Source: Styela clava (taxonomy: Eukaryota > Chordata > Ascidiacea > Stolidobranchia > Styelidae). Taken from it: DNA of 64,000 nt. The stretch's first letter is position 1. Each line of letters begins with the position of its first letter. Below, piece by piece: positions 1 through 64,000 of the stretch. The notes beneath the pieces are model-generated. The model worked only from the letters and a program-made list of their open reading frames with translations, did not search any database and was not told where the DNA came from. The stretch lies in the NCBI RefSeq assembly GCF_964204865.1, contig NC_135259.1, positions 13,650,974 to 13,714,973 on the forward strand, written 5' to 3'. The translations under genes were made by a program, and so were the position numbers.

Positions 1-143
1 ATGAGTCCAGCTGCCCACTAACACAAATGTATTTCTGTAACGTTTCGTCGGACCAAAGTCAGCCTTCCTCACGCAAGCGGTTTACAACAATCAGTAAATT
101 GTAAACTGCTTGTCTGGGGAAGTTTGACTTTGGTCGGACTCAT
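1..143. repeat. Fold-back (inverted) repeat at the left edge
   Basis: Two arms of about 39 bases (49-87 and 99-137) are near-complementary with an 11-base spacer. An outer pair, ATGAGTCC at 1-8 and GGACTCAT at 136-143, extends the symmetry. This looks like a small miniature inverted-repeat element or the end of a larger one cut by the window edge. No coding potential was seen. Confidence 0.6.
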
Positions 144-1134
144 TAATTGGACAGAATATATATATACCTATGTTGATGTTTGAAGCGTTTTACATGTTTT
201 ATCGCAATCTAATGGTCAAGTTATCAGACTTTAAACATTTCATAAGTTCATAAATACTCATTCATATAAACCGTTCGGTCATATGACATTCAAAGATTCA
301 TAGATTTGTAATTCTACTAGTCATATGAGAACAACAGGAAATCGGTATGGTATTGGCACATCATGTTTTAATAATGTCACGCGACATTTCCATTGTTTGC
401 TTGTGATGAACATCTCCCCCCACCATTTTTCATTCAAAATACGTCACTGTATGTTATGCTTCTCCAACTCAAAATATGTAATGGGCAACTTTTTGAACTT
501 CGTTGGCGACGCCGGCCACAAACAAATTTAGGTATAAAATTGATACATAAAAAATAACAAAAGAAATCTGAATGTACTTGTTGAAATTACACTTGAATCT
601 TACACCAAACCACCAAACATGAAACATATTTATTTACTTGTGTTGGATATTATTTTGTTAATACAGCTATGTCTATTTATGGTAAACAATATATTTGATA
701 TTGTTGGCTAACTTTTGTGAACTCATTGCACATACTGACTCGCACATACTTAAAAACAATATTTAACGAAGCATGTTTGACGTAACAAGGCGAGTAAACA
801 AGTGTCGTGACGTAAACAACTCGCTTGACAAAATTTTGCTTTTGTCATTTGGAGATCGTTTTGTTCTGCTCTTCTCTGATATACATTTAATTATTATTCC
901 TATTAAATCACGCTTCTCTTGGGCAATTTGCCAACTTGAATTGTTGAATATATTTGTGAACAGTTGCCATACGGTGTAATAGCCAGAGTGTCAACTAGCC
1001 AAACACCATCGTAACTTCAAGAATGATCTCGAAAGTACTACGTCTTCATAATATAAAATCTACATTAGATTCGACAATGAGAATGGTAATTTACACAATC
1101 AAAGTTCTCGAGAATGGTATTTCGTTCCTTCCGT
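144..1134. other. Non-coding stretch downstream of the ZNFX1-like gene
   Basis: AT-rich sequence 3' of the minus-strand helicase gene. It should hold that gene's 3' UTR, but no strong polyadenylation signal close to the stop codon was identified. Short open frames here have no recognisable protein features. Confidence 0.5.
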
Positions 1135-2941
1135 TTACGTGGATAAATCCATGCAATATGTACAATTTCCTGCCGAAGCGCAGTAGATGTGGCCATTGTG
1201 GCACTTTATCCTTCTCTCAAATATGTTAGGTGCCTTCCTTTGACAAAAAATTTCTTTTTCGTCACATTTTGTTAGAGAGACTCCTTCCACCTACCATAGA
1301 AAATAGTATCTTACGAATATGAAAACTTATTTGTTGCACACAACTAACTACACACTAGGCACACATTAAGTTTTCCAAACAAGCATTCATGTTTGCAATT
1401 AAATCGTGAAGTTACAAATGTCGTTGGATGAAGGAAAGTCACTTATTAGGTCATATGACATACAAACATTATGCGATAAATTGATCATTCCACGCATACC
1501 TTTTATATAACAGATATTCTTTTAAAATTTGTAAGAGACTCGAAAGAAATCTAAATATTACTCACATTAGGCAAAAGATCCTTTAACAGAACATCCTCAA
1601 CAACATCTCTATCGTACAGTTTGTACGATCTTGATGAGTCACCAAGGAGTAGTTTTTTCACGTCAGCAAATGCTTTGCGAAATGACTGTGGTCGACTGAT
1701 TAGATAAAGTGAAAAAAACTTTATTTGAAAAGTGAAAAATTAAACAAATAAACTGTTGAGAATATGAATATATATTTATATTTTTTAGTTGTCAAGTCAC
1801 GACCCATCGCATTCTCTATTCAAAGTAGTTTCCCCAACACTGCCAATAAGGAAAATTTATTGAAACGATATAATTTTGATTTTTCGCTGAAAAAAAACAT
1901 TTTAAGAGCTATAAATTCTATGGAGATAAAATTCTAACTCCCAATAATACCAGAAATCCATTTTGAGTTTCGTAAAAAAATAACCTCTTAAATCCTTCGT
2001 GAATTTTATCACAGAGTTTGAGGAAGCATCCACAATGTCTAATTCTCGATGTCTCGCGTATAAAATCTTCATATTCACTATACGTCCAAATTTCTCGGGG
2101 CAACATTAGCCAGTTGATCAGATCTTTGACATCTTCTTTGAGATCTATATAAAGAAAATTCAATTTCCAAACATAATATTTATTATAAATATTTATATAA
2201 TTTCCAAACGCAATAATAGAATAAATATTTCACACCTTTATCATTTCGAGCCCTGGTACTCTCAAATAAATATAGAAAATTTAATATAAAAAAAATAAAA
2301 TAAATTGCCTTATCAGTTTATATACCTTTCAAAACATCGATGGATTTCCCAGGTATAGAGAGATTTTCAGGCAAAGATGCTAAAATATTGGCCACGATTT
2401 CTAGGTTACAGATTCTTCGCTCGTAGACTCGAATTTTCGAATAGCTATGTTTGTAAATATTCTGTCAAATAATGAATTTTATGAAAGACAACAAAAATAT
2501 TTTCATTAAAGTCCCAGTATACATCTTTAAAAAATTCACAATATTACCGCAGACCGATCTCATTCGTTATCGAGAAGTGTAGACCTCTTGAAATGATTCA
2601 CAGACAGAAGCATAATTTATTACGTGCGTTTTAAATGGTGAATAGAAAATTATTTATTGAAGATATGGTTATGGTTGTTGTTGTTTTATAGTTTTCAATT
2701 TGGCATAAATCCATACGCGACTGAGCAACCATTAATACCGATAAAACCGGATATATATATTATGATAGTCACCTCATTGAAGTCGTAAATATGCGCAAAG
2801 TCATCAGCATCCAGAAAGTCTTTCTCTACCATTGATCCCACAAACTTCAACTTCATCTTAAAAACATTACTCAATACTTGATCCAGATGTATAGATAATT
2901 CGTTAAATTCGTTTATTTCTTCCTTCACCATACGCATATCA
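1135..2941 (-). CDS. ZNFX1: ZNFX1-like gene, exons 25-29 (C-terminus and stop)
   Basis: Exons at 2773-2941, 2326-2461, 1985-2144, 1566-1695 and 1135-1290. Exons 25-28 encode a mostly helical, weakly conserved region. Exon 29 encodes RIKCHNGHIYCASAGNCTYC and the stop codon at 1137-1135. The GHIY core with flanking cysteines matches the RZ-type finger that ends vertebrate ZNFX1 and related proteins, but the glycine-rich CGG loop usually found between the zinc ligands is missing and the finger is shorter. Frame is continuous through all five joins. The exon 27 donor (GTTATT) is weak. Confidence 0.82.
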
Positions 2942-5900
2942 CTGAAATATATCAGAGGAGAAGTTTTTAGAATCACGTTTTTAGAATCACGAATCTTATT
3001 CTCTCGCTGTGAGTAAAATGAAGATTATAAACTAAAATTGTTTCTCGGATTGTTTCAAAATATGAAATTATTAAATCAACAACACTGTATGTGACCATCA
3101 ACGAATTCGTTTCCATTTTTGATTAATGTAGAAGTTGAGCAATGAAATCCATATACACTTATTAATCCATTATGTGAGATTCAAATGCAATATACCTTGA
3201 TATTTTTTTGATGATATTTCCATATCTTGAATTCCTCAATATGGGCTTACTACATTTTGGACACATTTTGTGCTTTAGCTCTGAACCAACCTCCGGGCAA
3301 TCCATCCAAGTGTCGAGTACTTCGCAAGAAAAAATGTGATCACAGTCTTCCAGTTGAATCAGTCTGATCAAAAAATTGAAATCAATGAATATATATAGAA
3401 TAGAATACTAGCCATTTAACGAAAACATAATACCAAGAACTGAATAGAACAATATTTTAATTCAGGAATGAATCAGCAGAACCGACTGAGTTGGTCATAA
3501 AACTTACTGAGAATTCACATTTCCTCCACTTTCCGCAATTATTTTGAGAAAAATTTTTTCATCACAAATAGAGCAAACATCTGGACAAGCTTCTCCACAT
3601 ACACCGCAACATTTGTGATTACATCTCAGTCTTTTTATACACGGTTCGTTGCATCTCGGGCGGTCACATGGTTCACCACAAAGCTTGGTGCATTTATAAT
3701 GAGGACATTGCCATTGACATTGTTTTGCGCATGGGCTGCATGGATACCAACATTCTTTCCTGCATCTGCTATGAGAGCATCTTATTTTACATTCTTCTCT
3801 ACATACAAGGAATTCCGTGCCACACTTTGATTCAATCGAGTGATCACACCACAATATCCGTTTCGTGCATTTCGTGCATGGTAAGTGGAGCCGACCCTAG
3901 TGAAATAATGTTGTGTGAATACGTAAATCAAGACAGAGACTCGGGAGAAATGACATCATGTATGAAATTCGGTGACCGTTAATTTGAACCCATACATTTG
4001 CACCCGTATACCCGCGGGTTTAATCTATAGAAGGGTTGTAAAATCCATGGGTTAGGGTTAGTACGGGTTCAAATAACAGTAAAAAAAATTCGATAGGTGC
4101 AATAGTATGCAGGTGCAATTGTCGTGGGTTCAAAAAAGTACGGTATTAAATTTATTATTACCTGCAAACAGCTTCCACAAGTTCCGCCGCACACGTGACC
4201 GCACTGAAACAATCTGTCACACGAAACTGGACAATGCCTAATTCCTATAATTTCTTCTTTGTAGCAAGGAATTAAAGGTTCGTGTCCACACAAAAGTTTT
4301 ACTGAAATGTTTTGGACATGTTAATCGAGTGTAAAATAAAAATACAAACCACACTACACCGAGGCATGAAAAATAAGTTCGACGAACAATGATATGAAAT
4401 AGAAGACAATTAGCTGTAAAGTACTAATGCAACAGAATGGACGACTTTCCGCTTCCCAAGGGTTTCCGACAACGATGCCGATAAACATACGCCAATTGCG
4501 ATAAACGTCACTGTAGAGCGAGAACTATTTCGCTGAAGAGAATATAAATGCATATCATATATATAGTAGATTTTCTGTGAAGTCGATAGCAATAAGAATA
4601 GATTATATTTAAAAAATACAAGTACTGCTACTCACTTTTTATCTTCTGTTTGCAAATAATATCTCCTGGTGGTAAGTAACACTCGACATCTTGTACGTGA
4701 GCACAATGAGGCACTTTCTGTCAAAAGATCGAATTTATGAAATTATTAGGTGATGGTATGTTTTAATTGAATTATTCAGCACCATTGGATTATTTGTAAC
4801 TTTAATTCAAAATATTTTTGAATAATCCTGTGCCGCCTGTTCCAGTATGTGGCTTTTATTTAACTTTGGGATTGTGTGTACAGCGTATCGAACATCTGAC
4901 CATTTTTAAAACTATTTTGTGAAATTAGGATTATGAAAAACATCCTACATAACCAAAACTAAATAGTAATTCTTACAAAATTCTAATATGATCAGAACTC
5001 AATTGGTTCAATCATTTTCCATGAAATTATCCTACTAGCCGTATTGATTAGGCTTTTCATCAATGACATAGAATCTATCACAGTTTATTCGTTAACGCGA
5101 AAATTGTTTCAGAAAGGTTAATTTCCATTCTTATGGTCGATTTTAAATTGGTACCTTTACAAACAGAATTTAGTCAAGCTTCCTCACAAATAAAGCTCTG
5201 TCTTACTATCATATATATATATATATACTAAGATTGCGTGTTTATCCACTTTTTAGTTTTTCTGCATGGCACAGGTTTAAATGATTATTGCGTAAAATCA
5301 AAATACGACACCATGCACCATGCTATATGGTAAATTATGTTTAGCCACCGTTATATAGATTTTATTTTACGATAAAATTTAAGTTTTGTTCAATATTTAT
5401 AATGGATAACTTACTTTTGGTATCAAAACCTTACATGGCCCACAATCCTCATGACATCTTTTTGTGCAAGGGTGTTTCCTTTCGCACGATCTTGTGCATC
5501 TTTCGTAACACTTGACGTTGTCGTGGTTGCCCGGGTGGCAGTATTTCGTTTTACATGAATGGCCACAGGGCAAACGGGCGTTACATAGATCCATGCAGCC
5601 ACCTATGGAAAGTAAAAAAAGTAGATTTTTTATTTATAAATCCGTCCCATAAGCGATTTATATCAAACAATTCTAGACGTCACGGGGAGTAACATAATTT
5701 TTCCATACTGACTACCGGGTATTACTTTCATGTATCGAAATTACCCGTAATTATTTGTATGGTCACGCTCTGCTGACCACGGGGCACAAATCCAAGTTTT
5801 CATGACGTAGGTTTACACGACAAGGATTGTAGACTAATCATTCACAACTTGCGTTACGAAGAGATTGTCTCAGTATTTGAATGTAGAAGCGTTAGATATT

Positions 5901-8900
5901 ATCAGTAGTATATGAAGTGTAGGCATTAGGTGTGAGTTGTCATAGGCTGAAGTCCTGATTTATTTTAAAGAGTATTCAATATTTCCTGCTGAATAAGGAT
6001 ATATTGTTTTTGTGCTGTTATGATCATTTCAATACAAGCGATGAAAAAAAATTGTTCTAGTATATGTAGCTTATTTGTGATTTGTAAAATAGTTTCGAAC
6101 TAGATTGTCCTATATGCATGCAATCAGCAAAATACCTTCTGGCACGTTGTCGAAGTCTTCAGCATTTTTAACAAGAGTACAATGTTCCGAATGTTTTTGG
6201 CATTTCAGCTCTAGACATTCTCCAATACACCCCGATTGTTCCAATTTTAATGCAATATTCCTCCACAGCTTACTCTTTTCCTTCAGCAACTTAGAGAAAA
6301 TTTGCATATTGTTGAATGCTTGAGTGAATTTTATATACACAGTAAAAACATTTTATCATTTTAAGATTTAAACATTTTCATGATTCCAATTTATTCGTAA
6401 GGTTTTGCTAGATGTTAACAAATCAATATTTTGTCTATTTTTGCTGCGAACTAATGACCATTGGCTATGGAATAATGCTTTGTGCGTAGTTATATCCAAT
6501 CTTTTATCAAAGTTGCTGTCACTGCAAGCTCGAAAAAAGCAAAATCACGTAATCCAACTATTATGTCTATCAACTTATAAACAATTTGACTTTTGGTCCA
6601 CCTAATAGAATATAAATATTGCCATATTTTTGACTATTCTTGAAGGTAAAAACAAGATTAGAAACACTGAGTACCTCTATATTTCCGATGCAATAAAAAG
6701 CATTCCTAGCACGAGAAAGTGCTACACATATTCTGTTTTCAATCCGAAGAAATCCAATGTTCCCCTGTTAGAAACACGAGCTTTATGCGTTATTCGAATA
6801 GAAGGTGATTGAGTTGCAAGCAAAACATTTGAATTTTATACATCGACGATCATAATACTCTACTTGTGCATAAATTAACAAATGAATCAATCAAAAAATT
6901 TAACACCGGGAAATCACTTCAAATAAAGTCAGGAGTTGATGACATGGAAACTGGGAAAGATGTGATAATTGTAAAAAATACCAACGTGAATGCTGCGTCT
7001 GTTCCGCGTCGAAGTTGACTTTCAAGTCTCGTGTTAACCACTATATACCTCAATTGCAGGTATTGTTAAGTATATATCTTAGCGCGCCAATCATTTCTTG
7101 TAACCATTTACCAGTACTTGTTCCGATCTACTGGAGGCCTAAAAGCACTGTATTTAATAACTTTACCTCGGAATTACTTCTAACTAGAGACAAGAGTATG
7201 ATGTCATTTTCTTCTCCTTGGTATCCATCGACTGGCGTCACTTTAACATCTTTGCATGAGTTATCTAGAACCGAACGGAATGCCGATATCTGTCCATCGT
7301 ACATAGCCAAGATTGTTATTTGTGCTGGTTTATACTGTTGTTGTATCAAATATTTACAAAGTCTCGCTAAAAAGTAGGCTTCAAACTTGTTTTTTTTACT
7401 TTTTCCTTCTAACATGTTTTCTTCCGGAATGTTGTGCGACACAAGGAACACTGATTTAGTGAAACCTCTCATATTTTCCCACCCGTTCCTTTTTGAAACA
7501 CTGGAGTGATCCTGCAAATCGGAGTAAATTTGTGGCCGTAACAAATCAGCAATCAATGGTTGCATGCGATGTTGCGTTGAAAGTGTAACGTGTCGTACGT
7601 TTTTAATCATTCTTTCAAAAAGCGATATCTCCAGCTTATACTTCTTCCCCAATTCGTACACCGCTGGAGAAGGCTTAAGTTGTTGATGATCGCCTATCAA
7701 AATCAGATGCTGCGTAGTTTTAGGCAATGCAGTAACAATGTGAGCTTCCAGAACTTCTGCTGCTTCCTCCACAATCACAATTTTAATAGGAAGGCGATTG
7801 ATTAGTGATCTATACTTTGCAGCTCCTGTCGTTGTTAGAGCAATCACATCACGACTTTTTACAATTTCTTCATCCTCATCCTCACGAAGCTTCGTCAAAT
7901 CCTCCAGACTGTGTGTATTCTCCGCCAAAATATTGTCGCGATTGATTCGTTTTTTAGCACGCCATTTCTTTACCCAGTTTCTATAAATTAGTGCATTTAG
8001 ATCAATTTAGAGAATTATTTATCTTTGTAGTAATATTACATAATGGGTTTGCAAAATAAATGAGTAATCTGTATACCTGTACAAAGACCATCTGTCATCA
8101 GGTTTAAGTGCATGAAGATTGTGGACATTGCCAACTTCATAATCATTCATTGACGATGTTTTGTCAAGCTGCCTTTGAATTTTTTGTATATCGCGGCGAT
8201 CATTCGATTGGGCCTCATGCAGCATCTTTCCTAGAAGAAAGGACATGAAATGAGCTTTACTAATGTAGACTCGAAGCGGCTCGGGTCAATTAAATGAAAT
8301 GTTTAGGGATTTTGAGCGATTGCCAAGTGCCTATATAACTTACTTAATTATACACATAACTTACTGAAAACATAGATCCCATCATTCAATTATGTCGGTG
8401 AGCATTTAAACATCCCCGAGAAACATGTTTAAAGAATAACTAACTAGGAAAAACGAGTCATTGTAAAAATAATTTTTAGTCATTGTCCGAATTGCATTGT
8501 AAAAATATGGCTTCAATAATTAAAATTGTAAAATTCACCCGAACTCTAGCGGATTTGCAACCGCGATTTGCAATTTTTATATTTTACAAAGTTTTTAATC
8601 CGCATTTCATCGCCATATTGAGATAACTTGCGTATATACGTTACGTAGGTTGCATGGATAGCGCAAGCCGGATTTTCTATGGTAAATGATTACAACGTCA
8701 CGAGGACGCGCTAATTGTAGTTATGACAGCTTTTGTCATAAGATAGGGCTTTTCCCGCCCTAAAAAATGCAAAGAGTTACTTCTTATAGAGACAGGACTT
8801 ATTTACAGTATAATCAACCCAGCCACAATGATCATAATAATACTTTTATTATTTGAAAGTCTCGAATTTGTTTTCAAAATTGAGTGATAATGTCGAGCAT

Positions 8901-11900
8901 TGGCATCTTCTTGAGCTTTCTAATGAACAGAAAACGAAATTCAAAAATACATTTTATATATATATTTATTTTATATATGCAATCAACTATGAAAACTATA
9001 AAATTCTTGACCAATTTAAAATCGGTGAAAAAACTTACAATTTCGACTTGAAGAAATTACAAATACATATATAAAATAAAAGTAATAACTTACGTAGGAT
9101 ACCAGTATCTACCGAAAGATACCTTGATTTTAATTCATCAATATATCCGTCATCTTTTTTGTTTCCAGACTGTCTGCCACGAAAACCTAAAAGACGAATT
9201 AAATTAATTATAATAAATGTAGATATTTATATTTTGCTATTTAATGACTGACTTTTGTTGTTAAATCGATAAAAAAACTGTGATAAAAAAATTACTACCG
9301 TATTCTAAATGTCTTCTCTCTTCAATAATTGACGATTCATCCATAATATGAACATGTGCAGGCTTTCTTTGGTCTGTAAATGTGGTATTTGAAGCGTTGA
9401 GAACAGAACAATGATTTTATAAAATTTGTATAATATTTTCTAAAGCGGCTTAATTATTAAAATAATGGACTATGTTTCATATTTTAATAGGACTTGCCTT
9501 TTTGGTTACTTGACGATCGCTTCCAATCTTGGAGACGTCCTATCACGTGAATTGGCATTCCAAGCCAATGTAGAAGTGATGAATCCCTAGTATCCCCGGC
9601 TGAAAAATATCGAATTTAGACTTCCGTTTCGTTTATTGACCTATTTTTGTACATTGAAGTGCTACCGAATAGAAGTGATCTCTCCAAATTTCTATTTTCG
9701 CCTTTAGTTTTAATTTTCTTTCTAATGTTTGATGGCGATAATAATCCTATCCTAATGAAAATCTATGTGGTGAAACAATTTTAATTGAAGTCGGAAGTAA
9801 TAATTCACCTAATCACAAAATGAATTTTGCATAGCTTTCAAGGAGACTTCCCATATTCGAATACTGAAAAATGATCTTTATATTGAGGAACTATATATGT
9901 CCAGTAGTAAAAGGGAAACGCAATTTTTGTTTACACAAGATTATCTACTCCACACGGTCACCAGTCGCCACCAACGACAACATAAACATAATTTAGCCAA
10001 AAGATTACTAGGTCCATTTTTTAAAAGTTGGTTTAGGGTTGTGACTTAAAATTATGTTGCCATTCACAACTAGGAGCAAATGCTTCGCCATTATGCTATT
10101 TTCAGAAACTGTGCGACGTGAACAAATTACATTTTTACATTCTGTGGCCAAGTTTTTAGAGATAATCTTCACAGGAACACATATGATTGTTTTACATACC
10201 CTCTACGAATCTATCTTTCAATTATACCGAAAGAATTAGTTTTTTTTTTTCAAATGCCTAAAAACGGATATTAGATATTGAGTCTTCAGAAGAAGAATAT
10301 TAGTAGATCATAAAGAAGTATGGTAGTCCTAAAGACCGTACATCAGGGGTCGACAACCTACGGTCCGCGGGCCGGATCCGGCCCGCGGAGTAACATAATC
10401 CGGCCCGCGACGCTTCACAGAATAGTAACAAAACAGCTGTTTTGACGATTATATCTTTCATGGTATACAATTCATTGCGAGACGCGTTTAGACTAAATTA
10501 TAATATAATCTAACAACTATAAAATTCACAATTACTCGTTTAATGAGCCTAATGGCAACAAGACGCAGAAAAGTTGATGCTAAGTGCAAAGGGTTCAATG
10601 GCGCCGAAAATGCAATACAATGATTACAATAGAATATTCTATTCGAGAGATTTATCGCCGCTTTTTTTTAGTATAAAAAGTATCATCCTTTCGGTTTTCA
10701 ACTTTCTAAAAATATGTGCTGCCCGCTAATGACTTGCAACCCTTATTTTGGCCCGCGAGCGACAAAAGATTGCCGACCCCTGTCGTACATAAATGACATA
10801 TATACGTGTAATATTCCTTTTGATAAGCATGCAAGCAACCGGCATGGAGTTCGGAAAGAAAGGGATATTTTGTCTCGAAAACAAAATAAACAAAAAAATA
10901 GTCAAATATGATACATGTACTAATTTGTAACGAAGAAACCTGTTTTGCCAAGCCTTGCTCAGACTCAGACTAAAAAATGCTCTTATTAAAAATTTTGATT
11001 TTTTTCATTCCGAACTGAAAATTCAAACATCTTTGGAAGTATGTATCTATTCGCTATAATAAAGTAATAGACACAAAATTTCACGTTCTCTGTACTGACA
11101 TAACTGGGTGTAAAGAACACCAGGAATAAATTCTTTGAGTTGATCGACTTTCAGCACACCTCGAAGAGAAGCTTCCATTTGAAAAGTACTTTTTCGAAAA
11201 ATATTCTCGCCATTCTTTAGGCTACCTGCAAAATAAAAAGTAATTTTTAGAGAACTTTTAATGTGACAAAGCGTGTTTTTGCTTTACGGCCAAATAACAA
11301 AGTTTCTATGTCTTGAAATTGCTGATCCCAATCTTTAATATAACGAAACAGGCGAATGCAATTGAATGAGGTTCTAAATGATTTAAAGACGGGAGATCAA
11401 TTTTATCATTTTTTTTTTATATATACTTGTGTATACCGAATTACAGAAGTTTCTGTTTAACAAGTTATTACTTGCAGAATAACAATACATTTACAGCAGA
11501 AAAAATTTAACAAAAGAATCTATATCAAATTAATACCAACCTAGAGCAGAACCAATTGGCTTCTTGAATCGAGAATTCTTTTTAGTTTCCATTTCTTTTT
11601 TAATAGATTTAAGAGTATATTTTGCAACAATGTCGCTGCTGCAGCCACCTCCTATTCTTATAATATTTTTGCAACATTTTTCAATATTTTCCACAAATTG
11701 GTCGAGTGCATGATTTGTGCGGCATACGACCAAAATAGGAGAGTGGGACTCATGGCCTCTGAAATTAAACAAAATCAAGTTTTGATATATCAAAATATAG
11801 CCTACATCAAATAACCATTTACAGCATCTTTACTATGCTTCAATCAAAAAATATTTCTTTGAAAAGTACATAATGTGAAAAGTTGGATAATATATATAAC

Positions 11901-14900
11901 AAAATACATTGGTGGAATTTCATTTTGTAATATTTCAATGGTATATGAGTCAATGCCTCATTCTGAAAATTGAATAAAAAATGATACTTGGTAGCAAACT
12001 GTATCAAAAGATATCTATTGTCACACTGTATTTGAAAATAGTAAGTGTGAAAAAAAAGTTCAACACACTGATTGATGATTGGTTGATTTTACTCAGTCAA
12101 AAATTATTCAATAAATATTCTGACTTCTTTAGATTCGCTCTTGAATCACGCAACTACCCCTTATATTAACTTACCGCCACTTTTTTGCATTAGCTAGTAG
12201 AATTTCCATGATTTGCACACCAACGTGTGTCTTTCCTGTGCCAGGTGGGCCTTGTATAACGGCAAATTCTTTTGTCAAAGCCAATTTCAATGCATCTGCT
12301 TGTACTTGGTTGAGGTTAAGCTTACTTGCATCGGGCCATTTACGATCTTTCAGCAGTCGAACCTTTTTCCATTTTTGTTTAACTAGAGAGAAATATGCGT
12401 TAGTCTTTCTAACGAAATAGGAGCAGGAAGTTATGTCAAATTATGCGTATTAGATTAATTCTAATTTCTTCTCCATATGAGATTTTCCAAAGCTAGGTTA
12501 CTAGCCCTCAACTTATGATGGAAAGAGTTGCAATCACAGACAGGATGGAGACCGTGATTATTCTTGATGTCATTACAAAAACATTAAAAAAATACACGTT
12601 ATATAGCAAATTGATTCCAAAACATGAGATTTATGGTGTCATATAACATAATATGTATATACTAGCAGTAATTTGTAATTTCTTACTTCCAACCTTTGTT
12701 GTTCATTCTTGGTTTGCTCTAAATGAATTCGCGTAAAAATAATAAAAAATCAACTTTTGTACGCATGATAACTATCTAAAGATGTTATTTCTTCCTAGTT
12801 TTAATATTGAATGAACTAGATACCTCCGGTTTTATCTTCGCCTGAGGAATTGGAACAATATGTCTTGATTCTATAAGATGTTGATTTTTTCATGTACTCC
12901 GGGCGTTTCACGCGTTTGGAGCATCGGACAATATATCTATCCAAAGGAACCGTTTTTGTTTCTGAATATTCAAACAAGAATATATCTTTAAGTAATATTA
13001 ATATTTTCATGGTGAAAATGGACCGTTCATTTTTTTTTATGAAAACAACGTCCTGTAGGCGGATAATAGGGGCTCCACTCATACCCATCTCATCCATTTC
13101 TCTCTCAATGTCTGTGTTTTCTATGATATGGTATTTCAGATTGAAATTGTGCTGCGTTCGAACTTTTTCAAGCTTTAAATAATTTTTTTCGTCAATTACT
13201 TTTTTAGTTAACAAAACCACAGCAATCAATCTATTTTCTTCCGGTAAATTTAATATTTGCTAAAACTTGTAATTTTTCTACCTCAAGTTTACCTTTCAGT
13301 GTCGACAGCACATGTGTATAGTCTTCAAAATACGATTCCGATTTAATCATAGTATAAGTCGCATTGTAATCAACATTATCTTTAATCCTTACTAAAATAA
13401 AAATAAAATTATAAGATTAGCAAATTAGGATGTCCATCCATAACATGAAAACAGTAGAATAACTGAAGCCTTCTTAAATTTAAGTGAGAATTAAATCGGA
13501 TGATCACCATGGAGTTAAAAATTGTAACTCGGTTTCGCACCTCAAATGTGATATTGAATGACAAGTGTGACTGGAAATTAGAGATTTGAATTGATGAGAA
13601 TTCAGAATTCGAAAGATGAGACCTCAGCACGTTCTAATATCTTTTCTTACAGAGATGAAGGAAAATGGTGTACACGGGAAACCATTTAGTTTCGCCCCAC
13701 TCAAAAATCACACAGCACGGTGTAGCACGCGGAAGCAGGAATGGCAATTTATGTATGTTCCATTTCACCCGGTAATCCTCCATAGAATGGCTATGTTTTT
13801 TATTTATTTATTGAACTATTGTCTCACCGCAGAATGATTGAAAGTATATGAGAATAAATCCAAATACCTCGGAATGTAAAATGTATAAAAAGCTAGACTA
13901 GCTCTCACTTCGCCATGGAAAGTAAAGGTCTGTCGTTCCAATCCAATGGTAATAATAATTAAAAACTAAAATAAGAAATTTTGATCAGAATTTATTTGAG
14001 CTTGTCTCGGAAGATGGTTTAAAAATTTCAGTTGGATTTGTCTGTTGTTAGATATCCTAGTATACAATACTACATTGGTTATATTAGATTTGAATTCCAT
14101 GATTATATATACCGCATATTTATATAGGCTATTAAATGTTACCCGTTGTCATGGTTCGTGAATTCCGCACAAATGGTGGAAATATATTGTACGGATTGTT
14201 TGATTCATTTTCGTAAAGCATTTTTATCGACAATAAACCTTCGACCAAGTCTTTTGGATTTCTATCCACAACCACAGCAAATAAGAGAACTTTCTGTAAT
14301 AATGAAGAAACAATAACTGAAATTGGCTGAGCTCTATCTCCAGTGAATGTCCAGTGAACTGAAGATGCAACATTGAGTAAAAAGTTAACATACCTCAAAC
14401 TTATCTACAGTCTTTGATAGGCAGAGCAAGTCTCCACTGGATAATCGTTTCGTATTTGTCCACAATATATCTTTGAGATTTCCAGTGCTGAATTTAACTC
14501 TATATAATAAACCTGTAAAAGTTTATTTGACTCCAAGTGTTTATATAGATCGTTTTGTTAAAATTTGGTTGCGCCTCTGGTGCAAAACTGAATTGTTATA
14601 TTTGAAATTTAAGTATCGTGTGGGCGTTTCATAGGAAATCTAAATGTCATTTGTTGATTCAGATCAGATCAAACTTATTACTTACAGATCGAAGAAGCTG
14701 CTTGAAATCTTATTGTTTTATTTTTGTTCAGATTTTTTCAGAGTCATATGAATTCTTAAGTTTCACTTAGACTTTCGCAGTTTTATCTTGATTCATGTGA
14801 ACGTATAGTATTTTTCCTCGATGCTTGACAGCGACGTCACGCCGCCCTTCATTTTGGATTGCTTAGCCTCATTCCAGTGCGATTCGCATAGTCTACCGGA

Positions 14901-17900
14901 ACTGTAGTTAAGCTAGTTATTGAAATTTGTGATTTCTCATATGCATATAATATGTCATTATATAAATTTTAAGATAAGTTCTCGTTTTCATTCATACAGG
15001 ATGTAGGTTATACAAAATGCAGATTTGCAGTTTTACCTTTCATAGTTGGTTTGATATAAGCAAACTGAACACCCGTATAGTATTCCACTTCGGAATTACT
15101 GCGTCGGCAACCTAAAAAAATGAATATAAACTTCCAGAAGTTAGATGTAGAAAGTATGTATAACCCTTTGCTTATTTAAACAATTTGTGCACCAAACGTG
15201 GGCACGGTGCCTAGTCCATAATATCTGTGTTAGAGTGGTAGGATAAAGACCATGCGGTCAGTCAAACCCTCGGCCAGAGTTTATGGAAAATTGAAAATGG
15301 TTGAGCAATGTCAAACCGTAAATAATTCGTTTATTCTGAAATAGTGTATTTTCATATATCGATGCTTCTGGAATTTTGTTTGGGAGACAAGTCTGAAAAC
15401 ATCCATAAATCTCAGTTTTAATAAGTCAATATTTGACGACACTGTTATAGCATATTTATGTAGACTTTTTACACTGAGTTCCTTGAATTGATTATGATGC
15501 AATACTAGAAGAAGTGACGTTTGCCTTGCTTAAACCGTGCTGAATTAGGTTTTAATTATTTAAGCATTGTTTAAAAATGACATTTGTCCGACTGACGTAT
15601 AACCAGATCAGATTAATAGTCAGTGTGTCAGCTCGATACAGACAACAATAACTTGGTAAGCATTTTCTGACAAGTACACCCTTGCCTTCTTAATCTGCTC
15701 TTGTGTGGTATTAAATTGTATATTCATTACGTATATATCATGGAAGGTCCTCGACAATCACCACAGATAAGCATCTACAATATACCAAATTCCAATCTGT
15801 CACAAAATTTGGCTCAACTCTTACCACCGGTAATTTTGCGAATCCCATCTCTCAACGGCCGTATATAATCTTCTCTCATCAGTCGAAACTGAACATCCAA
15901 ATAATGTTCATCACTGAAGTAAATTATTATTTAGTATTAATATAAATTAGGAAAAAGGGGAAAGTATTCCGATCAAAATTGTAACTAACTTTCACAATGC
16001 TTTATTTTGTTTTCAGAAGAAAATATTTCGAAAACAACCAATGCGTTTCAAATCCGGAATCCCTGACAAAATATATATAGGCTATGTATTGTTTTTATTG
16101 TTGTTTTTGTTATTAACGTTTTCTATTATTATTTTGAAACACAAAAGTATTTTGCTAATTTTTCATTGAGCGTTTAAATAAGTTCACTACGAGTATTAGA
16201 TAATTTTTTGATAGTGGCCAAACATAAAATACCATCATTCCCCAAATACTCCACATTACATGCGCAACAATAACAAGTACTTCGAAAATGGGATTCTTAG
16301 CTCCCGCTAGGGAAACTCGCACTCTGGCTTTCAAATATTGTAATGTGTATACCAAATACAAAGTACTATATGTGTATTTTCTCCGCAGAAACAAAATAAA
16401 CCGATTCAAAGAGAAAGCACATGACGGATAAAATATCTCAGTGCAGCAAAATTGAGAGATTCTATATTTTTACTTCATTATTGGCGTCGCATTGTACGAC
16501 TGAAAATCATCTTTGTCATCTATTTCAGTAGGCAAGTCAATTTCAGTATCTGTCAAATTCTCAGTTTCGTTTTCGGATGAACTGAAATAAACATGATAAA
16601 ACAATCATGTGAATAGTATTCTATGCAATGAGAAATACCTGTAACTAAATCATTGTCAAAATCAATAGTTTCATTGTTGAAACTCTGTTTGTTGTTATAA
16701 ACGGAGACTATATAAACCCAAAATTTGGGACTTGAATAAAAAATATAGCCCAGGTGCTGAATAATTCGCATTTGTCCTGCTGTGGTTTGTTTCGTCAACC
16801 TTTGCCTCAGATGAGCTAAAAGAGGGGGTCCTTATAGTCAGGTTTATTTTTCTAAATGTAAATCGCAAATAAAGTTGTTGGGCATGGTATTAGTTATAGA
16901 TGTCCATCCATAACATGAAAACAGTAGAATAACTGAAGCCTTCTTAAATTTAAGTGAGAATTAAATCGGATGATCACCATGGAGTTAAAAATTGTAACTC
17001 GGTTTCGCACCTCAAATGTGATATTGAATGACAAGTGTGACTGGAAATTAGAGATTTGAATTGATGAGAATTCAGAATTCGAAAGATGAGACCTCAGCAC
17101 GTTCTAATATCTTTTCTTACAGAGATGAAGGAAAATGGTGTACACGGGAAACCATTTAGTTTCGCCCCACTCAAAAATCACACAGCACGGTGTAGCACGC
17201 GGAAGCAGGAATGGCAATTTATGTATGTTCCATTTCACCCGGTAATCCTCCATAGAATGGCTATGTTTTTTATTTATTTATTGAACTATTGTCTCACCGC
17301 AGAATGATTGAAAGTATATGAGAATAAATCCAAATACCTCGGAATGTAAAATGTATAAAAAGCTAGACTAGCTCTCACTTCGCCATGGAAAGTAAAGGTC
17401 TGTCGTTCCAATCCAATGGTAATAATAATTAAAAACTAAAATAAGAAATTTTGATCAGAATTTATTTGAGCTTGTCTCGGAAGATGGTTTAAAAATTTCA
17501 GTTGGATTTGTCTGTTGTTAGATATCCTAGTATACAATACTACATTGGTTATATTAGATTTGAATTCCATGATTATATATACCGCATATTTATATAGGCT
17601 ATTAAATGTTACCCGTTGTCATGGTTCGTGAATTCCGCACAAATGGTGGAAATATATTGTACGGATTGTTTGATTCATTTTCGTAAAGCATTTTTATCGA
17701 CAATAAACCTTCGACCAAGTCTTTTGGATTTCTATCCACAACCACAGCAAATAAGAGAACTTTCTGTAATAATGAAGAAACAATAACTGAAATTGGCTGA
17801 GCTCTATCTCCAGTGAATGTCCAGTGAACTGAAGATGCAACATTGAGTAAAAAGTTAACATACCTCAAACTTATCTACAGTCTTTGATAGGCAGAGCAAG

Positions 17901-20900
17901 TCTCCACTGGATAATCGTTTCGTATTTGTCCACAATATATCTTTGAGATTTCCAGTGCTGAATTTAACTCTATATAATAAACCTGTAAAAGTTTATTTGA
18001 CTCCAAGTGTTTATATAGATCGTTTTGTTAAAATTTGGTTGCGCCTCTGGTGCAAAACTGAATTGTTATATTTGAAATTTAAGTATCGTGTGGGCGTTTC
18101 ATAGGAAATCTAAATGTCATTTGTTGATTCAGATCAGATCAAACTTATTACTTACAGATCGAAGAAGCTGCTTGAAATCTTATTGTTTTATTTTTGTTCA
18201 GATTTTTTCAGAGTCATATGAATTCTTAAGTTTCACTTAGACTTTCGCAGTTTTATCTTGATTCATGTGAACGTATAGTATTTTTCCTCGATGCTTGACA
18301 GCGACGTCACGCCGCCCTTCATTTTGGATTGCTTAGCCTCATTCCAGTGCGATTCGCATAGTCTACCGGAACTGTAGTTAAGCTAGTTATTGAAATTTGT
18401 GATTTCTCATATGCATATAATATGTCATTATATAAATTTTAAGATAAGTTCTCGTTTTCATTCATACAGGATGTAGGTTATACAAAATGCAGATTTGCAG
18501 TTTTACCTTTCATAGTTGGTTTGATATAAGCAAACTGAACACCCGTATAGTATTCCACTTCGGAATTACTGCGTCGGCAACCTAAAAAAATGAATATAAA
18601 CTTCCAGAAGTTAGATGTAGAAAGTATGTATAACCCTTTGCTTATTTAAACAATTTGTGCACCAAACGTGGGCACGGTGCCTAGTCCATAATATCTGTGT
18701 TAGAGTGGTAGGATAAAGACCATGCGGTCAGTCAAACCCTCGGCCAGAGTTTATGGAAAATTGAAAATGGTTGAGCAATGTCAAACCGTAAATAATTCGT
18801 TTATTCTGAAATAGTGTATTTTCATATATCGATGCTTCTGGAATTTTGTTTGGGAGACAAGTCTGAAAACATCCATAAATCTCAGTTTTAATAAGTCAAT
18901 ATTTGACGACACTGTTATAGCATATTTATGTAGACTTTTTACACTGAGTTCCTTGAATTGATTATGATGCAATACTAGAAGAAGTGACGTTTGCCTTGCT
19001 TAAACCGTGCTGAATTAGGTTTTAATTATTTAAGCATTGTTTAAAAATGACATTTGTCCGACTGACGTATAACCAGATCAGATTAATAGTCAGTGTGTCA
19101 GCTCGATACAGACAACAATAACTTGGTAAGCATTTTCTGACAAGTACACCCTTGCCTTCTTAATCTGCTCTTGTGTGGTATTAAATTGTATATTCATTAC
19201 GTATATATCATGGAAGGTCCTCGACAATCACCACAGATAAGCATCTACAATATACCAAATTCCAATCTGTCACAAAATTTGGCTCAACTCTTACCACCGG
19301 TAATTTTGCGAATCCCATCTCTCAACGGCCGTATATAATCTTCTCTCATCAGTCGAAACTGAACATCCAAATAATGTTCATCACTGAAGTAAATTATTAT
19401 TTAGTATTAATATAAATTAGGAAAAAGGGGAAAGTATTCCGATCAAAATTGTAACTAACTTTCACAATGCTTTATTTTGTTTTCAGAAGAAAATATTTCG
19501 AAAACAACCAATGCGTTTCAAATCCGGAATCCCTGACAAAATATATATAGGCTATGTATTGTTTTTATTGTTGTTTTTGTTATTAACGTTTTCTATTATT
19601 ATTTTGAAACACAAAAGTATTTTGCTAATTTTTCATTGAGCGTTTAAATAAGTTCACTACGAGTATTAGATAATTTTTTGATAGTGGCCAAACATAAAAT
19701 ACCATCATTCCCCAAATACTCCACATTACATGCGCAACAATAACAAGTACTTCGAAAATGGGATTCTTAGCTCCCGCTAGGGAAACTCGCACTCTGGCTT
19801 TCAAATATTGTAATGTGTATACCAAATACAAAGTACTATATGTGTATTTTCTCCGCAGAAACAAAATAAACCGATTCAAAGAGAAAGCACATGACGGATA
19901 AAATATCTCAGTGCAGCAAAATTGAGAGATTCTATATTTTTACTTCATTATTGGCGTCGCATTGTACGACTGAAAATCATCTTTGTCATCTATTTCAGTA
20001 GGCAAGTCAATTTCAGTATCTGTCAAATTCTCAGTTTCGTTTTCGGATGAACTGAAATAAACATGATAAAACAATCATGTGAATAGTATTCTATGCAATG
20101 AGAAATACCTGTAACTAAATCATTGTCAAAATCAATAGTTTCATTGTTGAAACTCTGTTTGTTGTTATAAACGGAGACTATATAAACCCAAAATTTGGGA
20201 CTTGAATAAAAAATATAGCCCAGGTGCTGAATAATTCGCATTTGTCCTGCTGTGGTTTGTTTCGTCAACCTTTGCCTCAGATGAGCTAAAAGAGGGGGTC
20301 CTTATAGTCAGGTTTATTTTTCTAAATGTAAATCGCAAATAAAGTTGTTGGGCATGGTATTAGTTAGCCAGTTATTTGTTTTAGAAAGCATGGAATTGAT
20401 GGTGGAGGAAGCCACCAGCAGTTACGTGAACCAAACTATCGCGGCAACCCTAACAATCCTCTGGTTCATAACTATTCCCGCATGAGATCCGAACCCACGC
20501 AGGGTAGTCAGAGGTGCCGCTTAGAGCGATGCACACCCGCCGAGTAACAGAGTCGAATTTTCCAGCTTTTCGGAGCCGGGGATCGGAATCAAAGTTCTGA
20601 ACACTTGGGATTTAGAATAGATTAAAATTGAAACAACAGGTCCTGTAGTGATTATCATATTTTAATGAATACAACATTTGCATTATTGAAAATTTTACCT
20701 ATCGAAAGAGGTAGTGATCTATATGAATGTAAAATTAATCCACGAAAAAAACTTTCGGGAAGTAAAAAATGGTAATCTGCGTGTTAAAAATTACTTATTT
20801 TCATGAATGTGATTACGACCTGTTATTGCATGGATTCAAAATCTTGGAATCACACTTTCTAAGCTTTTTAGGAGGCTCTTCATCACTTATAATTTCTCCA

Positions 20901-21182
20901 GCAGATAATCTGTGATAAAAAAAACACTATAAACGCAATAATACTGTACAATACCATGCTATAAGTGTACTTTTTTCAGGTTCAATTTTTCCAAAATTTA
21001 ACCCCTATATATACAACATTTACATACAATATTGTATACATTTGTATATTACAACATTTCAAAACCAAATAGCATGCCAATAATGGAAAAAAAAAATTAT
21101 ACTCGGTTGATATTTACCGTTCCTTGGCTGAGACCGTATCGACCTCCAATGAATTGCATTGAGGCATAGACAAATCATCCAT
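1135..21182 (-). CDS. ZNFX1: ZNFX1-like SF1 helicase with NFX1-type zinc fingers (29 exons)
   Basis: Reconstructed from 29 exons whose splice sites and phases agree and whose summed length, 4,701 nt, gives 1,566 residues plus stop. Order seen: short acidic N-terminus, the ZNFX1 pre-helicase region, a helicase core with GPPGTGKT (about residues 356-363), Walker B VEEAA (about 712-716) and motif VI SRAR (about 930-933), then a cysteine/histidine-rich NFX1 finger array (about 995-1260), and a final RZ-like finger. Family members bind RNA and act in small-RNA inheritance or antiviral sensing in animals; that role is inferred. It is shorter than human ZNFX1 (about 1,900 residues), mainly at the N-terminus. 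Introns hold a hAT element, and exons 3-7 lie in a tandem duplication. The exon 12 donor is uncertain. Details are in the block entries. Confidence 0.93.
3196..6289 (-). CDS. ZNFX1: ZNFX1-like gene, exons 19-24 (NFX1-type zinc fingers)
   Basis: Exons at 6136-6289, 5415-5602, 4636-4717, 4162-4301, 3508-3896 and 3196-3363. Exon 19 gives the post-helicase linker KLWRNIALKLEQ and a first Cys/His pair. Exons 20-23 encode repeated units such as CGHSCKTKYCHPG and CGHVCGGTCGSC, the spacing typical of NFX1-type fingers that coordinate zinc. Exon 24 encodes IQLEDCDHIF and CPKCSKPI, a conserved block after the array. All joins keep frame. Confidence 0.93.
5211..5227. repeat. AT microsatellite
   Basis: A short run of alternating A and T inside an intron of the ZNFX1-like gene (between exons 20 and 21). 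Confidence 0.85.
6675..7980 (-). CDS. ZNFX1: ZNFX1-like gene, exons 17-18 (helicase core)
   Basis: Exon 17 (7167-7980, 814 nt) is the longest exon and encodes most of the second helicase half: VEEAAEVLEA (Walker B, with Glu in place of the usual first Asp, as in the family), GDHQQLKPSPAVYELG (motif III), STQHRM (motif IV region), and VDGYQGEENDIILLS (motif V). Exon 18 (6675-6764) adds NRICVALSRAR, motif VI. With the Walker A in exon 10, all SF1/UPF1-type ATPase motifs are present and intact, so the helicase should be catalytically competent. Confidence 0.95.
8077..9599 (-). CDS. ZNFX1: ZNFX1-like gene, exons 13-16 (inter-motif region)
   Basis: Exons at 9498-9599, 9299-9373, 9094-9186 and 8077-8230. 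They encode the segment between helicase motifs I and II, including HWLGMP and a charged stretch ending RWSLYR, which is the ZNFX1-family approach to the second half of the helicase. Exon 13 ends at a GC donor (AAG then GCAAGT), the usual form of a rare GC-AG intron. All phases agree with neighbours. Confidence 0.88.
8474..8520. repeat. Short dispersed repeat, copy also near 46104-46140
   Basis: A stretch of about 45 bases around TTGCATTGTAAAAATATGG recurs near 46104-46140 with few changes. Part of its complement also appears in the repeats near 59795 and 62140. It is probably a fragment of a transposon family present several times in the window. Confidence 0.45.
10344..10782. mobile_element. 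Non-autonomous hAT-type element in a ZNFX1-like intron
   Basis: A 439-bp element with terminal inverted repeats beginning CAGGGGTCGACAACC and ending with the complement (GACCCCTG), followed inside by runs of cGGCCCGCGG. It is flanked by an 8-bp target duplication, ccgtacat on the left and tcgtacat on the right (7 of 8 match). Length, TIR type and 8-bp duplication fit the hAT superfamily. No transposase frame is present, so it would depend on another element. It lies in the intron between exons 12 and 13. Confidence 0.9.
11085..13391 (-). CDS. ZNFX1: ZNFX1-like gene, exons 8-12 (Walker A)
   Basis: Exons at 13293-13391, 12824-12961, 12175-12382, 11541-11758 and about 11085-11225. Exon 8 holds the family-typical YFEDYTHVL segment. 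Exon 10 holds the phosphate-binding loop GPPGTGKTHVG, and exon 11 begins the next helicase segment with LVVCRTNHALDQF, the motif Ia region. Phases match across exons 8-11. For exon 12 the acceptor is clear, but three in-phase donors are possible between about 11070 and 11100; 11085 is used here because it keeps the frame into exon 13. Confidence 0.88.
13429..16896 (-). repeat. Tandem duplication copy 1, with ZNFX1-like exons 3-7
   Basis: First unit of the 3,470-bp duplication. Exons 3-7 lie at 16474-16581, 15825-15913, 15037-15111, 14394-14512 and 14143-14293. All splice sites are intact. It adjoins exon 8 (13293-13391), so its left edge is the ancestral flank on that side. At the inner junction two bases (16897-16898) match neither parent flank. 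Exon 7 leaves phase 1 whereas exon 3 needs two preceding bases, so exon 7 of copy 2 joined to exon 3 of this copy shifts frame and stops after nine codons. Confidence 0.93.
16899..20366 (-). repeat. Tandem duplication copy 2, with ZNFX1-like exons 3-7
   Basis: Second unit of a 3,470-bp direct duplication; no base difference from 13429-16896 was noticed in the stretches compared by eye. On the minus strand it holds exons 3-7 at 19944-20051, 19295-19383, 18507-18581, 17864-17982 and 17613-17763. These encode an acidic linker, then the family-typical pre-helicase region (motifs YLDVQFRLMREDY and RNPKDLVEG). The right boundary falls inside a SINE that continues beyond 20366, so this is probably the ancestral flank. 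Exon 2 splices in frame to this exon 3. Confidence 0.93.
20351..20545 (-). mobile_element. tRNA-derived SINE, copy 1 (partial)
   Basis: Shares with 50775-51070 the blocks TTAGTTAGCCAGTTATTTG, GAACCAAACTA, and a GATCCGAACCCACGC box that is the complement of a tRNA B-box promoter. It is therefore a minus-oriented SINE. The left part is missing or diverged, and the tandem duplication boundary cuts through it at 20366. It sits in the intron between ZNFX1-like exons 2 and 3. Confidence 0.75.
20820..21182 (-). CDS. ZNFX1: ZNFX1-like gene, exons 1-2 (start codon)
   Basis: Exon 1 is 21118-21182 and begins at ATG (21182-21180), reading MDDLSMPQ. Exon 2 is 20820-20909 and carries an acidic stretch followed by a basic PPKKLRK patch that could be a nuclear signal. 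The exon 1 to 2 phase (two bases then one) restores an arginine codon. Exon 2 ends at a weak donor, GTCGTA, but its phase fits exon 3 exactly. The region is poorly conserved in the family, so the start is supported by splice phase rather than homology; an additional untranslated exon is possible. Confidence 0.7.
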
Positions 21183-23072
21183 AATAATATGGCAGTTGTC
21201 GCATTCAAAAAATAACTTTCTCGTCAGTGAAATGTCAGTTTATACCGTACTAATTTAGCAATCCAAAATGTTTCCCTTCAGGCTCAAGACCACTATACCG
21301 CAGTAACGTGACACATCTAAATATTATTTTCAATCTCTTCTTCCATTTTCTATTGGAAAGGAAATTATAGATGTAAAAACTTTGCTGTAAAGAAAACAAT
21401 AATGTTAATGTTTTTAAATAGTTTGATTTTTTGAATACTTATGATGCAAATCAGCAGAATAGTTAATTTATTTGCTCGTTTATAGACCCGATGCTGCAAT
21501 GAGTCAATAGGGCACCAGATTTTAGCCTTTTTTGGAAACGGAACCACAATAAACGATTTCTAAGATTCGATGAACCGTTGTACAATCGACTATGTGTACT
21601 TATGGGTATTTGATTGTGTTTATTGTTATAAGATACGTCAAACAAACAAATTTGCCGCAGAAAACTTGAAGATCTTTCACGGAACACAACTGAAACGCAC
21701 ATATTATAAGATTATCTTATGAGGGACAGTTGGATCTATCTGCGTATTCGCACTCTCGTGTTATTATGCACACGTTAGCAGAGTTTAACTCCGATCTTAA
21801 CTCATCGGAAGTCAATAAGCACCCAATGTATTGTGATGCCAAATGTTCGTATATTGTGAAAATGCACAATGGAATCCAAATACAGATATATTGAAATATA
21901 CTCTTCAACTTAATACAGTTAAAGAGTCGAATCCAAGCAGAAATCATAAGAACATGAAAACACACTACATCCCAACACTCGGACGGGACCGGAAACACAC
22001 GTCATCCAAATCGGTGTATACAAAGGAAGTTTGTTCACATAAAGCTACGGTTTGTATCTGTCGCAATGGCTAATAAAATCAGGGGGGCGGCTAGAATGAT
22101 TTTTTTTCATTGAATTCAACATACTAAAAATAGAAAAGTTAGTTAAATAAAATCCAAATTAAAATCCAAACTACAATCTACATTTGCTACAATATTATAC
22201 TGTGCATTTGATTATAGTTAAACAATAGACTTATAATAACATCGGTTTTTGGATTTTAAAGTAACCACGTAAAACGAATTACATCTCAGTATCCATGCGG
22301 TTAGGTGACTATGACCCCCCACCCCCAATTTATTTATTCAAGTCATTTTCAATACCATTCTGCACTACCACTATTCTCGAACAAAACCCTGACGTTTTCT
22401 AGCTATTTGTCAATAATTCTTTTTCCAAATGAACCAACTGAGAAATATGAAAATGTGCCCTTGTATAGCTTGGATAATTTAAACAGCGAAGTAAATTTGT
22501 AGACTAGAAAGATTCTTTAAGATATTTTTCGATATCAGTGGCGATTATTTTATCTAGCCATGTTCGGAGCAAAAGGCACGAGTAAGCCAAAAAATAAAAA
22601 GGATATCATCCGGACGTGCATCAATAGATATTTTCAAAATCATTTTCTGCTGAAAGCAACAAACTCTTGCTCATATCTCAATAATCGCAACTCGAAAGAA
22701 TATAAACTCAGCAATGAATAACTTATAGCTGTTGCAAACAAGCCAATACTCTAATCTGAACTGTGTGAATCAAGGAGTCGATTGAAAAATTTGAAACGGA
22801 AAATGAAAAGCACGAATTGAATGACTCTTTAGTTTCGGGTCGGGGAAACTCCCATACATGAAACCTGTGTTGAAACTATGTTATAAACACTGTTATACCG
22901 CCTTAGTCCCACCTTCGCTCATTGCGCGGCATAATAAAATCAAAGAGTTTGAGAAACATTCATTCTTTTGTAGGAAAACAAAAGGAGGCGTGAGATGTGG
23001 TTTCAGTAAATACATTACAAACGTCAATTGTTTTGGTATGTTTTAAGGTCATTCTCGCCAATGGTTTATGAC
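21183..23072. other. Intergenic, upstream of the ZNFX1-like start
   Basis: About 1.9 kb with no exon-like frame supported by splice sites or known motifs. It should contain the helicase gene's promoter and 5' UTR on the minus strand, but no TATA box or initiator could be assigned with confidence. A 54-codon frame at about 22560-22724 on the plus strand has no recognisable features. Confidence 0.5.
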
Positions 23073-23120
23073 AGGGGTGGCCAACCTACATTCGTCTGTG
23101 ATCGACTAAAATTCTCAAAA
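23073..23120. mobile_element. hAT-type left end (remnant)
   Basis: Begins CAGGGGTGGCCAACCT, a terminal repeat form seen in hAT elements, followed by a motif CGATCGACTGATTGG. No matching right end was found nearby, so only a remnant or a solo end is claimed. Confidence 0.5.
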
Positions 23121-23689
23121 TATTTCGCGATCGACTGATTGGTAATAAGGGCATACACAAAAACGAATGAGTACTTAATATAGAAATAACAACACACACG
23201 CACGCAATAATTTCACTGCTAACAATAAGCTCGGTTCTGTGGGTTCATTCTCAGTGAAATCGTCACAAAAAATTGCATTTTTATGTTTTATTAAATTTGA
23301 TTATGTAATTGTATCCGGAGTAAATGTTTCATCATTTATTTGAGATTTATTCAACAATTTTATTTCAGATCCAAGGCTTGTCTAATTTTAGCCGTAAGTG
23401 TTGAAAATCCCTCAAAAAAATTTGCCAAGTATCCATATTGTCTGTACAGCAAAAAATAAAAAATGTTCAAACATTAAATGTTACATGACTGATCAAACTT
23501 TATCTAATTTATGATTTACTTCAAGTCCGATTATTTGCTTGCCTTGAATGAATGGAATAAAAAAAGGGCATTCTTGTGTCACTACTACCGCAGCGAATAA
23601 AATGCATCACACTATTCTTGGAGTCAGACAATACCTTTCGCACACTGTAGAAGTCATTGTATACAATAGGATAGTTTGTCAATTATCAA

Positions 23690-25730
23690 TGTTTTATTTG
23701 TCATCACAAAAAACAAGCATATAGAAAACTGTTACAACAAAAGAAATACACTGATCATGTTAATTGTGTGACCGGAATTGCGAGGGACCTATAGAGGCCT
23801 TCACGCAGCGACCCCTAGCTGATGCAGGTTAGTATAAAAAGTAACTAAATGAGACACAACTACTGAATACCAGTAGTTGTGGCAGTATACATAATTGAGG
23901 CTACTGTGCAAATTATTTAACAAAATAAATATACAACCATCACGAGAGAATGCACTGAAGAGAGAAAATGGGAGGACAACAAGAAAAAATAATATAAAAC
24001 TTAAAGAGAATGCAAATTTGGCAAATGTAAAACTAAAAAACCATGGAAAACGAACAATAAGTTCAAAATATTTCTAACAAGTACAATTTTGAAAGTTTAT
24101 ATACAAATTAAAAAGAGGGAAAATTGCCACTCTAATCAGGTTACAGCAAAGAATATATTGCAAACAACACCGGTCTATTATGGTGTATAAAACTTGCAGT
24201 AAGGGAGATGAAACATGACATAGAAAAACTTGTCATAAAATTTGTAAATATAGGCAACACTGTCGAGTACCGGTACGTACTTCAATGGTTATAAGAAGAG
24301 TGATAGTTGCTGATGTACTTATCATTCAGATTGTTTTAAACATACCATACAATAGCGATCTAATGGCATTAGGTAAAACATTCCAGAGCTTCACATCCAT
24401 ATATTTGGTTGACTTCTGTGTTCTGCTTGACGAGTTCCTTTTGACGTGGAATGAACCTGACGAAGCTGATCTAGTGGAATGGGAATGGATATTACTCTGC
24501 TTGCTAAAAATTTCAGTGAATACTATAGGACGTTTACCATCAAAAGATTGGTGCATGAGTTTCAATATCTCGATTTCATGAATATGACAAAGTTTAACTA
24601 TGGTGCATCTGTGGTATAAAGGGTCAAGTCTAGACCGAAATGGTGCACAGCTCGGACTGCTTTTTGCATTTTGCAACACCTCCAATCTTCTAAGGAAAGT
24701 TGTTGAAGCGCTACCCCATGACATGATACCATACTGTAGATAAGACTGGAAAAGTGAAAAATGGACCATTTGAAGAGCTGGCATGGTAAGAAATTTTCTG
24801 AGTGTAAATAATATTCCGGGAGGACGGGCCAGCTTTCCAGCGATGTAGTTAATATGTGTGGCCCATTTTAATTGGTCATCAATATAGATGCCTAGGTATT
24901 TATAAGAGTTGACATTTTCAAGCTGAGCTTTATCAATGCTAACCTGAGAGTTTGAGTTTTTTCTTTATTTTGGGGGCTAATCAATAAGCATTTTGACTTT
25001 TCAATATTTATTGTGAGCTATTACTGGTCATCCAAGTTGCAATTTTTTGCATTTTACAGTTCATATGTAATTTCAAATCAACTAATAAAGCTGAACTTGC
25101 AAACAATTCGGTATCGTCAGCAAAGTGTTTGACAAGCGGCGTTTTAGTGGCGTCAGGAAGATCATTGACAAAAAGGAGGAACACCAATGAGCCAATTATC
25201 GAGCCTTGCGGAATTCAGTTGCAAGTTCGGAGGAACTTGATCCGATTTTTACACACTGCTGGCGAGAACTCAAATAGCTCTGGAGAAATTTTAGCGCATG
25301 ACCGCGAAAACCATAGTGACTCATTTTTCTGATTAGTATGCTATAATCAACGGTATCGAACGCTTTTTTGAGGTCGAGAAATATGACACTAATGTATTCC
25401 CTCTCTAACCGGTCATAAAAGTAAGTCATCATATCTAAAATTGCATGATTAGTAGAGTGCTTCTTCTGGAATCCAAACTGAGATTTGTTTATAATACTAT
25501 GTCGCTCTATGAATTGTGTTAGTCTAGCATGTAAAAGTTTTTTGAATACTATAGTCGATGTAGAAAGGACTGATATTGGGCGATAATTAGATGTACTTTC
25601 CCTATCGCCAGTCTTATAAACAGGTGATACTTTGGCGATTTTCAAACTATCAGGGAAAATTCCATGGTCTATAGAAGTCAAGACACGATACAAAAGAATA
25701 GTTTGTCAGTCAAGACATGCGATGTTCAGC
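23690..25730 (-). mobile_element. 5'-truncated LINE (L2/CR1/jockey-like) with degenerate reverse transcriptase
   Basis: Minus-strand reverse-transcriptase motifs are clear: NYRPISVLS, FLDLKKAFDTVDY, and the active-site FADDTE (near 25110). Downstream come KYLGIYIDDQLKW and a C-terminal segment with YGIMSWGSAS, the post-RT region of L2/CR1/jockey-type elements. The frame is broken near 25196 and elsewhere, so the copy is dead. The 5' portion (endonuclease) is absent. The 3' UTR, around 23690-24280, is shared with 48225-48700. Confidence 0.88.
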
Positions 25731-25743
25731 AGTTCATTTAAAC

Positions 25744-25790
25744 CACGGGTCGGCAAACTGCGGCCCGCGGGTCAAAGGCGATGTTTGCCC
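25744..25790. mobile_element. hAT-type end (remnant)
   Basis: GGGTCGGCAAACTGCGGCC followed by CGCGGG resembles the terminal repeat of the element at 10344-10782. No partner end or target duplication was found. It lies next to the 5' end of the LINE fragment. Confidence 0.5.
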
Positions 25791-26012
25791 ATGTCTCTAC
25801 GCTTTAACTGCGCCATCGCTACTGGTGGAGATTGAGTGTATCAGATTCCTACTTAATAACCAACGTCATGCTTGTCAGCCCACAACGAGGCTAAATACCA
25901 TGAAACGGTAACATTGATTAGTAGCAAGTGTATTCATGACTCAATGGATATTCGTGCAAATATTATGATATTCGGTTTTCAATCGTGGTTCATTGAGTTT
26001 ATTTTTCACAAG

Positions 26013-26410
26013 TAAAATTATTATTATGCAATCATCGGCGACAAGACGCATAACATAATTTAATGTTATCTTAGGTTCTAAAACGCATAACTATGAAGAT
26101 TGAAAAATGAGGAACAGACGGGACCGATCCACAATGCAAGTAAATATTTTGTATGGATTTCATCAAGCTAAATTATTATTATTGGTATCTTAGTTTCTCA
26201 GACTCAGCACTATGAAGATTGAAAAAATGAAGATATACAGATGCAGATCTAAGAAGAATCAAGAACAGACCGTAGAAAATCTATAATACAGGTAAATGTT
26301 TTATATGAATTTCATTAGGCTAAATTATTAATAATATTATCTTAGATTCTTAGACGCAGAGATGTGAGAATGAGGAAATGAAGAACAGACGAAACCAAGA
26401 AAAACTCACA
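26013..26410. repeat. Degenerate three-unit tandem repeat, period about 150-156
   Basis: Three diverged units start near 26013, 26170 and 26322. Each begins AAATTATTA, then has TATCTTAG, a purine-rich AAGA/GAAAAATGA block, and GAACAGAC. Units 1 and 2 end with a shared GATTTCAT/GAATTTCAT motif. No coding frame runs through the array. Confidence 0.65.
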
Positions 26411-26620
26411 ATACGAGGTGCGGCTAAAATGAAACGGGACTGACGTCACAGATTGCGCAACACGATTAACCATCGGTAATAAACACTTTTGCAGTGTGGC
26501 GTAATATGTGTTCTTTGTTTAACAGCTGTTTTGACACAATATCGCAATTATTTTTGCTTTTCATGATCCGTAAGTGAATGTGATAAATTTCTTGTTGAAA
26601 AAAAAAAATGCTGTGCGAAG
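26411..26620. mobile_element. Possible Tc1/mariner left-end fragment
   Basis: TACGAGGTGCGGCTAAAATG followed by AAACGGGACTG resembles mariner-type inverted repeats inserted after TA. No right end with the complementary sequence was found, and no transposase frame follows. Treated as a fragment. Confidence 0.35.
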
Positions 26621-26803
26621 TCTGATTGTATTTTTTGGCGATAGGGGGTTCAATTTAGTCCGGCAGATAAGGGGACCTTTTTGGCCCAAGTTTGATTTCT
26701 GACATAAAGTTTTTTTTATTTGTGATTATTCATCTTGGGGTCATTGCCCATCATTTCTACATGGGTGTGGAGTTTGCAGCCTTGAGCATTTTTTTTACGG
26801 CTC

Positions 26804-27142
26804 GATATTTGTATTAGTGTTTTTCGTCAAACCTGTGCATCATGATGACGCACAACCTGAATCATAACCTGTTACAATACTATGTTCAGGTTGTGCGCAA
26901 TCTTGGTGCACAAACTACGCAAGCACCAAATTTACTAGGAAATAAAATCAATAACTTTTAGGTATTTATTGAGATATTTGTATTAGACTTTTTCGTCAAA
27001 CATGTGCATCATAATGACGCACAACCTGAACCATAACCTGTTACAATACTATGTTCAGGTTGTGCGCAATCTTGGTGCACAAACTACGCAAGCATCAAAT
27101 TTACTAGGAAATAAAATCATCAACATCATAGGTATTTGTTGA
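26804..27142. repeat. Two-unit direct tandem repeat (period 169) containing hairpins
   Basis: Units 26804-26972 and 26973-27141 are about 95 percent alike by eye. Each contains an inverted repeat whose arms carry GCACAACCTGAA and TTCAGGTTGTGC, near 26834-26912 and 27003-27081, able to form a stem of about 25 pairs. A related hairpin occurs at 29441-29504. Confidence 0.85.
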
Positions 27143-29440
27143 GCCCAGCTTTGGGTCGCGACCCATATACAGTATATGGAAATACTGTCGAAACATACGC
27201 GTAAAATAAAGAGTACTATTTCAAAATACCCGTTTTTGTTGCAATTAACAATACAAGTCTGCTAATGCAGTCGCCAGTGGTTCAAGTAGATATACACCCG
27301 GTGGAGAACAGTCAATTATTTGTTAGCGAGAATTGTTATGCAGCGGGATGATCACGACGACGCAGAGAAAGATAATGATATCACGTGAATAAGAATGAGA
27401 AAAATGCTACATTTCATGGTATATCCCTGAGAAAGAATGTAGTTCATTCTTATGTTCCATGCCAATGCTTTTCAAACTACCAAAGACTCTCAACACTTTT
27501 GCTTCTTCTCTTCTATAAAAATTCATTGTTATTATATATTCGCATTTCCATCTGTTTGTTCGTGCTCCCAGATAGCCGATCAGCGGCCTCCAAGGAGGAC
27601 GGGGTCCCCTTTTAATAAACCATGTCATAAACTAAAAGAGGCTTGCCTGTTGTCATGCTGTCCCTGGAATTCAGCTACAACAAAAATTTCACGAAAACGG
27701 ATTTTTAAATTTTATGATTTTATTAATATTCTCAACAATGAATGATATACGGGTGGTATAATGCCAAGTTATTCCAACAACATGATCATGTTTTGCAATT
27801 TACAACCAATATTTTGTATGGAACTTTGTTTGACAGAGCCCCAAGAGCTCTAACTACAAATATCAAAAATGTGAGGCCAAAATAGTCACACTACAACATT
27901 GTCAAATGTGCTTTATTTACGATAGATAACAGGTTTACCAAAAAGAATTACATGAAAAATGGTAAAATAAAGATCAATTCAGTAATATCCACTTGGTGAT
28001 ATGCATATGTTGATGATTTTATGTGTTTATTTCGGAAGTTTAATACCAGAATTAATCGTGGTTGCTGGGGATGTTTTAAAAAAGGTTGCATGGAGAAACG
28101 TTTTCACAAAATGTCAAGGTTTGATGGTAGTAGAGAAGTAGGAAAATTACCCAAATGTTTTTTTTTCATTTGATAACCCCGCCACAGAACTTCCCCCCGA
28201 TAAGTATACGCAGCAATTGCGAGAGGCAGAAATGCCAAGATGGGATTTCATCGCATTGCAAACCAATATTAGCAATTCTTATATATATTCGCGCATTCCC
28301 ATCTGAACAGCGTGGAAAAGATTATACCCATCTACACACTTTAAGAACTATGTCAGATGAGCGTCATATTATCGAATATCAGTAGAGGAATAGTGCAATG
28401 GGAAAAGACATATAAGGCGGAACTTTCAGTAGTATGCAATCAAATAATCTTATTGTATAATATATATTTAAAAACATTTCGTCACGCCAGCTGCAGTCCG
28501 AAACTTTTTGTCTCTGGCTGAGCTTAGATACCAATTGGCACTCATGTAAACTGGTAAGACTGTAAGAGGCACGCGATGGAGCAGATACAAAGAGTATACA
28601 TCCCCCAGCTGTCATTTGAGTGGGTACTGCTGTTTTTATTGCAGATGTTACTGATCTTTCTGTATTAAAGATTTACTGGCATCACCGATTTAAGGATGTT
28701 GGAAACCAACACGCAATATTACAAAACTTACTTTCAACACGCGGTTTGAATGAATGAAAAAGCTGAAACTAGTATTCTTTAGAACAGCATACAAATTCTA
28801 TGGAATGAAATCATACACAAAAGCTCGTTAAAAACCTATAGCTCAATAATCAAGTGGAATTTGATGCATGTGCGCAAAAATGTGCGCGTTACTACGTACA
28901 ACCGAAGCACGCAGGAAAATGTGTGTGATGTACTAGTATTCAAAACGTTTGACTCAACTATGTTGGCATAACAGGTGCACATCTCGGTTTCGCATACGCA
29001 TACCTTCTATCTCCACAAGGGTATATTAATTTTGCCAAAGTCAATGCAGCACTGAAAGGTTGCGGTTCTTCCAAAAGAAACCACGTTACACATCTTTAGT
29101 TACCAGTGGATGATTTACATGGCCTTGTTCGGAGTGAAAGACGAGGTCAAATATTCCAATCCAATTCAACTAATAAAATATTTCCCAAGTCCCGAAGCTT
29201 AAACTAGGAAAACGAAATGCGCGCGGCAACGCAAATGTAGTTTGAAGAGCGCAATAGAAAGTGGCTAGATGCTGTCGATGGATCTTGGCTTGTATTAGTG
29301 AAATAAACTACCATTTATTCTACTAAAATTGAATTTCTGACATTGTAAGAAGATTCAATGTTACTATGTATGCAAAAATAAACCATGTAGTTATGAAATA
29401 ATTGTTTTTAACAAAAAGGCGCTCCTGAAGTATTCGTACC
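27143..29440. other. Intergenic with transposon scraps and a coding-like remnant
   Basis: Starts with a possible hAT end (CAGCTTTGGGTCGCGACCC near 27151). Between about 28185 and 28290 a plus-strand frame reads ELPPDKYTQQLREAEM, and around 29110-29205 another reads MALFGVKDEVKYSNPIQLI before a stop. These look protein-like but have no family I recognise, are interrupted by stops and frame changes, and may be a decayed gene or transposon. Confidence 0.4.
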
Positions 29441-29504
29441 AAGATGGCGCACAACCTGAACATTGTATGTTTACCAGGTTAGGGTTCAGGATGTGCGTCA
29501 TCTT
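29441..29504. repeat. Hairpin repeat related to the 26.8-27.1 kb array
   Basis: Arms AAGATGGCGCACAACCTGAAC and its imperfect complement at 29483-29504 form a stem of about 20 pairs. The core GCACAACCTGAAC is shared with the hairpins at 26834 and 27003. Confidence 0.7.
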
Positions 29505-30068
29505 GAACCGAATATTTTGAATCCACTTAAAAAAAATTGCTCAACATTATATACTTCACACCCACCTGGGTATCATTATATATGTCCTATACATTATATC
29601 TAAACAATAAAAAAAACTTTATGTCCCAAAACAATGTAAAGGCCCGATTCTGCCGGACTAATATGAAGTTTTTTCATGGTTGTCGATGCTTCCACAACAC
29701 AAAACTAATTTATTACTTCATATCTTTTTGTTATCAAAACTGCATCATAGGCAAACAGGCCGACATGGTTTTGTCTGTTCTGCATCCTAGTCATTTTCAA
29801 CTTCTTCTAATCGTTCAAAAATAACAAATTCATACATTCACATACACAAGGGTTGGGAGGGGGTTGGGGGTTCTTGGGATTGGTTGGGCCCCTCAAGGGA
29901 GAGAAAACATAGCATCGCAATCATTATTAGGCAATACTTGTTTGACCAATACTGGTATAAAATTATATGCAGAATCCGGTTATGAAGTGGTCAATTAAGT
30001 AATCTATATTCCAATTTCGACAACTTTTAAATTGAATTACAGTTGAATGTCGGGGCCTGCTTTTTATA

Positions 30069-30217
30069 GGATAGGATTTACATATTTATCCCGGGGGAGA
30101 GGAAAGTCGATAAGACGGCTTAATTATATGGCGAACCATGGCCTCTCGTCCGGTTACCAGTCCAGGACGGGTATGGGATTAGTTAGCCAGTTATTTGTTT
30201 TCGGAAGCATGGACTTA
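30069..30217 (-). mobile_element. tRNA-derived SINE, copy 2 (tail half)
   Basis: Contains the family blocks GATAAGACGGCTTAA, GGTTACCAGTCC, and GGGATTAGTTAGCCAGTTAT. It stops just after CATGGACTTAAATG, lacking the tRNA-like half, so it is a truncated copy. Confidence 0.75.
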
Positions 30218-30269
30218 AATGAAATTAAATGACAAACAAAGCGTTTTACTGATTAAAGTATACTGAACT

Positions 30270-31250
30270 TTGTAGGGTGTTTGATAAGCCAATTTGATTT
30301 ACATGCTAGATTGCTGACGTCCTATTCCCTAGATAGCCTGAAATATTTATATTTGTTTGGCACTAAAAATAATTTTTTAAAATTTAATTTTATATACCAA
30401 ATTTTATAGGGTGAATTAGGCAAGCGTCTGTTTAGTGGCGTCATCCTTTTGTCACCTATTCTGTTTTATTTTTATTAATTATATTGAACAAAATATTATA
30501 ATTTTTCCAACCTGATGTATGTTATCACTGAGAATAGTTTATCGTATACAAATTTGAATATACCAAAACATGTAGATGTGTTTGAAAAGCCTCTTTTTGT
30601 CGGATGTCAATCTTTTCGAGTTGCCATACTGCTCGAGGCTTTCCAAATTGCCTTAATGCTGCCTTCCAAATTCCTTAAAATATGTATTTCGGTTTGGCAC
30701 TGAATAATAATAAAGCATTTTTCTGTATTATGCTCTGCATATATTTAGCTATTCCATTTATCATAATTATCGCTTTTCACTTCCATGACCAAAATTTGAT
30801 TTTCAATAGATAAATCTCACCAAAATATATGCGCATTGTTTTTGTATTTTTATACCGGTTTGTAAACAAAGTAATTAATTTTATTACTAACTGTTAAAAA
30901 ATTCTCATTTCTGATCCCTGATATGCTACATCTTTGTAAGTAGTTTTTTCGTGTTCAAATACAAATATAACAAAACTTTTAGGATGTGCTTGACAAGCCC
31001 CTCTTTGACTTAAATTTTTATGAAAAGTATTTAACAAGTTCTACTTTGTTTATATTACTGATTGTAAAAAATGATGTAGCCTACTTTCTCTACCCAGTGC
31101 GTTTGCTACATGTCTGAAAATGTACGGATTATACAAATATACCAAAACTTGTACGTTTGCCAAGCCTCTATTTGTTGGCTGTCAACCTTTTCGAGTGTCC
31201 ATGCCGGTAGATTTACTGCTGGAGTCTTTCCAAATTGACTAAAATCAGAT
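30270..31250. repeat. Diverged direct repeats
   Basis: Segments near 30555, 30975 and 31140 share an AAAAC(A/T)TGTA start, then TTGAAAAGCCTC or TTGCCAAGCCTC, then TTTGTTGG and GTCAACCTTTTCGAGT-like words. Spacing varies from about 165 to 420 bases. The repeats are old and no coding frame runs through them. Confidence 0.45.
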
Positions 31251-31699
31251 GTTGAAATTAAGAAGACTGCGACAACCCGTGAACCTATCTTATTCGTGCT
31301 ACTGAAATATTAATTTTACAATTACATTACAAATGACTTTAATGTGACACTTGTTGTTGCATCACGCACTTAAACCAGTTTATAAGCGCCACTTCTCCGA
31401 AAAACTATAAAAATGAGCATCAAACATTTTGTAATAAAAAGTATGAGATGATTTTTCAAGATGTTTTTGACCTATCGCTCCTACCTTTATTGATGCGTAT
31501 CGGGAAGTTCTGTTGCCAAAGCGAAGGTACGCCGGGTTAGACTTGAGCGAGGCAAAAGCGAGACAGACTTCTGTATTGTGGCGCTACCGTATGTAGCATT
31601 CTGTTATGCTGTAATCGTTGAATGGAGAATGGGTACCGGTAGTATACTTTGACGGGACGGAATTATAGTATAATTTTATAATCACAGATTTGGCAGAAA

Positions 31700-32083
31700 G
31701 GTAAAACAGTACCGGTAAATTGAATTTATTGATTCATATAGACTACACAGTACAGCATATAACTTAACAGCATTCGAAATAAGAAACAATAAAACATTTA
31801 TAATACCAGAATACAGTACCGATAATAAATACCGGTACAATATGTAAAATATTTAATCATATAATACAGTATTAGTTATGTTTAACACAATTCCAGAATT
31901 CTGAAGTGTGCCCGGTGCCCTTTTAGGAATCGCGACAACGCATAATTCCAATGGTTACATTATTACTGTATTATGTAATGATAATGCCACAATTTTCTGA
32001 TCTCATCGAAAACTGTATGTGATATTTGAAAACACTTCGCGACCCATCTTGAATAGCTTCGTGACCCACTGGTTGAGAATCAC
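31700..32083. mobile_element. hAT-type right-end fragment
   Basis: Ends with GACCCACTGGTTGAGAATCACTG, the complement of the common CAGTG(A/G)TTCTCAACC hAT terminus. The inner part, around 31730-31860, resembles 56215-56300, so the family occurs twice. A convincing left end was not found. Confidence 0.6.
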
Positions 32084-32288
32084 TGTACTAAAATAGCCTA
32101 TCGACGATACTACATCTAACTATCTTCCCCTGCACCATCATGCTTAAATACCAGAATACATAAATCATTAACAAATTCGTTTTATAATTCTGCAGTTAAC
32201 TTGGAATAGGCCCAAACTAAACACAGATACAGCTATAGCTAGACTACCCATCTTTGTTTTAGTTGCTTATACCTTTTGAACAAACCAT

Positions 32289-33387
32289 ATGAAGCTTCAA
32301 TCAATTGAGGATGGGCTTGTATTTCGTCTATCTGAGCACACACCTGATGTTATAAGACAGGCAAGTTTTCTTAAATTCACGTTTATGAGAAAAAGCAGTC
32401 GATATTTTATATTCTTTTGACACCTAGCTTCTTTTCCTAGCTCTGGCAGACAGGTGATTTTCTAGAATGTTTTGCTTGTTATTCTATAATCTTAGCAATG
32501 CTCATGTCCGCACATCTGGAACGATAATCAGATTACTGGATTATGTAAATATGCTCATATCTGACCTGAAGTGTCCAGATGTAACACAAAACTAAGAAAA
32601 ATCCTGAGTCGTTAAGGATGGGGATTTTCATGTTCATCCTGGGGAAAGGAATGCTGCCAAACAGCATAATGATATGGCTAACTACGATTGGTACCAGTCA
32701 AGTATAAGTATTCTAGATGCCATTTAAAATAATCAGACAAACTCCAGTGTTAGAGGGTACCTACATCTGAATTCTAACACAATTACGAATTAATTTAAAA
32801 ATGGGTTATCAAGAATTATAATAAAAATTGGATATTCACATTTAGATATTGGTGGAGCGTGGCTGGACGGAATATGATGAAGAAGCAGAGGAGAATGAAG
32901 GAGAGTGGAACTTATGGTGGAGGACACAAAGATTCCGTAAATCTGAACATTCTGAAGTAGCTCATTGGCAGAGACTCAATCATTTCCCACGTACTGATGC
33001 AATTACAAGAAAAGATTGTCTTGTTAGAAATTTAAGAAGAATGAGGTTGGATACCAAGTGACTAAATAGATTTGGGGTCATACTTGAAGTCAAATTAAAC
33101 AATGACTTAAATATTTGACTACAAGTCAAATTAAATTTTTTTTTTTAAATTTTTTTTATTTGTAATTGGCTTACAGTTAGAAATCTATGTTATTTTATAA
33201 ATGTAATTTCGTACTCAAAATTCATGCATTAACATTCATATGTTTTTTATGTAGACTATATTTTATACTTTATAGGTGTGTTCATGGTGCTTCAGTTTAT
33301 GACTTCCATCCACTTTCATACATATTACCAAATGAATATACTAAATTTGTGTCAGATTATGCAAAAGAAACACAGAAAAGTGGGAAG
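32289..33387 (+). CDS. TTLL2: TTLL2-like gene, exons 1-3
   Basis: Exons 32289-32360, 32846-33045 and 33276-33387. Exon 1 encodes VFRLSEHTPDVIRQ and ends at a GC donor (CAG then GCAAGT). Exon 2 encodes ERGWTEYDEE, WNLWWR and LTRKDC-like ITRKDCL, the opening of the TTL domain. Exon 3 encodes YDFHPLSYILPNEYTKF. Phases are 0, 2 and 0 at the ends. Confidence 0.92.
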
Positions 33388-36300
33388 GTAGGAATTGTAA
33401 GCTTAGAGATTAGGCCTAAACTCATACCATTGTTCAAGTCGACAAATTCATCAATACTAATACTTAGGGTTACCATATTTTTGGGACTTCAAATCAGGAC
33501 GCCTCAAAGGCAACAACCCATTAGCTGTGATTTTGTAACTTCACATTTTCCGATTTTACTACATAGGCCTATATTCCTACATTTAAAGCTGTCTCGGCTG
33601 TCTGTCATATTGTTATCAAAATTTCATGCGCTTATTGTTTGTCTAAATATCGGGTTCAGTTCGAAAACTAGGAAGGAATTGACGTTAACGATACCGGTAC
33701 AAATGATTCGAATTTAGAATAATTAGTATTGGTTTTATATGCGATACGTCTGCCATCAATGGGAATCAGCAGGAAACGAACGCATTCACCTTCAGTAAGA
33801 AGGCTAACGTTGCGCTACACAGAAACAACAGTAACATGAACATGTTTGTGTATTATGCTGGAAAAGTGAGACTTTTGGCTGACTTATCGGGACGGCGGCA
33901 CAAAACGCTGAAAAGTGGGACTGTCCCGCCTAAAGCGGGACGTATGGTAAGCCTACTAAAACTGTATTCATTGAAATATTCACTTTTAATTCAGGATGTT
34001 TATTGGATATGCAAACCAACTGATTTGTCAAGGGGACGTGGAATTTTTGTGTTCAAAGATTTGAAAGATCTCAATTATGACTGCCCTGTGATAGTTCAGA
34101 AATATATCAGCTCACCATTACTTATTTCTGGATATAAGTTTGATTTGAGAATATATGTCTGTGTTCCAAGTTTTCATCCTCTCACAATTTATATTTATCA
34201 GGTGAGTAACAAGTAGTTGTTATTTGACTAGTATTTGAAGGTAATTACGGAATATGAAATCATATCATATTGTCGTATAATTTGAGTCTTTTAACCTTTG
34301 ACCTTTAACTGATTCTGATTGAGTTTTGAAAATATTTCTAGCTCGAGTCCCTCCATTCCTACTCATTGTAAAATGATTCTTTCTATTTACAGGAAGGAAT
34401 TGTTAGATTTGGAACAGATAAGTTTGATCTTGGACAGCTAGGGAATGTTTTTTCACATTTGACAAATACATCAATAAATAAATATGGTCCCGCATACTCA
34501 GCAGATAAAGAACGAGTGGGTCCTGGATGCAAATGGACTCTAACCCAGGTAAATCTTGTCTAAGTTGTGTTCAAATTGAATCATACTTTGCATATTTAAT
34601 CATTCCCATAACTTTAATCAGGCGTTTTGGCATCTCTGCTTTGGGGAGGCGTTTTTGAAGGCGAGAGGATTTGGCCCCAACCTATTTTGCAATGTTGTTT
34701 TTGGTGGTCATGCTCAACTATCAACCAATTGCCCATGCTGACTTTGATAAGATATTGTTTTTTTTTCTGATTATAGCTGCGACACTTTTTTCGACAAATG
34801 GATAATGTGGACGAAACTTTGTTGTGGCAGAGAATAACAAATATAGTTGTTTTAACATTGGCAACGCAAGCTCCTACAGTTCCAAAATCACAAAGCTGCT
34901 TCGAATTATTTGGTTTTGATATTCTTATTGATCAAAATTTCAAGCCATGGTTGTTGGAGGCAAGTAAACAATAAATATAACTTATTATATGAAATACAGT
35001 ATTTTTTTTCTATAAGCATAAATTGTAATTTGTGTGATATCATAGATATGAATAAGTTTATTATAATATATACTCATCTTTTCAGTTTAACTACTGCATT
35101 GATTTTTCTATATCTCTAAAAAATGCCTACCTTCAGTTTGTGAATGTGGATACATTGGTCTATTATCACATGCCAAAGATCCCAGGTTCAAATCCCATGC
35201 CCACCACCTTAGTGTAATAAACTGGGTAGGCAATTGCGATTGGAAAGAACCCAGTTGTAATAAAATATAGTACTTGCCTACATAGAGCCTTATCCATAAA
35301 TAAAAAATATAGTTGTTTTGTTAGTAATTCCACGACATTTTGATTCTGACAATTTCCATGAAATTTCACAAAGTAGGGTTCAAATTTGTGAAAAAAACTA
35401 TCGTTCTTCATATTCGTTAGGTGAATTTCAGTCCAGCGTTGAGTATGGATTGCCAGGCAGATTTCATAGCGAAACATTCGATGCTCAATGATCTAATTGA
35501 TCTCCTTAACTTCAAAGGTATTCTATTAATGTTTACTTCTCTTAATAACTAGTCCTAGTTTTGTTTAGAATACTAATAAATCATTAAAATGCGATTCAAT
35601 CACAACTAAATTCAAATTTATATTTAGCAGGTGACGCTGAAAGAGGTGGAAAATCTTATCGGGAATGTAGGAGTCCATCACCCACGTACAGCACGCCACG
35701 AAGGTTAGTCTGTTTGTGTTTAATGCAAAACAACTCAGCATATAAGTAAGAGTATTGTTGAGTAAATGTAGAAAAGTTTAGGATTTTTATTATCCATTAA
35801 TTAATAAATTACCCTTTAACTGGTTTATGTAATTATTAACTATATATAAACTATTCACTTTTTTGGCGAACGCGGTTCTATCAGTGAACAGAGTGTACCA
35901 ATATAATGTGAAATTTTGCTCTTTACATGTGGTCCTCAACACTCAGGGTAAGTTTTAAGAGAGAGAATAGTTGAAACTTTAATGGCTCGTAACATAAAGT
36001 ATCTGTTCTACTTCCCGATTAAAGTAAGAAGTATTCTTCTTTATGATTATTTCTGTTTTTTTGCATTTGTCTCACTCTCAGACACCAGGTCATTGCATTT
36101 TCTTCAAAAAAAATATTTTTATGCATTGATATCTCTTGATGTTGCCATAGTGATGAACTTATAGTTGAATGATTTATTATCTTTTTGTCAAAAACAACAT
36201 GTGTATCATATTCAACCACGTTTTAGATATGAAAGAAATAGCCAACGCAAATCTTACGTACGAAATGATAGTTCATCCAATTCTACATCTTCCAATTCCT

Positions 36301-39300
36301 ATACATATTCTAAACCAAGAGTATCGAAGCAAAGTCCACTTTTGTTGGGAAGATATAAATCATCACCAAGGGACGCAAACACTGGATCTCAACAACATGT
36401 CACACCTCGTTGTTCAACTTTGTCAAAAAACAATCAAAGACTACCAAGCATTGTCAAAACACTAGTAGATGAAGGTAACAATAGTGTTTGTCAATTACAA
36501 TAGTCACACCGTTTCAAGGTTGTCCAAAACAAATACAATATTATTATATACTATATTTCTGAATCTTGATTATGGGAGTAATCTAGAATTTTTTAGGATA
36601 GCATAGGATTTACCGGTACATATTAACCTCCGGAGTGAGGAAAGTCGATGAGACGGCTTAATCATATGGCGAACCACAGCCTTTCGTTCGGTTACCAGTT
36701 ATGGGATCAGTTGGCCAGTGATTAGTTTCCAGATGCATAGACTTGAACCACCCAATGGCGGCGAGAGGTTGAGCAATCATCTCGCATATAATTTCCGCCA
36801 CAGGATTTGAACCCACGCAGGTTATTATTCATAGATACGGTGGCAAGTGAGTCCCTAACGCTTAGCACGATGCACCACACCGCTTAAAACTCATTAATTT
36901 GAAGTGACTGTATATCCAAAAAGGTCTTCATCGAATTTCTGAAAACTAGGAATTATAAATCAAATTACCTGTATCACTGTGTATCTTAATGTTCATGTTT
37001 TCTCAAATTTCAGACTTCTTCCTCTGTATGTTTTTATTGAACATGACTCTATTTACAATATATTATATAATCAATATTCCACACTTGAAAATTTTAATTT
37101 GGAAGGTTTTGGCCAGCCCTAGTCTGTTTTCTTTGTGTATTACCGGTACTTACTATGAAGCTACTAACGAACAATACCAAATTAAAATTGTAAGATGATC
37201 AGAAGTAGATAGAAGATAAATTTTGGTTAATTGTCTCAGTTTTTAATAATACAAGTTGGATATAGAAATGGCTTAATACTTTTACTTACTTGAAATAATT
37301 AGCAGTAATCTGGAGGAAATAAAAAGGATAACTTTACCGAAAAAATGACCAACTTTTATCATTTTTATTTTAAAATATATTTTTTGAAAAGACAAATTTT
37401 ATATTCAGTTTTCAGCATTTTTAGATGGCATTTTACTGGATTTTGTGACAAAATAAGTTCATTTTCCAGAAGGTGAATCTTGTGATAGCGGGATATCATC
37501 TATGACCTCCATTCCAAGAAATTTGAGCAACAGTAGTATGGCATCTAGTCAGTCATCTGTGGATAATCAAAACCATGCAGGGTAAGGAATTTAATATCAA
37601 ATACAAATAATATTTCATGATTTAATATTTCGTATCATGTCAAGCGATTCTTATTCGTCTACTTTGTTCCCTATTAATACAATTTATGCCTATTTTTGTG
37701 TTGTACACATTTAATGATGGTGAATATATAAGATAAGATAGATAATTTATTTCGATTTCGCCATTGTGCAAAAATCCAACCACAAGACAGGAATTCAGTG
37801 AAGGTGCCAAAACTTCAAAGAAGATTCAAAATCCATAATATACATAGATTATAGGTGATTTTGTATCTTGTGAACTTTGAGATTATAAATAGATATAAAC
37901 CATAAAAGCACAATGATTATGCCTCTAATCAGCTTGTGAACATTTTGATGAAACATGAATATAAATAATAAAATGATATTGGGGTTTCAAGTTTGTGAAT
38001 ATTGTTACAATACATGCCCCTGTTATGCAAACTGGAGCAGTGAAAATACAAACAATAAAGGGATAAACATGGGCACATATTAGCCTTATTTACACTGTAA
38101 AACGCTAGGTTGAAGTGAAATAAGTTAATAAATTAAACAGAAATGATGATGAACATTATCTCGCTGAAGAAGAAAGCGTTTGTCTGACTGGCAGAACTGA
38201 TTTGTTGGAGGATAATGAAGATAGTGATTTTACAACGGATGGCAGTTGGTTGTTGGGGTCCGACAAACACACCATGGCAACGAAACTACTAAAATCTTCT
38301 GTAATTGATCGGCCTTCTAGCAGGAGTTCTGAAAAGGAGCGAACTGCCTCGAGAAAACCATTCAGGTACATAAGCAGTTGTTTTTTATTAGATAGATAGT
38401 TTAGTTTATTTCGAAAACTCCACAATCTGACAATACAAACAAATAAAAAATGGAGAATTCTGGAGAGCGAGGAAAACCTTAAAAAAATTCAAAACAAGAT
38501 GAGCATCATGTGCCCGCTCACCAACACGAATTCACAAAAACAAACTCAATATAATAAAAATAAACACACACACAAAAATACACGAATGTAATAAACTTCC
38601 AGACTGTTGTTTTCTTTTAAAATACTCAAGCTAATAAGGACCAATTCAATCCGATACAATGACAACGTGTGTAGGTGTTTTATTATATTTATTATTATGA
38701 ATATTTATATTATTTTTAAATATATGTATTCTAAATTTGATGTTATGGAAATTTATACCTTGCAAGTTGTAACTGAAATATTATCCGGATTTTATTTATT
38801 GCTAGTTGATTATATAGGCATATATTATAAAGTTTTTCTTGCAGTAATTAATGTTAATAAATAAAGTCAGATCCAGTGTGTATGCTTTGTTTTTAAGAAA
38901 GTAAATGTTTCCTAATTTAGCAAAGTTTGGGAACTTGTGATCTAGTCCAAAGAGGTATTATAGCTGGTTTTTTATTGAATATAAAATGAGGGAAATAAAA
39001 TTGCAGATTAGTTTTAGTGATATATATGTTAAATGGTCTACTCCTTGTTTTTTCAGGCTACAATCAAGACCCAACTATTCCAAGACACTGCCTCGAATCC
39101 AAACTAGTGCCACGACACCTCGTTTCAATCGTTCGTCTAAGTCTACACTTACATCGATGGATTATAACAGAGGTGTAGATAGTCAACTCAAAGACTCAAG
39201 ACTCCATCCTATAGCCGAAGCAACTAACACTCCACAATCTACTCTTGCTATGAGTATGCAATCCATCGATGAGAGTGAGGATCCTGGTTTAAACCGACAT

Positions 39301-41701
39301 ACTAGGTCTTTGAGAAAAAAGAAAATTATAAATTCAGCTCCGATCAGTCGTACACCAGTAAGGGATGATGCACATCAATCAAGTTTCAATTCTACGGATA
39401 ATAAACAAATAAGAATTCAAAGATTTTCAAGAAAAAAAGCAATAAGCTCTTACAGTAAGTATTTTGCTTTTTATTACAACTTGTGCATTGTATGGGTTTA
39501 TTCGAGATGTAATCTCATTACTTTTTATTGTTATGGTTAGTTGTAAATCCAGATAAAGAAATGTTCATGCTGTTTTTCTTCTGAGTACTAAATTGAGTTT
39601 TGGGGATCGGGTGCGCATAATCTAGCTTTATGGCAATTATCTTAAGAATTTTTTTTATTTTCTATTAGTAATGCAGTTTGATTATTACGATAGTTTACCA
39701 CAGTTAGTATTTTTTTTTAAATAGAATACCAGTAAAAGAGAATAACATTTTCAGTACCAATGTTTAAATGTAAAGCTTTTTTATTTTTACAAATTTGATA
39801 TTCTTTGTAATTGTAATTTCCATGTAAAAATATTTGTAGTAGGATTGTAATAAACAAATATTGTAAAGTAGAACTGAGGAACTGATTTTAGAAATAATTT
39901 ATTTGGAATACATTTGTTTGAAAACTTATCATATTAAGCATTTGGAGTCCAACAGTATTTGTATAACCGCAAAAGACTACATACAATTTCTGAAGACTCT
40001 AAAAAATGAAAAATATTGTTTCTGCATTTCCAAATTCAAACTCTGAATTTCCATATTTAATATACATTGGTTTCGATATGTTTTTTTGTTAAACATGAAT
40101 TGAATATTTAAATTGAATTATTGCATTAGAACAGGATTGTATTCATTGCATTTTATTGAAGTATGGTTTTATAGAAATTCTTTCCATCATTTCCAGTTTT
40201 ATTCAGAGTAAAATCGTAGGTGAGGCTTGAATATTGGTAAAGTATCGGAAGTAGATAGGATTTGATAGCGTAGATGTTATGACAACTAAAATAAGTTTGG
40301 TGATTTAAGCGTAAGTCTCGCGTTCTTGTGACCATTTTATTATTTGAACAAGGACTGTATTATGCCAATTTACATCGATTTATCACCTTTTATTTCTCGG
40401 TAAACAATAATAATATTTTATTATGAATATTTTGTGGAAATAGGAAGGGCATTGTATTATTGATGTATTGTACCATATAGATATCGGATGATGAAAAGTT
40501 TTTAAATAAAAGTCTGTATGAGATATTAAAGTCTTAAGATTTTCATATTTATTGCTGAGAGAGTAAATCCAATTATATTGTCTATTCATATTGTGAACCA
40601 CAGCCTCTTGTCTGCTTTCGAGTTCATGTCGGGTGTATGAGTGTTCAGCAAGTTATTTGTTTCATATACCTGGACTTGATTTATCAAGTAATAATTTTCA
40701 TATGCTTTGTTTTTACTATATGTAATTACCGTATGTATATCATAATTCCACACATGTTAATGAAACAAAACTCAATCTTTTCATTCGGTAAAAAAACAGG
40801 TACCTTGTATGCTCTTTGCTATGTGGAATATCATAGTCGTTCTAAAAGTGAAATGCACTTCAATTCAACACTTTACCAGTATGAAACACATTTTCTATAA
40901 CAAGATTCTGTTCGAAAATTTCTATTAATACATAATGATTTTATACACATAATTTTATATATAAGTCTTAATTTTCAAGTTTTGTATAACATGCTATGTG
41001 TATTCACATTGGCTTAAATAATTTATAGTTTTATTGAAGTTGTTAAAAATGATTTGCTTTTCAGACTACTCATGTCAGTTTAGTTTCATTTTACAATCCT
41101 TTTAAGTGGTATTGGCATAGCAACTGATCAAGTACCATGCTTTATCAGGTTCTGATCATTATATGAAAATTTTCCAGAGTCGCCATACAGTATTGAAAGT
41201 ACAAAAGCAACAAAGATGAGTCCCTCTAATCCATGGCCAAGAACACGAGTTGGAGATTTTGTTTTGGCATTTCCTTGGAATGAAGCAATGAGAAAAGCAT
41301 CAGGAGCCAATTTTGATATGAAGACTATAATTCGAGAGTTACAAAAAATATTGAAGGTATGGTATAAATCGTCGTAAAACCTGTTTGATAGCACATATTC
41401 GAAATCCTAATTTTTAAATCCTAATCGTGTAATGGCAGCGATATTATGGAAAATTTCTGAAGAATGATAAATTTAATTTATAATGCTTTCCCCCAAAACT
41501 TGCATTTTTATTTGTTAGAAATTGCTCATTGCTTCTAAAGAAGAAACAAACGGAACAAGAAAGAGAAGAACTTCGGCTGCAATAACAAAATCAGAAGCAA
41601 TTGAATTAAGTTTTATGCTCAAATTTGAAGATAAAGATTCAAATCCTTTGTATTTCTGGGGTCCCCAACATCCTCCACTCCTTTCAAGTGTATTGTCATA
41701 G
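32289..41701 (+). CDS. TTLL2: TTLL2-like tubulin tyrosine ligase-family protein (14 exons)
   Basis: Fourteen exons with agreeing phases sum to 2,445 nt, 814 residues plus stop. Family enzymes add glutamate or related residues to tubulin tails in cilia and flagella using an ATP-grasp fold; TTLL2 is a testis/cilium-linked member in vertebrates, and that role here is inferred. The N-terminal part is a full TTL domain. The C-terminal half is a long Ser/Arg/Thr-rich, probably disordered tail, then a conserved block with GDFVLAFPWNEA near the end. The ATG at 32289 is supported by an in-frame stop just upstream. Human TTLL2 is near 590 residues, so this tail is long. A possible AATAAA signal is at 41834. 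Two introns use GC donors. Confidence 0.93.
33465..33955. mobile_element. hAT-type MITE in a TTLL2-like intron
   Basis: A 491-bp element with ends TAGGGTTACCATA and, complemented, TAGGCTTACCATA. The flanks are ctaatact and ctaaaact, an 8-bp target duplication with one mismatch. A short relative is at 47939-48141. No transposase frame. Confidence 0.88.
33995..35517 (+). CDS. TTLL2: TTLL2-like gene, exons 4-7 (ATP-grasp core)
   Basis: Exons 33995-34201, 34393-34548, 34777-34959 and 35421-35517. They encode KPTDLSRGRGIFVF (ATP-binding loop), VQKYISSPLL, FDLRIYVCV, HLTNTSINK, CFELFGFDILID, and KPWLLE joined to VNFSPALS, giving the catalytic E-x-N metal/ATP site. Exon 6 ends at a GC donor (GAG then GCAAGT), so the LLE-VN active-site joint depends on correct use of a GC-AG intron. 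Confidence 0.94.
35130..35225 (+). repeat. Possible tRNA-like SINE fragment
   Basis: Contains a good B-box, CCAGGTTCAAATCCCATG, in the plus direction inside the intron between TTLL2-like exons 6 and 7. A clear A-box and ends were not found, and it is different from the main SINE family. It could be a short SINE remnant. Confidence 0.3.
35631..41701 (+). CDS. TTLL2: TTLL2-like gene, exons 8-14 (tail)
   Basis: Exons 35631-35703, 36227-36474, 37470-37581, 38141-38365, 39057-39454, 41178-41356 and 41519-41701. Exons 8-12 encode a Ser/Thr/Arg-rich tail of about 350 residues with little sequence conservation. Exon 13 encodes GDFVLAFPWNEAMRKASG and IIRELQKIL, a block conserved in TTLL2 proteins. 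Exon 14 ends LLSSVLS and the stop at 41699-41701. Exon 8 is preceded by a NAGNAG pair (TAGCAG), allowing two acceptors three bases apart without frame change. Confidence 0.88.
36595..36885 (-). mobile_element. tRNA-derived SINE, copy 3 (nearly full)
   Basis: Matches the 50775-51070 copy over most of its length: GATGAGACGGCTTAATCATA, GGCGAACCACAGCC, GGATTTGAACCCACGCAGG (B-box complement) and CGCTTAGCACGATGCACCAC (A-box complement). A central deletion is present. It lies in the intron between TTLL2-like exons 9 and 10. Confidence 0.8.
40590..40680 (-). mobile_element. tRNA-derived SINE, copy 4 (fragment)
   Basis: Shares GTGAACCACAGCCTCTTGTC, CATGTCGGGTGTATGAG, and AGTTATTTGTTTC with the SINE family. 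Heavily truncated. It lies in the intron between TTLL2-like exons 12 and 13. Confidence 0.55.
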
Positions 41702-41954
41702 TGTTTTAAGGTAAGTTTTTGTACTTATTTTTATTCCGTTTTAAAAAGCCTTGCAACTAGGTGGAAATATTATACATTCAAAGGTAAGATGACTGTGTAA
41801 TTAAATGACATTTTTAACAGCTGTTACTGTGGAAATAAATTTTAATATTCACAGTAGTTTTCTGATATCTCATTGAAAAAAATTAATTGAATGAGATAGA
41901 CGTGATGTCAAGTATTCAAAGGGTAATTTTTATAATCACAAGGCTTATTAATAT

Positions 41955-42235
41955 AGGTGGGATAAGAATTTCATATACATCGTGGGGAAAAGAAAGCCGA
42001 TAGGACAACTTAATCATGGTATTCGTCCGGTTACCAGTCCGTGTTGAGTGGGGGATAGTTACCCAGTCATTAATTTCAGATGCATGAGCTTGATGATGGA
42101 GGAAGCCGTATTCAACCAGCGATTATGGTAACCATCCTCGTTCAGTAATCTATGTCGCATAATTGGTAATCAGAGTTTCGATGAGAATCTTGTTTCTAAT
42201 ACCTGATACACAATGCGCTGCCACCAAGCCAGCTT
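41955..42235 (-). mobile_element. tRNA-derived SINE, copy 5 (diverged)
   Basis: An older copy with AAAGCCGATAGGACAACTTAA, CGTCCGGTTACCAGTCCGTG, GCTTGATGATGGAGGAAGCC and a degraded tRNA-like end with CAATGCGCTGCCACC. It lies just 3' of the TTLL2-like stop codon. Confidence 0.7.
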
Positions 42236-45200
42236 AATTCATGTTAAATTCTGAGAATTATGAAGAAAAATTCTTTATACGTTTGTGTTCATTGTTCCGA
42301 ATGATAAGGAGATTTCAGATTTGTTCCAGACAATAGGTTGTTGTACTTTCCATTGTTTGGGGGCAACTTAGGGAAGCATTAAATTTCCTCACAGACAATA
42401 ATTTGATGTAACGTAGACATTCATACATGATTAGGCATATTTAACAATCAAATATACCTTCAGAAAAAAATGTTTAGATAAGATATGGCCAAATCTGTAT
42501 ATCTTCTATTCCAAATAAATCTTAAAATAATAATTTGGAATACCAAATATATTCTAGATTGAGTCATATTCAAATAATGATAATAGGCCTACTTAAGAGT
42601 TAATTTTAAGTTTAACTCAATTTGTCATAGTTGTCAAAAATTAAATAAAAGTCTTTTTGGTTATTGAAGGAGACTTCAATTTCTCAAAAATAAAATTTTT
42701 TAAATAAAAACTACGGTATTCTTCAAATCAATAATTTGAAATGTTAAATCAGTTTGAAAATTTGATTCATTTTTGGTATACCTGGGTATATCTGTTAGGA
42801 AAAACACCATCACATATTATGCTTTGTATTCAAAATTTTTGTAGATTTAATGAAATATGTCTCAGGAGGATGTCATTTCTGTTTTGGTCCCATAAAATAT
42901 AAATCGCAACAAGTCATTGCTTTTACTAGAGAACAAAACAAATACATTACACAAGATAATATTATTTATATGTCGGCAAGACTTTTGTCCACCCTCTAAC
43001 ATAACTAAATATGTTATGAGAACTTTTGAAAATGTTTTCTTTGCCAGTGGGAAGGTTGTTTCAGTGGTAGGACTTATCCGGAAGTATATCCTTGACAAAA
43101 CAACTTTTTGGATAAGATATTTCTGATTGAAAAAATAATACACACAAATTCGATTCATCATTCTGAATATGCTTAATAGTGTTTTCTTTGGTGGCATAGG
43201 ATCAATTTCAATATGACCTAAAACATTTGAATTTGTGATTTTCTGTTTAAACGTGGTTTTTGTGTTTTATTATATTGATACATAAATTCAATTCTTGATT
43301 CTGAGTAAGCTTGAAAGTGTTTTTATTGGTTGTATAGCAACAAATTGAATATTTTTAAATTCAAATATGACCCTAAAATATAATATTGAAATTTTATATT
43401 TGATCATGGTGTTTTAATATATTGACAAATCCTTTGTTGTCATTTGCAATTCAGAATTGAATACATCAGCTTTTAAAATCCTGATTACATTCACATCAGG
43501 TTACCTTAGTTACGCACTTGAAATATTTTATCAGGTTTCGCAATTCAAACTCTTAAAGTGTTTGGGATCAATTTTGGGCCATAGTAAAATCACATGCTAT
43601 TTTCATATTTCATCCATGTTTTATACATGGACGATTCTTTTGTTGATGATAGTTTGCTTTTCAATTGAACCAACCACAAGTCCCCACTTATCTCTTGCAG
43701 TCAATATTTGTTCAAATGCCCTAGCGTGCCAACCCAATTTGTTTAAAAAAGTGAACTGGTTTTATATTGCCACACATACAGTAACAATAGAGATTACAAT
43801 AAATCGGAATATAAATTTAACTCTTCACATAAATAAATAACATATCGCTAGAAATTAAAGTTGTATTCCTGTTTCAATATTTGTAGTAAACTCGAATCTG
43901 TGAATATCATTCACTTTATGGTTTATAATTAGACACTAAGGCAAATGGATCGTTTTGAAAAATTGTTGTTGTTCTCGCTGGGGTGGTCATCGTTGTAAAA
44001 AATTGTTTCTTTTCACAACTAATATTCAATTACTTTCAAATTTTTTGTTCTTTTATTCTGCTGTTTTTTATAAGACAATTTTCTCAAAGCTCGGTTGGTG
44101 CACTCACTCGAAAATGGGGAGATTTATCTCAGAGTGAAGTTACAGGCGAATTCCACATAACTGAAGTTTTCATGAAAAAAAAACTTTGGACATGACCGGA
44201 ATTTTGCTGACATTGTTGTGGTAGTCATAGTCATCGTAATATTATCCACTGCTATCTCATGCCATGTATAATCAAGTATACATACATCGTTACAATGAAG
44301 AGGTGGGACTATTCACGATTATTACATTCCGCGGGTCTAGAGCTTCTTGATTGTACCTTCAATGCCCCTCAAAGATCTATATTTAGTTCACCCCAAACAA
44401 ACAAAACAATAGAACAAAAGTTTCTTTTTGTCGGGAACGTGTTCTTATTGTTTAAAAACGATTGTCGAGAACAGAGTTATGTGATACGCCCGTTAGGTAT
44501 ATTTATATCAATGTTTTTTATTATTCTTTGGAAATCTTGTACAGCATAGATGGCGTGATATTAAATTAACCCTTTCTTCTATCATCATTAATTCTATTTT
44601 TCCTATCGCTTCAAGCAAAAATCTGTATACTCTACATATAGTTAACTAGGGGATTGAGCCGTTTTGTTAACTTTATTGGACACGAAATGGTCCTAATGGA
44701 TTCGCGAAATTTTTTTTTTTTTGCGTTTTTTTATTTTTGTGAAATTTTCTTTTTTTTAACAATGTGCTAATCGATTTCAAAAGTCAGTATTCAAAGATGG
44801 ATATTACTCAATTTTCTATGATTTCTATTGGGCCCGATATTTCAAGCCAATTTTTTAAAAATATTTCTCAGGTACACCTTCGGTGACATTCGGTTCATTT
44901 TTTTTATTCAGCTGGAATTTTGCTATTATTGCATTAGTTATTTGTCTTTTGTGTCGAGACATTTTGGGAATTTCTCTCGCTTTTACATTTTATAGGAGTG
45001 AAAATCAGGTTAACGTGATAATGCGTGATTGGCCCTTCATCGTCCGAGGGTTAAATTTGAATTATTCGGGGAGGGAAGATATGTCCTCCGAGATCTTTCA
45101 ATCGTCGGGTTATGTCAACACGATGGCAGCCGAGTTACATAATGACATACTATGAACGCGTGATATGCTGCCAAATTTCTATGTAAAACGATGAATTCGA

Positions 45201-47930
45201 CCAGCACACTCGTATCGTAGATGAATTTAGCATGTTCGCCTTTCTCCGTTGTTAGAAGAAACGAAATCTTTCCTGGACCGCTTTGCCCGTATATCGTATA
45301 TCATACTTGTGATGCCAACATCATCCAGCTCTCTGCCACTAAGCCACCCACCCCATCAACTGAGAGATTTGTTGGAAAAACGATTTAGGTTTTATTTAAC
45401 AATGTTTGTAATCATGTAATTTGCTAACTAAATCGTGGTAAAAGGTATAATGGCGGATGCCTTATCTCATTGATCGTTAAAAATGCGGTCAAGAATATTT
45501 GTAAGTGAAGTTGCTGGACTACTTGTCGTCACAGCAAGTACCCGTAACGTAACCGCTACATACATAAATTTTGAACAATTGTCAAGTATTTCCGGATATA
45601 ACATGATTATCTGACGAAGAGGACATGGGCATCACGTGATTAAGCAGTCTTTTTAGGATTTTCTCGCTCGCAGTATAAATATGGAAACCGTCCTATTCCA
45701 AAATTTTATGACGGCACTATTATATCAGCTAGTTTTGCTGGGAATGTACATTCGCGACTAAGTTTATATTGATATCTAGTTATTGGTGTGCCATGTTATA
45801 TAGTTTTGTAGTTAGCAGAAAAAGGAAATCACGTGTGCCAGTAAGATCGATCTCCACTGGGACTGGACCTTTTTGAATACCTGATGATTTCAGAATCAAT
45901 CGAATATTTTTTTTTTCGAATCAAATTTTAAATACTTGAAGGATATGTAATTGTGTGTGACTTTTTTATTGTAATTGGAACCTCCAGGTCCAGGCACATA
46001 AATTACTACAAACATAGAATTCCTCATTCATATAGTTCGCTGAGTGTTCATACACAATAGGAAATAAGTTTCATCAATAACTCACTAGAAAGAAATAGAG
46101 TCAATTGTCGGAATTGCACTGTAAAAATATGGATTCAATAAAAAAAAAGGGTGGATTCATTTCGAGGGATAATAAAAAACAAGATAGCAGCAATTCGAAA
46201 TTTTCGTCAATACCTTCGAATAATTTCTTTTCGCCCTAATCTTCACTTCCCTTTAGAAATGCCCTAATTATTGTAATCAAATCAAACTAAAGTATTCTGT
46301 TTAATTAGCGTTAAGTGATCGTCTGTTTTTTTATCGTTTGTTATTCATATCGGAGCTGCGATTTTTAACGAAAGCCCTATAATCATCTTCATAACCGATT
46401 CAATTTTATTTCAGAATATGAAAACTCTCCATGCACTTACATCCTTAAAAGAGCCTGTGTTTACCTATTACTGAAGTCTCACTGTTTATTGGATAAAGTT
46501 TGCAATTTATTTTTATATATATAATATAGTGTTTCCGAATATTTTCAAGTAATTTTTTACAAAAAGTATTTAATAAAGATTTGCCTATCACTGCTAAAAA
46601 GTCCTGATCCTGATTTCAGATCTATGACAGAACGAGAGCTTTTAAATAGAGTAACGATAGACGAGAATTTCAATATCAGTATTCTAACTTATTTTTTACC
46701 ACATTCCATATCAGATTAGAATGCTAAATATATCGGTCTACATTTAGTCGATACTGAAAATTTGACTGATAATGCCAATATACATCTATACTTTTAATAG
46801 CATACTTACTATATATCTGATTGGAACACGGCCATGGATTGACATGAATAGTATGCATTTCAAGTTGCACATTCTGGAGAGCGCTCCATATTTTAAGAAT
46901 GGTAAATCGAAATGTAGTACTAAACGGTTGCCCGTGGACTGGAATGAAAATATTGAATCCAGCATACCCAAGAGTTATCTTGATTTTTCAAAAAAAATGT
47001 GCCAATGGATAATTTTCCGTTTGCATGAAGTGCAAAACCGACGCAATGCTTCCACTTCCTGTCTCAGACGCAAAATCCTGTTGCGATCCTCCCATGATTT
47101 CACGACAAGAACATTTTACTTTATCTCGTAAATGTCATTTTTTCATTCCGACTGCAAACCAGTCATTGTGCCTTAAATGCTTATCTACCTAAATAGGTTG
47201 CCACCACCTCGATGGACAAGGCGAACAGTGTTCGGTATGTAACACCGTATCTTCTGATATGTACTACATTGCCAGCAATTTAACCGCCAGAGAAGTACGG
47301 TAATTTGCAAAGCTGGGAACTGAAATTAAAGGCGCTGCTTAGTAATGATTAAAACTATTGTGAAATTTGTCTATGGGCAGAAGTATTTAGGATTAATTAC
47401 GGTTATTTTTATAATCCATTCATAAGCATTTCGATTTATTTAGAAATATAATGTGTTAGTATAGAATTTGGTTAATGGCGTAGAATAATACAGATGTTAT
47501 TGGAGGCATTAAAATATTACCAACAAAATGCAATACGAATCAAACAAGGCTTATTATTGAAAAGATGAAAAAACTGCCAACGATTTTCATTAAATTTTGC
47601 TTAGAAAGCCCTTTTATAGTGATTCTTTCATATGCAACCTACTCCTTCGGTAAGCTAGTGAACAGCTAGTTGTAAATGAATGTTTTGTCAAATGATCTCT
47701 AAATATGTTACTGTGAGTGATAGTTTTGCTCAAATTCGGAATAAAACCGCAAATCCACTTTGATGGCAGCGATGAGAGGACTTGTTTCCCAAGCTCCAGG
47801 TAAGCAAACACACCGCAGATCTTCTGTGCTTTTATGGTCAAAATGATTAATATGGGATAATGATGACACTAATGTCGTTCATGCATATTAGAATGGCATC
47901 ATTTAATGAATGGCGCCTAATAATGAATTA
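42236..47930. other. Large intergenic region between the TTLL2-like and KMO-like genes
   Basis: About 5.7 kb without supported exons. It includes long T and A runs (for example near 44709-44745), a short repeat at 46104-46140 shared with 8474, and scattered open frames of 60-127 codons. The longest (43457-43840 and 46772-47131, plus strand) have no conserved motifs and no splice partners. Confidence 0.5.
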
Positions 47931-47938
47931 GTTATAAT

Positions 47939-48141
47939 TAGGCTTACCCTACGTCCCCATTTAGACGGGGCAGTCTCGCTTTTTAGCGTTTTGTCCCGCC
48001 GTCCCGACAAAAGCCGGATGGCTTTAAATGTAGGCCTACGTAGTAAAATCGAAAACTGTGAAGTTACAGGATCACAGCTAATAAGGGATTGTTGTCTTTA
48101 GAGGCGTCCCACTTTGAAGTCACAAAAATATGATAACCCTA
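47939..48141. mobile_element. Short hAT-type MITE
   Basis: A 203-bp element with ends TAGGCTTACCC and, complemented, TAGGGTTATCATA. It is flanked by an exact 8-bp duplication, gttataat, at 47931-47938 and 48142-48149. It contains the same internal words as 33465-33955 (such as AGCGTTTTGTCCCGCCGTCC), so it is an internally deleted sister. Confidence 0.92.
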
Positions 48142-48224
48142 GTTATAATGCGCAGTTCTATACTACAAGCGGTGCATTTCCTCTCGATGCTTTGAAGTTG
48201 CCCATCTTGTTGCCAGCGCAATCA

Positions 48225-48700
48225 ATCAATCGTTTACTTGTCATCACAAAAACAATTTAAAAAAAAAACTGATACAATGAATAAATATATATATATATAT
48301 ATAATACTCATTATGTTATTCGTGTGACCGGGGTCGCGACACCTACAGCGCTGTTACAGTTTAGAATAAAAAGTAACATGAATGAAGGATAAAACATATA
48401 AATCCTAAGAATGAGGTATAACTGGCGCAAATACAGTAGTTGCGATATTAGAAATATTTGAGATTATGACACAAAGTAAAACTATAGGAATATGTAACTA
48501 TCTCGGAATAGTTACTAATAAAAATCCGAGGAAAGCAAGATAAAAATACAAAAAGATATAGGAAAGGCAAGTATGGCGAAATGAGACTCATACAACTACA
48601 AAAATTGATAGAGTGTAATGAAGATTACAAACAAACTATTATATCTATGATCTATATATATATATCTTATAATGTCCGCAACAAAGAGAAAAAGTCATTT
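48225..48700 (-). mobile_element. LINE 3'-end copy
   Basis: Resembles 23690-24200: shared words TGTCATCACAAAAA, GTGTGACCGG, and AAAAAGTAAC in the same order. It appears to be only the 3' UTR of the LINE family, the typical 5'-truncated insertion. It includes an AT microsatellite at 48284-48303. Confidence 0.65.
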
Positions 48701-49109
48701 GAAGAACATGGTTAACGTAGATTGAGGGCGCTCGCGTTTTTTTTTCTTCCGCTTCGAAAACATCACTTTGGGCATCACATCGATTGAATTTTTATTACTG
48801 GACACTTTTGGAAATATAAGCAAATTGCGCCCCTCAAATGAAATTACATTAAACAATCAATCAGCAACATTATTTGGCTTTGAAAAAATATATACATTTA
48901 GCGATGGCGATTCCAATATTTACTTCTTTTTTTCGTCTACGCATTTGCGTCTAAAAAGCATTCCAGACTCTGAATACAAATTAATTCAACTCTGCCAAAT
49001 ATATATGTTTGTTAGCTTGAAAATTTCCAAAGTGCTAAGGACCCAGCAGACAGAAAAATGCTTGCCGCAGCCATGATTCCCACATCTAAAAAAATTTCTC
49101 GTTTTTCAA
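48701..49109. other. Non-coding stretch downstream of the KMO-like gene
   Basis: No exon supported. It would hold the 3' UTR of the minus-strand KMO-like gene. A plus-strand frame (48768-49076) shows no motifs. Confidence 0.45.
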
Positions 49110-52100
49110 TTATTTTCTTAGCGACGTCATATGGCACTCACGTGTGCGACTGCCGATAAATCTTGTAGGAAATAAATATTGGAGAATCACTCTGAGCCTT
49201 TCGCGTAGTATATACCATGGTGTAGTAACTTCTGAGCTATGCACGGTGAAATTCCGTAGGGATATATCTACGGCAGCATGTGCTGCTTTTACTCGAGATT
49301 TTGAAAAGGCTGGAAGTACCTTTTCGAAGTTGCAGTCAAATTTTTCTATTAATTGATCGAAAATCAATGCGTCTTCCAAACCACAATTCACACCTTGCCC
49401 AAACAACGCTGTCATGGCATGTGCAGCATCACAGAGTATCACGGCAGTTTTTCCATAATGGAAATGTGAACACTTCACTGACACTAACGGCTTGGGTGCC
49501 TGTTTGAGAAACGATGATCTGAGATTTGCCCACCGATCAATGGGATCAAGTCTTTAAAATGTTTATTGAAGAAAGATATAACGTCGTCTTCATTATTAAT
49601 CTCTTCATACATTCGGCAAGGTATAACTATGGTAGAAGTGAATGTTTTGTCTAAATTTGGGAAGGCAGCAATCAAGAATTGTTTTCTCGGCCACATGTGT
49701 CCGTTGTGGAGATTCAACGAGTAATCTTCATCTGGCGACGAAGGAATATGAAACTCTTTATAACCAAGATCGATGTAATATTGGCTATAGTCCATTCTGC
49801 CCTTCATCATTTGCAGCCTTACAGCGGAATATGCCCCGTCGCATCCAATCAGTATGGTTCCTGTCTCTGTAATTTTCCCATCCGGAGTGCTAAAAGTCGC
49901 GTTCGGGATCCCGGTGTCGCAATTCGGCAACTTGTGTCTAAAATGTATGGTCACATTTTTTGTATTTTCCGCCTCTGTAAGAAGTCTCTGATTCAAATGA
50001 AGCCGTCCGATCAAGAGAATATACTGCCCCTTTCTTTCGTAAGGCAACGTATATGGTTTTCCTTTGGTCGGATGAATACAGCTAATATAAATACATATAG
50101 TTTAATGAACAGACAATGCAAAATCCTTGTACAGGGTATATTCAAATCCCATCAAACGGCTCAATCTAGTGTATTGCAACAATTTCTCGCCCGGTTATCA
50201 GTCCATGTTGGGTATGAGGAGTGTTAACTAGTTATTTATAGCCACCAATCATTAAAGACTCAAGTCCTATAATCAAATGACTCGGATTCCCATCAACTAG
50301 CTGTAAACAAAGTCGACTTCAAACTCGGGTTACTCATGACTCGAATTGACGCGCGGTTTAGGAATATTGGGCCCTTGTTTGAAGCCACGTAACGAACCTA
50401 AATGAGCCTAGTTTGATACGTTAACCCAGGGGTCCACGAACCCGCGCTTTTTCGTGTCCGTTGGTTAGCGTAGCAGTAATAATACAATTATTGATTCCAA
50501 AGAAAAATCCATCATTTTCACCATGAATGGTAAAAACAGCCTGCGTGTGTCTCATTAGTGGGGCGATTTTAGCGACGGCAAAGCGGAGAGATATTTCACT
50601 CTTGTCATGTTTCTCATATTTCAATCTTGTCACGTAATCTTCCGCGCTAACTACCCACTGGTCAGCACAGTACGGACAGAAAAAGCTCGCGATTCAATTC
50701 ATACAGCAATTCTATTTTACGAGACCATCGTTTGTTTCAACCTATCCTTTCGAATCAACATTTTGACAAACTCAGGATAGGAGGAGATTTAGATATTTAT
50801 CCCGAGGGAGCAGATAGCCGATAGGACGGCTTAACCATATGACAACCCACGGCTTCTCGCCGGTTACCATTCGATGTCGGGTATGGGATTAGTTAGTTAT
50901 TTGTTTCCGAAAGCATGGACTTGATGGCGAAGGAAGCCTTAACCGACCAGCGGTTACGTGAACCACCCTACGGTGGCGAGGAGTCCAGCAATCCTTTCGC
51001 ACATAACTATCCCCGCATGGGATTCTAACCTGCGAACCTAACGCTTGACACGATGGGCCGTAGCGCCGCGACTCACTCCACCAGGAACAAACATGGAACA
51101 CGCCTCACTGATGAAAATCTGAAAGACTCGCTCAGAGTTACAGTGTCAAGTTACACGTCGGAGTATAATACTATGCAACATTTGATAGTACAACTGTTAA
51201 GTCCATTTTATCTTAGACTTGTGCAGAGTGTTGAAAATCAATTTAAAAACACTCAGTTTTGAAATACAAGTGTTATTGATAGAAATTTATTTGCAACGTT
51301 GTGATAATCGTTTGATTTCCTGAAGAATCCTAAAGTTTATTAGTGTCTATACTTCACTAAACACCAGTAATTATATCAATAATTGAAGCTTAATCGAGCA
51401 ACTGATTTTTTTAGAAGTGTACATTGAACTGGTAGCCCGCAGCTTAATCTGTACCCTAAAATTAGCCCGCGGCTTCGAAAAGGTTGGTGACCCCAGCTTA
51501 ACTAAAAAATACATTGTTTATAAAAGCTCCATCTTTTTTATTCGAAAAATTTGCTATTCAGGAGGATGGTTAGATTCTGAATACTTGAAATGGAAATCGA
51601 TCTGCGTAGTCAAAAATTTGATTGTCTTGAGTCACGAGATCAGTCACTGACAAGCGCAAATTCATCGAAAAGTATAAAATATAAATAGCTTTGATAACAT
51701 TAGCGAACAGCAATATAATCTTGCTTGAATCTTGAAATATAGGACGCTGAAACGGACTCACGACTACAGCTACTCTGCACACCTTGATTACATTGGAACA
51801 CACATCGCCTCAATCTGTTGATTTATCCCAGCACATTGTAGTGCAGTCAAACCTCTTAAGTTCAGCACCAAAGTTATTTGTCGTCCCGCTGAACGAAAAG
51901 CATCAAAATCAGTATACCGTATCTCAGTTGTGCACATGCTGTACACCAATGGATGAATAGCTACCAGTACTGCTGAAACATAGATTGGTAGTCGAACAGC
52001 GAAAGTAACTGCTCCTTGGTAGATTTTTCGAGTACAAAACATTGATAAATCATCATACACTTATGTTTATTCAGTTTTTGAAAAGAAATCGTTTACATTA

Positions 52101-52432
52101 TTATGCACAATTTAAATGTTTGATCCGAAGGTGTGTCCGTGAATTACAAAAACCAGCAAAATTTAGGTTGAAATATTGGGCAGGTCGTCAATTTATTACT
52201 CTAATTGACTGTGTTCTGTTTATTGGAATAGGTCAGAATAATTTTTGCGATACTGATGAAATTGCTCAGAAAACGATCATGATCTCCCACCAGACTCATT
52301 TTTGCAACATCTTATGTCCGACTCGGCTTCATAAAGATCGACTTTGTATCCTCTACGAGCTAAGAATATAGATGTGAGCGTTCCAACTGGACCTCCTCCC
52401 ACAATAATAGCTCTTCCTCGATAATCGTCCAT
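49110..52432 (-). CDS. KMO: Kynurenine 3-monooxygenase-like gene, frameshifted, possible pseudogene
   Basis: KMO is a FAD enzyme of the outer mitochondrial membrane that hydroxylates kynurenine in tryptophan breakdown. Exon 1 (52309-52432) begins MDDYRGRAIIVGGGPVG, the FAD-binding motif, and ends YEAESDIR. Exon 2 (51792 to about 51972; 51922 is an alternative edge) has GRQITLVLNLRGLTAL. Exon 3 (49110-50081) has GQYILLIGRLHLNQRLL, GCDGAYSAVR, WPRKQFLIAAFPN, then DAAHAMTALFGQGVN. Near 49512 the frame changes by one base between ISDHR and FLKQAPKP, with no intron able to repair it. The usual LGDAAHA is LCDAAHA here, and the protein stops after MTSLRK, without the C-terminal membrane region of vertebrate KMO. 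The exon 1-2 join is uncertain. Either a decaying gene or a sequence error. Confidence 0.88.
50140..50255 (-). mobile_element. tRNA-derived SINE, copy 6 (fragment)
   Basis: Contains CTCGCCCGGTTATCAGTCC, ATGTTGGGTATGAGGAGTG and AGTTATTTATAG. The tRNA-like end is missing. It lies in the KMO-like intron 2. Confidence 0.55.
50427..51496. mobile_element. Possible hAT element carrying a SINE
   Basis: The left end reads CAGGGGTCCACGAACCC and the right end GGTTGGTGACCCCAG, roughly complementary. Flanks cgttaacc and cttaacta are not a clean duplication, so the two ends may be independent remnants. A SINE (50775-51070) lies between them. Confidence 0.35.
50775..51070 (-). mobile_element. tRNA-derived SINE, copy 7 (best full-length)
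   Basis: About 295 bases. On the minus strand it starts with a tRNA-like head (A-box region in the complement of CTAACGCTTGACACGATGGG, B-box in the complement of GGGATTCTAACCTGCGAACC), then a body ending in the complement of GGATAGGAGGAGATTTAG. The head-to-tail order is a Pol III-type SINE. It is in the KMO-like intron 2. Confidence 0.85.
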
Positions 52433-53984
52433 ACTGAAAATATCTGTCTAATTATACATTGGTCATTGACTAAAAAAAAAGACCATGAAGAGCCTTGGTT
52501 GTTGCTAACAATATTACAGGTAATATAGTCCGACATCGTATACAATATTAAGGCTATAGCCGCCTTTAAACAAAGCGGTGAATAACAGGGCTGCCACTCT
52601 TGCCTGAATAAAAACATCTAGATTGATCTCGAAAAACATTCAGATTGAAAAATAAAACATCTAGGCAATACATCTAGATGAAGTCATTGAATTTAATGAA
52701 AAGTAACCACAATACAGTAATATTAGATGTCGAAGAAGCTAACATCATAACCTAAAATTCAATTCCCACATGCAGAACTTACAAAAGGTATTGTTCTTAT
52801 CATCTGAAGGGGCAAACCATTCCTTAAGACAATTTTTTCTAAATTTTTGCTGGTGTATACACTTTGGCATTTTGAAAAGTTGATGTTTAAAAAGAGACAA
52901 ATTCAATAGCACTTATAAATTTAAATGACTTGATAATTTTAAAACCCCTTGGCAACAATATCATCGGACCAACGTCGTCCTTTCTATTTAACGTTAAAAA
53001 AAACGTCACATGTTTTAAACATGTTTAATTTGTTATTTAAATATTTTAAGTACATATGGTACCGGTGGACGAATACAATAAAAATGAGTTTTATCAATAC
53101 TTCTAAATAATGAAATAATCTTCATTCACCTATTACAGTATTATACACATCTCTTTATTTATTTCCCACTGAATAATATTTAGAACCTTGAAGAAAATAT
53201 AGATTTTAGAGCTAACATCTAGGCTCCGAATGTGACGAATGTGTTGCATTGCATTGGATCACATATTCACAACACAAATAATGTGCACGATTGTCGGACA
53301 CGAAACTGACCTATTTACTGTTGTGATATATTATTTCTGTAGATGTGATTATGATTGATGTTTGCAGTGATATTGTTGAAACAGAGCTCCTATAGTTTCT
53401 TCAGTTATCCGTTAAACATATGTAAATAAATATGTGAACATGTGTAAAAAATATGTGGTAAATAGCTTAATTACAAATTATTCTTTTTTATTGCTCATTG
53501 CTAGTATGATTTTACTTATTTTTTATTGTAAACCAGTGACATTTTGTGACTAACTATATGAAATCCCATGAGCTTATCATGAGAACAAAGTGACACGCAC
53601 TCACGTCAAAGAGGATAGAGACTCACTTCAGAAAATGCCATGTCCCACTTATTTCACACTTGCCACAGGCGTATGAATCTCACTTTATATATATATATAC
53701 GTTGACAATTACCAACCGATGGAAACAGCTCTGACATAAAAATAATAATAACTAAACGATCCATATGTACATTTCGTGTCCAATAACAAAATATTTCTCA
53801 ACACGTGCGTTAATGAGGTGTTACAAGAAATTTTAAAACCGAGTTTTGAATAACCCACTTTTGATTTTGTTTGTATGTTGCGACATTCGTACTAGGAGTT
53901 GAAAAGGGATAGAGAAACGAGCATGAAATTCAATGCTTAACCAAAATTTAAAAAAATTAAAACTTGTGTTGTTGTTTGTGTATA

Positions 53985-54287
53985 GAAGTGTGGTTTACAA
54001 CCATTTTTCTATTGTCACCTTTGTTGCGCAAAAAATCCAGTGTCTTATTAAATTTTTCATGCAATGAATGAACCAGTTCTCATGAATTCTTTTTGCAAAG
54101 ATGGACACTTCAACTTTATTTAATAAAATGAGAATTACCACCCAGAGCTGCATCATCTTTCATTGCTACAACAATAAAAGTTTCACTAATTCATCAATAA
54201 CTCTGACAATTTTTAATAGGCTTGTGGGACACTTGAATAAGGTTTCTGTGGCCCTGAAATGGGCCATGGCCCACTGGTTGAAAACAG
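53985..54287. mobile_element. Possible short hAT-type element
   Basis: The left end GTGGTTTACAACCATTTTT and the right end CCCACTGGTTGAAAACAG are approximate inverted repeats of the CAGTGGTTTTCAACC type. The inner right part GGGCCATGGCCCACTGG is characteristic. Flanking duplication is unclear. Confidence 0.5.
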
Positions 54288-56214
54288 GTTGTATAATCTA
54301 AATTCTAAACGAATAATATTCAACCTTCCAAAATGAACCAAAGCACGTATATGTAGGTTTTAGCCACTTGCGAGATATCACAATTCACAAAACGCTTCTG
54401 CGACGCGCTGCAACCTGACGAGTAAAATTATTTTCACCGGCAATCACGTACTCGCGAAACATCCAATTTATTGACTAAAAATAAACATGGTATATTGCGC
54501 AAGACAATATTTCGTTTGGGTAATCTTGACAGAAAATAACGAACATAAAATAATTTTCGGGGTCTCATGAATTGAATGGTGGATATATTCAATGGTGTGG
54601 AGTTGATATTAGTTTAATGAAATGTTGTTGCAGTATCCCAAATATTTAAGTGATTCTTAATGAGTGCAAAATCCAGCCTATCATAAAAGAGAATCAGATT
54701 TTTGATAATCACGTCAATAACACTTTGCGGGGTGCAATAAAAACTTTGAAATTATACGTGATAATTCATACTTTTATACAAATCATCGAAGATAGTTGCA
54801 AACTAAAAAAACGATTATATTTCTGAAGACAGTGTATAGTACCATAAAGTTGAAAAAATACCTTTAAACAATATGGACACTTGTGGAATTGCAACAAAAG
54901 AAACGTAGCACTGAAGCAAAAGCAATTCGTTATCTGCTTTAATGATAAACCTCAATGATAAAGATCAAAGCATTTTACACAGACGAACGTTTTGAATTTT
55001 ATACTTTCGAACATTTATTTAAATATTCGAAAATACATGAAGCTGCGTCATTTTCCAATGGACTAATCTAAACGGCATTGAAATAAATCCACTCAGTGTA
55101 TATCTTGTATAAACAAATATATCCCCGGTGCAATAGAAGCACTTGAATAGATAACCAACAGCTGATCATCGATAGATCCACTGTAGTTATTTATAGTAGA
55201 AGAAATAGTTACATGTATTTACAAATATAAATTTATATCTTCAGCAGGGTCAGTGTAAGAGCCAAAATCTTAAAGGCGAAGACTTAACTTTTACTAGAGT
55301 AAAAGTTACAATTTTTAATGAGATTAGTTACTGATGACATCTATGACAGCTTTTAAACAGATGCTAGAAATTTCAGTAACTCAGCACTCCCTGTATAATA
55401 GAAACAGCTTGATTGTTTTCAACTTGCTTCAACTTCAACTTTCAACCTCCGAATTTGGCAATCGATGAAATCACGATAAGTATCTTTAGGTGATTTTACG
55501 CACGTAGAGAGACTAGCCACGAAGTATATGAGAGTAACGGTACGGTGGCATTAACTGTCCGTTTCACGCAGTTGGCTTAGTTAGTAGACTTAAGCTTGTC
55601 GAAGTGCCGATCATTTGATTGTTTGTACCATTTGTACCCAAGTACCATTTCGTTTGTTTTGGTTAGCGCCCGGGACATAAGATCTTCACCCAGGTATATT
55701 CTATTACCGCGTCAGAACAGTTCAAGAAGGCTATTTGTATTTATGATGCCGCCACGTGGTATATTATATGAACCAGACAGTATCTCGTGTCTTGATATAA
55801 AATTTTAAAACTCAATTATGAGCTATAAAGTTAGCAATACTCAAATATATAGATACGAAGAACATGCATCGGTACAGATAAAGCAAGGCCTCAGATGTCC
55901 AGCTGGGCAACAAGTTTTTCAAAAAGATCGGGGGACAAGTCAAACAAAAGCAGACAAACATAGCGGAATAAGGTGCTTGCCTATTTCATACAAAGTGTTC
56001 CAATGCATCAAAATAAAACAACAAAAATTTGGATGAACAAGAGAGCAATTCTCAAATAAATGCAGACAAATGTTTGGCCGTAGATGTCTAAGTTGATAAA
56101 TCAACTGCAGCTTACGAAATTGCAGCAAGTAGGCTAGTGTCTACCCTCTATTGTTGCGTAAGAATAGAGCAGAGCCTACGTAACAGGAAGTAAACGACAT
56201 AGAAAGGTGAAATG

Positions 56215-56380
56215 TATCTATTGATTCATATACACGGCATATTAGATTTTAAAATAAGAATCAATAAAACATTCATAATAAATACAATATCGCCACGCTA
56301 ATACCCAAATTGCGTAGTCATATTTTGAGAAAAACGTAAAACTTCCTAATGCCATTGTGATGCCATTGAGAGAAAATAAT
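56215..56380. repeat. Repeat related to 31730-31860
   Basis: Shares ATTGATTCATATA, then AATCAATAAAACATTCATAAT, with 31730-31810. Probably an internal part of the same hAT-type family; no ends were found. Confidence 0.5.
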
Positions 56381-57707
56381 TTCCCATCGTTCAATTTTTT
56401 AATCTTATCCGGATTTTAAATTATTATGCATGATGTAGGCATGTGACGCCATAATGACGCACTATGACTTATGCGCAAAAATGTGCCTATGACTTGTGGA
56501 CATACCCAATTTTGCAACTTGACTATATCCATCAGTCCTGAAAACCAAACATTCGAAAAATGTCTATCTGTTTTAATAACATTATTTTTTACGTTTAAAA
56601 TATATATTTGATCAGAATAACGCGCTCTACACACCCACCGAAAACAAAACTTTCTATAAATATAAAAAAGCAATGAAGCCTCAAATAAACTCTGAAAGTG
56701 GATATCACAAGTGCCCACTTCCCTATGCCATAGTGTAAATTCAAATTTATAAACACTAAGCTAGAATCTATGATGCAAAAACTCGAAAAAAACTCGAGTT
56801 GTTGCCGATGTTGGAATTCAATATGACGGCGCAATTGCTATAATGTGCATGGCACATAAATCTCCATTTTTTTGCGTTTCGAAATCCTTGGGAAAAAATC
56901 TGAATTAACTGAAAGGTGCGCAGCATTACATAAATAAATACTGTATAAAAAACTCAAAACCGCCAAAAAGTGACTTACGCATTGGTATTGGTACAGATCA
57001 TTTACAATCGATCGGTCCATTGGTATTTTCGTTTCACGATTGTTGACCGAGTTGCTGTGATTGACTGCTTATTATATACAATAAAAAAATTGAATTCTGA
57101 CGTAATTGTATCATTTGCACGTAGGCTAATTTTAATATACAGTGCTCGTGTCCGACTCTTCCTCAATTGATTTATCGGTCTTAATTTACTGGTACAAATT
57201 AAGGTAAAAAGATTTTTATCGATATACGAGATCAGTTTCGTTACAATTCATTCCCGCGCGGCGTGCATGTATTTGTGATAGATAAAGAAGTCTTTCATTT
57301 CAGCAATTGTGGAGTTTCGTTGGCCCGTGGAATCTGCTATTGCTGTGCCTAATCAACGTTTTAACTGGTAACTTTATTTTTTATTTCGCGTCTAGCCAGG
57401 GGCGGATTATGCTGCGTCTAGCTATGTAAAAGTTGAATGACAGATTCTTTGAATAAATTGCTAGATGAAGATACAAAATGTTAATACAAAAATATTAAAA
57501 CATAATTACTGCATAAATAGCCAAATTACTTTTTTAACGTCATATTTTAAAGATTTCTGTACGAGTAGTGTTTTGGACAATGTTAGTTTTTATTAGCCCG
57601 GGTTATTTGAATATACATTCAGACACAACAGCATCCGATATTTATATTCTTTCAAAATTTATTAAATGCAGATCTTAAATAGTACTTAACACACTAACCT
57701 AGGTAAG

Positions 57708-59495
57708 ATGGGGACGTTATCTGTACCAAGTGACAAAAAATATTTGTTAATCGATTGTGACCCCGGTGTGGACGACAGCTACGCTATCATGATGGCTCTA
57801 GCTCAATTCCCGAAAGTTGAAGTTGTTGGAATCACCTGTGCAAATGGAAACGTTGGATGTCGCCAAGTGACGATGAATGCCGCCAGAATTTTGAAGCTGA
57901 TGGGCATGCTTGATAAGGTTGGAATGAACTTTATCATTCTCAGCTTAATCTTACTATTGTAAGCTAAGACACTCTTTGCGAATAGTACAGTTTGTGGCAA
58001 TGAGAATAAGACTTTTATCTAAGGAGATAATAAAGCCCATACGATAACTAAATATATGTCGGGTATGGGACTAAGTGCCAGTTTTTTGTTCCTGATTCAT
58101 GGACTTGATAATAGGAAAAGCTGTATTCGACCAACAGTTAAGCGAACCAACAATCATCTCGCACGTAATTATCCTGCACGATATTAAATCCTGCAAACCG
58201 CGCATTCGGGGTAGTGAACAGTGCAACGTCAAGCATGAATGCACGATTATAAAACGCCGTGCAATAATAAAAGTAGTAATATTAATGAATATGTTGTAGG
58301 TTCCTATCTTCAAAGGTTGTGACGAACCCATTGTTAGGAACCCTGGCAAACTGAATGCAGCAAGTTTTCACGGGAGTGACGGTTTAGGAGATGTTCCCGA
58401 TGCTGAGCCACGGGCCGATGAAAATCTGTTGAAACTTGTACAGGTTGGTTATTGTTACTCGAGATCACAATTTTAATATTTTAGATAAAGACAGCGATGA
58501 TTAAGTAGACACGTAAAATTTATAAACTATTTTTTATACCAATGGAAATCAAATTAAAAAAACTATCAGTAAAGAGATAAAATTTGTGCAAGTTCACCGA
58601 AACCGTGTTGACTTAGCCTTGCTATTTTTGCGATAAAGCCAATCGTGGTTTTGTATTTTTCTAGGAAGAAAATGCTGTGAATGCAATTTTACGGTTATCA
58701 AAAATACATCGAGGGGAATTGCAGGTAAGTCGTTTATTATCAGAGAATTGCTTGGTATTTAACCTTCCTTCAAATGAATTATAACGACTGTATAATGAGA
58801 CAAAAGTTTATAACACTTTCAATAATTTCCTAATTTCCTAGTGCTTAGTTCAGCAGATATATGTGATATTATATGAAATTTAATTTTTAAAGATTCTTGC
58901 CATCGGTGCATTGACAAACATTGCTATCGCAACAAAAGTTGACACGGATCTTCCAAAACGAGTAAAAAGTATTCACATCCTTGGTGGAACAATTCCAGGC
59001 AAAGGAAACTTTACACCTGCATCGGAGTACAACTTCTACACAGATCCTGAAGCAGCACATATTGTATTGAACAATTTTTCACCTCACTGCAAAGTACAAC
59101 TCGTGACAGCCGAACTTGTCGCGAATCACCCGCTCTCCGCTGATTGGTTTGATGAACTTCTGACAGGCGACGAGCCAAAGAGACAATTTTACCGCGAGAT
59201 ATTTAAGAAAAGACAAAACGAATATCTGGAAGGTATCAAGGCTGGGTTTTACAGTGGTTATCTGATATGGGATACCTATTCAATGGGTATTGTTCTGGAC
59301 CCTACGTGTGTGATAGGGTCCACGAAAGTCCGTGTTGGAGTTGAATTAGGGGGTAACATTTCCAGGGGATCTCTGATTGTCGATTACAACGATATTGGGG
59401 GCCAACAGTACACCCTCAACGAAATCGAACTCATAGAAAAATTAGACATGGAAAAATATAAAAAATTGATGGCAAATGCATTCCCTTCAATTTGA
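57708..59495 (+). CDS. Inosine/uridine-type nucleoside hydrolase (4 exons)
   Basis: Exons 57708-57917, 58300-58443, 58665-58724 and 58893-59495 are all phase 0 and sum to 338 residues plus stop, the normal family length. These enzymes split the N-glycosidic bond of nucleosides into base and ribose using a calcium site. The N-terminal LLIDCDPGVDDSYA carries the metal-binding aspartates. Exon 2 has GDVPDAEP, exon 4 begins ILAIGALTNIA, a conserved active-site strand, and later has GGTIPGKGNFTPASEYNFYTDPEAA. The late active-site position reads WDTYSM, without the histidine of protozoan enzymes, as in animal and plant-like relatives, so substrate preference is open. ATG 57708 gives the family start. 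A SINE lies in intron 1. Confidence 0.93.
58021..58225 (-). mobile_element. tRNA-derived SINE, copy 8 (diverged)
   Basis: Contains ATGTCGGGTATGGGACTAAG, TTCATGGACTTGATAATAGG, CTCGCACGTAATTATCC and ATTAAATCCTGCAAACCGCG. It sits in intron 1 of the nucleoside hydrolase gene. Confidence 0.65.
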
Positions 59496-59629
59496 CGCCA
59501 AATAGGCTAATCATCACAATGTTTGGCAATTCAATTTTTAATATTTTAATATGCTATATATATATATCATAAAAAACGTATTCTAACTAGAGATGTACCG
59601 ATACCACTTTTGTCGCCGATATCGATCCG

Positions 59630-60312
59630 ATGTGGGAATTAGTTACCACTACGCATTAATTGTTCCGTTGAATGGTTTGATTGGTTGCGTCCGACACGAG
59701 TTTTGACTGACAACAGTTTTTTCCCAAGTTTGTCAACCTGACGATAGACACTGGCAGTCGAGAATAGACGTTTAAGACACTTTGTGATTTCATTGCAATT
59801 CCGACCATATATATACAGAATACAATCTTATAACTGTTATCAAGACTAGCTTAACAATGAAAGATATTTACGCTTTATATAATTAATCGAATAGCGAATA
59901 ATATTAAAAACGTGATATCTAATATATATATACAGAATACAATCTTATAACTTTTATTAGAACTAACTTATTAACATTGAAATATATTTACGCTTTATAT
60001 ACTTTATCGAGTAGTGGATAATATTAAAAATGTGATATCGTTGTAAACAGAAACTCCTTTTATCTTAAAATACGGGTAGTTATGTACGTCGTACGGATGG
60101 AAACTTACATATAATTATTTCAATCAGTGCCTAAATGTCTTGAGGAAATAATTTTTAATTTGATAATGACAGGACACAACATGTTATGTTCTTAAAAGTG
60201 GTGTAATTCGATTCTTACGGAAGTTTTTGTTTGAAATTTGGGAAAAATTGAATTTGTTTTCCTATTTTTAACATGAAATGGCGTACATTTTGGGGTTAAT
60301 TGCTATATTAAT
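59630..60312. repeat. Repeat element A (with internal duplication)
   Basis: Shares 59636-59815 with 61978-62150 (for example GAATGGTTTGATTGGTTGCG and AGTTTGTCAACCTGACGAT). Two inner units of about 115 bases, near 59812 and 59926, each start ATATATACAGAATACAATC. The end, GGGGTTAATTGCTAT, also matches copy B. It is preceded by GAGATGTACCGATACCAC, which resembles a hAT end. Confidence 0.75.
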
Positions 60313-60582
60313 TGACTAGATTGACCTTTCGTTGTTTCGTCACCAAGAGTCATTATCGATTTCAGTTTGGACGATATTAGATGAAATTTCCCAGAATGTG
60401 ACTTTGAAAGTAAGAGCTACGCTTTGGGGTTTTCCTTAGACTTTGTCGAAAAGATATCGAATGGAAATATACTTGACGTCATAAGTTAGTCGAAAATAAT
60501 GTTGAGAGATATGTACGTATCAAATTTCGGCTGAGAAATTAAATTTCGATTCCGAGGTTAGACAGTCAATATTGCCTTAGGT

Positions 60583-61669
60583 CAGTGGTTCCCAAACTTT
60601 TCAGAGTTGCGACCCACTATTTATTACCACAGCTTATGGCGACCCATTTAAATTTTTAAGACAGAACACAGCAATGGCTAATCATCGTAAAACTACCGTG
60701 TTACCTCGAAAAAAAGACCTGGCCTGAAAATGAGACCTAATTTGAATTTCAAACATGATTTTACTTAAACCCTACCCTTGAAATAAATTTAAAATGTGTG
60801 GGATAGGAAAGGTTCAATGACCCGAGGTAAGGTGAAGATCACACTACTATTCAAGATTGTGTGATGTCACAATCACAATTATGATATTTGTCACTTGATT
60901 TTTGTATAGGAAATACAAATAAAAACAATGGATGTCGGTTTTTGCATAATGTTTATTAAAAAATCTCGTGATTTTCTACAATGTAATTTTATTTTTGATA
61001 AATGAACTCAAAAGACATCTTCTAAAAAAACACCATAGTGTTATTCTTCAGAAGAAAATAAATCTAAATCCTGTCTAAATTCCTAGGAAACACGATTGCT
61101 GTACAGTGTACAAAAACTGCTATGCGTAAAAAGGCCACATGGTTAGTCTTTGTGTAGCAAATTTTTGTTCCTTTGAGAAGATCGTAAAAAGGAAACTTTG
61201 ACAGATTAGAATTTAAATTAAATTTAATTTTTTTTTTTTTTTTGAAGATTTACGTATTCGAGTCGCCACCGATCGTAATACCCAGTATAACGAGAATATC
61301 GGTCAGAGACCGAAGACTTATCGATTGAAAGTTAGGGATCCCCTAAAACAGCGCTCTTACTCCATAGTGACACCTTGTGTCCCATCACTAATTAATTAAT
61401 ATTTCGCTAATTATACGACAATTTATCCAAAATCAATAGGCTTCTGGTACGACATATGATGAATGCACATGCAAAATCTGGAGCAGATTCAATCTCGCTT
61501 TCGTGAGATATCGCGTGCATCTAACAGACAGACAAATAACTATCAACATACTTACCGATTAAAATCGATAACTAATAATTAATAAAAGCTTTCTACATCT
61601 TTTCACGACCCACTAAGATTCCTTTTGCGACCCACCAGTAGGTCGCGACTCATAGTTTGGGAACCGCTG
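60583..61669. mobile_element. hAT-type element with exact 8-bp target duplication
   Basis: A 1,087-bp element with ends CAGTGGTTCCCAAAC and, complemented, CAGCGGTTCCCAAAC. It is flanked by ccttaggt on both sides (60575-60582 and 61670-61677). Inner parts read GTTGCGACCCACT and GCGACCCACCAGTAGGTCGC. No intact transposase frame was found, so it is non-autonomous or decayed. It separates repeat copies A and B. Confidence 0.93.
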
Positions 61670-61977
61670 CCTTAGGTGATTTGAAACGTCCTTTTCGTTC
61701 ACTAGAATGATGAGTTGATGATCCACGTTTTTGTTGAACAGTTCCTCGACTTTCTTTGCGCCAGGCCTGTTGCAAGAAAGAGAATTGTGTGATTAGCAAA
61801 TGCCACCCGTTTTGCGACTTATAGGATATATATTGAATGTCAAAGTTTTCTTATCGCGTTCCTCTCCGTAGGCTGGCTGATTGGATTGATGAGAGTGTTC
61901 TCCGTGCTTGGGCTCCGTTGATCTGGTCCTACGTCAGAAGGCCGTTCAAAGGTCGGACAAGTCTCCAAAATATGTAG

Positions 61978-62295
61978 AGATTAGTTACCACTACACATAA
62001 TTGTTTGTTGAATGGTTTGATTGGTTGCGTCTGACACAAGTTTTGACTGACAACAGTTTTGTCCCAAGTTTGTCAACCTGACGATATACACCGGCAGTCG
62101 AGAATAGACGTTTAAAACACCTTTTTATTGCAATTTTATTGCAATTCCGACAATATATATACAGAATACAATCTTATAACTTTTATCAGAACTAACTTAA
62201 CATTGAAAGATATTTACGCTTTATATGAAAAATTGAATGTTTTTTCCTATTCTTAACATGAAATGGGGTACATTTGGGGGTTAGTTGCTATACCG
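61978..62295. repeat. Repeat element B (internally deleted sister of A)
   Basis: Same blocks as 59630-60312 in the same order but shorter: one inner unit instead of two and a deletion before the terminal AACATGAAATGGGGTACAT. It ends GGGTTAGTTGCTATA. Confidence 0.75.
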
Positions 62296-64000
62296 TTACC
62301 AACTAAAAACGCCGATACTTATACCGATATTACAAAAACGTCGATATTTCGATACGATGTAAATATTACCTCAAGTGCGCAGGGCAGACGGGTTAAAACA
62401 CTAGTATTTGAGCATTATTCATACTAACGAATATCGTTTTTCGTGTTCGTAAGAATATCGAATATTGCCCAGACATCTTAGCGCCGCCGTCCACGTTTTA
62501 ATTGAAAACATTTCACATATATTTTGTTTTATGTTTCATTGTAATTGTGCGTCGCGACAATAAATTACAGCCGGCATGAAAGGATTTCAATCAGTGCTGA
62601 ATAGAAATACCTATAGCACGTCTAGGATGTTTTTGATTTTACTATTTTATAATATTTTACAATCCTTATCGTATGTTTCGAGATAGTCTGAGCGGTCACT
62701 GCAATAAATCCAGGAGGAAACGGTGTAGTTGAACAAAATTAAAATTGATTGGATCACAATATTTAATTCTTGGGTAGAGATAATTGTGTCGTACTTGTAC
62801 GTATTTAACATTACTATTAAGTTATGCCCGTCCTCCAGGTCCTCTGTAGTTTGTTTGCCCTTTGTTGTTGTTTTGTTTTTTGTTTGTTCAGAGTGACCAA
62901 ATAAAATTGATTGATTGATTGATTGAATTTATATGAGACTTTACAATGATAAGATTATTATCAAAGACTAATTTCTATGTCCCTGAATTTTAGAAAAATG
63001 GATAGTATTTATGTGGGAGATTTTACAATGTATTCGGAATTTCAGTTTCGAAATTATTTTTTAGAATGTATTCGAAATATTCAATGGTTATGGTCATCCC
63101 TGCTCATATGGTTTGGCTACCAGGGTGGTAAAATAAATGAATGTTCAGCCTACTTATCTTATCAAAATGGTACATTGAGTTACGTGCGCAAAATTTTGTA
63201 CCAATATAAGGACATATTTTGTATTTACACGTTGGAAAATCCACTAATATTCGATTGATATATTTCTTCATAAATCTTATGTAATATTCGAAGCGTCAAT
63301 ATAGAAAAATTTGGCAGCGAAAATAGCCAAAGTTGAGCCTTAGTTGAGCGTTTGGTTGCTAAATAGCTAAGATCAGGTTAGAATCCTATTCACGTTTCTA
63401 CTCGCGAGGGTAGGGAGATGCATATATATATATATATGTGTATCTTAGTTTTCTTCCTCGTCCCGGACAAGCCTTAAAATGAGGTGCTCAACCGTGATTC
63501 ACGCTTGACAAGAGATTTCAGTATCAAACCTTTTGCATTGGAATTTCATTTGTATAACCCTCTTCCGGTTTTGTTTTTAATTTTTTCACTTTCCAGTCTT
63601 TATCAACTCACAACCCAGATGCAAATTGAAAACTAAAGGTCATCGATTACCAAGTTTCACGTCACAGGAGAAGTTGGAAAGCCGCTCTAAATATCACACA
63701 ATTTCCTAAAAACTACTTCCCATCTGCCTACCCACGTATATATCGAACATTGCGTCATGATCGTTTACGTGCACAAAAATAAGCGCATATCACACTGAGT
63801 ATATGTGCATAGTCCATAAAATGTTTCTTGTTCAATCCAGTTCTCTTACTGACTTAGCCGCAGGGTAACGTAGTATATCGCCCCCACAGACTTATAAATT
63901 GATGAAAGTTATTAAATATATATATATATATATATACCTATTGAACGTAAATGATATCTTAAATTGATTTATACCTGAATAAATAAATACTATAGTATTG
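62296..64000. other. Right-edge non-coding region
   Basis: No supported gene. It includes an AT microsatellite at 63421-63438 and another at 63915-63938. A plus-strand frame of 93 codons (62977-63258) has no motifs and no splice partners. Around 62300-62370 the words CCGATACTTATACCGATATT and TCGATATTTCGATACG suggest a hAT-type end. Confidence 0.45.

Follow-up and report, generated by a model that had tools for sequence, protein, structure and literature searches.

As assembled, a ZNFX1-like gene on the minus strand carries a 3,468-bp unit with five of its exons twice in tandem, identical to the base, and on our gene model translation through both copies runs into a stop. We read the locus as most likely a very recent frame-breaking duplication, nearly as likely an assembly error made within one haplotype; that it is a duplicated gene that works seems unlikely.

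Two identical copies and a single derived junction

In the window, by which we mean the whole 64-kb stretch of DNA that was analysed, positions 13429-16896 and 16899-20366 form a maximal exact match, with 3468/3468 positions identical at an offset of 3470, and chance is ruled far out as its source. The initial annotation had described a near-identical tandem duplication whose copies look identical, and it is confirmed to the base. The window holds 0 N bases, hence none at the junction between the copies. The remaining direct-repeat families reported in the window (60 nt or longer) have lengths of 69-152 nt and are 72-95% similar, Tandem Repeats Finder contributes just short or diverged arrays, and Rfam gives no match in the whole window at gathering thresholds. 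Near the window's right end lie two diverged direct repeats, 59667-60039 and 62007-62265, separated by about 2.3 kb.

The edges of the unit give the junction a polarity. An in-window search (E up to 1e-3) placed the right edge inside an interspersed repeat: 20346-20495 resembles 50875-51030 (74%), 20350-20397 resembles 30169-30216 (90%), and 20361-20413 resembles 42056-42107 (79%). As background, of 200 random 100-mers the 20 that started at 13001-20599 were set aside, and 13 of the other 180 had a further match in the window (E up to 1e-5). The repeat copies at 30169 and 42056 are unbroken across the point matching 20366/20367, and the one at 50875 lacks four bases there; at 16896, the repeat ends after about 20 bases. 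Because the repeat continues across 20366/20367 and stops at 16896, position 20366 still has its original right flank, and 16896 is a derived end. We take the left edge, 37 nt from the exon 8 acceptor, as original as well. Both outer flanks thus look ancestral, and the middle join is therefore the one derived junction, made by one duplication event or by one misjoin. Recombination mediated by a repeat at the two edges was considered and rejected, as no repeat is common to both at E 1e-3; in the window, a left-edge query (12900-13700) matches only the unit's other copy. The severed repeat is a member of a short interspersed family with a core of about GGGTATGGGATTAGTTAGCCAGTTATTTGTTTT.

Table 1. 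Window positions of the repeated unit, its junction and the exons of the ZNFX1-like gene
Feature	Positions	Strand	Remarks
Unit copy 2 (5' of copy 1 in the gene)	16899..20366	-	exons 3-7, flanked by the end of intron 2 and the start of intron 7
Unit copy 1 (3' of copy 2 in the gene)	13429..16896	-	identical to copy 2
2-nt filler TA	16897..16898	.	sole derived junction, between the copies
Interspersed repeat cut by the unit's right edge	20346..20495	+	other copies near 30169, 42056, 50875
Exon 1, proposed start	21118..21182	-	splice signals and frame only; homology support absent
Exon 2	20820..20909	-	weak donor GTCGTA (rank 26/27); splice signals and frame only; homology support absent
Exon 3	copy 1 16474..16581, copy 2 19944-20051	-	108 nt; carries 2 in and 2 out; homology support absent
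Exon 4	copy 1 15825..15913, copy 2 19295-19383	-	89 nt; model and 9q9z alignment
Exon 5	copy 1 15037..15111, copy 2 18507-18581	-	75 nt; matched ZNFX1 domain begins here
Exon 6	copy 1 14394..14512, copy 2 17864-17982	-	119 nt; ZNFX1 domain
Exon 7	copy 1 14143..14293, copy 2 17613-17763	-	151 nt; ZNFX1 domain; carries 1 out; donor rank 22/27
Exon 8, single copy	13293..13391	-	accepts 1 carried base; acceptor 37 nt from the unit's left edge
Exons 9-27, same gene	1985..12961	-	SF1 helicase (AAA_11, AAA_12) and Cys-rich region; all open; 3' end incomplete

The gene with the repeated unit is a relative of ZNFX1

We built the gene model by eye from minus-strand translation and splice signals, which yielded 27 exons from 21182 down to 1985 (Table 1). 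With the unit used once, this 3'-incomplete model gives 4391 nt with 0 stops, an openness that is partly by construction, the exon edges having been picked to keep the model open. Exons 3-7 of this hand-built model fall within the unit, in line with the five doubled exons of the initial annotation. Proposed exon 13 (9498-9599, minus strand) has a GC donor (AAAAAG/GCAAGT), a rare splice type, and precedes the only GC-donor intron in the model.

As judged by homology, the gene is a ZNFX1 relative. In the single-copy model protein, the Pfam ZNFX1 domain PF25396 scores 73.5 bits (cut-off 27) over residues 122-214, a part encoded by exons 5-7 and hence inside the duplicated unit; the open frame of exon 7 alone reaches 16.9 bits, under that cut-off. 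The same protein matches AAA_11 and AAA_12. For the large helicase exon, the closest solved chain is 9q9z (NFX1-type zinc finger-containing protein 1) with 269.7 bits, and the next PDB match is a UPF1 relative with 74.8 bits, a gap of about 195 bits (24 distinct PDB sequences matched). Model residues 91-442, from exon 4 into exon 11, align collinearly with 9q9z, which supports the joins 4-5, 5-6, 6-7 and 7-8 and those on to exon 11. An open stretch of about 100 codons at 12962-13259 (minus strand) was rejected as an exon and falls within intron 8, because the 9q9z alignment crosses the exon 8-9 join leaving no room for it; the frame holding this stretch and exon 9 has no Pfam match.

The gene thus shares with ZNFX1 (PF25396, 9q9z) the ZNFX1 domain, the SF1 helicase core and the collinear alignment, and as far as searched it appears to differ from ZNFX1 at both ends. 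Only about 90 model residues precede the homologous segment, and a thin search for an ARM-like region before residue 90 (two upstream open frames against Pfam, one of them also against the PDB) returned no match. Toward the C terminus, exons 20-24 are Cys-rich as judged by eye, but Pfam finds in the model protein no NFX1 zinc finger, RZ finger or other zinc-finger family at E 1. A stretch near 1.2 kb (1138-1290, minus strand) reads KCHNGHIYC, which we take to resemble the RZ-type finger of the ZNFX1 C terminus; it has no zinc-finger match in Pfam.

PMC11959080 presents three proposed roles of ZNFX1, sensing of double-stranded RNA (dsRNA), regulation of mRNA stability and inhibition of the NLRP3 inflammasome, and reports that its Caenorhabditis elegans homologue acts in the inheritance of small-RNA defence. 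The dsRNA-sensor model described there is based on mammalian ZNFX1, whose binding of poly(I:C) required the ARM domain plus the NTPase domain (PMC11959080). The initial annotation had spoken of a putative RNA-sensing gene, and our analysis sharpens the identity to ZNFX1-like and leaves the sensing weaker than claimed: since poly(I:C) binding needed ARM and our search found no ARM region here, to call this gene an RNA sensor would be a guess from kinship.

Elsewhere in the window, two neighbouring genes lie on the plus strand, one of the tubulin-tyrosine-ligase type (TTL, 33707-34213) and one for a nucleoside hydrolase (IU_nuc_hydro, 57690-59492). On the minus strand, 49113-50101 holds a pair of frames resembling FAD-binding monooxygenases, below the Pfam cut-off, and 25199-25705 together with 24329-24964 form a remnant resembling a non-LTR retroelement, the former with an RVT_1 match and the latter with no credible Pfam match.

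Reading through both copies would break the frame

Exons 3-7 total 542 coding nt, which leaves a remainder of 2 on division by 3. Exon 7 carries 1 base out and exons 3 and 4 each need 2, the phase clash that the initial annotation had pointed out for exon 3. On the model, exon 7 of copy 2 joined to exon 3 of copy 1 reaches a stop nine codons on, again as that annotation had it, 79 nt before the next exon junction; joined to exon 4 of copy 1, it reaches a stop eleven codons later. Since both joins end in a stop, the frame break is independent of exon 3 and its lack of homology support. By the usual rule, a premature stop 79 nt before an exon junction makes the mRNA a target of nonsense-mediated decay.

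Splice sites were ranked with a leave-one-out matrix from the gene's own sites, and, with sites chosen by eye, the ranks are weak evidence both ways. The acceptors of exons 3 and 8 rank 1/26 and 3/26, and the donors of exons 7 and 2 rank 22/27 and 26/27. The hybrid intron that would separate copy 2's exon 7 from copy 1's exon 3 is 1,031 nt long, with a GT donor that scores below the gene's average and the top-scoring acceptor. Skipping one exon set would mean splicing over more than 4.2 kb (spans of 4238 and 4221).

As the initial annotation reasoned, a copy is skipped, the allele is broken or the assembly is wrong; this trichotomy is correct, and the sequence by itself does not choose among the three.

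A possibly real and very recent duplication

Our leading reading, to which we give an even chance, is a real, very recent, frame-breaking tandem duplication of 3,468 bp inside the ZNFX1-like gene, probably still polymorphic. End joining with a 2-nt filler would have made it, with one breakpoint 37 nt short of exon 8, in intron 7, and the other in intron 2, within the interspersed repeat. The primary transcript would then hold exons 3-7 twice, and the default mRNA should take both exon sets, because the hybrid intron has a GT donor and the gene's best-scoring acceptor. Inclusion of both sets would shift the frame and bring in the stop nine codons later, and the resulting mRNA would be degraded or would yield a 241-residue fragment without the helicase.

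The exact identity of the copies and the N-free junction argue for this reading. The outer flanks, in looking ancestral, do so too, but an unmerged overlap in the assembly would look the same. Because the rest of the gene looks intact with one copy across 27 exons and 4391 nt, in a model whose openness is partly by construction, base quality seems good and the lesion appears young. Zero differences put the divergence of the copies below 0.087% (95% bound), so that, if real, the duplication would be younger than about 43,000 to 433,000 generations (assumed mutation rates of 1e-8 to 1e-9). Frame-shifting intragenic tandem exon duplications are a common class of structural variant, and the locus resembles them in its one derived junction, intronic breakpoints, small filler and identical copies; it differs in being known from assembled sequence alone.

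Several observations count against a real duplication. Zero differences are equally expected from a false duplication within one haplotype, and the right edge interrupts a repeat after about 20 bases and an AT-rich tract adjoins the left edge, repeats and AT-rich tracts being places where contigs tend to end. The exon 7 donor needed for the broken join ranks low, but the normal 7-8 join uses the same donor. A frame-breaking allele is also less expected because ZNFX1 is described, from vertebrate and human data (PMC11959080), as being under purifying selection.

A possible error of assembly

It is distinctly possible, at somewhat less than an even chance, that two pieces of one haplotype that overlapped were placed end to end unmerged, or that a gap was filled from both sides, which would leave an exact false copy and two stray bases, and that the gene is single-copy and intact. 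Our weighing of this reading against the real allele is a judgement and not a computation. An artefact would fit the open model obtained with single-copy use, and it would fit the edges: the piece ending at 16896 would stop about 20 nt into the interspersed repeat, and the piece starting at 16899 would begin at the point that, at the original site, adjoins the AT-rich tract. Against it stand the absence of any gap between the copies and the fact that assemblers normally merge exact overlaps of 3.4 kb.

Zero differences also speak against the commoner, heterotype form of false duplication, unless the locus is nearly homozygous: the chance of 0 differences between two haplotypes over 3468 bp is about 3e-8 at an assumed heterozygosity of 0.5% and about 1e-3 at 0.2%. 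According to PMC9516828, false duplications are recognized by depth at half or less, a gap separating the copies, and discordant pairs; heterotype cases show haplotype-specific differences or k-mers, and homotype cases show no differences, very low depth and often a gap between the copies. The heterotype form was set aside, as 0/3468 positions differ; for the homotype form, differences are absent as expected and the gap is absent too. False exon gain by duplication error, as treated in PMC9516828, likewise places an adjacent copy of part of a gene where it spoils the gene model, but here the copies follow each other without a gap and show no differences specific to a haplotype.

Possible splicing around the duplication

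A real duplication might instead be tolerated, with splicing using one copy or a mixture of exons from the two, which we consider unlikely. The reading draws on a test, carried through exon 10, of all 1024 ways to include or omit the ten exons: 52 are open, and 13 of the 52 contain every exon from 3 to 7 in one copy or both, which bears out the initial annotation's proposal that mixed use of the copies can stay in frame. Seven of these 13 use exactly five exons, and one of the seven has its exon 5 behind exon 7. No stop is met through exon 9, the end of the tested paths, when exon 7 of copy 2 is spliced to exon 5, 6 or 8, and the donors of exons 2 and 7, weak for this gene, count for the reading too. 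The longest open pattern repeats exons 5-7; by skipping exons 3-4 of copy 1, it would give an in-frame protein with 115 additional residues and a second ZNFX1 domain. However, identical copies offer the splicing machinery no difference except position and edges, and skipping a set requires the splice of more than 4.2 kb to pass the gene's best-scoring acceptor. It is very unlikely, in our view, that the locus is a newborn five-exon duplication, caught before divergence and functional by copy-skipping or mixed-copy splicing, for which the in-frame product with two ZNFX1 domains would be possible.

Tandem exon duplications that feed mutually exclusive exons resemble the locus in having a coding stretch in two tandem copies; they differ in that here five exons and not one are doubled, the copies are undiverged and the case is known at the level of DNA. 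A mutually exclusive exon cluster fits poorly, as diverged copies are expected of one and divergence here is zero. Extremely improbable, finally, is a promoter inside the duplicated stretch that drives copy 1 and the downstream exons from an internal ATG to yield an N-terminally shortened helicase, although an ATG does lie at the end of exon 3 (model residue 87), just before the conserved segment, and every downstream model exon is in frame with it.

Meaning of the locus

Whether the frame-breaking duplication is real or a product of assembly, the locus gives us no new kind of gene but either a mutation of very recent date or a mistake in assembly; either is ordinary, and neither outcome alters existing knowledge of ZNFX1. 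If the duplication is false, the locus is a warning that the assembly's gene model is wrong at this place. If it is real, it would give a natural allele of a conserved animal helicase of the antiviral type, one that has lost function or is rescued by splicing, with zero divergence between the copies, and would be useful for learning how cells treat identical exon arrays.
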